64,000 bases of DNA from Diogma glabrata. Its lineage: Eukaryota; Arthropoda; Insecta; Diptera; Cylindrotomidae. Below the pieces are notes generated by a model. It had not been told where the DNA came from and did not search any database. It saw only the letters and a list, made by a program, of their open reading frames with translations. The translations under genes were made by a program, and so were the position numbers. The stretch lies in assembly GCA_963693315.1 (NCBI GenBank), contig OY856186.1, forward strand, positions 133,007,841 through 133,071,840, in the 5' to 3' direction. Of this stretch, positions 1 to 64,000 are shown one piece after another. Position 1 is the first letter of the stretch; every line of letters starts with the position of its first letter.

Positions 1-985
1 ACAATTTTCACATGACAAAAATATTTGTTAAAAATTTTAAGGGCAGCTTCCTCCTTTAGTTTTAATTTTTAAAAAATTTAAAATCGATTTTCCGATTTTT
101 TAAATTTATTTCAAAATATACGCTTTCAATTAATTCTTACCGCGTGATGGAAGTAGTATCGATGTGAGTGCTAGAGGGCACTGTAGGTAAAAAAACACAG
201 TTTCCACGCAGTTTTAAAACTTTATGATTTTTTTTCTCGGAAATATCAGCATGTAGGCATATTTTGTATGTGACAATTTTGACTTTAAATTTTTACGTAA
301 ATCACTTCTTATTGGCATGGGTCGCGTTAAACCTTGATCCCTCTCATTTGCTAATCATTTTGCACGTTCCGCATTCCGCCGACACTTGAATAATTATTTA
401 ATAGTCAAAGCACATAAAATTTGAAAAAAACGTGCAAAGTACATTGAACCAGAAGTAAGAAGCATTATGAACGAACAAGTCTGTAAGTGACACCATTCGT
501 TATAGGTATTGCATCTCATTGATTCCGAGTTGTTAATATTAATTACTTTACTCTGAAGATTGGGTCGATTCTGCTTCAGTTATTTCAAGAAGAGTAAATT
601 ACTATGTCTTAAAAGTTTACTATTTCTAAAGGTGTCTAAAAGTTACTGTTCCTTCACCCGGTTTACGCAATTTGTAAACTTTACATGCACGAAAACATAT
701 TTCATCTTCCAAATCAGAATAAAAAAACCAATAAATTCAATACATTTGTCTTGTTATCGAATTCATATCACATCTCAAAAAGAAAAAAACTATAAATTAA
801 CAACCTAGCAATAGTTTTAGTGTGGTAAATATAACACTAGGTTTGACTATAGTATATACCAGCATAAATCCAGCAAACTTTGGTTTTTATGCATACCAAA
901 CATAGCAAACACTCAAAAACAAAACAATTCGATGTTTTTTTTAGCAAGCTAGTATAAAGTAAAGTTTCGAATACTTTTTTATGCA
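1..985. other. AT-rich flank, nothing recognised
   Basis: This is AT-rich sequence with scattered homopolymer runs. The short open frames here have no recognisable motif, no compositional bias and no repeat partner elsewhere in the window. I see no gene. Confidence 0.5.
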
Positions 986-987
986 TA

Positions 988-2589
988 CACTGAAAAAAAA
1001 ATGTACGTAAAATTAACTGAAATTGCCGTTGATTCAACATACATTTCAGTTACTTTTGATCCTACAAATTGTTCGTTAAATTCAACAACTGATTCTGTTG
1101 ATCTTATTTTACTAATAATTTTCTACATACAGTTAGTAGATTTAACAGACATGTCTGTTTGATAATTACGAACAAGAGCAACAAACTGACTGTTGAAATA
1201 ACTAACAGGTTTGTTGAAATATTTTCTACAGCATGTTTGTTTAGGAACAAACACTGTTTACATTCGACTCCTTTAAATCAGAAAAATAAAACTGCGAAAA
1301 TAATAACATAAAATTGTATTGTAATTTGTTTAGATTTTTATTTATTTTACAAAATATTTACAAACATAACTACTAATAAGAAATAATCAATATTTTATTC
1401 AAATCTAAATTATTGTACTACATATATTTCCTTTCAAGTTTAATATTTAAATTATAAATTACTTGTGTTCGAAATTAAATTTATAATATCGTTCCCAATA
1501 AAAATTGTCAAAGCTGCTTCTCTTTTGATTTTTGAAATCCACTGCTTCTAATTGATTGAAATTGATCACACACTAGATATCGACTGTTATATAAACACTT
1601 CTAATGTTCTGCGTGTATTCTAATGTGTATTCTGCATGGGTTTTGGAATTGGTTGCTAAATTCAAATATTAAAAATATTGATATAAAAATATATTATTAA
1701 TTTAGTATTTTTTTCAATTTTCAATGTGTAATCATAGATGTGTAATCATAGATGAAAAATTCAACTTAAGTAAATATGAAAAATGATGAAGTTTCAATTT
1801 AGAAATTATCTGAACATCAAAATTAAAATATGTTTCATCCTCGCCGCTTTGGCTAAGTTGTGTAAGACACACGGGATTCGAACAATGTGTCTCTGATGAA
1901 TGTAGTTAGAATCCTGACACGAAACACAAAAAATTTTTTCTAAAAGAATTTTAGAGAAAATGAAAAGTTATTTCGAATTGCAAAATTCAAGTGATTTCCA
2001 ATATGTACTTAAGCTTAATTGTTCACAAAAACCAATCCGATATTATTAATATCATATACAAAATATTGAACAATTTTAATAAAATAAAACATGATGCACA
2101 TTGCACATCCTTTTTATCTATCTTGATTTTATAGATCTAAATATTTTTATATAATTCAATTTTTAATTTATTCTAAACATTAAAACTTTTCAAATATTGA
2201 ATTACAATTCACCTGATTCAATTCACTTAATAATTAAATTAATTCCTTTTATTTGAGAATCTCACGCTTTTTTTAAATAACTCACTTTTTCAATAATTTT
2301 ACTAACTACACCAGTTAAGTTGGACATATAAATATGAATAGAGAACAACATTATTAGCACATTACGCACAAAAAATTGTTTCATTCCTTTGTTTTCTTTT
2401 ATTTCATTCAACAATGAAAATCAACCAACAGTTTGTAAGTGTCGTTAAAAAATTTTAACAGACATGTTTGTTGAAAATTGGAAATTAACGGACATGTCTG
2501 TTGGAACAATCAAATTCGAACAACATGTCCTTTTAATAAATTCAAAGTACAAAAGTTTGTTGATTTTTACCTACAAATTTTTTTGAGTG
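988..2589. mobile_element. Non-autonomous TIR DNA transposon (putative)
   Basis: The two ends are imperfect inverted repeats of about 30 bp. The left end begins CACTGAAAAAAAAATGTACG and the reverse complement of the right end begins CACTCAAAAAAATTTGTAGG. Each end abuts a TA dinucleotide (986-987 and 2590-2591), which fits the TA target duplication of Tc1/mariner-like elements. No transposase frame is visible, so it would be non-autonomous. Both subterminal regions are rich in variants of AACAGACATGTCTGTTG, whose core ACAGACATGTCTGT is a perfect palindrome. A separate tRNA-like repeat lies inside. The superfamily is not certain. Confidence 0.45.
1728..2041 (+). repeat. Dispersed repeat with tRNA-like Pol III boxes, copy 1
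   Basis: About 300 bp is shared with 46112-46395, and the 3' part also with 44530-44615 in reverse. At 1843-1920 there is a tRNA-like stretch. It contains an A-box-like TGGCTAAGTTG, but the B-box position reads TTAGAATCC and is degenerate. Because about 115 bp precede the tRNA-like part, this is either a SINE with extra 5' sequence or a SINE inside a larger repeat. Confidence 0.55.
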
Positions 2590-2591
2590 TA

Positions 2592-5500
2592 CGAAAACTA
2601 GTAAACACCATGGTAAAATGAAAATATTCGTTATACCATGAGTAAACACTTAAAAAACCTAGTTACTAGGTTTTATACATATGGCCCAATGTGTTTTGTT
2701 TCAAAAAGGTTTAAAAATAGTTTGATTTAAATGGAAAACATATGATTGTATAAACGATGATATTAATGTACAAATATGTTGTGTTTTGTAGTTTTTCTTG
2801 ATATGTATGAATGGACCTCTTTTAATTTTATTGATAAATTAAAATTTGGTAATCATTTAGTTGTGTATGTAATTATATATCTGGAGAAAATGTGAAGGTG
2901 CGTTGTTTTGAGTTTTTGATCGATTATTTTGTTTTCTATCGAGTTATTTGTTCCACAATTCAAAATATATTGAATCTAACTCTGAAGACTGAAATATTGT
3001 GTTGTAGTTATTATGTTGGGAGGTCTATTTACAATGTCCGAATTTCAGCAATTGGGCGTTTCCTAGTATATATAATTACATATCAAATTGAATTATTTTT
3101 ACAGATATATTTTGAATTTACATTTTATTATTACTTATTATTATTTGTGCAACATGGATATTTTTACAAAATTAGACAAGTTTTTAGTTCTAATATAAAA
3201 ATATTTTGAAATTGGATTATTTTTGAAAGATGGAGCATTGTAGAAAGTTGATTTTTTTGTTGTTTGTGCTTCCGAAGTTTTGAAAGCGAGGGTGTGCTTC
3301 AAGGCGACGTATCACTTTTAGAAAAACAGATTTAAAAATATGGTTAAAAACACTCACAATAGTAGCTTAATAAATAATTGAAATTCTAACATAAAAAAAT
3401 TATCATAATATGGTAATGGAAAGTAAAAATTGGATTAAAAACAACATAAACAATAACACGAACCTTAGGGTATATGATATACGGCGGAAATGAATAAGAA
3501 AATTTATGTTTTGTTTTTCAGAAACAATACAAAGGTTAAAACGGCAAAAAGCTGGGGCGACAAAGATGGCAAAAAAGCTTTGAAAAACCCTAAAAAGGGG
3601 AAAACACATACGCGGCGGTTTTATGCAAAAGATATTTGTTTGGTAAAAAGAATGGGAAGGTGGATGCCATTGTGGTATGGGAGCGATCTTGGGATGATTT
3701 TACAATTGATAGTTTTAATTGAGGTAGGTGAGGTCCGCCATCAAGTTGATGGATTTGGGTTTTAAAAGGGCTATGTAACAGGACTCCAAAAAGTTGCAGT
3801 TTTAAAAGATTGATTAGGAGGATAGGATTTTGGTATGTTGAAAGTCAAAGGACTTAAATGCTCAATCAAAACGTTGTTTGATTCAGCAGAGTGTTTAAAT
3901 ACTGAGATATTCTATTGTATCCTAGTTTTAAGTTGTTGTTTAGTTTGAGCAACATAAACATAATCTCAATCAACGCTGTTTAGTAGTTCAATAACGTTGA
4001 ATTGAGCCATGGTAGGAAGTAGGTCTTTTACACTGGAGAATACAAAGGAGCTTAGAGAAGTAGGGTAGAAAAAGGCTAGACGGTCTTCAGAAAATTTTTT
4101 TTTGAAAAAATTAGTGGTTCTTAAAACCATCGATATGAGAAAAAGAAATGTAAGCAGGGTCGACTAATGGAGTAAGTGGCAGCACAGGGGATGAAGAAAG
4201 GGCTTGGTGTTTATTGAAGATCTTATTGATTTTGTTTGGAGAGTTATTATTTTGTAGAACTGTGGTGAACTAATGGCTGTTTTGTGGTATGTATTTTGTA
4301 TCACACAAGGAAAGGACGTGCTTGGTATAGAAATATACCATGTTAAATTTTGTGTTGAAGCAGTGTGTGGATTAAAAGTTTATGTTTTTCATGGTACTAT
4401 GGTACCACTTGCTGAAGATGGTGCGGTCACAGTTGCGAATGATGCTGAAATTTTAAAAGCGTATTTCGTTATTTTCCATTTTTTGGGTTAATTAGATGGA
4501 GAGGAAGATGAAGTCAAAAGCGGTTAGAGTTGTACATGGCATTACATTCCGTATGACTCACTTGGGTCAAAAAAGTTTTTTTTCAACCTTCCTCACTCTC
4601 ACCCCTTCAAAATAGAGAAAAATATTTATGCGAAACTTAGCTATAGTTTTCGTTCATAGTTTATCAAAATTCCTTTATCGGTAAATTTTGCAAATTTTTC
4701 TGTCTATTGAGCTCGAAACCCAAGGGGAGGGACCGACTTTTTGTTGCACTTTTTTGACAATAATTCAAAATCTGTGTATCGCAAAATTCTGAAAAAAATA
4801 CAACGTTTCTTAAATTAAGTGCTCTGTCATCTCACACGACTTTAAACGGTGTTTTCCCCCTTCTCATTCGCACCCCCTTTATAAATACGAGTATGAGCAT
4901 TTTGAACTTCACTATATTTTTCATTCAAAAGTTACCACTTTTTTTATATTTCCAAAAACTGTTAAAGTTTTTTTATTAGTTAGTTCGGAAAAAAACACGG
5001 AAAAACACTATTATTATTTTTATTCCATAAATTATGTAGTGAAAAATTCTAAATTATATTTTTAAGGTATACTGAATTCAAGCCCTTTCATATGATACCC
5101 TATTTGACTCGGTAAAAACAAGCATTTTCTTAAATGCCTTACATCGCAGTCCCGTAAAAGAAACGTCAACAACTTTTTTTTATATCTGTCATCTTTAGGT
5201 AACAGGCTAGTTTTATATACGTCTTTAATTGCAGGTCCATAGGATTTACAATCTATGAAATAATCGGTTTTAATACAAAAACACATTAAAGTCTCACCAA
5301 GAATGTTCTGTAACAAAAAACGGAACCCTAAAAATGAGCTATTTTCTGTAAAAATATTTAAAGTTTCAGTTTTTAATAATACATTAAAGTAAATTAAAAA
5401 TATAGTAAGGCTTCAAAGATTAATATTTCGATTGATTTTTATTTCTTCCTTATATAATTTTATAAAATCATTTTTTTCTACATAATATCAATCGCTTGGA

Positions 5501-5766
5501 TTTTGGCGACTTTTATGGTAATAAAAGAAATATAGAAATTTTTTAGAAGAATGTTACTTTTTATTTATAGACAAAAATATGTAAAAAATATCTATAATTT
5601 TCAAAAAAAACATTGCCATAAGCCAATTTTTATTTTTATTATTTTTATTTAAAGTTACTCACTCTTTACTTTAAAACGAGATAATATCTTTTTAAATTCA
5701 TCAAGTTGTTCTCTAGATACATTATAATGAACATTATGATGAACCTAGATACATTATGATGAACCA
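2592..5766. other. Stretch without supported genes
   Basis: This is 3.2 kb of AT-rich sequence with a somewhat GC-richer patch at about 3250-4560. Open frames such as 3490-3765 (91 aa, basic) and 4273-4491 (72 aa) show no recognisable domain. A 20-bp direct duplication around ACATTATGATGAACC lies at 5726-5765, directly before the non-LTR fragment. A decayed element is likely, but I cannot name one. Confidence 0.4.
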
Positions 5767-6322
5767 ATAGGTGAATGTAAAAACATTCGTTTATTTGGTG
5801 TCACAGTTTCAAATGACCTACTCTGGAACGATCATGTAATGGAGATGGCAAAAAGCGCGTCTAAAAAACTCGGCCTTCTAAATAGATGCAAAAAAATTTT
5901 CCCTCCTTACCAATTGTTCCATGTTTATAAGTCCTATATTCGTCCCTGCATGGAGTACTGTTGTCAAGTTTGGTTCTCTTGGACTCTGTTCAAAAGCGGG
6001 CTATACGAATTGTGGGTGATCGAGCTTTGACATCAAAGCTTGATTCCCTACAACATCGACGCATTGTTGCTGACCTCGTTGTTTTTTACAAATATCGTCA
6101 TCAACAGTGCTCAGATGAAATCAGCGACAACATACCTGAAACTTATTCTTACCCCTGTTCCACACGGCAATCGGCTGCCGCAACCAGTGAAACGGTAAAG
6201 ATCCCGCGCTGTCATACTGGCAGATCGCAGAGAGACTTCTTTGTCCGAACTGCGTACAAATGGAATAGTTTGCCGGAACACTTAGTCTTAGGTGGCTTCA
6301 ACCCGCAGAGGTTTAAATAAAG
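5767..6322 (+). pseudogene. Non-LTR retrotransposon RT, C-terminal fragment (Jockey/CR1 type)
   Basis: This is the C-terminal thumb and tail of a non-LTR reverse transcriptase, 5'-truncated so that the catalytic domain is absent. The first frame runs through LFGVTVSNDLLW, then KSYIRPCMEYCCQVW at about 5920-5985. The reading then shifts frame to SVQKRAIRIVGD, SLQHRRIVADLVVFYKY, and PRCHTGRSQRDFFVRTAYKW near the end. This order is characteristic of the region after the RT domain in CR1/Jockey-like elements. A frameshift near 5980 and a TAA at 6318-6320, where the family normally continues, show it is dead. The same 3' end recurs at 54500-54742 on the minus strand. Confidence 0.8.
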
Positions 6323-6447
6323 CGTTAATCAACACCTTAGAACGCCAGTTGTTGTGGGACCCAGGTCTAGACCTAGGTCTTAAAAGGTATTTATGTGTTG
6401 TTGTGACACATATTCTAAACCTTATAACACAACACATTTTATTTAAA
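6323..6447 (+). repeat. 3' UTR of the non-LTR family (recurrent tail)
   Basis: The segment after the coding fragment contains GTTGTTGTGGGACC, then GGTCTTAAAAGGTATTTATG, then TGTTGTTGTGACACAT and ends in an A-rich tail. The same tail occurs at 48500-48598 (+), 49365-49445 (-), 54490-54570 (-), 54835-54925 (+), 56622-56700 (+) and 57240-57310 (+). It is therefore a multi-copy 3' end in this genome. Confidence 0.7.
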
Positions 6448-6725
6448 AAAAAAAATATATGAAAGCCGTAGTATAAAAAGTACCCCCATCTCGAGAACCA
6501 CAAATAAATAGAAATAAACAGACAAATTACTTAACGACAAATTAAATCATTTATAATAAAAAAATTCAAAATTACAATTTTTGATAATTCGTTATTAATA
6601 TTAAAACAACTCAAACATAACAAGGGTAGGAGGGTTGATATTCCTCCTGTTTTTTACACAATGTTTCATAATTTTATAATTTTATTATATATCAAAATCT
6701 TCAATGGTTACTTGTCTTTTTATTC
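6448..6725. other. AT-rich spacer
   Basis: No gene or repeat is recognised between the non-LTR tail and the inverted arm of the Penelope-like element. Confidence 0.5.
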
Positions 6726-7397
6726 AAATTATAAATATATGAAAAATTTTCCTTTTTTCAAAAACAGCTTATTATAGACAAGTTGAAAAAACAAACTACA
6801 AAAATTACATAAAAACTGTTTAGTTTTATTTTACAATTTTTTAATTTTTGTTAGTTATAGTTACTCCAATATTTCGACTTGTTAGTCATTATCAAGGAAA
6901 GTCTGTAAAAAATCAGAACAACATTTACAAACATGTTAATTTTTCTAATATGGCTAATGACGCTAACATTATAGAAAACATACCTAAACTATAACTTCAT
7001 GGTTTTTTTAAAAAACAAAATGCTTTATATAAAACAATGATAATTAAGGAAAAAACTATATAAACTGGCATTAACACATATATAAAAAAACTTTTAGATC
7101 AACATATGATCGTGTCATCAAAATTTAAAAATTAACTGAATACAAAAAACAAAATCAAAAACCAAATAACGAGCAATTAATTATATATTCCTTCTTGTAA
7201 TAAAAAACCTAACATTATATTTTTTATATGTGCCAACTATATTACGTCATTATCTATGCAATATATATTCTCAAATAAAAAAAATAATAAAAATAAAAAT
7301 AAAAAAATAATATAAAATATAAAATTAAACTGAGAGATGTTTATGTCAAGCTGGAAAAACTTTCTGTGTCCCTGTTAAGAGTTACTGATCTTTATTA
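6726..7397. repeat. Left inverted arm of the Penelope-like element
   Basis: These 672 bp are a near-perfect inverted copy of 8453-9116. The inner edge reads CCTGTTAAGAGTTACTGATC and the right arm reads its reverse complement. The outer edge shares AAATTATAAATATATGAAAA. Penelope-like elements often carry extra copies of their terminal region in direct or inverted order (pseudo-LTRs). This arrangement would produce a 3.3-kb-wide hairpin-capable locus with the coding region in the loop. Confidence 0.85.
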
Positions 7398-7401
7398 TTA
7401 T

Positions 7402-8385
7402 TATTTAAATGGACAACCATCATTTATTAAAAAATACGTTGATGATTTCTTGTTGATTATCCATAAAGATAATATTGATTCGACTTTGAACATTTTTAAC
7501 TCCTTCCACCAAAAAGTAATGTTCACGATGGAAAAAGAATGTAATAATAGTATTTCGTTTTTGGATATGAAACTAACGAGACATAACAACAGAATATTGA
7601 CTAATTGGTACAGTAAAGATATAGCGTCGAACAGGATACTCAACTACTATTCCTCGCGCCCATATAAAATGAAAGTAAATGTTGTAACATCGTTTATTAA
7701 AAGGGTTTTTGAACTTAGTGACGCCTCACACAGAAACAATAATAAAATAAAAATACACCAAATTTTGCATAAAAATAACTATCCTGATAAACTCATCAAT
7801 AAACTTATAACTAAATATTTATATACCTACACGAACAGGAACTTACAGGAAAGACGGACAGTTCTTAACGATGTACCAAGTAAAGTGATATATGGATCAA
7901 TGTCTTATGTTCCCAATTTGACCGAGAAGATTAAGAAGTGTCTACGTAGACCTAATCAAATTAGTAGAATAGCCACGAGAGTTGATAACAGTTTGAATAG
8001 GACATTTGGTAACCTTAAGGACCGGATTCCGAAAGAAAAAAGAACGGGCGTTGTTTACAAAATTGATTGTGACTGTGGAAAATCTTATATTGGTGAAACT
8101 TCTAAGACGATAACCACTAGGTTAAACCAACATAAGGTTGACGTAAAGTATACAATGAAGAATAAGAATAACATAACACATCATAGATCTGCCCTATGTA
8201 GACATGCCATTGAATGCAACAATAATTTTAAGTTTCAAGAAGCCTCAATACTTGACTATGCGTCTAATAAACATAAGAGAGTGTTCAAAGAGATGTGTTA
8301 TATCACACGTCACAACAATTCAATAAACTACAAAACGGATTGTAGAGGTGTACATAAGAACTATCTGAGCTTAATCCATCGTTAA
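7402..8385 (+). CDS. Penelope-like RT (C-terminal part) fused to GIY-YIG endonuclease
   Basis: The open frame from 7366 encodes 339 residues; roughly the first 12 come from the flanking inverted arm. At residues 25-30 it has YVDDFL, the RT motif C with the catalytic Asp pair. Linker and thumb follow, including SFLDMKL. From about residue 228 comes a GIY-YIG endonuclease core (GVVYKIDC, then KSYIGET and the downstream RLNQH). RT plus C-terminal GIY-YIG is the defining architecture of Penelope-like elements, which insert by cutting and priming at the target. RT motifs 0-B are missing, so the copy is 5'-truncated and cannot be autonomous. The remaining frame has no internal stop, which suggests fairly recent insertion. 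The start codon in the arm is probably fortuitous. Confidence 0.88.
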   Translation, partial: YLNGQPSFIKKYVDDFLLIIHKDNIDSTLNIFNSFHQKVMFTMEKECNNSISFLDMKLTRHNNRILTNWYSKDIASNRILNYYSSRPYKMKVNVVTSFIKRVFELSDASHRNNNKIKIHQILHKNNYPDKLINKLITKYLYTYTNRNLQERRTVLNDVPSKVIYGSMSYVPNLTEKIKKCLRRPNQISRIATRVDNSLNRTFGNLKDRIPKEKRTGVVYKIDCDCGKSYIGETSKTITTRLNQHKVDVKYTMKNKNNITHHRSALCRHAIECNNNFKFQEASILDYASNKHKRVFKEMCYITRHNNSINYKTDCRGVHKNYLSLIHR

Positions 8386-8452
8386 GATAAGGGAATAGAA
8401 TATATTTTATTGGTTTGTTGATTCAATATTGTTGTTGTTTAGGTAGTTTTCT

Positions 8453-9116
8453 TAATAAAGATCAGTAACTCTTAACAGGGACACAGAAAGTTTTTCCAGC
8501 TTGACATAAACATCTCTCAGTTTAATTTTATATTATTTTTTTATTTTTATTTTTATTATTTTTTTTATTTGAGAATATATATTGCATAGATAATGACGTA
8601 ATATAGTTGGCACATATAAAAAATATAATGTTAGGTTTTTTATTACAAGAAGGAATATATAATTAATTGCTCGTTATTTGGTTTTTGATTTTGTTTTTTG
8701 TATTCAGTTAATTTTTAAATTTTGATGACACGATCATATGTTGATCTAAAAGTTTTTTTATATATGTGTTAATGCCAGTTTATATAGTTTTTTCCTTAAT
8801 TATCATTGTTTTATATAAAGCATTTTGTTTTTTAAAAAAACAATGAAGTTATAGTTTAGGTATGTTTTCTATAATGTTAGCATCATTAGCCATATTAGAA
8901 ATATTAACATGTTTGTAAATGTTGTTCTGATTTTTTACAGACTTTCCTTGATAATGACTAACAAGTCGAAATATTGGAGTAACTATAACTAACAAAAATT
9001 AAAAAATTGTAAAATAAAACTAAACAGTTTTTATGTAATTTTTGTAGTTTGTTTTTTCAACTTGTCTATAATAAGCTGTTTTTGAAAAAAGGAAAATTTT
9101 TCATATATTTATAATT
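8453..9116. repeat. Right inverted arm of the Penelope-like element
   Basis: This arm begins 67 bp after the RT/GIY-YIG stop codon, so it is probably the element's own 3' region. It is repeated in reverse at 6726-7397 with only a few substitutions, for example CATCATTAGCC here versus the reverse complement of GGCTAATGACG on the left. Confidence 0.85.
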
Positions 9117-9726
9117 TTATTATAAAATAGTAACAATTGAATTTTAAGGATTTTTTTAGAAATTATAGAAATATTTCGGAGAGTAACAGTTTACTATTTA
9201 GAATCCAATTAAGTTTACCAAATAATCCAAATCAAAAACAAACATCATATGCCGAAAACAATAACTTATATATTTATTCTCCTCTTAAACAATAACTATT
9301 TTTAACTTATTTATTAAACAAAATTTGAGTTGTGAATTAAAAGCCGTTAGACTAAATCGTAAATATTTCAAAAACTCTTAAAAGTTAAAACACAACACTA
9401 ACAATATATCTTTTAAAACGGTTTTGTATCAGTATATTTCATACCTTTAAACTAACTAAAACAAAAACTAAATCACTAAATTTAAACAAATACTTACCAT
9501 TTTAATATATTTTCACTTAAAATTTTTGAAAACATTAACTCGAAAGGTAATGTTTATTTGACAGCACAAAATCGCTTATTGATGCCCACATAATAATATC
9601 CACAAAAAATGGTCTATTTTTATTTCATTGCGATTACTAATACATTGCAATATTTTCTCATGTACGTACACAATATTTTTTGAAAGCGATGCGATTTTGC
9701 TTAAATCGCATTCCATAATCGGCATC
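9117..9726. other. AT-rich spacer
   Basis: About 600 bp with no supported gene, repeat partner or motif. Confidence 0.5.
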
Positions 9727-9975
9727 CAGATTACGTTTTCTCATTTATGTTAAAATGAAGGGGAATCCGCAAAATAGTTCATCATTAAGAACAATCAGAA
9801 TACGAAGTTCAATAAAACAACAACTTACCTGGTTTATTTCAAGGCGAATAAAGTGGTTTTAATTGCAGTTTGACTCCAAAAATCATTAGTAGTTATTTTC
9901 CCGAATTCTTCTTTAGTACGAATTGCCTACATTTCACAAATTTGGCTGCCATTTTAGTTTTTTTTTAGGTCTTAT
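9727..9975 (+). repeat. 249-bp dispersed repeat, copy 1
   Basis: This is nearly identical to 56999-57247. Shared words include AATGAAGGGGAATCCG, TCAATAAAACAACAACTTAC and TAGTACGAATTGCCTACA. In the second copy it runs directly into the non-LTR-type 3' tail (GGTCTTAAAAGGTATC). Here the tail is cut after AGGTCTTA. A shorter, more diverged part is at 56735-56800. It is probably an upstream part of the same retrotransposon family. Confidence 0.8.
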
Positions 9976-9982
9976 AAGATCC

Positions 9983-10579
9983 CAGTGAACACAAGATGTA
10001 AATATGACATCACACGAACGTCGTATATATGTGATGTAGCTGTTACGTAAATTTGACATAAAACTGACACTCGTCATGACTATATCCTGGTATCATTTAT
10101 ATGATGCTTTTATGACATCACACTGATCTTAAATTTGACTTCGATATGATGTCATAATTTGGACTTAAAATGACCTTATTATGATTTTGTTAAATTTCAC
10201 TAGAGGTATATCCAGTTAGTTATTGCTTCCAAGCAGGATATAGAATCCTAGCAGCGTAATGAGTAATGACCAATGAATGACTGACGGGAAAGTGTTTTTG
10301 TTAATTGTTATTAAATTTGTTTTTTAACTAAAAATATAATACATCACAAAAAAAATTTATATTACTATGATATGAACCTTATATCATAACAACGTCACAA
10401 ATATCTCCACAGACATCACATTTATGTCATAGTTATATCATTATTGTTATGTCATGCTCTTACGTAAGTAAGTGGGAAATAATGATATACATATGACTTA
10501 TATATGACCCAAATCTTACATAAGATGTGACTTAGCGTGATGTCATTTTGATATCACAATGACGTAAATGTGTTTTCTG
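9983..10579. mobile_element. MITE-like element rich in TGACATCA-type words
   Basis: The ends are imperfect inverted repeats: the left begins CAGTGAACACAAGATGTAAA and the right, reversed, begins CAGAAAACACATTTACGTCA. The 597-bp interior is dominated by variants of ATGACATCAC, GTGATGTCAT and TTACGTCA in both orientations. No protein frame is present. It interrupts or abuts the decayed gypsy 1 polymerase. I could not identify a target duplication. Confidence 0.45.
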
Positions 10580-10619
10580 AATTTAGAAATTGCCCCGGAA
10601 TTCGTATCGAGCTTCCATA

Positions 10620-10985
10620 AGTTAGTTCCGCTGAAGTAGTTTGTAGTTCATCACTAAAGGAGGTTCTTAAACCCAATAGAAGTTGAAGCTTTAACACCAG
10701 GATGCGAAAGACTATGAAATGCATCAAAAACACTTTGACGAAAAGCTACAGGAATAAATGGCCTGCGCATAGTTGTAGTTGTGTCACAATAAATCAGTTT
10801 ACTTTCATTGAAAGTAACTGGAAAAGCAGTAAACTTCAAAGTTGTGTTGCTTTGAAGTAATGTTAACAATTCCTCGTCATTGGTTTGGACATCCGCGATT
10901 GCAGCATAATCAATTTTCTCAGGAATGAGGATTTGATTTATACGGATAACGCGTCGGCTATGACATTGTCGTTACCAGAAATATG
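10620..10985 (-). pseudogene. Gypsy 1 polyprotein fragment: RNase H tail to integrase HHCC
   Basis: This continues the minus-strand gypsy polymerase past a stop codon near 10986. Frames encode HISGNDNVIADAL (the tether between RNase H and integrase) and, after a frameshift, an open stretch at 10654-10869 ending in PFIPVAFRQSVFDAFHSLSH and PGVKAS, which matches the start of the integrase HHCC zinc domain. The core integrase is missing, since the element is truncated near the MITE. It is related to, but clearly different from, gypsy 3 at 41.4-42.7 kb. Confidence 0.75.
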
Positions 10986-12045
10986 CTAGATATCAGTAGT
11001 AAATTGCCGAATGAAATCCAGGTGTCGAAATTGACGGGGAGATGCTTTTTCAAGATTTTGTTTAAAAGCAAAAATTAGAGGTTTATGGTCAGTGAATAGT
11101 GTAAATTCACGACCTTCCAGAAGATACCTGAAATGTTTGATGCCGGAATACGCTGCGAGAAGTTCTCGATCATAAGCGCTATTTTTAATTTGGGCATCAT
11201 TAAGACGTACCGAGAAGAAACTGAGCGGTTGCCAGGTTTCTTCAACAAATTGCTGCACTACAGCTCCTATCGCTGTATCAGATGCATCGACCATAATTGC
11301 TAGTCGAGCAGAAGATGACGGATGAGCAAGAAGGCTGGCATTGCACAACTTATCTTTGCAATTTTGAAAGGCATTGATGGACTCAGTGGTCCAAGTCACA
11401 GGAATTTTACTGTTCTTCTTGTATCCTTTCAAGAAGTCGTTAAGTAAAATTTGGTCAGCTGCTGCAGCTGGTAAAAATCGTCTATAAAAATTAAGCATTC
11501 CTAAGAATCTCTTAAGCTGCTTAACTGTCGTGGGACGTTCAAAGTCTTTTATGACTTGAACACGTTCACGATCTGGCAAAATGCCTTGTTCATTAACCAC
11601 ATGGCCTAAGAATTTAATCTCAGATTTAGCAAAAACGCATTTATCTGGATTAATAATGAGACTATTTTCATAGAATCTTTGAAAAATCATTTGGAGGTGG
11701 AAAAGATGCTCCTCTGGATTTTTTGATGCTACAAGTACATCATTCAAATAAACGAAACAAAAATTGAATCCGGTTAAAACGGAGTGCATCAATCTTTGGA
11801 ACGATTGAGCAGCATTCCTAAGACCAAAAGTCATTTTTGTGAATTCAAAAAGACCGAAAGGTGTAGTGATAGCGGTTTTAGGAATGTCCTCCGGACATAT
11901 TGGAATTTGATGGTATGCCTGAACAAGATCGAGGGACGAAAAAATTGTGCATCCCTCCAACTGATGCGAAAAATCTTGGAGGTGACGAATGGAATATTGA
12001 TCAGGAACTGTAATCCTATTTAGAGCTCGATAGACACCACAAAAC
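10986..12045 (-). pseudogene. Gypsy 1 reverse transcriptase and RNase H (broken)
   Basis: This is a Ty3/gypsy-type polymerase core on the minus strand. The longest open part is 11960-10986 (324 aa); homologous sequence extends upstream to about 12045 in another frame ([13 protein letters not shown]). Seen in order: [14 protein letters not shown] (RT motif A, catalytic Asp), [20 protein letters not shown] (motif B region), [11 protein letters not shown] (motif C), [11 protein letters not shown], then the RNase H part with [31 protein letters not shown] and [10 protein letters not shown]. Motif C reads YLND instead of YxDD, so one catalytic Asp is lost. Together with the frameshift and the 3' stop, this is a dead copy. 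Confidence 0.88.
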
Positions 12046-12360
12046 TATAAAAAACCTTCCTACATTTTCCGTAACATTACACAAAACGGAAAAATCAGCA
12101 GCATCGTATTATTTATAATTCATCGTACATCAAAATCTGCTAATAAAGAATTAAACCTGAAAGTCAAAATTCATTGGATTTTTCATCAAGCATCGGATTA
12201 TAGTAGAAATATCATTTGGAATATAATATTTAAATATTTGGATTTAATCGATTCATCTGGTTTGCAACATTCAACTCAAGATTCAACTACTTCCGTTCAG
12301 CTGAACAGTTTTTATTTCAACAAGGTCGTATCAAGTACATGCAAATGTTGGTGATATGGA
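12046..12360. other. Spacer between gypsy 1 and gypsy 2
   Basis: Sequence without recognised coding or repeat content. It contains the left copy of the 4-bp target of gypsy 2 at its right edge (TGTT, 12361-12364). Confidence 0.5.
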
Positions 12361-12364
12361 TGTT

Positions 12365-13535
12365 TGTAACGTCCGCTATATTCGCCTAAACAATAATAAA
12401 ACCAATTCATCTTCTTTTTCTAATTCAATAAAAATTTATTTCCATAATTTCAGTTCATTTTTACATTAATAATAATTTCAAATTTTCCAACGGTCAGTAC
12501 AATTTCGAATAACAATTATAAAAACAAACGAACGTACCCAATTTTATTTCCAATTCTAACGAACAGATGTCGTTACTCAATTTTGTTTAATCTTGGGGTT
12601 GCACGATTTCATTAAAGAAAAGTAAAACAAAATGTGGAAGAAATCACATTTGGGCTGTCATTCGATTTTTACCTTTGAAATGAATTAAATGGTGATTTCT
12701 TGACAATTATTTTTGCAATGGTGGTCTCTTCGATTTCGTGATTTAAGTTAACAATTGGTGTACTAATTGAAAATAATAATTAAAATAAAAATTTGTGCAA
12801 TTTGTACCTCTTAATTTATTAAAAAGATGAATTGACCATGTTGTGAAGTGCTGTATGTATTGTCTCTGATAGTATCTGTGTGCCTCGTGTTAGGCAGGAT
12901 ATATCGCTTAATTGCCTTGTGTTAGGCATGAAATACTATCAGCTTATATGTCTCGTGTTAGGCAGAACATTAAACCATATTATCATTTTCAACATGTAAG
13001 CCTGTTAAGCTTAATATAAATCATAATTCTCATCAATTTATGATATCAACTAATTATATCAGCTGTATGCCCTGTGTTAAGCATACTACATTATTATTTC
13101 ATCATATTCAACATGTACACGGCTGTTAGGCCTAATATATCATCATAGTTATCATCAATTTGTCATATCAACTCAGTATTATCAACTGCTTTATGTATCA
13201 TCAGGTACCATCAATTTGTTATATTAACTGAATGCTATACAACCTGATAATTGGATAAACCATGCGGATGACCAGTCAACTGTCATCAATAAAAAAACCA
13301 AGTAAATTCATTTTTTTTGTATATTATTATTAAGACAAATTCTATAATGGTGATGCCAATGTAGGGCTAAAAAAACCATCTTTTTCATATAAGGGGTTCC
13401 CACCTCAAGATTCGTTTGGGACATTTTTGGTTCCCGGTAATATACGTGTAAATTTCCTTTATTTTTTTGTGATAAAAGTCCAAAGCCACGATACGTGGTG
13501 ATTACCATACGTGGCTCCGTATCAGAGCCATAACA
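12365..13535 (+). repeat. 5' LTR of gypsy 2
   Basis: The LTR starts TGTAACGTCC and ends CCATAACA. It is repeated at 33599-34784 with only a few substitutions and small indels, so insertion was recent. It is flanked by TGTT at 12361-12364, matching 34785-34788. The second half carries about six diverged copies of a stem-loop word, best seen as TGCCTCGTGTTAGGCA and TGCCTTGTGTTAGGCA (12880-13130). Confidence 0.93.
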
Positions 13536-13543
13536 CATATACG

Positions 13544-13561
13544 TGGCGCCGAAACAGGGAC
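13544..13561 (+). promoter_or_regulatory. Primer-binding site of gypsy 2
   Basis: TGGCGCCGAAACAGGGAC lies 8 nt after the 5' LTR. It begins with TGG, the complement of the CCA end of a tRNA, and resembles lysine-tRNA-type primer sites. Reverse transcription of gypsy 2 would start here. Confidence 0.75.
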
Positions 13562-13898
13562 TCTTCATGTTCAATTTTGGCACGATTTTCGTGAAAAAAT
13601 TATATATTTTTTTGTTTTGAAACCTGTTTAGGTTTTTTTGAGTATCTTGGGCAAATAAAAAGTCGGTTTGGGCGTTGGTCGTCAAACCGGTTTTGATTTT
13701 GTTGGTTCATAAATTTTTGAAAACCAGTATTGGTTTTTCTAATATTTTAATATATATATATATTTTTGGAAAATATTATATCAATTTCTTGGGAATTGTT
13801 ATATAATTTTTATTTGTTTTGATAACCAGTTTTGGTTAGGGCGTTGTCAACCGGTTTGGGTGTTGCCAATCGGTATATATTTTTACATGGTGTTGTCG

Positions 13899-14011
<113 letters not shown>

Positions 14012-14495
14012 CTTTTTTTGGAATAATTCGGTTGAATACAATGTTTGGTGTTATAACGAATTTGAATGACATTATGTACATTTAATACTAAATATATAAA
14101 TATTTATTTAAAAAGATAAATTCTATTTTTTTTGTATTTGAAAAAAAACCGATTTGGGTCCACATTTTTTTTAAATGAATTTTTTTTGGTGGTACTATAG
14201 TAGTTTTAGGTGTAAATAGTTGTATATAGTAGGTTAATTGTTGTATAATTGTACATAATTGTACATAATTTTTGTATACCATTGTACATATTCTTTTACA
14301 TATATTGTACAATTTTTGTAAATTTTTTTTTATTATTGATATCGAAAATTTTTTTTTGTCGTTGTGTATATTAGGGAGTATATATAATTTTTTTTCTCAG
14401 CGGTAGGCCTAACAAGCCATCCATGGGGCTTATCCCCTTAACATAATTATGTTCTTAGATCGCCTCTGTCCATTATGGACATGCGATCGAAGTTC

Positions 14496-14634
14496 ATTGG
14501 TTTCTTCTCTTCATTTCAGAAGAAGTTTTCTGGTGAGAAGGGAATGACTACTGCTGTGTTTGTACTTAGGTACAAACCAGTAGTACCATTCCCTGCACAG
14601 GAGCTTCTTTAATGAAATGAAGAGGAGAACCAAT
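14496..14634 (+). other. Long imperfect hairpin in the gypsy 2 leader
   Basis: The stretch folds on itself around TTTGTACTTAGGTACAAA (loop TTAG at 14566-14569). Paired blocks include GGGAATG with CATTCCC, TCTTCATTTC with GAAATGAAGA, and ATTGGTTT with AACCAAT near the base. It is about 139 nt with internal bulges. Confidence 0.8.
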
Positions 14635-15674
14635 TTATTTTTTTATCAGGATCGAGGCTTCACCTCACACAACTTCAAAATTTTTCCACTCTTATTTAGC
14701 TTGCAATAGACAATTTTCATGGAGTTTAGGATTTGAAGTCTGGTGTTCGGGAGCTTTCTTCAACTTTGGCATTAGTTTAATGGTAATTTATTTTTAGGTA
14801 GAACAACCGCAGCTGGGTCAGTAGAAATGGGCCTAGGGTCTAATCGTGACAGTTGCGATTGTTTTTGTTAGGTTGGGGAGAAACTGGTCTGTACAATCTG
14901 GTCGTTAGGAGCTTTTCTAGTCGGTTCTCACATGCATTGTTGGAGTGGGCTCGCGAACGCGATAATTCAATTACTAAACAAAATGGTCATTGTAACCATA
15001 CTTACTTTTATATTGTCTCCAGACGAATCTTGATTTTGGGAATCTCTTATCTTATATTAAATAAAAAAATAAATTAAATCAAAACAATAAATTTTTGAGA
15101 ATAAATAAAAATTTTTATTAAATAAATTAAATTTTTAGGAATAAATAATTTTAAGTAAATATAATTTTTTTTTCGTAAATAAGCAAATACATCCAGATTT
15201 AAATAAATATTTTTTAATTTTTTAAAAAAAAATAAATAAATATTCTGAAGGTAAGACGGTGCATCCAATAAATAAGCATTTTTTTTTAAAATATTTTTAT
15301 TTTTTAAATTTAAATAAATGAATATTTTCCCCTAGGGGTGCTATCGTCAATAAATAATTTTAGGTACTTATCATTTTGAATTTCAGCATATCTGAAATTA
15401 AATAAATAAATTATATTTTACATATACAATATTTTAGGAATTTTTGTGAAAGGTGAAGCAACATTGAGAACAACCATAAGTTCGTTCGTTCTTTTATTAA
15501 ATTTGGTTTTTACAAAAATTTTTTTTGTGTTTTTTGAATCGGGCGTTCGTTGTTTTTTTTTTTCCGTTTTTGCGTTTTTCATTTTTCCATCGTACTAACT
15601 ACATTTTTTTGGGGAATTGGTTTTGATATTGTTGTCGTTTGCGAGTTAATAATTTTACGGGTTTTACCATCGAA

Positions 15675-15689
15675 ATGTCAAGCCAGTTA
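15675..15689 (+). pseudogene. First gag codons of gypsy 2, cut by the Polinton-like insertion
   Basis: An ATG at 15675 is followed by four codons and then the insertion point. The last six bases, CAGTTA (15684-15689), are the target duplication that recurs at 28391-28396, after which gag sequence resumes. Gypsy 2 was therefore inactivated within its start region by the insertion. Confidence 0.75.
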
Positions 15690-15728
15690 AGTAGTGTTAT
15701 GGGGGGTTCTGCACATAGACTAAAAATT

Positions 15729-16330
15729 ATGGGACTTTCTCACATGATGTATTAATTGATGTGGGAGGTCTAATAAGAAAAAAATATACGATGTAATTAA
15801 TTCAAATTGCATTGAGAAACTGAGTTTGAAAGAAAAACTAGAGAAAGTGATTTAAATCTTTTTTGTTGTTGTATCTTATAAGAAAAAATTCATTTTCGAT
15901 CCCACTATCTTTCATGTCGAATAAAAAAAAAAAATGGATTAATGCTATCTAAAAACAGAATGGATTGAAAATAAAATATAATAAAAGCATGTGAATTGAA
16001 TTTTGCATCATAACTTTTGTCTCGATATTATATTACAAAAATATGGGACTTTCTCACATGATGTGTTAAAGGTAACAAAAATTGTTTTTGTTGTAGTATT
16101 TTGTATTTTGTTTCGTAATTGCGTGCGGTTTTTTTTTTTGCGTTAATAAGAAAAAAATATACGAGTATGTTACATGAATGAAAAAACAAAACATTTGCTT
16201 TGAGTTTAAATCAATTTTTTTTTTGGTTGATAAGCTACAACAACAATTGCATTGAAATTATGGGACTTTCTCACATGATGTGTTAATTGATGTGGGAGGT
16301 TTAATAAGAAAAAAATATACGAGTATGTTA
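15729..16330. repeat. Subterminal repeats of the Polinton-like element (left)
   Basis: The word GGGACTTTCTCACATGATG occurs three times (near 15730, 16044 and 16261). Two of these are followed by TTAATTGATGTGGGAGGT and a stretch ending AAAAAATATACGA. Mirror copies lie at about 27750-28351. A 138-aa Asn/Lys-rich frame across this region (16206-16622 minus, 27455-27871 plus) is low complexity and diverges by frameshift between arms, so I regard the region as regulatory or terminal sequence rather than a gene. Confidence 0.7.
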
Positions 16331-16840
16331 CATGAATGAAAAAACAAAACATTTGCTTTGAGTTTAAATCAATTTTTTTTTTTGGTTGATCTTTGGTTGA
16401 TCTTGACCTTGTCTCGATATTATGACACTTTGTTGTTTTGTTATGTAAGATTTTAATTTTCTCGACAAAAAAAAATTGAAGATGTTCATGATATATTTTT
16501 TTGTAGGTAACAAAAATTGTTTTTGTTGTAGTTTTTTGTATTTTGTTTCGTAATTGCGTGCGGCTTTTTTTTTGCGTTAAATGATTAAGTATGATTTCGA
16601 TTTTTTTTTCATTGGGGCACATGTGTTGTTCTTGTTTTTTTGTTGTTATATAAGATTTTGTGTGTAAAGCGAGCAGAAGAATTAGAACAAATTGTGTTGG
16701 AAAAAATTATGATGTTTTGGAAACCTTAAAACTTTTTATTTGGAATTTTAGACGGATGCCTGAAATAAGTTGTTAATTGAAAAAACTAAAAAATTATAAA
16801 TAGATGTTCGAAATGGACCATATCATTTATTTCAAAAAAT

Positions 16841-17371
16841 ATGTTTAATGTGGAACAACCTTTTACCATGCAGATTTCTGGTCCTTCTTCTTCGGGGAAG
16901 ACCACGTTTGTATTAAAGTTCTTGCCACATATTCATGGTATAAAGAAACTGGTTTGGTGCAATGGTGAAACTAATTCGGTCGATCTAAAAGATTTCGATT
17001 TTGAAGATATTGAAGTGTTAGACAACGTCCCCGAAAATTTTGATAATCTAGAAAACACATTAATCATCTTGGATGATTTAATGACTGAGGCGTATAATAA
17101 AAACGTTTGTGAATTATTTCCCAAGGGTTCACATCATCGAAATATATCTGTTATATTAATTACCCAAAATGTGTTCCAAAGAAAATTTTACTGAGACATT
17201 TCGTTAAACTGCAAATACCTTGTTATGTTTAATAACCCCCGAGATAAATCTCAAATCTACCGCTTGCTAGACAAATTTATCCAGAAAATATCAACGAGTT
17301 TTGTAAGAGTATAAAAGAAGGCAGCTTCAAACGGGGTTTTGAAGCCAGCTGACCAAGGAAAAAGAAAATGA
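16841..17371 (+). pseudogene. Packaging ATPase (FtsK/HerA type), left copy
   Basis: The open part (16841-17194, 117 aa) starts MFNVEQPFTMQISG. Residues 14-21 (GPSSSGKT) are the Walker A loop and TLIILDDL near residues 72-79 is Walker B; VILITQN near residue 105 is the sensor-like strand. This is the genome-packaging ATPase of Polintons, adintoviruses and related double-jelly-roll viruses. Homology continues in the same frame past a TGA at 17192-17194 (DISLNCKYLVMFNNPRDKSQ) to a TAA at 17312-17314 and a final TGA at 17369-17371. The family is usually over 200 aa, so the copy is interrupted by two in-frame stops. Both stops are also in the right arm, so they predate or have been homogenised across the palindrome. 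Confidence 0.88.
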
Positions 17372-17977
17372 ACACTGCAATCTATCTAAGCTAATTGTTC
17401 TTGCAAAATATTGAAAACGTTTTGAAAATTAAGTACAATAGATTAATTTAGATTGAACATTATTTGAACATTATTTGATTAATTGTCTGAAAAATTTTAG
17501 ATTTAATTGTTTGGCATAGACACTGATACATCTGAATAGCGCGGTCTGTCGGTCAAGTTATTTCTGATGTTATGCAATAATGCAACAAGAAAAATATGAC
17601 AGAAAATTAATAATATAAAAGGTAATTAGCTTCTGATGTTGTTATTGTGTTTATCATATGTATTGGTTAGTTTTTTGTTTTGTTAATTTTTTTGTTTTCG
17701 TTTTCACATAGTTGTAATATATATATGTAATATAAATTTGCTGTCGCATTCGATGAGCTCTTAAGGAATTAGTAAATGTTATTCGTAGTATAGTAAATTG
17801 TTTTCAATGTTTTTTTTTGTCGTTTTTTGTCGTTGTGTTGACACATTTTTTTGTTGAATTCAAACTTTTTTTCTTAAGAATAAATATGAATTGTGTTGGA
17901 CGACATGTGACGATTAACTTTTTAGATTGATTATCTTTCTTAGTCGGATTGCTTCCTTAAGTTAAAACAAGAAGCAA
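17372..17977. other. AT-rich arm segment without a recognised gene
   Basis: About 600 bp, mirrored at about 26100-26700, with no frame or motif I can support. Confidence 0.5.
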
Positions 17978-18163
17978 GTGATTGACCGTCAAATGTTTCC
18001 ACTCAAATTGAAAAAGAAAACTTCATTAGGGAGTTTTGAGCATGAAGGGATTCATTTCTTTTTAATGCGCTTTGGGGTAAATTGGGACACAGAAATGATA
18101 AGAATCAGACGGGCCAAAACAAATTATTTTTTAATGACGATTAAAACAGTCAGTAAGGTATAA
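17978..18163 (+). CDS. Small ORF of 61 aa, left copy
   Basis: A 61-residue frame, MIDRQMFPLKLKKK..., is identical in protein to its mirror at 25912-26097. It is basic near the N terminus (KLKKK), with a central FLMRFGVNW and C-terminal MIRIRRAK. I do not recognise a family. Identity in both arms is expected from the palindrome and is not independent evidence of selection. It lies next to the GTSF1-like gene, tail to tail. Confidence 0.3.
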   Translation: MIDRQMFPLKLKKKTSLGSFEHEGIHFFLMRFGVNWDTEMIRIRRAKTNYFLMTIKTVSKV

Positions 18164-18189
18164 GATTTACAGTTAGTTATCTTTAAGTG

Positions 18190-18250
18190 TACGAGCTTTC
18201 CCTTTCTAACAAATGGATAGTTGATATAGACAGTAAACAAGAACGAACCA
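18190..18250. repeat. 60-bp direct repeat flanking the GTSF1-like gene (outer)
   Basis: Contains GCTTTCCCTTTCTAACAAA, TAGTTGAT and TAGACAGTAAACA. It recurs in the same orientation at 18918-18980, and in mirror form at about 25095-25155 and 25825-25885. The pair brackets the GTSF1-like gene in each arm, so it could be a promoter module, a terminator module or the scar of a captured segment. Confidence 0.7.
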
Positions 18251-18412
18251 TATTTAAGAGACTTTTTCAAAGGGTTTGATAAATAAAAAGCCATCATTTT
18301 TTGCTAACATTATATATTTTTCAAATTTATTATTTCTTTTATTTTATTTTATAGTTAATTATTAAAGTTTTTTCTATTATGATTATTAAAAATAACTGGG
18401 CCTAAGTTTTTT

Positions 18413-18752
18413 TCATTCGCTGCACCATTCGTCTTGTGTGGTGTGATTTTTGAATGAATCAAATACTTCTTTCCAAACCACCCGATCAGGGCAATTAAGA
18501 AGATGAATCTGTAAAAAGAAGAAAAAATGTTAAATCAAAATATTTATTAATTTGAGTATTAAGTTAACAAATTACCTCATAGTCTTCTTTTGGAATTACA
18601 TGGTAAATATTATATTTACACAAAATAACTTGTATTCCTGACGGCTGCTTGTCTTTACAAGTTTTAATGTGACGAAAGAACTTTCTCTAGGTTATTTGAT
18701 GATTCACATTGTATGGACATATATATTTTTTTACTCCTACCAAACTAGACAT
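18413..18752 (-). pseudogene. GTSF1-like CHHC zinc-finger gene, left copy (nonsense mutation)
   Basis: This is the mirror of the spliced gene at 25261-25662. It keeps both predicted introns, the start region and the stop position. However, the codon that is Tyr22 in the right copy is TAG here (18687-18689), inside the first zinc finger. All four zinc ligands of the first finger therefore cannot be made from one frame. This difference, in arms that otherwise almost match, shows that the mutation arose after the palindrome formed. Confidence 0.82.
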
Positions 18753-18917
18753 CTAAATATAAAAAATAAATCAATTAACGAAATAAAATTAAAATTTCAA
18801 TTTTAACTTACCATGTATATTGTTTTTTACTAATGTAAATTATTTCAGCCTTGTATCGTTCTTAAATACTAGATTTATCATACGTATCCCACATTTATCA
18901 TACGAATTCCTTAATGT

Positions 18918-18980
18918 ATATGCGCTTTCCCTTTCTAACAAAATGAATAGTTGATCTAGACAGTAAACAGGAACTAAACT
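18918..18980. repeat. 60-bp direct repeat flanking the GTSF1-like gene (inner)
   Basis: Second copy of the repeat at 18190-18250, with about 85% identity by eye. Confidence 0.7.
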
Positions 18981-19040
18981 ATGTAGTTGCTAGATGATAT
19001 GGAATTTACAAATGAAAAGCCAGTATCTGAACCATTTTTT

Positions 19041-19250
19041 TCTGAGAAACTTCAAACCATACCTTTCAATTGAAAAATTTTGCTACATTAACAATATCTA
19101 TAGAAGAATTATACAACATTTGACTGTGATTATTTTAAAATTTATGTCAAAAATGCTGCTTGAGTAGGCTTATGTAGATAATTTTGCAACTATAGATGTT
19201 TACTTGGTTAAAATCAGCTCCACATATAATTTAAAATCAAAAATAACCCC
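19041..19250. repeat. 210-bp direct repeat, copy A (left arm)
   Basis: It begins TCTGAGAAACTTCAAACCAT and ends in AATTTAAAATCAAAAAT. The second copy is at 19821-20030, 780 bp away in the same orientation; mirrors are at about 24040-24250 and 24825-25035. Its first 37 bp also occur outside the element at 47247-47286. Confidence 0.85.
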
Positions 19251-19820
19251 CAAAAATACTATAACAAATCCTATAATTACTCAGAAAACTATTTTTAAAA
19301 CATATTATCGAGTATTTTGCTTCTATTGGTTTTTGTTGCTTCATTAACATTTTGATAGAAGACTCCTGATAGAAGACTCATTTTCTTATCATTTTAAGTT
19401 GAAATATTTTAAACGAGAAAAAAATGCAGTTTTTTGCAAGAAATATTGAAAAAATAGAGCTCAAACATTTTGTATCTTACTTTAGTTTTCATAAGCCCAT
19501 TGTAAATGTTATTGATTTGGGGTGTTATTGATGTTATTGATTTCACCACTCGAAAAATGATAATTAAAAGATGCGATCAATTGTGAAGTGTAAGCAATGT
19601 TAATAAAGTTTGTCTTAAAGAATATGAACAGTATGAGCCCGCTAATAATTAATGACTTTTAAAAGAATGTAATATCTGTATTGGTCTAGAGCTTGGTAGT
19701 TTTTGGCTTTGATTCTCCAATATTAAAAAGACTACAAGACAGTATACAGAATGTAATATGTTTTTATTTCCACATTACGAAATTTCACTTCTTCCGAGCG
19801 GTGGGTCTCCCCGCACAACT

Positions 19821-20030
19821 TTTCTGAGAAACTTCAAACCATACCTTTAAATTGAAAAATTTTGCTACATTGACAATATCTATTGATGAATTATACAATA
19901 TTTGCCCGTTATAATTTTAAAATTTATGTCAAAAATGCTACTTGGGTAGGCTTATGTAGATAATTTTGCAACTATAGATGTTTATTTGGTTAAAATCATC
20001 ACCACAAATAATTTAAAATCAAAAATCTTC
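19821..20030. repeat. 210-bp direct repeat, copy B (left arm)
   Basis: Partner of 19041-19250 with about 90% identity by eye. A 64-aa frame (19986-20180, mirror 23886-24080) begins inside it. It contains TTIQQEKLDLPSFLGRIRKL and has no family I recognise. Confidence 0.85.
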
Positions 20031-20308
20031 GTCCATTGGTTGTTCTTCAGAATGGGGTTCAATTCTACTACAATACAACAAGAAAAACTTGATTTGCCAT
20101 CATTTCTTGGCAGGATTAGAAAACTCAATTCAATTAAAGCGGTTTTTTGCGAATATATTTTTTGGCCACGATTTAAATGATTCTAAACGTCTGTTAAAAT
20201 CTTTGTAGACGTTTAGACTGTGATACGCATTGCGACAAGGTGGCAAAACGGTTTGGCCTTAGCTGAAAGTGCTGGCTTGACTGGAATTTTTTCTGAAGTA
20301 TCTGATTT

Positions 20309-20533
20309 TTTTTTTTTTTGTAAGTTTTTTTTTTGTTTTATTTTTTTTTTTTTTGTTTTTTTTTTGTTAATTTTTTTTTTTCATTTTTTTTTTCTTCGTT
20401 TTTTTTTTCGTCGTTTTTTTTTTTGTTAATTTTTTTTTCATTTTTTTTTTCCTCGTTTTTTTTTTTGTGTTGTTTTTTTGTTTTGTTTTTTATTTTCATT
20501 TTAATTTTTTTTTTATTTTTTATTGTTTTTTTG
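20309..20533. repeat. Poly-T low-complexity tract (left arm)
   Basis: Over 200 bp of T runs broken by G, C or CGTCG. The mirror poly-A tract is at 23537-23760. Frames in it (Phe-rich or Lys-rich) are artefacts. Confidence 0.95.
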
Positions 20534-20559
20534 TGACAAAATGATAGCTTGTGACAAAA

Positions 20560-21024
20560 CTTTGACAAAATGGCTTGGCCATTGGCTGAACAATCTGCTG
20601 AATTCAGAAGAGTCTGAATATCATAACGATAATGAAGAAGGCAATCCAGAAGGAAATTATGGCTATTCCTGTGTTGGCGACATGACTGGTATTTTGATTT
20701 TGGTAAAAAAAGATATTTGGTAGAACGTGTTATAGTCAGAATGAAGAATCCGAGGACGAAGTTGATTTAGAAGAGTCTGAATATCATAACGATAATGAAG
20801 AAGGCAATCCAGAAGGAAATTATGGCAACGAAGAGGACCAACTATATTTTGTAACTTCGAGTGAAGAAAGCGATGACGATTTGTTGTTCACACCGTTTAC
20901 AGCAAAACACACATCTCCAAGATCTTCGTCGATTCATTCAAATTCACGTTTCGCCCATTTGCAGCTGCAAATTTACAGACTGGAACAGCAGCTGCTGCGG
21001 CAACAACAACAGCACCAACGGTGA
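20560..21024 (+). pseudogene. Acidic repeat protein, frameshifted, spanning the left arm/centre boundary
   Basis: Two copies of an acidic motif, EESEYHNDNEEGNPEGNYG, lie at about 20608-20661 and 20770-20823 but in different frames. The second continues through EEDQLYFVTSSEESDDDLLF into a Ser-rich stretch and a Gln-rich coiled-coil-like tail (RLEQQLLRQQQQHQR), ending at TGA 21022-21024. No ATG opens the second frame, so the gene is broken or spliced in a way I cannot see. The arm homology ends inside this gene, so the mirror copy (about 23207-23500) lacks the tail. Function unknown. Confidence 0.5.
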
Positions 21025-21114
21025 CGACAGCCGATCCGATTAGGACAAATAAAAACTCTAACACGAAATTATTATTATTATTAAAGCATTTAAAATTTTT
21101 TATTTTTATTTGAA

Positions 21115-21705
21115 TCAAGTCGTTTTTAAATATTTTTTCCCAATCACATCTTTTATTCTGCACTCAATTTTATGTTTTAGCTCTTTTAAACATTTTGGTG
21201 CAATATCCCAGTAAATATTTGAATTGTCTTCTAAACACTGATTGAAAATTTTAAGCATGATTTGGTCCTCCATATTGGACGGCTGCTGTTGATTAGGCAA
21301 ATAGGTGTATATGCCCTTTTCAGTTTCTCCAGTGTAAAATTCGGTAATTTTTCGTGTTGGATCTACTATCTTATTATTAAATTCATTCCAAAAGTGTACG
21401 CCGATATTTATAACAGTATTGTTTTTATTGTATTGAAGGTGTCCAACAACTAATTTAGATTCTAAGTTATATTTTTTTAATGTTGTCCACAGGATTAAGT
21501 TAGCTGGAAGACAAACACCATATTTACGTGCACTAATAAATTCTTGCGAAATTATTTCGGAGATTAAATTTAGCAACACCAGATTTCGTTTTAAATTATT
21601 ATTCGAAATCATAGCAATCATATTCGTGGACGTACAAATAACAAATGAAATAGATGGTTGAGAGTAACACCAATTTATCAAGTTTTCAAAAAGCTTAAAT
21701 AACAT
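21115..21705 (-). CDS. Transglutaminase-like/papain-fold protein (putative)
   Basis: A 196-aa frame. Residues 62-69 (YGVCLPAN) put a Cys (C65) at the start of a predicted helix, VVGHLQY (86-92) follows as a strand, and VHFWNEF (103-109) holds H104, followed by VDPT (114-117) with D115. This C...H-x-W-x-E...DP order and spacing is typical of the transglutaminase-like and related papain-fold families, where Cys, His and Asp form the catalytic triad. It is not the His-Glu-Cys order of the adenain-type protease usual in Polintons. The start overlaps the stop of a small upstream frame as TAATG. The C-terminal third is Lys-rich with no motif. It could be a protease, a deamidase or a catalytically different relative; only the fold-level similarity is supported. 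Confidence 0.55.
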   Translation of the reverse strand: MLFKLFENLINWCYSQPSISFVICTSTNMIAMISNNNLKRNLVLLNLISEIISQEFISARKYGVCLPANLILWTTLKKYNLESKLVVGHLQYNKNNTVINIGVHFWNEFNNKIVDPTRKITEFYTGETEKGIYTYLPNQQQPSNMEDQIMLKIFNQCLEDNSNIYWDIAPKCLKELKHKIECRIKDVIGKKYLKTT

Positions 21706-21896
21706 TAAAGCAATAAATCAATTAAGAAAAGAAGAATACAATCTTCAAAATTTGTTTTAGTTTGGCCAAATTTCACAAATTGTTTGAGGAAATCACGATT
21801 TCGAAATTTTTTTCTTGCTTGTTTGCGTAATTCGTTTATCGCTTCTTGGCGCTCCATTTTGATTAAAGTTATTGGTTGTTCTAATAGCTTCCACAC
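21705..21896 (-). CDS. Small basic ORF upstream of the transglutaminase-like gene
   Basis: A 63-aa frame, or 50 aa if the second Met (residue 14, MERQEAINELRKQARKK) is used. That N-terminal part is a strongly basic amphipathic helix; the C terminus is hydrophobic (ILLFLIDLLL). Its stop TAA and the downstream ATG share one base (TAATG), an arrangement that in some viruses allows termination-coupled reinitiation. No family recognised; it could also be the 5' part of the same gene after a frameshift. Confidence 0.4.
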   Translation of the reverse strand: MWKLLEQPITLIKMERQEAINELRKQARKKFRNRDFLKQFVKFGQTKTNFEDCILLFLIDLLL

Positions 21897-22163
21897 GACG
21901 CTGGTTATTTATAAATGTTCAATGCTGTTGATCAAATAGTAAGTGTTGATAAATTCATTTGATTATAGTTTATTAAGTTCTTTTCAACTGAGTTCTTCAC
22001 AGTACAATATGGAGAGGTTAGTTAACGAAAAAGTTAAGAAGTAAGAAATGCGTAAACCAGATTTATTGCTATTTTATGTTTATTTTTTAAACGACAATAA
22101 ATCATGTTTTATTGTAATTGGCTGCAATACAGAAATTTTTCAAACCTCAACTATTGTTGATCA

Positions 22164-22337
22164 ATGATAAAGATTTTATTTGCCTTACTTGGCGTGACTG
22201 GTATCTATTTTTCAACCAAATTGGATAAGTTCAACAATATTTTGAGGAAGATGACATCGAAAAATTCAAATAGAGAAGAATGGAGAAGAATGGGGCAGAT
22301 TGCAAGAGTTAGCACCTTTGATTCGCTCAATATTTAG
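22164..22337 (+). CDS. Small membrane protein, 57 aa
   Basis: The frame starts MIKILFALLGVTGIYFSTKL. Residues 3-16 form a hydrophobic segment that could be a signal anchor. The rest is polar and basic, including KMTSKNSNREEWRRMGQI, and it ends with TAG at 22335-22337. Size and layout resemble the small single-span proteins common in viruses. No homologue is recognised, and the frame is short enough to be fortuitous. Confidence 0.35.
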   Translation: MIKILFALLGVTGIYFSTKLDKFNNILRKMTSKNSNREEWRRMGQIARVSTFDSLNI

Positions 22338-22514
22338 CTGGTAAAGGCTAACTTACAAGGATGTAAGAGCCTATTACAATTTATATATGCAAAAATGTGT
22401 TCGGAAAAGTTTCTTATTAGTTGATTGCACACTTTTACTTACATTGAACATGTTTGATCATGTTTACAATCTGAAAGAGTTTATTTTTGGGTCGTTCACC
22501 TTTTTTTTAGTCTT

Positions 22515-22700
22515 TTAGCTAAAGTATTTTTTAAAGGAAAAATTCGCGATCAGATCGTTGTAATCAGTCATGTTTGTTTTTAATCCATTTTCAAATTGTT
22601 TCATTGGTTTTCCACTACACTGGTTTACCGTTTGATGAAAAATCTGGTGAAAGACCATACGAAAGCTGAAAAACTGTACAAGAGCAGTGAAAATCTTCAA
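22515..22700 (-). CDS. Doubtful 61-aa ORF
   Basis: The frame begins MKIFTALVQFFSFRMVFHQI, hydrophobic at the N terminus, followed by a polar tail. It lies between the PPP1R15-like gene and the membrane protein and fills the otherwise empty interval 22338-22859. No family recognised. Chance is a fair explanation. Confidence 0.2.
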   Translation of the reverse strand: MKIFTALVQFFSFRMVFHQIFHQTVNQCSGKPMKQFENGLKTNMTDYNDLIANFSFKKYFS

Positions 22701-22859
22701 TTTTACCTGAGTTTTAATTTATTTTTTTTTTTAGTTTTTAATTTTTATTTCCCTTGAATCTTACAAGTAAATGATCTTATTTCAAATAAGTTAGTGGTTT
22801 ACATTTAAAAGCATATAAATAATTTATTCTACAACATAAATTAAATGGATATGTGCGTT

Positions 22860-23093
22860 CTAATTTTCAAAATGCATCATGAACCTAGTTTTAAAAATAA
22901 TTTCACGGTGATTTTGTGTTAAAATTGTTGAGATTATTGATTCAATATTTTTTATACGCCTTTGAAACCTATTTCTATCACTTGCATGTTCTTCATAACG
23001 CCCCATTCGAGCAGCTCTGTAGGCGAAATTCCATACATACATAACATGCACTTCTAACTTATTAGAAAAGCGTACGGTTTTTATTTCTGTCAT
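22860..23093 (-). CDS. PPP1R15/GADD34-like PP1 regulatory protein, 77 aa
   Basis: Starting at the ATG at 23093, the product has 77 residues. Residues 5-9 (KTVRF) are an RVxF-type PP1-docking motif, followed by SNKLEVH and V-x-x-V-W (W21). Residues 27-43 (AARMGRYEEHASDRNRF) and 44-47 (QRRI) match the conserved segment through which PPP1R15 proteins (GADD34, CReP) and their viral relatives (herpesvirus ICP34.5, asfarvirus DP71L) bring PP1 to eIF2-alpha. The expected role is dephosphorylation of eIF2-alpha, restoring translation under PKR/PERK/GCN2-type stress. I chose this Met because upstream codons of the same frame (to 23273) run into the right arm, antisense to the acidic gene. The short length resembles short viral members rather than long cellular ones. 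No defect seen. Confidence 0.85.
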   Translation of the reverse strand: MTEIKTVRFSNKLEVHVMYVWNFAYRAARMGRYEEHASDRNRFQRRIKNIESIISTILTQNHREIIFKTRFMMHFEN

Positions 23094-25260
23094 TTCAGTT
23101 GTTTTTTCTTTAAAAAACTTATAAATGATAAGCAGTTTTACAGCACACTTGAAACTGTTATATGAATATCGTACACCTTGAAAAAAATAAAGAATGACAA
23201 TCTCCTCTCGAAGCTGCAAAATATAGTTGGTCCTCTTCGTTGCCATAATTTCCTTCTGGATTGCCTTCTTCATTATCGTTATGATATTCAGACTCTTCTA
23301 AATCAACTTCGTCCTCGGATTCTTCATTCTGACTATAACACGTTCTACCAAATATCTTTTTTTACCAAAATCAAAATACCAGTCATGTCGCCAACACAGG
23401 AATAGCCATAATTTCCTTCTGGATTGCCTTCTTCATGATCGTTATGATATTCAGACTCTTCTGAATTCAGCAGATTGTTCAGCCAATGGCCAAGCCATTT
23501 TGTCAAAGTTTTGTCACAAGCTATCATTTTGTCACAAAAAAACAATAAAAAATAAAAAAAAATTAAAATGAAAATAAAAAACAAAACAAAAAAACAACAC
23601 AAAAAAAAAAACGAGGAAAAAAAAAAATGAAAAAAAAAATTAACAAAAAAAAAAAACGACGAAAAAAAAAACGAAGAAAAAAAAAATGAAAAAAAAAAAT
23701 TAACAAAAAAAAAACAAAAAAAAAAAAATAAAACAAAAAAAAAACTTACAAAAAAAAAAATCAGATACTTCAGAAAAAATTCCAGTCAAGCCAGCACTTT
23801 CAGCTAAGGCCAAACCATTTTGCCACCTTGTCGCAATGCGTATCACAGTCTAAACGTCTACAAAGATTTTAACAGACGTTTAGAATCATTTAAATCGTGG
23901 CCAAAAAATATATTCGCAAAAAACCGCTTTAATTGAATTGAGTTTTCTAATCCTGCCAAGAAATGATGGCAAATCAAGTTTCTCTTGTTGTATTGTAGTA
24001 GAATTGAACCCCATTCTGAAGAACAACCAATGGACGAAGATTTTTGATTTTAAATTATTTGTGGTGATGATTTTAACCAAATAAACATCTATAGTTGCAA
24101 AATTATCTACATAAGCCTACCCAAGTAGCATTTTTGACATAAATTTTAAAATTATAACGGGCAAATATTGTATAATTCATCAATAGATATTGTCAATGTA
24201 GCAAAATTTTTCAATTTAAAGGTATGGTTTGAAGTTTCTCAGAAAAGTTGTGCGGGGAGACCCACCGCTCGGAAGAAGTGAAATTTCGTAATGTGGAAAT
24301 AAAAACATATTACATTCTGTATACTGTCTTGTAGTCTTTTTAATATTGGAGAATCAAAGCCAAAAACTACCAAGCTCTAGACCAATACAGATATTACATT
24401 CTTTTAAAAGTCATTAATTATTAGCGGGCTCATACTGTTCATATTCTTTAAGACAAACTTTATTAACATTGCTTACACTTCACAATTGATCGCATCTTTT
24501 AATTATCATTTTTCGAGTGGTGAAATCAATAACATCAATAACACCCCAAATCAATACCATTTACAATGGGCCTATGAAAACTAAAGTAAGATACAAAATG
24601 TTTGAGCTCTATTTTTTCAATATTTCTTGCAAAAAACTGCATTTTTTTCTCGTTTAAAATATTTCAACTTAAAATGATAAGAAAATGAGTCTTCTATCAG
24701 GAGTCTTCTATCAAAATGTTAATGAAGCAACAAAAACCAATAGAAGCAAAATACTCGATAATATGTTTTAAAAATAGTTTTCTGAGTAATTATAGTATAT
24801 ATAGGATTTATTATAGTATTTTTGGGGGTTATTTTTGATTTTAAATTATATGTGGAGCTGATTTTAACCAAGTAAACATCTATAGTTGCAAAATTATCTA
24901 CATAAGCCTACTCAAGCAGAATTTTTGACATAAATTTTAAAATAATCACAGTCAAATGTTGTATAATTCTTCTATAGATATTGTTAATGTAGCAAAATTT
25001 TTCAATTGAAAGGTATGGTTTGAAGTTTCTCAGAAAAAAATGGTTCAGATACTGGCTTTTCATTTGTAAATTCCATATCATCTAGCAACTACATAGTTTA
25101 GTTCTTGTTTACTGTCTAGATCAACTATTCATTTTGTTAGAAAGGGAAAGCGCATATACATTAAGGAATTCGTATGATAAATGTGGGATACGTATGATAA
25201 ATCTAGTATTTAAGAACGATACAAGGCTGAAATAATTTACATTAGTAAAAAACAATATAC

Positions 25261-25662
25261 ATGGTAAGTTAAAATTGAAATTTTAATTTTATTTCGTTAA
25301 TTGATTTATTTTTTATATTTAGATGTCTAGTTTGGTAGGAGTAAAAAAATATATATGTCCATACAATGTGAATCATCAAATAACCTACAGAAAGTTCTTT
25401 CGTCACATTAAAACTTGTAAAGACAAGCAGCCGTCAGGAATACAAGTTATTTTGTGTAAATATAATATTTACCACGTAATTCCAAAAGAAGACTATGAGG
25501 TAATTTGTTAACTTAATACTCAAATTAATAAATATTTTGATTTAACATTTTTTCTTCTTTTTACAGATTCATCTTCTTAATTGCCCTGATCGGGTGGTTT
25601 GGAAAGAAGTATTTGATTCATTCAAAAATCACACCACACAAGACGAATGGTGCAGCGAATGA
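25261..25662 (+). CDS. GTSF1-like double CHHC zinc-finger protein (spliced, intact)
   Basis: Two GT-AG introns are predicted: 25264-25322 (donor GTAAGT directly after an ATG) and 25500-25566 (acceptor TTTTTACAG). Coding exons are 25261-25263 (optional), 25323-25499 and 25567-25662; from the second ATG the product is 90 residues. Ligands C12, H18, H28, C32 and C45, H51, H61, C65 both give C-x5-H-x9-H-x3-C, the CHHC finger of U11-48K and GTSF1/Asterix proteins. The last two ligands appear only after removal of intron 2, which supports the splicing. The tail has two Trp (residues 71 and 87) in an acidic context, as in GTSF1, where Trp residues contact PIWI. GTSF1 is a cofactor of PIWI-piRNA silencing. 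Here it sits in a virus-like element and probably modulates that pathway. Alternative: another CHHC RNA-binding protein, for example tRNA- or U11-related. Confidence 0.85.
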
Positions 25663-25911
25663 AAAAAACTTAGGCCCAGTTATTTTTAATAATCATAATA
25701 GAAAAAACTTTAATAATTAACTATAAAATAAAATAAAAGAAATAATAAATTTGAAAAATATATAATGTTAGCAAAAAATGATGGCTTTTTATTTATCAAA
25801 CCCTTTGAAAAAGTCTCTTAAATATGGTTCGTTCTTGTTTACTGTCTATATCAACTATCCATTTGTTAGAAAGGGAAAGCGCGTACACTTAAAGATAACT
25901 AACTGTAAATC

Positions 25912-26097
25912 TTATACCTTACTGACTGTTTTAATCGTCATTAAAAAATAATTTGTTTTGGCCCGTCTGATTCTTATCATTTCTGTGTCCCAATTTACCC
26001 CAAAGCGCATTAAAAAGAAATGAATCCCTTCATGCTCAAAACTCCCTAATGAAGTTTTCTTTTTCAATTTGAGTGGAAACATTTGACGGTCAATCAC
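25912..26097 (-). CDS. Small ORF of 61 aa, right copy
   Basis: Mirror of 17978-18163 with the same protein sequence. It is convergent with the GTSF1-like gene (stop at 25662). No family recognised. Confidence 0.3.
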   Translation of the reverse strand: MIDRQMFPLKLKKKTSLGSFEHEGIHFFLMRFGVNWDTEMIRIRRAKTNYFLMTIKTVSKV

Positions 26098-26705
26098 TTG
26101 CTTCTTGTTTTAACTTAAGGAAGCAATCCGACTAAGAAAGATAATCAATCTAAAAAGTTAATCGTCACATGTCGTCCAACACAATTCATATTTATTCTTA
26201 AGAAAAAAAGTTTGAATTCAACAAAAAAATGTGTCAACACAACGACAAAAAACGACAAAAAAAAAAACATTGAAAACAATTTACTATACTACGAATAACA
26301 TTTACTAATTCCTTAAGAGCTCATCAAATGCGACAGCAAATTTATATTACATATATATATTACAACTATGTGAAAACGAAAACAAAAAAATTAACAAAAC
26401 AAAAAACTAACCAATACATATGATAAACACAATAACAACATCAGAAGCTAATTACCTTTTATATTATTAATTTTCTGTCATATTTTTCTTGTTGCATTAT
26501 TGCATAACATCAGAAATAACTTGACCGACAGACCGCGCTATTCAGATGTATCAGTGTCTATGCCAAACAATTAAATCTAAAATTTTTCAGACAATTAATC
26601 AAATAATGTTCAAATAATGTTCAATCTAAATTAATCTATTGTACTTAATTTTCAAAACGTTTTCAATATTTTGCAAGAACAATAAGCTTAGATAAATTGC
26701 AGTGT

Positions 26706-27236
26706 TCATTTTCTTTTTCCTTGGTCAGCTGGCTTCAAAACCCCGTTTGAAGCTGCCTTCTTTTATACTCTTACAAAACTCGTTGATATTTTCTGGATAA
26801 ATTTGTCTAGCAAGCGGTAGATTTGAGATTTATCTCGGGGGTTATTAAACATAACAAGGTATTTGCAGTTTAACGAAATGTCTCAGTAAAATTTTCTTTG
26901 GAACACATTTTGGGTAATTAATATAACAGATATATTTCGATGATGTGAACCCTTGGGAAATAATTCACAAACGTTTTTATTATACGCCTCAGTCATTAAA
27001 TCATCCAAGATGATTAATGTGTTTTCTAGATTATCAAAATTTTCGGGGACGTTGTCTAACATTTCAATATCTTCAAAATCGAAATCTTTTAGATCGACCG
27101 AATTAGTTTCACCATTGCACCAAACCAGTTTCTTTATACCATGAATATGTGGCAAGAACTTTAATACAAACGTGGTCTTCCCCGAAGAAGAAGGACCAGA
27201 AATCTGCATGGTAAAAGGTTGTTCCACATTAAACAT
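26706..27236 (-). pseudogene. Packaging ATPase (FtsK/HerA type), right copy
   Basis: Mirror of 16841-17371. The open part is 27236-26883 (117 aa), with the same Walker A and Walker B motifs and the same in-frame TGA and TAA. It differs from the left copy by Met for Val near residue 52 (IEMLDN versus IEVLDN). It reads outwards-in from the right end, as the left copy does from the left end. Confidence 0.87.
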
Positions 27237-27749
27237 ATTTTTTGAAATAAATGATATGGTCCATTTCGAACATCTATTTATAATTTTTTAGTTTTTTCAA
27301 TTAACAACTTATTTCAGGCATCCGTCTAAAATTCCAAATAAAAAGTTTTAAGGTTTCCAAAACATCATAATTTTTTCCAACACAATTTGTTCTAATTCTT
27401 CTGCTCGCTTTACACACAAAATCTTATATAACAACAAAAAAACAAGAACAACACATGTGCCCCAATGAAAAAAAAATCGAAATCATACTTAATCATTTAA
27501 CGCAAAAAAAAGCCGCACGCAATTACGAAACAAAATACAAAAAACTACAACAAAAACAATTTTTGTTACTTACAAAAAAATATATCATGAACATCTTCAA
27601 TTTTTTTTTGTCGAGAAAATTAAAATCTTACATAACAAAACAACAAAGTGTCATAATATCGAGACAAGGTCAAGATCAACCAAAGATCAACCAAAAAAAA
27701 AAAATTGATTTAAACTCAAAGCAAATGTTTTGTTTTTTCATTCATGTAA

Positions 27750-28351
27750 CATACTCGTATATTTTTTTCTTATTAAACCTCCCACATCAATTAACACATC
27801 ATGTGAGAAAGTCCCATAATTTCAATGCAATTGTTGTTGTAGCTTATCAACCAAAAAAAAAATTGATTTAAACTCAAAGCAAATGTTTTGTTTTTTCATT
27901 CATGTAACATACTCGTATATTTTTTTCTTATTAACGCAAAAAAAAAAACCGCACGCAATTACGAAACAAAATACAAAATACTACAACAAAAACAATTTTT
28001 GTTACCTTTAACACATCATGTGAGAAAGTCCCATATTTTTGTAATATAATATCGAGACAAAAGTTATGATGCAAAATTCAATTCACATGCTTTTATTATA
28101 TTTTATTTTCAATCCATTCTGTTTTTAGATAGCATTAATCCATTTTTTTTTTTATTCGACATGAAAGATAGTGGGATCGAAAATGAATTTTTTCTTATAA
28201 GATACAACAACAAAAAAAGATTTAAATCACTTTCTCTAGTTTTTCTTTCAAACTCAGTTTCTCAATGCAATTTGAATTAATTACATCGTATATTTTTTTC
28301 TTATTAGACCTCCCACATCAATTAACACATCATGTGAGAAAGTCCCATAAT
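27750..28351. repeat. Subterminal repeats of the Polinton-like element (right)
   Basis: Mirror of 15729-16330. Three copies of CATCATGTGAGAAAGTCCC lie near 27800, 28017 and 28330. Confidence 0.7.
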
Positions 28352-28390
28352 TTTTAGTCTATGTGCAGAACCCCCCATAACACTACTACT

Positions 28391-30102
28391 CAGTTAGACG
28401 TTGACCATCCGTTCTATGGTCTGGAACCCACCGAGCTGCAGGTCGAATGTTTGGTTCGGGGTGTGGACTTCAGGGGGTCGATTGGGCGCAGGAACTGCGA
28501 AACCATGCAGATCATGGGTCAGTTCCAATAACAGTGTCTCATGCGAGAGATTTGATAGAGGAATCTCAAATGGTGGTGCAGGCAGCACAACTTATTTTAA
28601 ATCAAGTACGACGACTTCGGCCACCGATTAATCAGACCTTCTTAGATGGTTTGGCGAAACGAGTGTTACATTACACGGGTAGGATGAATAGGTTGGGTCC
28701 TCGCAATGACTTGCAAGAAGCCCGTACCTACGCTATCTCGCAATTGTCACGCGCCTGGGATATAATAGGATCACTGTCAACACGTCCAGTTATGCAGAAT
28801 AAACCAGGAGTATCATCTGCTTCACTTGCTTTTCAACCAGATGAGAGATCCACACCGATCCCAGTACGGCCAATATCGGAAACAATACATAGTCTGAATC
28901 GTCCAAACCAGCAACAACAGAGACGGTCAGATCAAGCACCACCGGCTTATTTCCAGCAATCGGGCTTGAGAGCAGAGGACTTTGCAATACCACAATTGGG
29001 TCCAACATTCCAAGCTGAACACTTACACAACAATCCAGCATTGGTACAACAACAATTATTAAATCGTTCATCAGTACCACAGGTACAACCACTACCAGTA
29101 TATCCACCAGTTCCACTAACAGCACCACCACCGTACAACCAACCTCCTCAGGTATGGCGTGACGCGGCTCCAGCGTTAGCACCAGTGGAGTACCGAGGGG
29201 TTCGTGGGAACAATTTGAGTCGTTATGACTCAAATTGGGTTCCAACCTTCACAGGGGATGGTCACTCTCTTGATGTTCATGAGTTTATTCATAGAGTGGA
29301 GGCGGCTGCCAGAAGAGACCGTGTGTCATGGGACGACCTTAGGTCTATCATACCACGGTATCTGAAAGCAGCGGCCGACAGATACTATTTGAATTTAACT
29401 CATGAATATGAGGTGGTGACTTACCCAGTGCTAAGGGAGGGACTCCTACAAACCTTCGGTACGCTCACTGATGATAAGGCGATCTTGCGAGTTCTTCTGA
29501 ACCGTAAACAAAAGTCAAAGGAGAGCGTGTATGAGTACCTAGTGGAGATTGGTTCGTTAAACCGTCGCTTAGCACGTCCATTTGCTGATCGTGAAATGCT
29601 GGAGATTGCTCGGGAGGGACTGAGTGTGGAGCTCAAAAACGCTACTCTAGCTGCTACCATACATTCAATTGATGAACTTCGGACTTTATGTCAGAAGTTT
29701 GAACGTTTGTGGTCCACACCAGTTCCGACCAGAACATCAAATTTGAGAATTAGCGAGCTACAGCAGATGGATGATTATGAGGTGGAAGTTGAACCAGAAC
29801 AACATGGATATATTGAAGCGGTGGATTCAACACCGAGACGGATAGTGTGTTTCAGATGTGGAGTAAACGGTCATCGAGCTCCTGAGTGCTCTAAGAATAG
29901 AATTAAATTATATTGTTGGAAATGTAACAAGCCGGATGTAATTTATGCAAATTGTTCATATTGTCACCCGTCGTTAAACTACCGTCCGAGAGTACATGCT
30001 TTGGGGATGGTACCCTCGGTTCAACATCCAATGAGCCCGAAGAAATCGACGAGAGATGTAGGAACGCAGGACGATCGGCAACCACCAACGAAACCCGAAT
30101 AA
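28391..30102 (+). pseudogene. Gypsy 2 gag (downstream part)
   Basis: Gag resumes after the Polinton-like insertion. The long open frame is 28447-30102 (551 aa). It has a Pro/Gln-rich middle (about residues 150-250), the conserved retrotransposon capsid-like region with YDSNWVPTFTGDGHSLDVHE and FIHRVEAAARRDRVSWDDLR, and a nucleocapsid with one CCHC knuckle (CFRCGVNGHRAPEC, about residue 468). A second Cys cluster, C-x2-C-x9-C-x2-C, follows. The frame of the original ATG at 15675 meets a stop near 28530, so besides the insertion there is a frameshift in the first 50 codons. It is the structural protein of virus-like particles. Confidence 0.85.
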
Positions 30103-31721
30103 AATCATCGAATACATTTAATTGCCCATCATTACATCGAACGTATTTTAGACGTCTGGAACGTAACATCAGATATTGGAGGATGAGGCAGTTATTTCGT
30201 AAAGCTTGTATTTCATCTATCCTTTCAGAAACAAAGGATCCTCGGCCGCGATTGACAATAAGGATTTTGGACAAAAATATCGCAGGATTATTGGATAGTG
30301 GAGCGTCAATCACTATACTTGGAAGAAATTCCTTGGAATTATTGGAATCATCAGGTACAACCTACCGTAAATACACTTCCTGTATTCGTACGGCGGATGG
30401 TACTGCAACTAAAATTTTAGGTTACATTGAAATTCCAATAACTGTGAATGGCTCCACTAAACCAATGCGGTTTCATATTGTCCCTGGATTACGATAAGAG
30501 CTCTACCTGGGCATAGATTTCTGGGAGAAATTCGGTATTGTTCCTTCTTTTGTTAGTGAACTGACTCGTACAGAGCCAATAACTTTAAATATACATAACC
30601 TCACCACTGATCAGCAACATGAACTGGATATGATCAAGGATTCTTTCCCGTCATTTGAAGTGTCTGGGCTCGGAAAGACTTCTTTGGTTGAACATGTCAT
30701 CGATGTTGGTGATAGTGCACCTGTTAAACAGAGGCATTATCCCAAATCGCCGGCTGTTCAACTAAAGGTTTATGCCGAACTCGACCGAATGCTTCAAATG
30801 GGCGTGATCGAAGAGTCTAACAGTTCATGGTGCTCGCCAGTGGTCCTGGTACAAAAAGAATCTGGTAAAAACAGATTATGTATTGATAGCCGTCGTGTCA
30901 ATTCACTAACTAAAAAGGACGCTTACCCACTTCCCTTGATTGATGGCTTACTAGGTCGTCTAAATAGCACAAAGTACATTTCAAGTATTGATCTCAAAGA
31001 TGCTTTCTGGCAGATTCCTCTGGCAGAAGCATCTAGAGACAAGACAGCCTTCACAGTGCCTGGTCGTCCATTGTATCAATTCCGGGTTATGCCCTTTGGA
31101 TTGTGCAATGCTCCCCAGACAATGTGACGGCTAATGCACAAAGTGATACCACATCAATATAACGAAAATGTCTTTGTTTATTTAGATGATCTATTGGTAG
31201 TCTCTTCCACGTTCCAGGAACATATGGAATTGCTGTCCAAAGTCTCTTCATTGTTAAGAGCGGCTGGGTTAACAATAAACCTCAAGAAAAGTAAATTTGT
31301 TCTGAGAGAGGTGAAATACTTAGGATTTTTGGTTGGTGAAGATGGTCTTCGAACAGATCCGGATAAAGTAAGAGCTGTAGCAGAGTACCCAGCTCCATCT
31401 ACAGTTAAACAAATACGACGTTTATTGGGAATGGCCGGTTGGTACCAACGTTTCATACCAAATTATGCAAGCGTGGTATCACCGATTACGGATTTATTAA
31501 AGAAAAGTTCTGGGAAATTGAAATGGACATTGGAAGCGCAAGCTGCTTTTGAAAACTTAAAAAAATTGCTGACTACAGCACCGGTATTAGTAAACCCTGA
31601 CTATAATAAAGAGTTCTTTATTAGATGCGATGCAAGTCTGACAGGGGTAGGTAGTGTGTTGTATCAGGTTGATACTGACGGACAAGTGTCCGATAGCCTT
31701 CATGTCGAAGAAATTAAATAG
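29952..31721 (+). pseudogene. Gypsy 2 pol: protease and reverse transcriptase
   Basis: This frame overlaps the end of gag by about 150 nt in the -1 frame, the usual retroviral layout for programmed frameshifting. The protease has GLLDSGASITIL (DSG active site), then a TAA at 30495-30497, after which ELYLGIDFW continues in the same frame. The RT has SSWCSPVVLVQKESGKNRLC, SSIDLKDAFWQIPL (motif A), MPFGLCNAPQTM (motif B) followed by TGA at 31125-31127, and FVYLDDLLVVS (motif C, intact YLDD). GYLGF-like and KIRR-like connection motifs follow. Two in-frame stops make the copy inactive as read. Confidence 0.88.
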
Positions 31722-32409
31722 AGCTCAAAGGAATTATTCAGTTTCTGAGCTTGAATGTCTTGCGGCAATTCTGAGTGTGAAGAAATTCAGGGGCTATGTG
31801 AAAGGTCACCGATTTACAATTGTGACTGATCACTCAAGTCTGAAGTGGCTTATGTCACAGAAAGACTTGAGTGGTCGTCTGGCTAGGGGGAGCCTAAAAC
31901 TCCAACATATGGATTTTACCATTGTCCACCAAAAAGGTACCCAAAATATAGTCCCTGATGCTCTATCTCGTCTTTATGACGATACACACGAAGAATTGAC
32001 GGAAGCATTAGTACATCACATTAATGAAATTAAAATCGACAATGAAGGTTATCGGCACAACGATTATACGGATATGATAGCTAAAGTTCAATCATCTCCT
32101 AAGGACTTTCCATCAGTTAAAGTCGTGAATGATAAGCTATACATACGTATTGAGCCAAGACCTGATGCAATACCCAACGATGTTCCTGTGTGGAAACTCT
32201 GGGTACCAAAACCGATGACTTCCAACATGATTCAGAGACATCACGATGATAGTACTGCTGCTCATGGGGGTGTTAAAAAGACTTTAGAATTACTTCGACG
32301 TCTTTATTATTGGCCGGGCATGGCGTCACAGGTACACAACTATGTTGTGTCCTGCGACACATGTAAACAAACAAAAGCCACGAATCAGATATTGCGTCCT
32401 CCGATGTAA
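31654..32409 (+). pseudogene. Gypsy 2 pol: RNase H and integrase zinc domain
   Basis: After a frameshift near 31685 the polyprotein continues here. It has RNase H with YSVSELECLAAILSVKKFRG and FTIVTDHSSLKWL, the connection VPDALSRL, and the integrase HHCC domain with HHDDSTAAHGGVKKTLELLR and YVVSCDTCKQTKA. It ends at a stop at 32407-32409, after which the same frame continues into the integrase core. Confidence 0.85.
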
Positions 32410-32457
32410 TATCAATTCGAAACAGCACGTCCATGGCAGAGAGTCTATATAGAATTT

Positions 32458-33270
32458 TTGGGACCGTACCCTCGTTCTACACTTGGGAATACGGTGTTAT
32501 TGATAGTTCTGGATCATGCTACGAAGTTTGTACTACTGAAACCACTTAGAAACGCAACTTCACCGAAGGTGAATGCTTTTCTAAGGAATAAAGTGTTTCT
32601 TACATATGGGGTACCAGAGTTTCTGCACAGTGACAATGGCAAACAGTTCACTAGTAGGAACTTTCAGAGTCTTTTGTCAGATTTCGGCATTAAACACATT
32701 AGGACCGGTGTCTATAGCCCTCAAAGCAACGCGTCAGAGCGGGTCAATAGGTCAGTTCTAGCTGCAATTCGAGCGTTCATAAAAGGTCAACACACCAAGT
32801 GGGATTCACAAATTGGTGAAATTGCATTTGCACTGCGGGCTGCAGTACATTCAGCTACCAAGTACTCATCGTACTATTTATTATTTGGTCAACATCCAAT
32901 ATCGGATGGAAATACTTACCATTTGTTGAGATCACTACACCAGCTTGGTGAAGATGCTGGTGAGGAAATAGAACGCTCTGATCATTTGACTATGCTCAGG
33001 AACCGGGTTCAGGGAAATTTAAAAGCAGCTTTCAAGAAATCGCAACATCAGTATAACCTGCGATCTAAACTACGGACTGTTCAACCACAACAACGAGTGT
33101 TTGTACGGCAACATCATTTGAGTGACGCTACAAAAAAATTCTCGGCAAAATTGGCTCCAAAGTTCTTACCTGCGATGATTAAGACTAAGATTGGAAATGT
33201 ACTCTACGAGTGCATAGATATGAGCGGTAAGAGTCTTGGAGTCCATCATGCGAAAGACATCAGGGAATGA
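32458..33270 (+). pseudogene. Gypsy 2 pol: integrase core
   Basis: An rve-type integrase core of 270 aa in the frame of the preceding segment. It shows the DDE carboxylates in LIVLDHATKF (D near residue 20), EFLHSDNGKQFTSRNFQ and SPQSNASERVNRSVLAA (Glu). A C-terminal domain with KFLPAMIKTKIGNVLYECID follows, resembling the SH3-like region without a chromodomain. The frame is uninterrupted from the first carboxylate to the natural stop. Confidence 0.88.
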
Positions 33271-33460
33271 TGTCTTACGTTCGGTAGGGTTGTTCCTCTG
33301 GCTGGTTGTCGTCTCTGGGGTTCACATCTTCAGTGTCATATTTTACTGGTTGTTTCGAGGGTTCAATGGTGCTGACGTTAGATGGATGGATGATCGATTT
33401 CGGCACCCACTGATAGTTCCTAGGAACTTCATGAGTGTTGAGATTGATCATCGACCCTGA
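33236..33460 (+). CDS. Small ORF with a membrane segment after the integrase
   Basis: A 74-aa frame overlapping the integrase end by 35 nt in another frame. Residues 17-41 (VGLFLWLVVVSGVHIFSVIF and following) are strongly hydrophobic, a candidate transmembrane segment. It is far too short for an envelope protein. It could be a remnant of a third gene or chance. Confidence 0.25.
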   Translation: MESIMRKTSGNDVLRSVGLFLWLVVVSGVHIFSVIFYWLFRGFNGADVRWMDDRFRHPLIVPRNFMSVEIDHRP

Positions 33461-33598
33461 CGTTGGTTACCATTGATAACTCGATCCCAGATACAGATTA
33501 GTTGTGGGAAGTAGTTCGGTGGTTTCTGACGTAGAGGGGGTGACGACGTTTTTGTGATTTCAAGGGTAAATATCTTGGTTTTTACCTTGAATTCATGG
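33461..33598 (+). other. 3' untranslated region of gypsy 2
   Basis: Non-coding up to the 3' LTR. The best polypurine run (AGAGGGGGTG, about 33531-33540) is about 60 nt from the LTR; no polypurine tract abuts the LTR itself. Confidence 0.5.
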
Positions 33599-34784
33599 TG
33601 TAACGTCCGCTATATTCGCCTAAACAATAATAAAACCAATTCATCTTCTTTTTCTAATTCAATAAAAATTTATTTCCATAATTTCAGTTCATTTTTACAT
33701 TAATAATAATTTCAAATTTTCCAACGGTCAGTTCAATTTCGAATAACAATTATAAAAACAAACGAACGTACCCAATTTTATTTCCAATTCTAACGAACAG
33801 ATGTCGTTACTCAATTTTGTTTAATCTTGGGGTTGCACGATTTCATTAAAGAAAAGTAAAACAAAATGTGGAAGAAATCACATTTGGGCTGTCATTCGAT
33901 TTTTACCTTTGAAATGAATTAAATGGTGATTTCTTGACAATTATTTTGCAATGGTGGTCTCTTCGATTTCGCGATTTAAGTTAACAATTGGTGTACTAAT
34001 TGAAAATAATAATTAAAATAAAAATTTGTGCAATTTGTTAAAAGTTTTGTAACTCTTAATTTATTAAAAAGATGAATTGACCATGTTGTGAAGTGCTGTA
34101 TGTATTGTCTCTGATAGTATCTGTGTGCCTCGTGTTAGGCAGGATATATCGCTTAATTGCCTTGTGTTAGGCATGAAATACTATCAGCTTATATGTCTCG
34201 TGTTAGGCAGAACATTAAACCATATTATCATTTTCAACATGTAAGCCTGTTAAGCTTAATATAAATCATAATTCTCATCAATTTATGATATCAACTAATT
34301 ATATCAGCTGTATGCCCTGTGTTAAGCATACTACATTATTATTTCATCATATTCAACATGTACACGGCTGTTAGGCCTAATATATCATCATAGTTATCAT
34401 CAATTTGTCATATCAACTCAGTATTATCAACTGCTTTATGTATCATCAGGTACCATCAATTTGTTATATTAACTGAATGCTATACAACCTGATAATTGGA
34501 TAAACCATGCGGATGCAGACACCAGTCAACTGTCATCAATAAAAAACCAAGTAAATTCATTTTTTTTGTATATTATTATTAAGACAAATTCTATAATGGT
34601 GATGCCAATGTAGGGCTAAAAAAACCATCTTTTTCATATAAGGGGTTCCCACCTCAAGATTCGTTTGGGACATTTTTGGTTCCCGGTAATATACGTGTAA
34701 ATTTCCTTTATTTTTTTGTGATAAAAGTCCAAAGCCACGATACGTGGTGATTACCATACGTGGCTCCGTATCAGAACCATAACA
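33599..34784 (+). repeat. 3' LTR of gypsy 2
   Basis: Partner of 12365-13535; it starts TGTAACGTCC and ends CCATAACA, followed by TGTT (34785-34788). It has a 15-bp segment (AAAAGTTTTGTAA region near 34040) absent from the 5' copy and three to four other small differences. The stem-loop words TGCCTCGTGTTAGGCA recur at 34126-34380. Confidence 0.93.
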
Positions 34785-34788
34785 TGTT

Positions 34789-35209
34789 ATACGGTTATTT
34801 TATTGTGTTTATGCCAATTAATAATTTAAAAGTAATTTGCTGATTATTGATGTGAGTAATTAAAAAAAAATCTTATGTTTTGTTTAAAATTTAATTAAAT
34901 TTAGAGTTTTAGAATTTTATTTTTTTTTTATTTGATAAATATTATTAGTTGTGCTTCTTGATAAAAGATTACATAAAAGATATTAAAATTTATAACTGAA
35001 AGCACAAATTTTTAGCGAAAAATTAATTCTGTGACGTTCTCATTTTGTTTAAACTATAAAATTTTTCAATTAAATAAATTTTGTTTAGCAAATTTAAATT
35101 ATATTTTAAATAAATAAAAAACACAAACTTTGTCTTTTCCACATAAAACTTTTTAACAAATTTTTATTAAAATTATTATTTTTTAAAAGAAAACGTCAGA
35201 AAAGTTTGT
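34789..35209. other. AT-rich spacer
   Basis: Over 400 bp of AT-rich DNA between gypsy 2 and the hAT-like element. No gene seen. Confidence 0.5.
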
Positions 35210-36444
35210 GTTTTTTACAGGGTTGTTAATATACACGTATAAAACGTTTTATACGTTACACGTATAATACGTGATGTATAAAACGTATATAATGTATAAA
35301 ACGTATATGTAATATGTTTTTGTTTTTGAAATGCATTCATAAAAATTAAAAATAGTTCTTACTTCAGATATTAATTATATTTTTTATTTTCATACTCAGT
35401 AAAAATATAATTAGGTAGTTATAAATTATTTATATATTTTATAATTTATAAAAAAAACTATTTGTTTGGAATTTTCTTTTCTTATTCTTTCGAATAGGTC
35501 CTTTGATACCTCTATATTAAAATAATAAAAATAAATAATTAATGTTTTATACAAATTCTTAAAAAGCAAACAAAAATGGTAGTCTGTGTACTGACCGGCC
35601 TGCCAACCAACCGTAACAACCGATGAAAACTACTAGAGCGATCTTAAAATTTTTTGTTTCAGAAAATAGTTTTCATCAATGATAAGAACCGCAGGGACGA
35701 ATCGGAAAATTGTAAAAAAAATGGCATATTTATTTTGCGGTAAGATGATATTGATATTAAGCAGTAAGATTGAATGTAGAGAAATCTTGAAAGTTGGCAT
35801 TTGAATGTAAAACCAGGAGCTTGATTATTATAAGTGTGTCAAAAGAATGATGAATGAAATAAATTAATTTTGATTCCAAATTTTTTTGACAAACATTTAC
35901 TTAATGGGAAACATTTTGGATTAGAAACGTTTGGCCCATAATAGCTATTTATGTATTAAGGGCATAAAGTATGCCTTTTCCGCTTGAGAGTGAAATTGTT
36001 GCTCAAGGCGTTAGCCGAGAGAAACATCACTCGAAAGCAAAAAGATATTTTATGACTGAATTGCATACAAGATTTTTTGTACGAGTAAGATTCTGTACTA
36101 TTTGCATAAATAAAAATGCATATATTTGCACAAAATAGTAAATTATTTATTTAGAAAATTATTTTATCCAAGCAGTTTTTCGAAATAACAACTTTAGTCA
36201 TTGTTATTTCAATTTAAGGCATTGTTATTTCAATTTTGGCATTGTTATTTCAATAGGAAAAAAAGGCCTGCTTTACGAACACTTTTTGAATCCCAAAAGT
36301 GCATTTTACGGTTTACTAGTACAAAAAATTAATTATTTGGTATCATGAAATGTTATTGAATTTATGAAATAACGTTAAATCCAGCTTCAACTACTCTCTA
36401 TCTAATAAGACTTTTAAAATATTATGTTGTTGCAGAATAAAAGT

Positions 36445-37630
36445 TTTTACACACTTTTATTTAACTTGACTCTTGAGAGCTTTGATGGGTGGAATTTTGT
36501 GATTCATTTTTCAGTAACTTCCCATTATGTGATTGATCCCAAATTGAAAAGACACGTTTGTTGAAGCAGTCAGTACGTATTTCTAAAACTTTTAAAGCAA
36601 AAAACTTTATAAATCTGAAGAAAAATAATTCAAATTTTTCTTCATTCTGAAAGAGCTTAAAAAATTGCACTGAAATCCTCATCCTCTGGTTGACTCACTT
36701 TGAGCGAAGGAATTTTGGTAATACTCTGTATATCATTATAATCATAGACATCATACATGTTTGTGTTATTTCATATGGATAAAAGGCCTTATATTATAAA
36801 TAACGAACACAAAAAAAATAAAAGTATGACATTTCGTTCAAAGCATATAGACCTTTTTTCTTAAAGTTCAAATCGTTATTTTGGTGTATTTGACAGATTA
36901 CATACAGCAATGATAATTAAAAATCAGTTATTATGTATGAAAATATGAAAATCCATAAGATCTGAATGCACATTTACCGCGCTGAAGTTTTGCTCATACT
37001 GAGTATCTCATTATAATAGAGGACATATTATATTTTGTCATTTTTATATGAAAAAATGGCCTTAAATTGTAAATAATTAGTGATTTGTATTTCGAAAATT
37101 TTAAATAATTGTTATTTCTTCTAAATCCAGATTGTTTTGTATTCTCGTAAAGTTTTTTTTACTATAGTTGCATAGTTATTATTTTTTCAATACATTTTAA
37201 TACATAATTAATGATTTCTAATTATCATTGCTGTATGTAATCTGTCAATTACATACAGTAATATAACGATTCGAATTTTAAGGAAAAAGCTCTATAATTC
37301 AGACCTTTTTTCCGAAAAAAACTTGACATTTGGTGTATGTTCGCACCTAATGTTTGCATTTAATAATTTATGTACAACTTATAATTAATACAATGAGCAA
37401 AGAAACGTACTAAAATTTTACACTGGATGTTTAAATAACATAATTACAATTGTTATAGTGCAATTAACCTTATTAAAATTACTTTAAATTTCAAAGAATA
37501 TTAAATTTTCGGTAAGTGATTTAATTGCTAGTTTTACTTATGGTGTATTTTCTGTGAAATAATGTGGTTAACTTATTTGTAGGTAAAATTATATAACTAA
37601 AAACTCTAAAATAAAAAAAAAATTAAAAAA
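36445..37630. repeat. 1.19-kb repeat unit, copy 1
   Basis: Present in inverted orientation at 53315-54500. It contains an internal imperfect palindrome built around ATTACATACAGCAATGATAA (36890-36930 versus 37215-37260) and a diverged duplication of the segment ending in AAAGGCCTTATATTATAAAT / AATGGCCTTAAATTGTAAAT. A 73-aa frame (36461-36682 minus; 54263-54484 plus) is preserved with a handful of substitutions but has no motif. Confidence 0.85.
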
Positions 37631-38203
37631 CACACTTTTTGAAAAACGAGCTAAAAAGTAGAAAATAAATTTTGCATTAACACCAGCGTTATGTCTTTTA
37701 TAATTATATTTCCTTTGAAATTGTTAGAAGAAAAAATATTTAAATGGTATTTAACACATCTTAGCATAGATGCAAATATTAAATTTTTGACTAATTTAAA
37801 ATGCTAATTTTCGATTGACAAACAGTTTTCCGTTCCCATTTGTTACATAAAATAAAAGTGGGTGGCGCATTCAGAAAGGTAAGGGAATAAACGTTGGTAG
37901 TCTCTCTTGTTAGAGATTAACATAGAATACATTTGTTCCTTTTCTATATTAATGTATGCGTCACCCACTTTTATTTTATGTAACAAATGGGAACGGAAAA
38001 CTGTTTGTCAACCGAAAATTAGCATTTTAAATTAGTCAAAAATTTAATATTTGCATCTATGCTAAGATGTGTTAAATACCATTTAAATATTTTTTCTTCT
38101 AACAATTTCAAAGGAAATATAATTATAAAAGACATAACGCTGGTGTTAATGCAAAATTTATTTTCTACTTTTTAGTTCGTTTTTCAAAAAGTGTGTTTTT
38201 TTC
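37627..38203. mobile_element. Foldback MITE, copy 1
   Basis: A palindrome with arms of about 234 bp (37631-37864 and 37962-38195) and a loop of about 97 bp. The arm ends read CACACTTTTTGAAAAACG. The second copy is at 52753-53314. No coding content. Confidence 0.9.
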
Positions 38204-38980
38204 AATAGCAATTAGGTAAATTATCATGGATTTTTAGAGATGTTTTAAAGAAATTTTGCTGTGTGAATCCGGGTTGAACCACATCTAATTAATAGGTACA
38301 GTTTGAAAATATCACGTTGTTGCAGCAAATATTGTTTTTATATAAAAGTTGTAATAGTAAAAATATGTATTTACGTCAAACGGAAAAGTATAGTGAGAAG
38401 TTTATTGAGTGAATTCAATTTTGATCATTGATATAATATAGGTACGGTTGGAAATGCCAAATAGTTGCAGACTAAATTTTTTATATTATATTTTGAAAAT
38501 GTGGAATGTTTTCTGAACTAACAGGAATATTGGGTAACAAACTATCATGACGACGTTATATTTTCTAAAGCAACTGTTCCTATTAGTCCAGAAAACTAAG
38601 CTGTATAAATATTAAATATCACGAGTACGATGAATAATACGCCCGCGATAATTTTATATAAATATATTTTTATCGACTAAGGATTTTACTTTTATACGTT
38701 ATAAAACGTATATAATTGTGTGTTTTATACTATACGTTTTATACGTTTTATACGTACGTATAATACGTGTTTTATACGTTACCGTATTATACGTTACAAC
38801 CCTGGTTTTTCATTTATTTAAAAATGAATTTCCACAAAGATATTTCTATGGACAATATTAATTATATAAATTATATTTTGTAAATATTAGTGCGTTGTAG
38901 ATTTGTTTTATCGAGTTTTCTGAAGTGCATACGAGTTATTGATTTGTTATTGTTATTATTTTCGTGTGTTGTGTTTTGCC

Positions 38981-39463
38981 ATGGGTATAGATGGTGATGA
39001 TAAGAAGGAAATTGGTGGTGGTTCTAAAAGTAATGTCGATGCAATTTCTGTAAAATTAGCTCCGTTTTGGTTCATTCAATCTGAAGCACAGTTTTCTTTA
39101 GCCCGCGTCCCCTCTGATCACGCGAAATATTACCATGTGATAGCTGCTTTACCACAAGGTGCAATTGATTCAGTTTCGGATTATATTCAAGCGCCTCCAG
39201 AAACTGATATTTACAAAGGTTTGAAAGTAAAGTTAATCGAACGTCATTCTTTGAGTGAAGACCGTCGGATAGAAGAACTTCTATCAAATACCGAACTGGG
39301 GGATAAGAAACCATCCGAATTTTACAGGCATATGAAACATTTAGCTGGCACTTCCAATACTTTTGGTGATAGTTTAATAACGAAATTATGGCTTAGACGA
39401 TTACCTTCTGCTATTAATATCGCATTAATTCCTCTAATTAATGATAAAAAAGGTATTGATTGA
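38981..39463 (+). pseudogene. Gypsy 3 gag, first part
   Basis: The frame starts at the ATG at 38981 (context GCCATGG). It carries a gypsy-type capsid region with LAPFWFIQSEAQFSLARV, HAKYYHVIAALPQGAIDSV and EFYRHMKHLAG. It belongs to the retrotransposon gag family common in arthropod Ty3/gypsy elements. The frame breaks at a run of six A near 39447 and continues in the next entry. Distinct from gypsy 2 gag. Confidence 0.8.
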
Positions 39464-39705
39464 CGAATTGACTGAGATTGCAGATAAAATCTATGAAGCT
39501 ACTAACACAGGTCTTAACATTTCATCTATTGGTTCTACAGCAGCTGCAGCTATTATGGCACTACAAACTAACAAAATTGATCATCTTGAAAAAGAGGTTT
39601 GTGAATTGAAGTCTATGGTGCAAGACTTGTTTAATAATCAAAACCGTCGCAATTATTTACCACATCGTTCTCGTAGTTCTACGCGTTCGCGCAGTAAAAG
39701 CTGGT
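39441..39705 (+). pseudogene. Gypsy 3 gag, continuation after a frameshift
   Basis: Continues the capsid tail with KVLIDELTEIADKIYEATNT, a coiled-coil-like heptad stretch (KIDHLEKEVCELKSMVQDLF) and an Arg/Ser-rich basic region (PHRSRSSTRSRSKS). Beyond about 39705 the frame runs into a MITE, so the nucleocapsid, protease and most of RT are absent. Confidence 0.75.
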
Positions 39706-40715
39706 CCAGTAATGGTTCATTACTGGTGACTAGTATTGCAGCAATCGTCGAGTCCTGGCAACCATAACTGGACCATAAACAATATGTTACTCGATGATAA
39801 CTCGAACGATAAATGACTGCCATTAAAGGGCCAGAGATACTAGCCACCAATGGCCCATACAAGGTTATACAACAAGTCCAGTAATAGTCAATTACTGGCG
39901 GCCAGAAATTCAACAATGGTCGGGTACTGGTCCAGTAATGGTCAATTACTGGCGGACAGTAGTTCAACAATGGCCGGGTGCTGGCAATCATTACTCATAG
40001 TCCTTGCAACTATGACTCAGCCATTAACATTATTTTTTTGTTGATAACTTCGTACAATAAATGGCTCCCATTCAACTGTCAGAGAAAAAATAGCAATTGC
40101 CCATACAGGGTTGTACAGCTGGCCCAGTAACAGACCAATAACGATGACCAGTATTGAAGTAATGATCTAGTACTGTCAACCATGACAAGTCCAATAACAA
40201 AATATAAAATATTATCATTTGTAAATTTACATAAATTAAATACAAAATAATTAAAATAAAGTAAAAATGTCTGAAGAAAAAAATTTAAAACTTATACCAA
40301 CCTTTACTTTATTATCATAGTCATTCAACAGAGATACGATAATTAAACTATATTTCTAATGTAGTGAAATTTAACCAAATGACCTAGATCGGCCAATTCA
40401 TGTTTCAGTACTGGCCCAATAACAATAGCCAATTAATGCTAACCATTAACGTGCCATTTAAAATGGTCATTTAAAATAACCTTTACTGATTAATTTCTAT
40501 AAACCGTAGATTGGTCAGTTCATGGGTCCAATAATGGTCCAATAACAATAGCTATGTATTCATGGGCCGGTATTTAGCCATTCAGAGGTAACTAAATACT
40601 GGCTTTTTTCTGTTAACCATAGATCGGTCGATGAATGACTCTATAGTACTGGCCTGGCACAATAACAAAAGCCAAGTACCGTTACCCATTAATGGGCCAG
40701 GAAAACTCTATTTGG
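39700..40715. mobile_element. MITE-like element(s) built from CCAGTAATGG-type words
   Basis: Dense variants of CCAGTAATGG, TTACTGG, AATGGCCC and GGCCAGTA in both orientations replace gag sequence. Edges resemble CTGGTCCAGTAATGG on the left and, reversed, CTGGCCCATTAATGGG on the right. The A-rich middle (40190-40340) and repeat of the word set on either side suggest two adjacent or nested copies. No coding content. Confidence 0.5.
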
Positions 40716-41375
40716 GTAGTCATTCCATTCCACCACACCATTGGTGGTGTATTTCTAAACTGAAATTGTGTAGATTCAGTTAAAACCACCATTACAAATG
40801 GAATAAAGTCTGAAATAATTATATTTAAATAATGAAGTATATGCTTCTTCTATTTGTTCAATCGTTTACCTATAAATCGATGGTCAAACATAAATTAGCT
40901 AGGTGTTGAGGTGCATTTAAAACCATATGTCTCTACTTCGATAAAAAGTTTGTTAACTTCTACAGGTTGTTCTAGTTTAAGATCTGCTTCAAGTTTATGC
41001 GAAATATCTACTAGAACGGCAATAGTCGTTTTCTCTCTTTGAGCTCTATCTAAATTCTAAAGCGACTGCTATTGACTTTAGATAACAAAGCATATGTTTA
41101 GCATTCATTACAATATTTATGTCATAAGTTTAGTTATGTCAGGATCTATGTCAGCTTCATGGTCTTGGCATAGCTGCTGAACCAGGTTACCTCGATTTAG
41201 CATGCGTTTTGCGGGCAGTTCTGCGACTGTTAACAGTTTTTTCAACTTTAAGGTAGGAATAGTTAATTATTTCTTTGTTTATAAATATCATGATATATAT
41301 CGGGGAATAAATATCGTGATATATATCAATGATATATATCGGATATATATCATTGATATATATCATGCCAACCTT
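40716..41375. other. Non-coding insert in gypsy 3
   Basis: Contains short palindromic pieces near 40750 (CCATTGGTGGTG). A possible decayed minus-strand coding remnant lies at 40900-41230, with short open runs that I cannot identify. At 41288-41368 the word GATATATATC, a perfect palindrome, appears repeatedly, bounded by AAGGTAGG and CCAACCTT. Confidence 0.4.
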
Positions 41376-42735
41376 GCCTTAAATCAAAGAAACAGAAATT
41401 CAATTGGCCTGAGGAATGTGAAGAATGGTTTAAGAAATGTAAAGATGCATTAGCGTCATGCACTCTACCAGCACATTCTAATGATGATGCTCCATTTAAT
41501 ATAACAACTGATGCTTCTAGTTGGGCAATAGGTGCTGTTCTCGAACAATTTAATAATGGTCAATGGGAACCTTTATATTTTTATTCAAAAAAACTATCTC
41601 CAACTGAAACTAAATATTCTGCTTTTGATAGGGAATTGCTTGGCATCTTCCAAGCTCTAAAGCATTGTCGGTATTTCATAGAAGGCAGAGAATTCACAAT
41701 CTTCACTGATCACAAACCACTGACGAAAGCACTTACGTCTAAAACTGAACGTATCTCATGTCAGTCAAGGCACTTAGATTATATTATATCGCACAATTCA
41801 CTAGCGATATTAGACATATTAGTGGAAAAGAAAATGTGATTGCAGATTGTTTATCTAGGCTTGGTAACTCAAATATCCCTGTTCCAAGCATCGATGCTAT
41901 AGATGCAAGTGCTCAAGCAATACTAAATTTGCAGCAGTCGGATGATGAACTGAAGACCCTAATCGCTTCTCAAGACAGAAAACCTAATTCCAAATTTAAA
42001 TTGGAATTGACTGAATTGCCTTTTACAAAAGAACTTTTATGGTGTGATATGTCGACAGGGAAGCAACGTCCGTTTGTGCCATTCCCTTTAAGAAAAAATG
42101 TGTTTGATCAACTACACAAATTGTCTCATCCAGGCATACGTGCATCTCGCAAATTGGTTGCGTCTCGATATTTTGGCCCAATTTAAATAAAAAATTGTTC
42201 TGAATGGACAAAAATTTCCGTACCGTGTAAAAGAAGCAAGGTCAACCGTCACACACCTTCAGTGCATGGAACATTTAGTGTACCTCAATCACGATTTCAG
42301 CACATTCATTTGGATCTGGTGGGTCCACTTCCAGTATCTAATGGATGTTCATATATTCTAACCATAGTGGAGATTCACTAGGTGGCCGGAAGCCTATCTG
42401 AAACCGGATATGACTGCATTTACCGTAGCAAAAACTTTAACTTCTCAGTATATTTCACGCTTTGGAATACCATTAGAAATTACCACCGACCAAGGTTCAC
42501 AAATCAAAACTGTTTTCTGAACTGACTAAATTTCTTGGAAGTCTCCGAATTCGCACAACAGCCTACCACCCTCAAGCAAACGGGATGGTGGAGCGCTTCC
42601 ATCGAGTATTAAAATCATCTCTAATGGCTCGCGGCAATACCACGAATTGGTTTGATGAAATTCCTTGGGTTCTTTTAGGTCTACGAGTCACACTTAAAGA
42701 AGATCTTAAATATTCCCCAGCTGAGCTCGTGCATT
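41376..42735 (+). pseudogene. Gypsy 3 pol: RNase H and integrase (broken)
   Basis: Segments in shifting frames: NWPEECEEWFKKCKDALASC, ITTDASSWAIGAVLEQF and YSAFDRELLGIFQALKHCRY (RNase H), then HISGKENVIADCLSRL, then RPFVPFPLRKNVFDQLHKLS with HPGIRASRKL (integrase zinc domain). The integrase core follows with HIHLDLVGPLPVSNG (first Asp) and, after frameshifts, TAYHPQANGMVERFHRVLKS (Glu). It stops at LKYSPAELV (42733), where the 7.2-kb insertion begins. At least four frame changes or stops are visible. Confidence 0.87.
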
Positions 42736-42833
42736 TTTTTTTGAAGTTATACTTCTTTACGCTCGTTGTAAACACTTTGATGAGGTGTTGGTCGAGAAAC
42801 CGCGTCACGCTTTTTGAAGTTTATATTTTACCC

Positions 42834-42919
42834 TTTATGCTGTAAGGTAATAAAGACGAAATTTGTAAATCAACCTTATGCTGTATGGTAATAAAGACGA
42901 AATTACTAAATCAATCATA
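42834..42919. repeat. Two-copy 42-bp tandem repeat
   Basis: Two adjacent copies of TTATGCTGTAAGGTAATAAA followed by GACGAAATT, with small differences. Confidence 0.85.
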
Positions 42920-44267
42920 TTCTATAATATTAAAATATTATTCGCTTAGTTATCTTTGATCAATTTTTTTTTCACTTTTCGGAATAATCATTAAAATGAA
43001 TAGTTAATGCATAATGTGACAAACAAATTTGTATACTTATATGAAAATTATGTTAAATTATTTTTTAACAAATACATATTTCTAAATTTGTAAATTGTAT
43101 TTGTAAATTACAACAAATATGTTCTTATGGTTTGCAATTATCTATAATATAATAGCCGTGAGTCTATCCCTCTATACGGTCGTAACGCTGATGACGTGGT
43201 ACATTTTTTATTGTTTTTTTTTTTCATTTTTTTAAATAACATTAAAATTATTGTTTTTTTATTCATAAAAATACATAATAATCATAAAAATTTTGTTTTA
43301 CGAATTTTTAATTGACCGAATGTAGTTTTTTAAGGTTATTGCTACTGTCTTTTCCTCTTTCTTGCAAATTATTATCATTTCGATACTAAGAAAATTAATT
43401 ATTTTTGACAGGCAGTGCTAAAAATCATATAATAGTGGTTTTTCGATCATTAGTTTTTATAGTTTTATTCCTGTGAAATAAAATAAAGAAAAACAAAAAC
43501 TATTATTTGAGTATTTCTGTTGCAATATGAGATAACAGCTTCATCACAAAAGATCGTGTGACGTCATTACGAAGATTATTTTTAGTTATTTGTAGTTTTT
43601 GTTATTGTTTAAATAAAATTTAGAATGCATTCAGGGGATTTTAGTAAAAGTTATGTACAGTTTTTGTTGTTGTTTTAATTAAATCTGTTTTTTTCAATTC
43701 AATTAGTCACAATATATGTAATATGTTTTAATTTTGCTTTTGAACCTATATAGATAAAAACATGCTATATATTATGCTTGAATTATAGTAATTAATATAC
43801 TTCACAAACAAACTTAAATCGTTTAAAGCAAAAACATGAGAAATTTCTGAGAGAATTTTTTAAATGATTATAGTTGTGTTTTGTATGTAAGCCAATATAA
43901 ATGTTTGAAATGCTTTTCTTAACTCCCCTTTGTAGCACTATTATAGCAGGAGTTAGACCCAGAATATTGTTCTACAGAACAGCGAACATAACAGCATAGA
44001 AAAATATAGATTTTTAACAATTTTTAAAAACAATGTAGGTTGCAAACATTTGATATTATTGGGACAAAAAACAGTTTGTGTTATAATATACATTTTTAAA
44101 CATTTAATAATTTAAACCGATTTAATAAAATGATGTTTAAAAACTCAGTACAAATTTTCGTTGTCATTGTCGATTTTGAGGGTTGTGCGAAAGGTTCGGG
44201 GCTCAACCCAGACCCTATGTTTATTTTTTATTGTTTTTGTTTACTTTTTTTATAGAACATAAAAATT

Positions 44268-44746
44268 ATTTCTTTGGGATTTTTTGTATTAAATTTCTAG
44301 ATATTACGATGTATGTATTCATAGGATAAGAGAATATTTTGTCAACACTTAAGTCAACATTCTAATCAACATCCTAAGTCACGAGTGTAAAGTCATTATT
44401 GATTGTTGCCAATCAATGCGAAACTTAATATCTGATGCATGGTCAATTCATTGCTTGGTTAGGAAATTGTATATTTTTGGTTAGGAAATATAGACACCTT
44501 CAGGGGAATTTTTAATTTGGGAGGGTTTGGTGGAAATCACTTGAATTTTGCAATTCGAAATAACTTTTCATTTTCTCTAAAATTCCTTTAGAAAAATTTT
44601 TTGTGTTTCGTGCCATAATGACTTTACACTCGTGACTTAGGATGTTGATTAGAATGTTGACTTAAGTGTTGACGAAATATTCTTTCATCGTATGAATTCA
44701 TACATCGTAATATTTAGAATTTTAATACAAAAAATCCCAAAGAAAT
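44268..44746. mobile_element. Foldback element with 130-bp inverted arms
   Basis: The arms 44268-44398 and 44615-44746 are inverted copies; shared words include ATTTCTTTGGGATTTTTTGT and ATCAACATCCTAAGTCACGA. The interior contains the reversed 3' part of the tRNA-like repeat (44530-44615). Confidence 0.8.
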
Positions 44747-45409
44747 GCAATTACTTCGGTCTGAAAGACCTAAGTATTACATTCATGAGCCAAAAGTGAA
44801 ATTCTTACCCCCACTTTTTTGGCATTTCTCGACGTTTTAGGACCTACTGATTCTAAAAAAGCAAAAAAAAAATGTGGCCGGCGGTCATTACCTACGCTGC
44901 AGGGATTTCAAAAATGTTTTTTTCTAAAAATAGGTATACTCAAGGGACAGGTCCGCTGTGTTCGATAACTGAACCGGAAGTGTGTCCCAAAAATTATTAT
45001 GTGTGTCAAAAATAGCAAATTTTCATATTTTTGGCTTAAAAAACGTTCATTTTAAGTGATTACGAGTAGGAAAATTAAATTTGGAGAAATCTTGATGGTC
45101 GGGATTGATATGTGAGATCAAAAACTAGATTATTGCATTAAAAGTTTGTCAAAAAAATGTTTTCAAGTATGTCAAAAGAAAGATTTTTATTTATTTTTTT
45201 ACCAAATTTTTTGGAAAAAAAATAAAATGAATTGTTTGAAATGAAGTTTTATTATTATTATTGAGAATTATGGCATTATAAGTTTGTCAAAAAAATGTTG
45301 TCAAGTGTGTCAAAAAATGATTTCATTTATTCTTTTAGCCAATTTTTTGGAAAAAAAAATGTAGCTGTTTTTATGGCGTAAATGTAATTTAGAATGAAAT
45401 TGGACATGG

Positions 45410-45790
45410 AAATTTTTTAATTTGTTATAGTTTTTGAAATATTTTTGGAATTTTGAAAAAGATTGTATTTTTGATTTTGTAATAAATTTTGCAATATTTT
45501 TATAATTTCGGCAAAAGTTTTAATTTTTGATTTTGTAAGAATTTTTGGAATATTTTTAGAATTTTGAAAAATTTTAAATTCTTGATTTTATTATAAGTTT
45601 TGGAATTTTGAAAAAGTTTTCAATATTTGATTTTGTAATAATTTTTGCAATATTTTTAGAATTTCGGAAAAGTTTGAATTTTTAAGAATTTTTGAAATAT
45701 TTTTGGAATTTTGAAAAAAGTTTGATTTTATTTAATTTTTAAAATATTTTTGGAATTTTGAAAGAAAATGAATTTGTGATTTTGTAATAT
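45410..45790. repeat. Degenerate tandem repeat
   Basis: About six diverged units of roughly 60-65 bp built on TTTTTGGAATATTTTTAGAA followed by TTTTGAAAAAG and TTGATTTTGTAATAA. Confidence 0.7.
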
Positions 45791-46111
45791 TTTCTCGAAA
45801 CGCTAAATGGAGAGGTTTTTGAGCAGTTTGCTGAGTGTGTCATCTTTTCACTAAATTATGTTAATATATGATCTGTTATAATTTTCCGGCAACGTATTGA
45901 TGTTTCGTGTTAGTTTTGTTATAAATTTCTAAACAGAGATAAAAACATACTTGTACTTTGACAAACAGTTATGTTTGATATACATCGCTGCCCAAAACTA
46001 AAAACCATGTTCTCATAAAAGTTTTTTGCCGAAAACTATATCAAAATCCTTAACCCAGACCGAAGTCTTGATATCTCAGAGCTGTGAGGTTTTAGCCCCT
46101 CCATATTTTCC

Positions 46112-46395
46112 AATATGTAATCATAGATGAAAGATTCAACTTAAGTAAATATGAAAAATGATGAAGTTTCAATTTAGAAATTATCTGAACATGAAAATTA
46201 AAATATGGTACGTAATCGCCGCTGTGGCTAAGTTGTGTAAGACACACGGAATTTGAACATACGTCTCTGAGGAATGTGAGTTCGAATCCTGGCACGAAAC
46301 ACAAAAAATTTTTCTAAAGGAATTTTAGAGAAAAAATTGCAAAATTCAAGTGATTTCCAATATGTACTTAAGCTTAATTGTTCACAAAAAACCCA
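46112..46395 (+). repeat. Dispersed repeat with tRNA-like Pol III boxes, copy 2
   Basis: Better preserved than copy 1. A-box-like TGGCTAAGTTG at 46225-46235 and B-box GAGTTCGAATCC at 46278-46289, within a tRNA-like stretch 46218-46296. The T stem does not pair properly, so it is not a functional tRNA gene. It is probably a tRNA-derived SINE. Confidence 0.6.
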
Positions 46396-46824
46396 TCCAA
46401 ATAAAAAATATTCCTTTTTATTCATAAAAATTCCATTTACGGCATTTAAATTTTTCGATAATGTAGTCTTTCAGCCATTTCGTTCAAATTTATTATTTAT
46501 ATCATTTCGATATTAATAAGAAAATTAACTATTTATATGACAGATAGTTTGTTTTCCATCATTATTTTTGCATAGTTTCATTTTCTGGTAAATAAACTAA
46601 AGAAAAACAAAAGCTGCTATTTCATTATTTTCTTAATACATATTATTATTTCCAGCCATTTGTGATGGATCGTATAAAAATTTATAGTATGTACACTTCA
46701 CGATGGTTTTTTTTGTAGAATTATAGTTAAACAGCAGGTGCACACAGAATAGATTAGAAGAGGTTGGATTATGATGGATAGTACTTAGTAATTGTATCAA
46801 AGCCGGATGAAAAGGCAAAGAGTG

Positions 46825-46877
46825 TATGCGCGCGGGTGAAGGGAGGGGGGGGGGCGCAGCCCGCGGGATGCCCCTAG
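46825..46877 (+). mobile_element. Helitron-like 3' end (1)
   Basis: A GC-rich stretch ends in GGGCGCAGCCC (hairpin GGGC/GCCC), then GCGGGATGCCC and CTAG at 46874-46877, followed by T. Hairpin plus CTRR just before an A/T target is the 3' terminus of Helitrons. The 5' TC end was not located. Confidence 0.6.
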
Positions 46878-47289
46878 TATAAAATATGTACTTATTTCTA
46901 TGCATTAGCACGAATACGATTTATTTAAGCATTGCTTATATATGATTAAACAAACCTGCTTGCATTAGCAGAACTGTCCTCACATGTTCCAAAAATCGGA
47001 AATTGACGTTTCTTTTCCTCTTCCTAGAAACATTGATGAACCAAGAATTTGCATTGGAACCTTAGTACCGAAGAAAAAGATTATGAACAATATCAAAGCT
47101 ACAGGTTTAAATCGTTTTACTTATTGAGTCAAATATGCTTCAAAACTATTATTGTTATTGCAAGGGATCTATAAAATATATGCAAATATATTTTGGATTT
47201 TTGAGATCAAGTAAACTCAAGTAAGTAAAGAAGTAATTGGAATATTTTCAATTCAAAGGTATGGTTTGAAGTTTCTCAGAAAAAAACTA

Positions 47290-47420
47290 CAATTCACATT
47301 TTATGTGTTTCGGATCGGATTCGAACCTACCCTCGTCAGTGCCCGGCACATGCAAATATGTTAACAAATGTTGTGATTTGACGGTTTTAATAATAATATA
47401 TAAGTCTGAATTTACAAACG
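47290..47420 (-). repeat. tRNA-like B-box repeat fragment
   Basis: On the minus strand AGGTTCGAATCC (47318-47329) is a consensus-quality Pol III B box, followed by CCGAAACACAT as in the other tRNA-like repeats. No convincing A box. A 111-aa frame across it has no motif. Confidence 0.4.
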
Positions 47421-48805
47421 AAATTAGTCTTATTATTATTTTTTCCAATTTTTGTTTTAAGTTGTGGGAAGGAATGTCGAAATAAGACGATGACCATAAA
47501 GCGATAAAACCCATTAAGCGACGAAATTCACTAAAAATGGTGGTATTCTTTAACCGGTCGGCGTATGCATCAATGTAGTAGAGTATTGCCGACAATCGAT
47601 AAAATATATTTGCAAATTGCAATACGACCCTCTTCAGAACAGCAAAATTTCTGGATTGATAAATGATTATAAGTCTACATGAAATACCATGCTAAACCAA
47701 TAGCAATGAACCAGTGTACCTATTTTGTATGACGAGTACGGTGGTTTCGGAGTAAATAATTGACAATTGTGACATCCAATAAACAAATATATTTACGCTC
47801 ACCTAATTGTTCGGGACACATTGAGTTATTTGAATTAAATCTTTGGAATAAAATTTTAACTTTTTTCTAACCTTAATCTTTTGCCATCTACATTTATAAA
47901 AATTATTTAATTATTATTTGTCTGTCAATTACGCATCAATACGCATGGAGGGATCAGTTTTTATTAATTTGTTAGTTTTTTTCTATTTTTTGATCCACGG
48001 GTGTGACAACCCCGCGTACTCCAGTCCGTGCTATTGGCATATGAGTTAACGTGAAATATCGCATACCACTGGCAATAGCAGTGAGATATCACTAGCCAAG
48101 GTGATATCTTAGGGGTGCTGGCGGATGAACCGTATTCAGTCAACGGTAGCACTCTCAATCTTAGCTAATGAATATTCCTTGATGCTGGAACGCTGTAGCT
48201 TGCTCGAAGAAACGAGCCTTCATATAACTATATATCTGAGCTTTAATCAACTGCGTCCCATAATCAAGGATTATGCCATTAGTTGGACTATTGGCAAACC
48301 AATTTTAGTTTTGTTCCTGCAAATTTTTAAAACAAATTTGCTTTTTATCTCTTATTTTATTTTTATTTTCCCTACCCTATCACGAAATATTGGCCTATAT
48401 CATATTTTATATGTGATAGGATTTATGGTTTAGTTATCCATTATTTAACAAAAAAATATTAAAAAAGAAAAAAACAGATTTGCGTCCATTAACATCCTTT
48501 GAACGCATGTTGTTGTGGGACCTTGGTCTTAAAAGGTTTTTATGTGTTGTTGTGACACATATTGTAATGCCTACTACACATCACATTTTATTAAAAAAAA
48601 AATTTGTTTTAATTTTAACATACATTTAATATGTAAATTTATCTATAGCTTTAGAGACATTTACTTAATGGCTTTTGCTGACTGTAAAATGATACTATTA
48701 CATTTTTTTCAAACTTTTTATATATTACTAATAAAATAAGTTAAATTAAACGACATTAAAAAAAACTATAGTCGAATTTACTCAAAAAAAACAGTTTTCA
48801 ACCAC

Positions 48806-48848
48806 TTTATCTGGGAAGCACGGGCATCGCCGTGCGGTTACCTTCTAG
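48806..48848 (+). mobile_element. Helitron-like 3' end (2)
   Basis: GCACGGGCATCGCCGTGC (48818-48835) is a hairpin with a 6-bp stem. Nine bases later comes CTAG (48845-48848) followed by T. This is the canonical Helitron 3' terminus. At 49261-49350 a TCTGTCTGTCTGTG and GAAGTATAACTTC segment may be another Helitron part; a similar GAAGTTATACTTC is at 42749. Confidence 0.7.
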
Positions 48849-48869
48849 TAATTAATAATTATTAGTTTT

Positions 48870-49260
48870 TTGAATAATATTTTTTTCTATTTATTTAATA
48901 TTTTTTTTGAATATTTTTTTTAATAATATTTTTTTTTGTATAATATTTTTTTTGAATAATATTTTTTTTTTCTTTTTGGATAAAATTTTTTTTTATTTTT
49001 TTGACTAAGAAAACTAAGAAAAATCGACGATTATACGTTCTTATACTTTTTGAATAATAATTTTTTTTTTTGAATAATATTTTTTCTTTATATTTATGTT
49101 TTGAATAATGTTTTTTTTTAATATTTTTTTTTGAATAATATTTTTTTTTTTTTGTATAATATTTTTTTCTTTTGAATAATATTTTTTTTTTGAATAATAT
49201 TTTTTTTATTGTTTTTTTTTTTGAATTATATTTTTGTTTTTTTTTTAGTTATTTTTTTTT
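48870..49260. repeat. TGAATAATATTTTTTTT low-complexity repeat
   Basis: About 390 bp of a degenerate 17-20-bp unit, TTTTGAATAATATTTTTT. Confidence 0.9.
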
Positions 49261-49969
49261 TAATGTATCCTATCTGTCTGTCTGTGTGCGTGTGTGCGAG
49301 CAAATGACCAAAGAAGTATAACTTCCACCGTCTGGTCCGACGCAGACCCTACTTTTTTTTAATAAAATGTGTTGTGTAGTGGCATTACAATATGTGTCAC
49401 AACGACACATAAAAACCTTTTAAGACCAAGGTCCCACAACAACATGAGTTCTAATGTTAATGGACGCAAATTTTTTTTGTTTTTTTTTATTTTTTTTTTG
49501 TTAAATAATGGATAACTAAACAATAAATCCCATCACATATAAAATGGGACATAGGCCAGTATTTCGTGATAGGATAGGGGAAATAAAAATAAAAAGCAAA
49601 TTTATTTTAAAAATTTGCAGGAACAAAACTAAAATGGGTTTGCCAATAGTCCAGCTAATGGCATAATCCTTGATTATGTAATGTAGCACGTAGTATCTTC
49701 CTCAATGATTAAAGCTCAGATATATTTTTATATGAAGGCTCGTTTTTTCGAGCAAACTACAGTGTGCCATCATCAAGGAATATTCATTAGCTAAGATTGA
49801 GAGTGCTACCGTTGACTAAATACAGTTCATCCGCCAGCACCCCTAAGATATCAACTTGGCTAGTTATATCTCACTGTTATTGCCAGTGGTATGTGATATC
49901 TGACGTTAACTCATATGCCAATAGCAGGGACTGGAGTACGCGGGCTTGTCACACCCGTAGATCAAAAAT

Positions 49970-50323
49970 GGTGAAACTTTAAAAATTCTGGGAGAAGTTT
50001 TTTCTCAAACTGCAGAACCATCGCTTGATCTTAACAATTTCGTTAGTAATCTTAGAGAACAAATGCGAAATGTTAAATTTCGTGAGCCACGACTAGCCCA
50101 TCAATCAAGTTTTGTTCCAGACGATCTTCATTCAAACGAATACGTCTTTGTGAGAGTCGATGAAATCAGGAAAGGCTTAAATCCTCCTTATGATGGACCT
50201 TTCACAGTTTTGAATAGATTCCGAAAACATTTTGTTGTTGATATTACAGGTAAAAACACATCAGTACCAATCGATAGATTGAAACCAGCTTATATCTCAG
50301 AAGTGATCTCTCCGGTTGAATGA
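49970..50323 (+). pseudogene. Gypsy 3 integrase C-terminal part
   Basis: Resumes the frame cut at 42733 with GETLKILGEVFSQTAEPSLD, then an open stretch 50063-50323 with SSFVPDDLHSNEYVFVRVDE, PPYDGPFTVLNRFRKHFVVD and VPIDRLKPAYI. This is the integrase C-terminal GPY/F-type module (PYDGPF) that ends gypsy polyproteins. Confidence 0.88.
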
Positions 50324-50385
50324 ATCACGTTCGCGTAAAGTGTCATTTAAGAATAATCAAATTGTTGAAATTGTAGCACTACGTT

Positions 50386-50860
50386 GGAGGGGAGTGATGT
50401 AGCAACCATTGGTTTCATGCAATGCTTCCAACAATCGCTTCATTCTATCAATAACAAACATATCTACTTCGAAACAAATATATTGTTTTATGTACGTAAT
50501 TTATTTCATGTTTTATCCTAAATTTCATGTTTGAACTTTTTATTAATCTTTATGTATAAAATCAACAAAATCATATATAATCAAATAATATATCAAATAT
50601 AATTTCATGTACAGTAAAATTTATATGTATGTATATGATAAATATAGTTTCGTTTTTATTTATTTATATCAAAAAAGAAAGTACGTAGCACTTATGCATT
50701 TGATTTTAATTACAATGTTATTTTGAGTATCACAGACTAGGCCAGAGTAAAGCTAAATATTAAAATCTACTAAAAAAGAAAAAACATTATAAACGTTACT
50801 TAAAATACTTAAAAACAAATAATATCACAACAAGCTGTGAAAACTCATCATCTCTGAGGC
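50386..50860 (+). repeat. Polypurine tract and start of gypsy 3 3' LTR
   Basis: GGAGGGGAG (50386-50394) is a polypurine tract, followed by TGATGTAGCAACC, the probable LTR start. I found no 5' LTR copy upstream of the gag, so the LTR end is not defined. It probably runs to the non-LTR element near 50860. Confidence 0.6.
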
Positions 50861-50879
50861 ACATAGAAGCACCCCATAC

Positions 50880-52256
50880 GCTTAGACATACTGAGCTGTA
50901 ACTAAAGTTTACAAAATTGACTAGGAATATGGATTTCGATCCGGTCCGTTTTAATTCTAGCGGTTAGTTATTCCACAGTTTGATCCCCCTTACGAAAACA
51001 GATGTATTAAGAGCGACGCATGAATTTGAAGCGGGGATGACTCTCAGGTTATCTGAGAATCTAAATGATAAACGTAATTTTTCATAGAGATAAGTGGGAC
51101 TCTGAGTACGAATTAAGGTTTTCAGGAAATAGCATGTTCTGAAATTCAAATAGGTGAGTATATCACAGCTCAATAAACGCGTAGTATATGGAGAGATGTG
51201 GTCAAATTTTCTTAGTTTAAAAACATATCTGGTACAAGCATTAAAGAACATACGAAGCCTATACTCGCATTTCTTGCTCATTCCGAAGAGGACCGTATCC
51301 CCGTATAAGAAATGAGGAAGGATGTACGATATGAATAGTCGTCTTTTCAGGCTGACATCAGCGAACATTGTGAGTCTCCAAAGTCTGCGAAGGCAAATAA
51401 AATCTTTTCGAGAGACTTGTTACGTGTTTGTCCCAAGTTAACTTGTTGTTGATCACAACTCCTAGATTTTTTACATTTTTCGAGTATGGCACTGGATTGT
51501 TTAGCAACATTAATTTCGGCAAATCATTTAAATTATATGAAGTGGTATTCAAATAGATTACAATTGCTTGAGTTTTTGCAGTGTTGAGTTTTAGGCCAAT
51601 TTCTGATGCCCAACATTCGATTCTCCCAAGATCGTCATTCATAGCTTTCACGCAATCAGAAACAGAAACTACATCCAAATTGCTTGAGAGGTAAATCTGA
51701 ATATCGTCTGCATATAGATGGAAATTACAATTTAATATGTTTTCGCTAATATCGGCAACATACATGCAGAACAGTAGAGGACCCAGAATGGACCCTTGGG
51801 TACACCTGAACTGATCAAGATTTCGTTAGATAAATTGTCGTCAATTTTTACTTTTTGAGTCCTGTGCGAGAGATACGATAAAATCATTAAAGCAGCAGGC
51901 CTAGAAAAGCGAAACTTTCTGATTAGTTTGTCGCAAATTACATCATGTTTGATTGTATCAAATGCCTTCGAGAAATCAAGCAGGCACAGTATGGTCAGCC
52001 TCCTTGAATCCATGTTTCGTCTGATATCATCACATATTTTCAATAAGGCTGTAGATGTTCTATGTAACTTTCTATAACCGGACTGGAATTGGAAAAACAG
52101 AGAATTTTCTTCGAGGAAGCTGGTCATCTGCGCACTCAAGATCTTTTCAAAAGCCTTTGACAGTGAAGATAACATAATTATTAGTCTGAAATCGGCGATG
52201 TCACTTGGAATTTTAGTTTTGGGGATCGGCAAGATCATGGGGTGACTCCACTGCAA
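50880..52256 (-). pseudogene. Jockey/CR1-type non-LTR reverse transcriptase (frameshifted)
   Basis: Three overlapping minus-strand frames: 52256-51732 with DFRLIIMLSSLSKAFEKIL, FQSGYRKLHRTSTALL and LLDFSKAFDTIKHD (motif A), ISSGVPKG (motif B); 51765-51358 with [12 protein letters not shown] (motif C, YADD) and [11 protein letters not shown]; and 51368-50964 with the thumb (RRLFISYILPHFLYGD, FNACTRYVFKLRKFDHISPY). These give the palm and thumb of a non-LTR RT with two frameshifts. The endonuclease domain is missing (5' truncation). Both catalytic Asp positions are kept. Confidence 0.88.
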
Positions 52257-52544
52257 AGGGAACTCGGAGCTAGAGAGGATGAAATTGAAAAAGTGTAATA
52301 GGAAATTAGCTAAAAATTGTGTTATGTACTGTAATATGTACTATAGATTTTGTATATATATATAATTATTGTCTATTTCAAAATTAAAAAAATTAAAATA
52401 AAATTAATCAATATCGGTCTTCCCTTGAAGACAAGTCAAATTATAAATAATTAATTGTTTTACTTTGTAATAATAATAAAATCAAGTGTAAGTGAAGTTC
52501 CAGATTATAAAATTGAATAAGAACATCCAGCGCCCCAACATTCC

Positions 52545-52702
52545 TCACATAATCAAGGATTATGCCACTAGCTGAAGTATTGGTAACACCATTTTATTTT
52601 TGTTCCTGCAAACGTTTAAAACAAATTTGCTTTTTATCTTTTATTTTATTTTTATTTTCTCAATCCCATTATGAAATATTGGGGTATGTCATATTTTACA
52701 TT
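52545..52702. mobile_element. Long-TIR element, copy B, left piece
   Basis: Matches 48255-48410 (ATAATCAAGGATTATGCCA and TTTGCTTTTTATC). It is continued at 54743, so copy B is split by a 2-kb insertion. Confidence 0.8.
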
Positions 52703-52752
52703 TTTTTCTTTTTTTTTTTAATAAAAAAAAATAAATAAAAAAAATTTAAAAA

Positions 52753-53314
52753 CACACTTTTTGAAAAACGAACTAAAAAGTAGAAAATAAATTTTGCATT
52801 AACACCAGCGTTATGTCTTTTATAATTATATTTCCTTTGAAATTGTTAGAAGAAAAATATTTAAATGGTATTTAACACATCTTATCATAGATGCAAATAT
52901 TAAATTTTTGACTAATTTAAAATGCTAATTTTCGATTGACAAACAGTTTTCCGTTCCCATTTGTTACATAAAATAAAAGTGGGTGACGCATACATTAATA
53001 TAGAAAAGGAACAAATGTATTCTATGTTAATCTCTAACAAGAGAGACTACAAACGTTTATTCCCTTTCCTTTCTGAATGCGCCAACCACTTTTATTTTAT
53101 GTAACAAATGGGAACGGAAAACTGTTTGTCAATCGAAAATTAGCATTTTAAATTAGTCAAAAATTTAATATTTGCATCTATGCTAAGATGTGTTAAATAC
53201 CATTTAAATATTTTTTCTTCTAACAATTTCAAAGGAAATATAATTATAAAAGACAACGCTGGTGTTAATGCAAAATTCATTTTCTACTTTTTAGTTCGTT
53301 TTTCAAAAAGTGTG
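52753..53314. mobile_element. Foldback MITE, copy 2
   Basis: Inverted relative to copy 1 (37627-38203), with the same arms and a loop that matches the reverse complement of the copy 1 loop. Confidence 0.9.
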
Positions 53315-54500
53315 TTTTTTAAATTTTTTTTATTTATTTTTTTATTTTAGAGTTTTTAGTTATATAATTTTACCTACAAATAAGTTAACCACATTATTTC
53401 ACAGAAAATACACCATAAGTAAAACTAGCAATTAAATCACTTACCGAAAATTTAATATTCTTTGAAATTTAAAGTAATTTTAATAAGGTTAATTGCACTA
53501 TAACAATTGTAATTATGTTATTTAAACATCCAGTGTAAAATTTTAGTACGTTTCTTTGCTCATTGTATTAATTTTAAGTTGTACATAAATTATTAAATAT
53601 ATATGTTCGCACTAAATCAAGTTTTTTTCGGAAAAAAGGTCTGAATTATAGAGATTTTTCCTTAAAATTCGAATCGTTATATTACTGTATGTAATTGACA
53701 GATTACATACAGCAATGATAATTAGAAATCATTAATTATGTATTAAAATATATTGAAAAAATAATAATTATGCATCTATAGTAAAAAAAACTTAACGAGA
53801 ACACAAAACAATCTGGATTTAGAAGAAATAACAATTATTTAAAATTTTCGAAATACAAATCACGCATTATTTACAATTTAAGGCCATTTTTCATATAAAA
53901 ATGACAAAAATGTGTAATATGTCCTCTATTATAATGAGATACTCGGTATGAGCAAAATTTCAGCGTGGTAAATGGGCATTCAGATCTTATGGATTTTCAT
54001 ATTTTCATACATAATAACTGATTTTTAATTATCATTGCTGTATGTAATCTGTCAAATACACCAAAATAACGATTTGAACTTTAAGAAAAACGGTCTATAA
54101 GCTTTGAACGAAATGTCATACTTTTATTTTTATTGTGTTCATTATTTATAATATAAGGCCTTTTATCCATATGAAATGACACAAACATGTATGATGTCTA
54201 TGATTATAATGATATACACAGTATTACCAAAATTCCTTCGCTCAAAATGAGTCAACCAGAGGATGAGGATTTCAGTGCAATTCTTTAAGGTCTTTCAGAA
54301 TGAAGAAAAATTTGAATTTTTTTTCTTCAGATTTATAAAGTTTTTTGCTTTAAAAGTTTTAGAAATACGTACTGACTGCTTCAACAAACTTGTCTTTTCA
54401 ATTTGGGATCAATCACATAATGGGAAGTTACTGAAAAATGAATCAGAAAATTCCACCCATCAAAGCTCTCAAGAGTCAAGTTAAATAAAAGTGTGTAAAA
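53315..54500. repeat. 1.19-kb repeat unit, copy 2
   Basis: Inverted copy of 36445-37630 adjoining the MITE in the same relative position. The hAT-like ends are absent here, so MITE plus unit form a mobile or duplicated block of their own. Confidence 0.85.
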
Positions 54501-54742
54501 AGTGTTGTGTAATAGGGTTTAGATTATGTGTCACAACAACACAAAAATACCTTTTAAGACCTAGGTCCCACAACAATTGGCGTTCTAAGGTGTTGATGAA
54601 CGCTTATTTAAACCTCTGCGGGTTGAAGTCACCTGAGACTAAGGATTCCGGCAAACTATTCCATTTGTATGCAGTTCGGATAAAGAAGTCTTTCTGCGAT
54701 CTGCCAGTATGACAGTGCGGGATCTCGACCGTTTCACTGGTT
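54490..54742 (-). pseudogene. Non-LTR retrotransposon 3' end fragment
   Basis: The minus strand encodes the last part of the protein seen at 5767-6322 (CHTGRSQKDFFIRTAYKW, FNPQRFK) followed by the GTTGTTGTGGGACC tail. It has the same stop after the final Lys as the first copy, so that stop is a family feature or both come from one source copy. Confidence 0.8.
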
Positions 54743-54925
54743 GTGTGATAGGATTTATTGTTTGGTTATCCATGTTTTACAAAACATTTAAAAAATAACA
54801 AACAAAAAAGATTTGCGTCCATTAACATCCTTAGAACGCATGTTGTTGTGGAACCTTTGTAGTTTTATGCGTTGTTGTGATGCATATTGTAATACCTTCT
54901 ACTACACAACACACTTTATTAAATA
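54743..54925. mobile_element. Long-TIR element, copy B, right piece
   Basis: Continues 52702: TGTGATAGGATTTATTGTTTG, then TTTGCGTCCATTAACATCC and the non-LTR-type tail. It corresponds to 48410-48590. Confidence 0.8.
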
Positions 54926-55021
54926 AAAAACAACTCAAAACCAATAGCAGATGCTTGGTGTTTTCTTTAAAAATTAGTAAAATAATTGTTTTAACAATTT
55001 AAAAATGGTGACAAATAAATG

Positions 55022-55445
55022 CCCTGGTTAAATATTCCAATTCAAACCTATTGAATCCTATTAAATCCAATATAATTTCAATAGGATTAAATCGGATTGA
55101 ATTGGTTTAATAGCCAATAGGAAGACTTCGATCTACCAATTAAAATTTAATCGGAATGAATGGAAAATCAACAGGAAAAGAGGTTCTGTAGGATTCTAAT
55201 GGAAATTTCCAATTAAATTTCAATCGGAAATCAAGAGATTCAATAGGAAAAACGAACTTAGAAAAAATTAAACAATCTTATGAATTTAACAGGATTTAAT
55301 TGGAAAAGATTTAATAGGAATGAATAGGATTAATCGGAATTCTGCAATGGAAATTTCCAATTAATTCCTATTTATATACATTTCCTATCCATTCCGGTTG
55401 AAAAATTTTTTTTCAATTGGTTTCAATTGGAATGTTTAACCAGGG
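55022..55445. mobile_element. MITE with CCCTGGTTAAA ends built from AATAGGATT words
   Basis: Inverted ends: CCCTGGTTAAATATTCCAAT on the left and, reversed, CCCTGGTTAAACATTCCAAT on the right. The whole 424 bp consists of variants of AATAGGATTNAATCGGAAT and its complement. No coding content. Confidence 0.85.
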
Positions 55446-56619
55446 TGGATTGACAGTTTACTATTTGTCAAATCATTAATTACAAATACACATACATTAA
55501 TATTTACCTAATTGTTCAAAATAACTGCAAATTCGATTTAACCCTGAAATAGTACGAAATAAATTAATTTATTTACAAATATGAGCCCTTAATTATGAAA
55601 GTGGTCTAAGTCAAAATTTGAACAAATGAGATTTGCCGTTATTGCGCATCAAATTATTTTAAACTAAATTAATGAATGTAATATTACGATATTGTCTAAA
55701 AGGATTTCTTATTAATAGTACTTGTTATTTGAAATATTTTATTTAATTCATTTAGTGGCCTAAGTCAAAATTTGAGCAATATTAGATTATTCGTTATTTC
55801 ACATTAAGTAAAAATAACCGTTGGATTGTGGTAGCTATTTTGTCATTACATCAATATATATTATTAAAGCGTAAAAGAGCGTAAAATAATAATAATGGAT
55901 AAAATTATCAATGTAAATGAATTTTTCATAAAACTCGAATATTTGAACGTACAGACTTTCTTCAGATAATCTAGAGAATCGTGGGAATCTTCAAAATCTT
56001 TAGAGAACCTTTATTCATGTGAATCAAGGGATTCTTCAAAATCTTTAGAGAACCTTTATTATTCTGAGAATATTTGACCACTATTTTCTTTGGAGTATTT
56101 TCACTCCGATTACATATTTTCATTTAAAACCAAAAACACGAATCTTTGTTTTCATTTAAACTAAATTTAAAGTAAAATGGATATTGTTTGATGGTTTACT
56201 GTTTCTGGTTTTGTTTTAATTTAGAATGAAATTAAAATATATATTGTTTGGCAGTTACTTCTTTCTGGCAATAGAAGAATAATAAAATATTTTTTTCTAT
56301 AAATTGAAAGAGAAAAAAATGCTGCATGGAATCCTGTATTTTTGTGTTTATTTTCACAGGAGTCTTTTCTTTTGTGGAAATTATTTTCAATATAAAATTT
56401 GAATTTTGAAAGATAGCTTCAATTATTTTTATAGTTTTATAGTGTACAATCACAAAATACATTTATAAAATATTGCTTATCCTGCATATTTTATAATCTA
56501 AGTATAAAACATATATAAAACAAAAAATACAAAAAAAAATGTTTTAAACAATAGAAAACGCGTTTTAAACAAAAATACAGTTTTTTTTGGTTTTTTTTAA
56601 AGTGTTTTTAACCAACGCT
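55446..56619. other. AT-rich stretch with small duplications
   Basis: No gene. Diverged duplication of TAAGTCAAAATTTGA (55607 and 55761) and a two-copy repeat of TCTTCAAAATCTTTAGAGAA followed by CCTTTAT (55989 and 56032). Confidence 0.6.
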
Positions 56620-56621
56620 GG

Positions 56622-57320
56622 GTTTTAAAAGGTTTTTGTGTGTTGTTGTGACACATTTTGTAATTCCAATAACACAACAATTTTTATTTACAAAAAAAAT
56701 TAAATAAGTTTTATGAAAAACATAGAGATATAAGGGGAAGCCGTAAAATAGATCATTAAAGTTCAATAAAACAACAACTTACCTTGTTTATATTTCAAAG
56801 CTATTAAAGATGTTTTCATTGTTTTTATTAAAATTTAACTGTTACTCAATATACACACCACCAACTTTTGATTCTACGATTATTCCACAAAGTTTTATTT
56901 AATTGTATTCCAAATATTGAAGTGATGTGCTGCAAGTAATAATACACTATTAAAACATGGTTTAACAATTGCGGCAAACTTGTAATTTTATTAAAATATC
57001 AGATTACGTTGTCTCATTTATGTTAAAATGAAGGGGAATCCGTAAAATAGTTCATCATTAAGAACAATCAGAATACGAAGTTCAATAAAACAACAACTTA
57101 CCTGGTTTATTTTAAGGCCTATAAAGTGGTTTTAATTGCAGTTTGACTCCAAAAATCATTAGTAGTTATTTTCCCGAATTCTTCTTTAGTACGAATTGCC
57201 TACAGTTCACAAATTCGGCTGCCATTTTAGTTTTTTTTTAGGTCTTAAAAGGTATCTTTGTGTTGTTGTGACAAATTTTGTAATTCCTGCTACACAACAC
57301 TTTTTATTTAAAAAAAGAAA
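56622..57320 (+). repeat. Recurrent retrotransposon tails and 249-bp repeat, copy 2
   Basis: Tails at 56622-56700 and 57240-57310 (GTTGTTGTGACA...TACACAACA). Between them are a diverged partial copy (56735-56800) and the full 249-bp repeat (56999-57247) shared with 9727-9975. Confidence 0.75.
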
Positions 57321-57609
57321 TAAAAAAAATAATTTACATTAAAAATTGATTAACTTTTATGATTTTTTTATAATTAATTAACCTAATAGTCCCTGGCCAT
57401 CACCTATTTAATTTGATGATCACCACATATTTTATACTTCGTAAGGCGCTTGTCCTTGATGAGTCCTACAACGTTTTTACCTGCCGTTTTCCTCGATTCG
57501 GCCGCTTTTTTCCTCAGGAAACTCCGAAACATGGCGATTTCCCAGGGTCTTGTATATTTATTACCATAGTTTTGTTATTTATCAAAGGGGGTGGAAATTT
57601 GTTTTATAA

Positions 57610-57945
57610 AACGAGAGTTAATTTGTCCGACAAGAAATTGTTTGCTTTTGTCGGGTCCAACAACTCAAACTCGACAAAATACCAGGGTATTGAAAATCAA
57701 TTACCACAAAACTAGTTTTCACAGGATTGTTTAACAAAAATTAGAGAAACTGAAGGGTCATGTTGTCCGACAAATTTTCGGCCGCGTTTTTCCAGTCCGA
57801 CGACTGGAAGTCGGAATCCTGACGGGGTAGTGTTTATTGATTACCACATGTCGAATAAAAATGAAACACGATAAAAAACCATTTATTATAAAAAATCGAG
57901 TTGTCCGACAAAAATATAGCCCCGTTCGTCCAGTCCGACAATAGA
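57610..57945. repeat. TTGTCCGACAA palindrome family
   Basis: TTGTCCGACAA occurs near 57620, 57762 and 57900. The last two are followed by CCAGTCCGAC about 20-35 bp later. A 100-aa frame (57413-57715) spans the first copy and has no motif. Confidence 0.6.
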
Positions 57946-58182
57946 ATGAGGAAAATATTTCAGGAGAACGACTATTTTTGTTTCTTTGTTAAAATTGCTA
58001 ATATTCATGAACAAATTTAAGTATAAATTTATAACGTAACATTTTTTTAAAGAAAAGTCGTTTACAGATGGCACTGTAGAAAGATGAAAAACGTGTTCTA
58101 GACAGAGTTGTGAAAACTTGACCTCGAACAATTTATATCATCAAAAATTTTAACCACTGAAGTTCGAGAAAATAATGAACAA

Positions 58183-58382
58183 NNNNNNNNNNNNNNNNNN
58201 NNNNNNNNNNNNNNNNNNNNNNNNNNNNNNNNNNNNNNNNNNNNNNNNNNNNNNNNNNNNNNNNNNNNNNNNNNNNNNNNNNNNNNNNNNNNNNNNNNNN
58301 NNNNNNNNNNNNNNNNNNNNNNNNNNNNNNNNNNNNNNNNNNNNNNNNNNNNNNNNNNNNNNNNNNNNNNNNNNNNNNNNNN
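58183..58382. other. Assembly gap of 200 N
   Basis: Exactly 200 N bases, probably a scaffold gap of arbitrary length. Frames translated across it are meaningless. Confidence 0.99.
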
Positions 58383-59370
58383 TCCTACAGCGATGTAGGA
58401 CTCTGGAGGAGTCCCTCCATAATTTCAAAAAAATTCGAAAAATTTTTTTTTATTTTTCTTCAAAATTAACTTTCTTTTCCACGAAAACAATAGTAAAGAC
58501 TCTGGCGGCGTGGAAGCAGTTCCCTGCTTCAAACGCGCAGGAGCAAAGGAAGTCTGAGATTCCTCAGACTCTTCTTTGATGGGGAGTTGCGTCCCTACGC
58601 CTCCAGCAATGATCCCTTTTTGTATTTGTAAAACGCAAGGGTGAGAATGATTCTTCGGGATCATTCTCAATGGGCTTTACAAACCCACGGACCCTAGTAA
58701 CGGCTGGGTTTCTTACTGGCACAGGGAATGCCAGAGGTTTCCAGATGCCAGGCTTAGATATTTGTGAAATGGTGTATACGCCTATCACATCCAGCCTGGT
58801 CATCTGGTTATGCTCTGGGTTCGCTGTGGCAGCGAGATTCTCAGCTGGGCTAACGACTCCATAACGTTAGAGTCCCCTCCCAGGAGCGTTAGCACCCTAT
58901 GGTCTGAGTTGTCCGGTTCTCGCGAATGATACTGGGGAACATCTTCCAAAGCAGTTCGATATCAACTGCTGAGGGAAGATGTTCGCTCAGCCTTCATGTC
59001 GCGAGTTAATTGGATTAACTCAGATCATAGCACCTCCCCGTATGTTTCGTCGTTCTCGATCACGGATGGGAAGTGTCGGTTGATTGAATAATGGTGCAGA
59101 GGATTTATCCTCTGACCATTCCAGCGGCACTTGTCATCCGGGTGACGGGCCGACGACACATATCCCACCTTATTCCTGTCTCACCCCACCTCCTCCTTTC
59201 CTTATTCATCCCTTCTTGCTCCCTTTCCCTTACCTTGTTCCCATCCTTTAACGTAGTGTAATTTTAAACTTTTTTTTGGTCCCCAAACAAACAAAAAAAA
59301 AAAAAAAAAAACAAAATAAATCAACATAAATTAAGAAAGAACGGCGATCACCACTTCCAACCCCAGAGTG
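58383..59370 (+). other. GC-richer segment packed with short hairpins
   Basis: About 1 kb with markedly higher GC than its surroundings. Successive self-complementary words include TCCTACAGCGATGTAGGA (58383-58400), GGAGGAGTCCCTCC (58405-58418), GAAGCAGTTCCCTGCTTC (58513-58530), AGTCTGAGATTCCTCAGACT (58551-58570), a stem at 58643-58668 closed by C-TTCG-G, a two-part stem at 58937-58984, GAGTTAATTGGATTAACTC (59003-59021) and an 18-nt palindrome at 59097-59114. A poly-A tract follows at 59287-59310. It is probably the untranslated region of a retrotransposon; I recognise no protein in it. Confidence 0.7.
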
Positions 59371-59429
59371 GTGAACTCCCCTCATGGTTGGTCCGTCCGT
59401 CTGTCCTTCGTAAAACTGAGAAAAAAAAA

Positions 59430-59570
59430 AATTTAATAAATATATATATTAATAGATTAATAAATAAATCTTTATTAATAAATAAATAAATAGATAAATA
59501 ATTCATAAACAACTATATATTATTAATAAATGAATAAATAGATGGATATATAAATAAATAAATATCCTTC
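59430..59570. repeat. (TAAA)n-like microsatellite
   Basis: Runs of AATAAATAAATA with TAGA and TATATA interruptions. Confidence 0.9.
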
Positions 59571-60223
59571 AAAACCACTGATAATTTTGGAAACTAAATA
59601 TTTTTATTCAATATATTTTAGATCCGCTAATCATAAAACAAAACAATACAAGAAAAAGGAAATTAAATAATAAAATATAATACAATTAAATGATATAATA
59701 CAAGAGAAGGAAATTAAATAGTCAAGTACCATACAACTAAATAATAAATAATAACTACTATATAACAATCAACGAGGGATTAATACCAAACAACTTTAAA
59801 CATTAACCTTAAGTACATTTTCTGTTGCATGTTAATTTTAAGTAATTTTTTTTTTGAATCCAAAATAGTATACCTACTATACTAAAAATATACAGTAGAT
59901 ACCACACGTATTATATAGTGTAAATTATACATATGTATTTCGAAGTTTTCCAGAATTTAAGGAAATCAATAACATTAAATTCTTGTGATCCGTTGTATAA
60001 TTTCAGGCTATTTGATCAATTATTAAAGAAAAAAAAAAAAAACAAAACAAAAAATATAATATTTCTCCGATCAGTAGATCAATTCTTTTTAATTAACAGA
60101 ACATACATATGTATATATTATAATACGCAAAATATTTAAATTTATAATTTTAAGTTTAACTTGCCTGTCAAACCGGTAGGCTTGCCGCACTTCTATTTGT
60201 TTTGTTGTTTGTTACTCAGTTTT
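59571..60223. other. AT-rich stretch
   Basis: No gene or repeat supported; includes an A-rich frame at 59933-60139 without motif. Confidence 0.5.
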
Positions 60224-60264
60224 GAGTATCGGGAACCGTCAGACCTGCCCGGAATTGGGTCTGT
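60224..60264 (+). repeat. 41-bp direct repeat, copy 1
   Basis: GAGTATCGGGAACC and CAGACCTGCCCGGAATTGGG recur with a few changes at 62091-62131. The pair is 1.87 kb apart and brackets the helicase pseudogene and a GC-richer decayed segment. It may be what remains of terminal repeats. Confidence 0.7.
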
Positions 60265-60763
60265 AAATTTTCTTTTGTGCTCATCTTCTGCCATAGTTGT
60301 AGTATACCCATTTTCTTTCACAGTACAATTTTTACCTTGTTTGGTCAAATCAAATACAAGCATCAGCCAGGATAGTTTTTTTTTGTGTGTTACACACTCG
60401 GCTGTTGTCAGATTAACATTTTTTTTTAAAGCAAAAATTATAATTGTCGAATTGGAGGAAAATATTGCGCAGCTGTTTGAGGTTTGAAACGCGAAATTTC
60501 CATATAATTTTTTTTAAATTCTGCCCTAAAAATATTTAAAGTGGTCAAATACGGTTATGAAAATTTTTTTGTTGATGATTGAATAATTAAATTAAAATTT
60601 AAATTTTGGTTACGCAATTCCACAGCCAGAAAATAATTCCAATGAAATGAAATTGTAGATTGTAGAAATAGAAAAACATTTTCCGGTTGATTTCGTGTAA
60701 GCAATGTTCTTTGTTCACCAATTCTCAATCCCGGGTCGACGCTGTTTTAAATTATTGATTAAC

Positions 60764-61080
60764 GATGAAGGGCGCACATGAGCAAACACAACGTCTTGAA
60801 TTATTAGAAAAATATAAGAGAATTCAACTTTCGTATTCTAATCACAGTCACGCAGAATTGATGCAGAAAATATAAATTTAATAATAAATCTTGATGTTCC
60901 AAATCCATCACTGAATTATTTACATCGAATTGGTCGAGCGGCACGGTCCTGAAGTTTTTGGAGTATCAATAACATTTGTTTAAACCGGCTTGGATAGGTT
61001 CAAATTTCAAAAAATGTCAGTTTTAAAATTTCCAAGTTCAAACGATCAAGTTGTTGATTTTGTTACGATGTGGAAAAGTT
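60764..61080 (+). pseudogene. DEAD-box RNA helicase fragment (DDX20/Gemin3-like)
   Basis: Frames read EQTQRLELLEKYKRIQ, then RILITVT, and after a frameshift [19 protein letters not shown] and [11 protein letters not shown] (60923-60946). The last is motif VI (HRIGRxxR) of DEAD-box helicases, and the preceding DVP-x-x-x-x-YLHR is the usual lead-in. A TGA follows at 60949, then FGVSITFV in another frame. The region around motifs V-VI most resembles DDX20/Gemin3, an SMN-complex helicase, but assignment within the family is tentative. No introns appear within the 300 bp, as in a processed or transposon-captured copy. It is dead. Confidence 0.75.
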
Positions 61081-61189
61081 AAAATATGATAAAATTTATG
61101 ATGCTGATGATAGTGGAAATGAATCAATCGATTCACCAAATTCTCAAATAATTGACAACCAGAAATTCTGTCAGTGGCAAGTATATTGA

Positions 61190-62090
61190 ATCACCTATGA
61201 ATGAATTTAAGACAATAATTGATAGATCTATTGCCGACAATAAGCTCCGACATTGTCTGTTCCTGTGTTCGCAGATAACCTAATTTCAGGCCAGGTGAAA
61301 TGCTGGCTTGGGGTATAGATATTGAGACTCTTCCAAGGGGCGAGGTATGGAGATTGTGGTTACCCGAGGAATACGCTGACGAGTGTATTGCGAGGGCCCC
61401 CAGTCCACCAGCTTCCTCTCTTGGGGGTTTAGCCAAAAACAAAACATTGAATTCTGTCGTAATATTATTTTGAGCGATGCGGGGAACTGCAGAAAATCCT
61501 CGGTATCGCTCTCACAAAAGTTTGCGAAGCCAACGTTTGAAGGTTGGTAGGTAGCGCTGCTTACGAACTGGAGGACCTGGCTTCTAAACGTAGAGGTGTT
61601 TACCATTCCAAGGACATTCGTGCCTAATATCGGTGATAATTTCTTTTGTCCCTACGTTAGTAACTCTCGCTTGTGTTTTACCGCCATTGTAAGTCAAGAT
61701 TATCGACGGCCATATGAGGGTAGTTTCGTCTTGAATTCACAGTTCAGTAAGCGGGTATCAGCTGTGGTGTTCGGGTCTTGTTTCAAAAATTTTTTTGGTT
61801 TTGACTATCTATAAGTGTAAATTCCGTGATTGAACGTATTTGAATTTGGTTCAGTTGGTTGCCTTGAGTCTACGTGAACGATCTTCCGAGTCACTTGGAC
61901 GGAAGCGTACAACAGTGTGGCCCGGCTAGCGAGTCGGAGACGCATGAGACTCGTGTTAGTTCAGGTGTGGGTTGCGAGCCTGCATAACGAAAAAACGAAA
62001 TTGTGTCGGATGTTTCATTAAAGAAGTCGGTCCTACGGTGTTTCTCCTTTCGATCTGTAGCAGATTGAATCAATTTTTTTTGTGACTTTA
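61190..62090. other. GC-richer decayed segment
   Basis: About 900 bp with higher GC than its flanks. It includes overlapping frames on both strands (61286-61606 minus, 61596-61814 plus) without recognised domains. It is likely part of an old transposable element bounded by the 41-bp repeats. Confidence 0.4.
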
Positions 62091-62131
62091 GAGTCTCGGG
62101 AACCCCCAGATCTGCCCGAAATTGGGTCTGG
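62091..62131 (+). repeat. 41-bp direct repeat, copy 2
   Basis: Partner of 60224-60264 (GAGTCTCGGGAACC, CAGATCTGCCCGAAATTGGG). Confidence 0.7.
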
Positions 62132-63730
62132 AAGATTTTAGTTACCCACCGCTTGCAATAGAGTAGAATACTGATTTTATCGATACCCCTCCCATAAGTT
62201 TTTTTGTATATTCTTAGATACTTCGTTACTTTGTTTCTGCTAAGACTGCGTTTGTAATACTGATCGCATTGATTGCTAATCTGTGGTACGTCGAGGGCTT
62301 CACCCAGCTAACATGTATATACAAGGTCTATTGGCGACCAGCCTATGCTTTTTTCAACTTCTTTTTGGTCGTAGGTGTTCGTCCAAAAAGCACTTGTTCT
62401 GTAATGGATAGTCTGGCATAATGTCAGAACGCAGTGTATTACAGTCGCAGTTTCCTTAGTTGTTGTTCCTTATATTAATCTGTCCCACTTGTAATAGATT
62501 CTCATCCCTTCGTCATCAATAGTCATATTTCATGTAGTTTCCTTAACCCATAGTTTCCTTATATTTCTCAAAATCTACTAAATCTGCAATAGCCGGACAA
62601 ACGTATGGGGAGAGGGAAAATTACACTAATTACCTTGAATTATTTATTCATTAATATAACACACTATTGGTTAATTTGAATTGATTAATAATTTTCCTTA
62701 ATCATCATCCGTATAATCACTACAAATTAATCAGAATTTAATCTTACAACGCACTAAAATTGACGCCCGTTATACTTCCATTCGATTGTTCTCGCCTTAC
62801 TACTTGAGTTTGAACTTTTTTTTTGTTTCAAAACACAAACCGTAATGAAACAACGAAATTCTTAAAACCTCACAACAGCTACGTGTATTTTGTTTCCAAT
62901 CGTCAACATACAACGAATTGCTATTTTTGCTTTGTTGACCATTTGATTTGTCTTTGTATGGGTGTTTTGCTTTCAACAATCCTTCCGTGTTTGATCCGAA
63001 CTTCACTGTATTGATATTGCCGAATGTAGTTATTAAATTTCCAAACATCATATCCATGATCGAATCTGCATCTAGTTCATTTTGAATTCAATTATAAATG
63101 TTATGGATGTGTCGGAGATATTCTGGATCCCAACCTTATTTTAGTACAATATTATCAAGTAGCAAACGGTTTTGTGAACTATAATAAGTTCCCAATAATT
63201 TGAAAGTCTGATGTAAATTAATTATCTCTCATCTAAACACTGTATTCGAGTTATTGCGAGACTACAAAATTTGGCTATATAATGAGCCACTGTAGCCTTT
63301 TCACCTGCTTATTCTTTGTGTGCTACTGATCTCTTCTCATGAATGACAAAATTATATGGAAAAATTTTGCATTCATGCATTTTTTCTTAAAATTAAGTTA
63401 ACATTAAGTAGTTCAAATTTTATTTAAATTAAATTTAATATTAAATTATTCCAATTAGTGCAATTTTTTTTAAATGTTATGTCCGATTAGTTCAATTTAG
63501 TAAAAATTTATATGTGTGGTTCAAAACCAAAATAAAATCAAAGTTTGTAAAAAAATATATTATATGTTGGTACTGTGCAAAAATAAAAGAGAAAAAAATT
63601 AATAAATCGTACATGTTTTGTGACGTCATCTAAACAGTAAACGCGATCTCTTATGTTTGTGATGTAAATCCACAAACGCGCTTATTCTATTACATTCTGA
63701 TTCTGGTATTGACGTCTTTTAGTCAATTGG
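62132..63730. other. Stretch without supported genes
   Basis: AT-rich DNA with no recognised coding region. A CRE-like palindrome TGACGTCA lies at about 63621. Confidence 0.5.
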
Positions 63731-63931
63731 ATGTCAAAACAACCGCCAGCTGTTGTGTTATTAATATTTTTTTTTGCTGTTGACGTTTACCCGCCGAATA
63801 TTTTGGGTGTGGTAATTTGTGTGTTTTCGGAGAGGATAATCTCAGTAAAAACAATTCTACCTTTTTTTTTGGATGTTACTGAACCAACTAAGATATCAAT
63901 TGAAGAGCTACAAAACCAACGAAAGGATTAA
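63731..63931 (+). CDS. Weak 66-aa ORF
   Basis: The frame starts MSKQPPAVVLLIFFFAVDVY, with a hydrophobic segment that could be a signal sequence, and ends EELQNQRKD. A potential 5' splice site (CACAGGTAATG) lies about 10 bp after the stop. No family recognised; it may be chance or a first exon continuing beyond the window. Confidence 0.2.
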   Translation: MSKQPPAVVLLIFFFAVDVYPPNILGVVICVFSERIISVKTILPFFLDVTEPTKISIEELQNQRKD

Positions 63932-64000
63932 CTGGAACCACAGGTAATGAATATTATGGAATTATTTAGTGAAAGAAGACTCATTACATGAGAACGTTGA

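Follow-up and report, generated by a model that had tools for sequence, protein, structure and literature searches.

Some viruses encode proteins that blunt siRNA silencing, and the question arises whether transposons counter piRNA silencing in a comparable way. HSV ICP34.5 is a viral mimic of PPP1R15, an adaptor that brings PP1 to eIF2alpha for dephosphorylation. Mavericks of nematodes, i.e., virus-like transposons, are said by Widen et al. to carry cargo genes that do not act in replication. The element described here, which lies in a window of 64,000 nucleotides (the whole stretch of DNA that was analyzed) from the dipteran Diogma glabrata, resembles the nematode elements in this respect but differs in its cargo, a homologue of a PIWI-pathway cofactor and a PPP1R15-like protein, and it is a concrete multi-copy candidate that would act at the GTSF1-PIWI step.

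GTSF1/Asterix proteins are small and contain two tandem CHHC zinc fingers of the same spacing. For mouse GTSF1 the accessible part of one study reports that both RNA binding and the enhancement of PIWI cleavage require R26, R29, K36 and K39 and that PIWI binding requires W98, W107 and W112 (PMC9385479), and the available sections of two sources ascribe PIWI binding to aromatic residues behind the fingers (PMC9385479, PMC9539491). According to the available text of the latter, C. elegans GTSF-1 is without the RNA-binding residues and is a scaffold with a normal host role (PMC9539491), so that loss of these residues alone does not mean antagonism. The element protein shares the two fingers, their spacing and the small size with GTSF1/Asterix, and with the host gene it has in common the place of a phase-0 intron in finger 2 as well as the KE-[IV]-FD motif and the D-x-W end of the aromatic tail. 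It differs in having only 25 amino acids after the last zinc ligand, in a finger 2 without CP start, in three non-basic residues at the four RNA-binding positions and in being encoded within a mobile element present in many copies.

Vertebrate Mavericks have (AGT)2//(ACT)2 ends and 6-bp target site duplications (TSDs) and, when intact, intronless open reading frames, as described in the accessible part of PMC8097293. In common with Polintons/Mavericks (adintovirus-like), the D. glabrata element has (AGT)n ends, a 6-bp TSD, an A32-type ATPase and PolB-bearing relatives in the same genome, but its ATPase is broken, no PolB was recognized in it, it is a near-palindrome with 5.2-kb arms, and its cargo gene has predicted introns. 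The sequence-only reading knew of no GTSF1 encoded by a virus or transposon, and no description of a Polinton-borne GTSF1 was found in the open-licence literature; the accessible part of PMC11125864, which names both GTSF1 and Polinton, draws no connection between them. No Polinton-borne PPP1R15 was found in the open-licence literature.

A Near-Palindromic Derivative of a Polinton

The element is 12.7 kb long (Table 1). Its arms are 99.15% identical over 5194 columns with 21 mismatches and 12 gap openings when the window is aligned against itself by blastn. The left end reads AGTAGTG and the right end ACTACTACT, which in reverse is AGTAGTAGTG; the AGT/ACT ends and the TSD CAGTTA match the ends and TSDs given for vertebrate Mavericks (accessible part of PMC8097293). 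The ATPase is broken by a stop in both arms. Pfam searches with 17 protein sequences taken from the element identified neither a PolB nor an integrase or capsid gene, for which reason it is classed as a non-autonomous derivative. The earlier description as a Polinton-like element thus holds for the type, given the TSD, the AGT/ACT ends and the A32-type ATPase, and has to be given up for a complete virus-like element, as this is a non-autonomous near-palindrome with a broken ATPase. The terminal 331 bases of the element fold no better than shuffled sequences (z=0.83), no relative of the ATPase protein was found in IMG/VR, and searches with NCBIfam and PHROGs gave nothing useful.

Table 1. Features of the element and its surroundings, in positions of the window.
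Feature	Positions	Strand	Remarks
Polinton-derived non-autonomous element, near-palindromic	15690..28390		inverted arms, end motifs, TSD
TSD CAGTTA, left	15684..15689		6 bp
TSD CAGTTA, right	28391..28396		6 bp
Left inverted arm	15690..20867		blastn, window against itself
Right inverted arm	23201..28390		alignment stops at 28387; a further ACT unit forms the last three bases
A32-type packaging ATPase remnant, left arm	16790..17194	+	PF04665 E=1.9e-7; 203 homologues at E<=0.001
A32-type packaging ATPase remnant, right arm	26883..27287	-	internal stop; left-arm twin matches PF04665
GTSF1-like gene, open copy	25261..25662	+	exons 25261-25263, 25323-25499, 25567-25662; splicing predicted
Intron 2 of the open copy, phase 0	25500..25566	+	same place in finger 2 as host GTSF1 intron (L007)
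Mirror GTSF1-like copy, left arm	18413..18814	-	tblastn; finger 1 interrupted by one premature stop
68-bp direct repeat upstream of the gene	25098..25165	+	88% identical to 25828-25894
68-bp direct repeat downstream of the gene	25828..25894	+	pairs with 25098-25165
PPP1R15 (GADD34/CReP)-like protein, 137 aa	22860..23273	-	PF10488 27.1 bits, cut-off 26.1
196-aa protein	21115..21705	-	one sequence relative, P0121, 52%
Ty3/gypsy LTR (the element is nested inside this gypsy)	12365..13535		98% identical to 33599-34784
Other LTR of the same Ty3/gypsy element	33599..34784		self-alignment

A GTSF1-Like Gene in Both Arms

The gene had been proposed to contain two GT-AG introns and to encode two zinc fingers of identical spacing followed by two tail tryptophans. 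Both introns are present (25264-25322 and 25500-25566, splicing being predicted), and the predicted spliced product of 91 amino acids has the fingers C13-x5-H19-x9-H29-x3-C33 and C46-x5-H52-x9-H62-x3-C66, i.e., all eight zinc ligands, as well as Trp72 and Trp88 in the tail. Finger 1 opens with CP, finger 2 with CK instead of the usual CP. Intron 1 directly follows the single ATG codon of exon 1, and as exon 2 starts with an ATG of its own only intron 2 is required for the protein; its prediction is independently supported by the host GTSF1 gene, which has an intron at the same place. The sequence-only reading had missed that the gene lies inside the 5.2-kb inverted arm and consequently has a mirror copy. 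The gene is thus present twice in the element, open on the right and prematurely stopped on the left by one TAG (genome search rows C1:133026407, C1:133026494).

The assignment to the GTSF1 family was borne out by profile and sequence searches. The spliced product matches PF05253 (zf-U11-48K) in two stretches with E=3e-11 and 43.4 bits (cut-off 21.1), and the exon-2 frame alone, 62 amino acids that involve no splicing choice, matches Pfam with E=5.7e-9 and 36.1 bits. Among the sequences of solved structures, GTSF1 6x46 is the best match (E=3.6e-8), followed by GTSF1 9nhb (E=9.2e-4), U11-48K reaches E=0.15 and TRM13 is absent from the nine matches, so that by sequence GTSF1 is the best CHHC match in the PDB, ahead of U11-48K. 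The bare pattern C-x5-H-x9-H-x3-C occurs three times in the six frames of the window, as finger 1 of the gene and as one unrelated match in both LTRs of the gypsy element, and in none of 60 simulated windows. That a gene of the GTSF1 family lies inside a Polinton-derived element is hardly in doubt. No homologue of the spliced product was found in 5.8 billion predicted proteins, among which intron-split genes may escape, and no relative of the exon-2 protein in IMG/VR. DNA patterns for one and a half fingers gave no match with a TGT start and five with a TGC start, none of them real, as all five contain internal stops.

Probable Uptake of the Gene as DNA

GTSF1 is encoded by the host genome itself (L007), together with a short paralogue that has no intron (L008). 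In finger 2 of L007 a predicted phase-0 intron lies between the eighth and the ninth of the nine residues that separate the two histidines, and intron 2 of the element lies at the same place and in the same phase, for which reason the gene was most likely taken up as DNA; it is not a processed copy, since the intron is kept at the host's place. In the finger region the element protein is identical to L007 at 16/54, to L008 at 20/53, to 6x46 at 17/54 and to 9nhb at 13/53 positions, and these low values point to an old or distant capture. L008, located at G000:C1:125556860-125557030 on the minus strand approximately 7.5 Mb from the window, has two fingers and almost no tail.

Copies of the Gene and Full Polintons in the Genome

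The genome searched comprises 1.33 Gb. With the 416-bp gene as query, 40 of 241 candidates were scored, all near-identical, and the 19 other near-identical copies that were fetched all differ from the window copy by one single base, which is always the same. With the exon-2 protein as query, 150 of 246 candidates were scored and all 150 match with 85-100% identity, distributed over many small contigs and three or more large ones. Exon 2 is free of stops in 143 of these 150 copies and interrupted in seven, in a ranking that favors open copies and with 96 candidates unscored. The scored loci include 50 outward-facing pairs (100 copies) within 15 kb; their median spacing is 6757 bp. Not one neighboring pair within 15 kb faces inward, which shows the palindrome to be a trait of the family.

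For the ATPase 150 of 629 candidates and for PolB 73 of 490 were scored; 81 of the listed ATPase matches were used for pair arrangement and the top 64 for proximity to PolB. Among these 64, 18 have a listed PolB (of the 73) within 20 kb, in 17 cases on the opposite strand; judged by these matches, full Polintons with PolB exist in the same genome. In all eight fetched loci with an intact ATPase, homology to the window element is confined to the part outward of 26745/26746. The alignment segment containing the ATPase shares 84.5-97.5% identity with the window, the value for L069 being 97.5% over 768 bp. This boundary of homology indicates that the derivative is a Polinton end with a truncated ATPase joined to a cargo segment. 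An open reading frame beside the intact ATPases may at most be a capsid gene, an identity for which no Pfam or PDB match was found.

None of the 73 listed PolBs (of 490 candidates) lies within 30 kb of the 150 GTSF1-like copies, which speaks against a regular presence of the gene in full Polintons. At two loci (C3:254192273 and C4:224953998) the GTSF1-like and 196-aa genes share one strand with an intact ATPase, and the spacings at the two loci are nearly equal (2640 and 2620, then 6295 and 6217 bases). Three older copies (C4:41384562, C4:41820926 and C1134:37949) have a stop-free ATPase on the same strand at 16.6-22.9 kb and a PPP1R15-like sequence next door, with one stop in each.

Signs of Constraint on the Fingers

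Selection was analyzed in 20 diverged loci (L072-L091), chosen from the diverged end of the ranked list, together with the window copy; L085 was dropped because of a codon insertion, and 20 of the 21 sequences were kept, 17 of them distinct. The pN/pS ratio of exon 2 is 0.35 in the 17 distinct sequences. Changes common to at least two of the 17 sequences comprise six nonsynonymous and seven synonymous ones (p=0.016 against a neutral expectation of 77% nonsynonymous), while private changes comprise 26 nonsynonymous and four synonymous ones, as neutral decay predicts (p=0.94), and the two classes differ (Fisher p=0.009); the sequences are related, the counts small and the p values nominal. Mean pairwise divergence rises from 0.042 in exon 2 through 0.060 in intron 2, 0.132 in intron 1 and 0.144 in exon 3 to 0.22-0.26 in the roughly aligned flanks. 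This pattern suggests purifying selection on exon 2. During the movements of the lineage the fingers seem to have stayed constrained, and the tail to a lesser degree. The GTSF1-like gene is probably useful to the element.

RNA-Binding Positions and the Aromatic Tail

At the positions of R26/R29/K36/K39 of mouse GTSF1, L007 has L/R/K/K, L008 I/R/K/K, 9nhb E/R/K/K and the window copy T/K/T/D. R29, K36 and K39 are thus kept in four cellular relatives, and two of these three are lost in the window copy, in which one position of the four, K25, is basic; in the older copies all four are non-basic (20 of 20). In the window-type sequence Lys occupies one RNA-binding position and one other place in finger 1 at which Asn is found in the 16 remaining distinct exon-2 sequences. 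Further basic residues are kept in finger 1 of the window copy, namely R24, R28, K31 and K34.

The tail of the window copy reads KEVFD...DEW, compared to KEIFD...DNW in the host, and is the most variable coding part (exon 3 compared to exon 2, see above). Seven of the 20 older copies show no clean full alignment of the tail (L074, L081, L082, L086, L087, L089 and L091). L072 has a stop in the tail, L073 and L074 are without Trp72, and L075, L084 and L090 contain insertions.

Neighboring Cargo Genes

The PPP1R15-like protein contains the PP1-binding region of PPP1R15 (PF10488), just over the cut-off, and matches PPP1R15A (7nzm, E=3.9e-7) and ASFV DP71L (9nb9, E=5.2e-5). It shares this region with viral mimics of PPP1R15 such as DP71L but differs from them in its location, an animal Polinton-derived element in which it lies beside a GTSF1-like gene. 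In the genome 150 of 524 candidates for PPP1R15-like sequences were scored, and 10 of the first 41, i.e., those with at least 90% identity, have a stop in the matched stretch. Furthermore, a second, PolB-bearing Polinton family has PPP1R15-like sequences of approximately 53% identity adjoining its ATPase, for example at C1:291965386 beside the ATPase C1:291964184 and the PolB C1:291954911; these putative genes have stops in their matched stretches, which may lie ahead of the actual start. From these matches the PPP1R15-like gene would seem to occur regularly in these Polintons. No relative of the protein was found in IMG/VR.

For the 196-aa protein, a low-confidence structure model (pLDDT 60) has weak Foldseek look-alikes in BFVD from entomopoxvirus and Tupanvirus (E=1.8e-5 and 1.7e-4) and no PDB match at E<=0.001, and no sequence relative was found in IMG/VR. 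The protein is possibly transglutaminase-like, as judged from its relative, which has a Pfam hit below the threshold (E=0.21). The 196-aa gene also forms outward-facing pairs with 74-79% identity, for example at C3:238820755/238824875, C4:66860588/66864679 and C1:317698534/317701214, none of them beside any of the 150 listed GTSF1-like copies. Polintons may have given rise to palindromic derivatives on more than one occasion.

Possible Roles of the Captured Gene

At the sequence level, the gene family, the element type, the multiplication and the common intron position are established. On this basis we propose that a Polinton lineage would long ago have taken up a GTSF1-like gene as DNA, including the finger-2 intron, and carried it as cargo beside the PPP1R15-like gene, and that a near-palindromic non-autonomous derivative spread widely, presumably moved by enzymes of the full Polintons that share its end. 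The encoded protein would bind host PIWI proteins through its aromatic tail and, unable to give the RNA contact of GTSF1, would compete with host GTSF1 and weaken the germline piRNA silencing of the element, and the PPP1R15-like protein would counter translational shut-off. The complete explanation, from captured cargo through the spread of the derivative to a PIWI decoy, is tentative and stands at somewhat below an even chance. That the GTSF1-like protein acts on the PIWI/GTSF1 step at all is somewhat more likely than not, and that it acts there as an antagonist, i.e., as a decoy, is possible but somewhat doubtful. The largely lost RNA-binding positions, the host-like tail of the window copy and the signs of selection on exon 2 fit a PIWI decoy and do not show it; the poorly kept tail in part of the older copies counts against it, and RNA binding may persist, because finger 1 keeps basic residues and K25 occupies one RNA-binding place. 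More doubtful again is the far-reaching version, in which a mobile element of viral descent would have turned a piRNA cofactor into a PIWI-binding decoy without RNA contact, at perhaps 250 loci, and paired it with an eIF2alpha-phosphatase adaptor in a two-gene counter-defence module.

The other readings are all unlikely, to different degrees. The gene might be a functionless passenger, copied because it lies inside a successful non-autonomous element; recent multiplication alone would explain why the 19 near-identical copies share one base difference, and one of the two window copies is broken. However, the shared changes of the older copies are depleted in amino-acid changes while the private ones are not, exon 2 is less diverged than its introns and flanks, and most scored copies are stop-free in exon 2, subject to the ranking bias and the unscored candidates noted above; an unlikely case is left for a passenger, albeit the best among these alternatives. 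Slightly less probable is a helper, a true GTSF1 that raises PIWI activity against competing transposons or keeps the element harmless enough to persist, for which the fingers, the host-like tail and the window-type lysines (asparagine in the 16 other sequences) speak; three of the four RNA-contact positions are nevertheless non-basic in the window-type sequence, and stronger silencing would be of little gain to a mobile element. The matched host proteins L007 and L008 in the same genome allow a side-by-side comparison with the element protein.

An RNA-binding factor of the element's own, unrelated to PIWI and acting for example in packaging or splicing, is more improbable than a helper, as two tandem fingers with a tail are the GTSF1 layout and U11-48K is matched so poorly, although basic residues remain in finger 1 and all three CHHC protein groups bind structured RNA according to the accessible part of PMC9539491. 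If the arms were transcribed through, a long hairpin would form that is able to feed small RNAs against full Polintons, and the palindrome itself could be the active part, its 5-kb read-through hairpin feeding small-RNA silencing of these elements. The arm structure, the end and ATPase sequence common to arms and full Polintons (84.5-97.5%, eight loci), the 50 outward pairs among the 150 scored loci and the further outward pairs of the 196-aa gene agree with an active hairpin, but the exon-2 counts would be left unexplained, and it is given the lowest probability of these four. An ordinary host GTSF1 paralogue or an assembly artefact merely near the element is next to impossible: the host does have GTSF1 and its short paralogue, yet the gene lies within TSD-bounded sequence and in both arms, 150 scored loci match it, 100 of them in the same paired arrangement, and its identity to both host proteins is low. 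The element also illustrates how genes directed at the host, in place of those for replication, can form the core of a non-autonomous derivative of a virus.

Further Repeats in the Window

The two 68-bp direct repeats that bracket the gene may represent a shared promoter or a trace of gene insertion; their core motifs occur four times in the window, flanking both gene copies. A second set of direct repeats lies near the GTSF1-like gene at 24040-24246 and 24831-25037. The LTRs of the surrounding gypsy element align with 4 mismatches and 4 gap openings. Outside the Polinton derivative, a further pair of inverted repeats of 1.77 kb with 96% identity is located at 36444-38200 and 52748-54501, and the frame 7303-8385, which may be the end of a Penelope-type reverse transcriptase with a GIY-YIG motif, is flanked by an inverted repeat of 0.7 kb.
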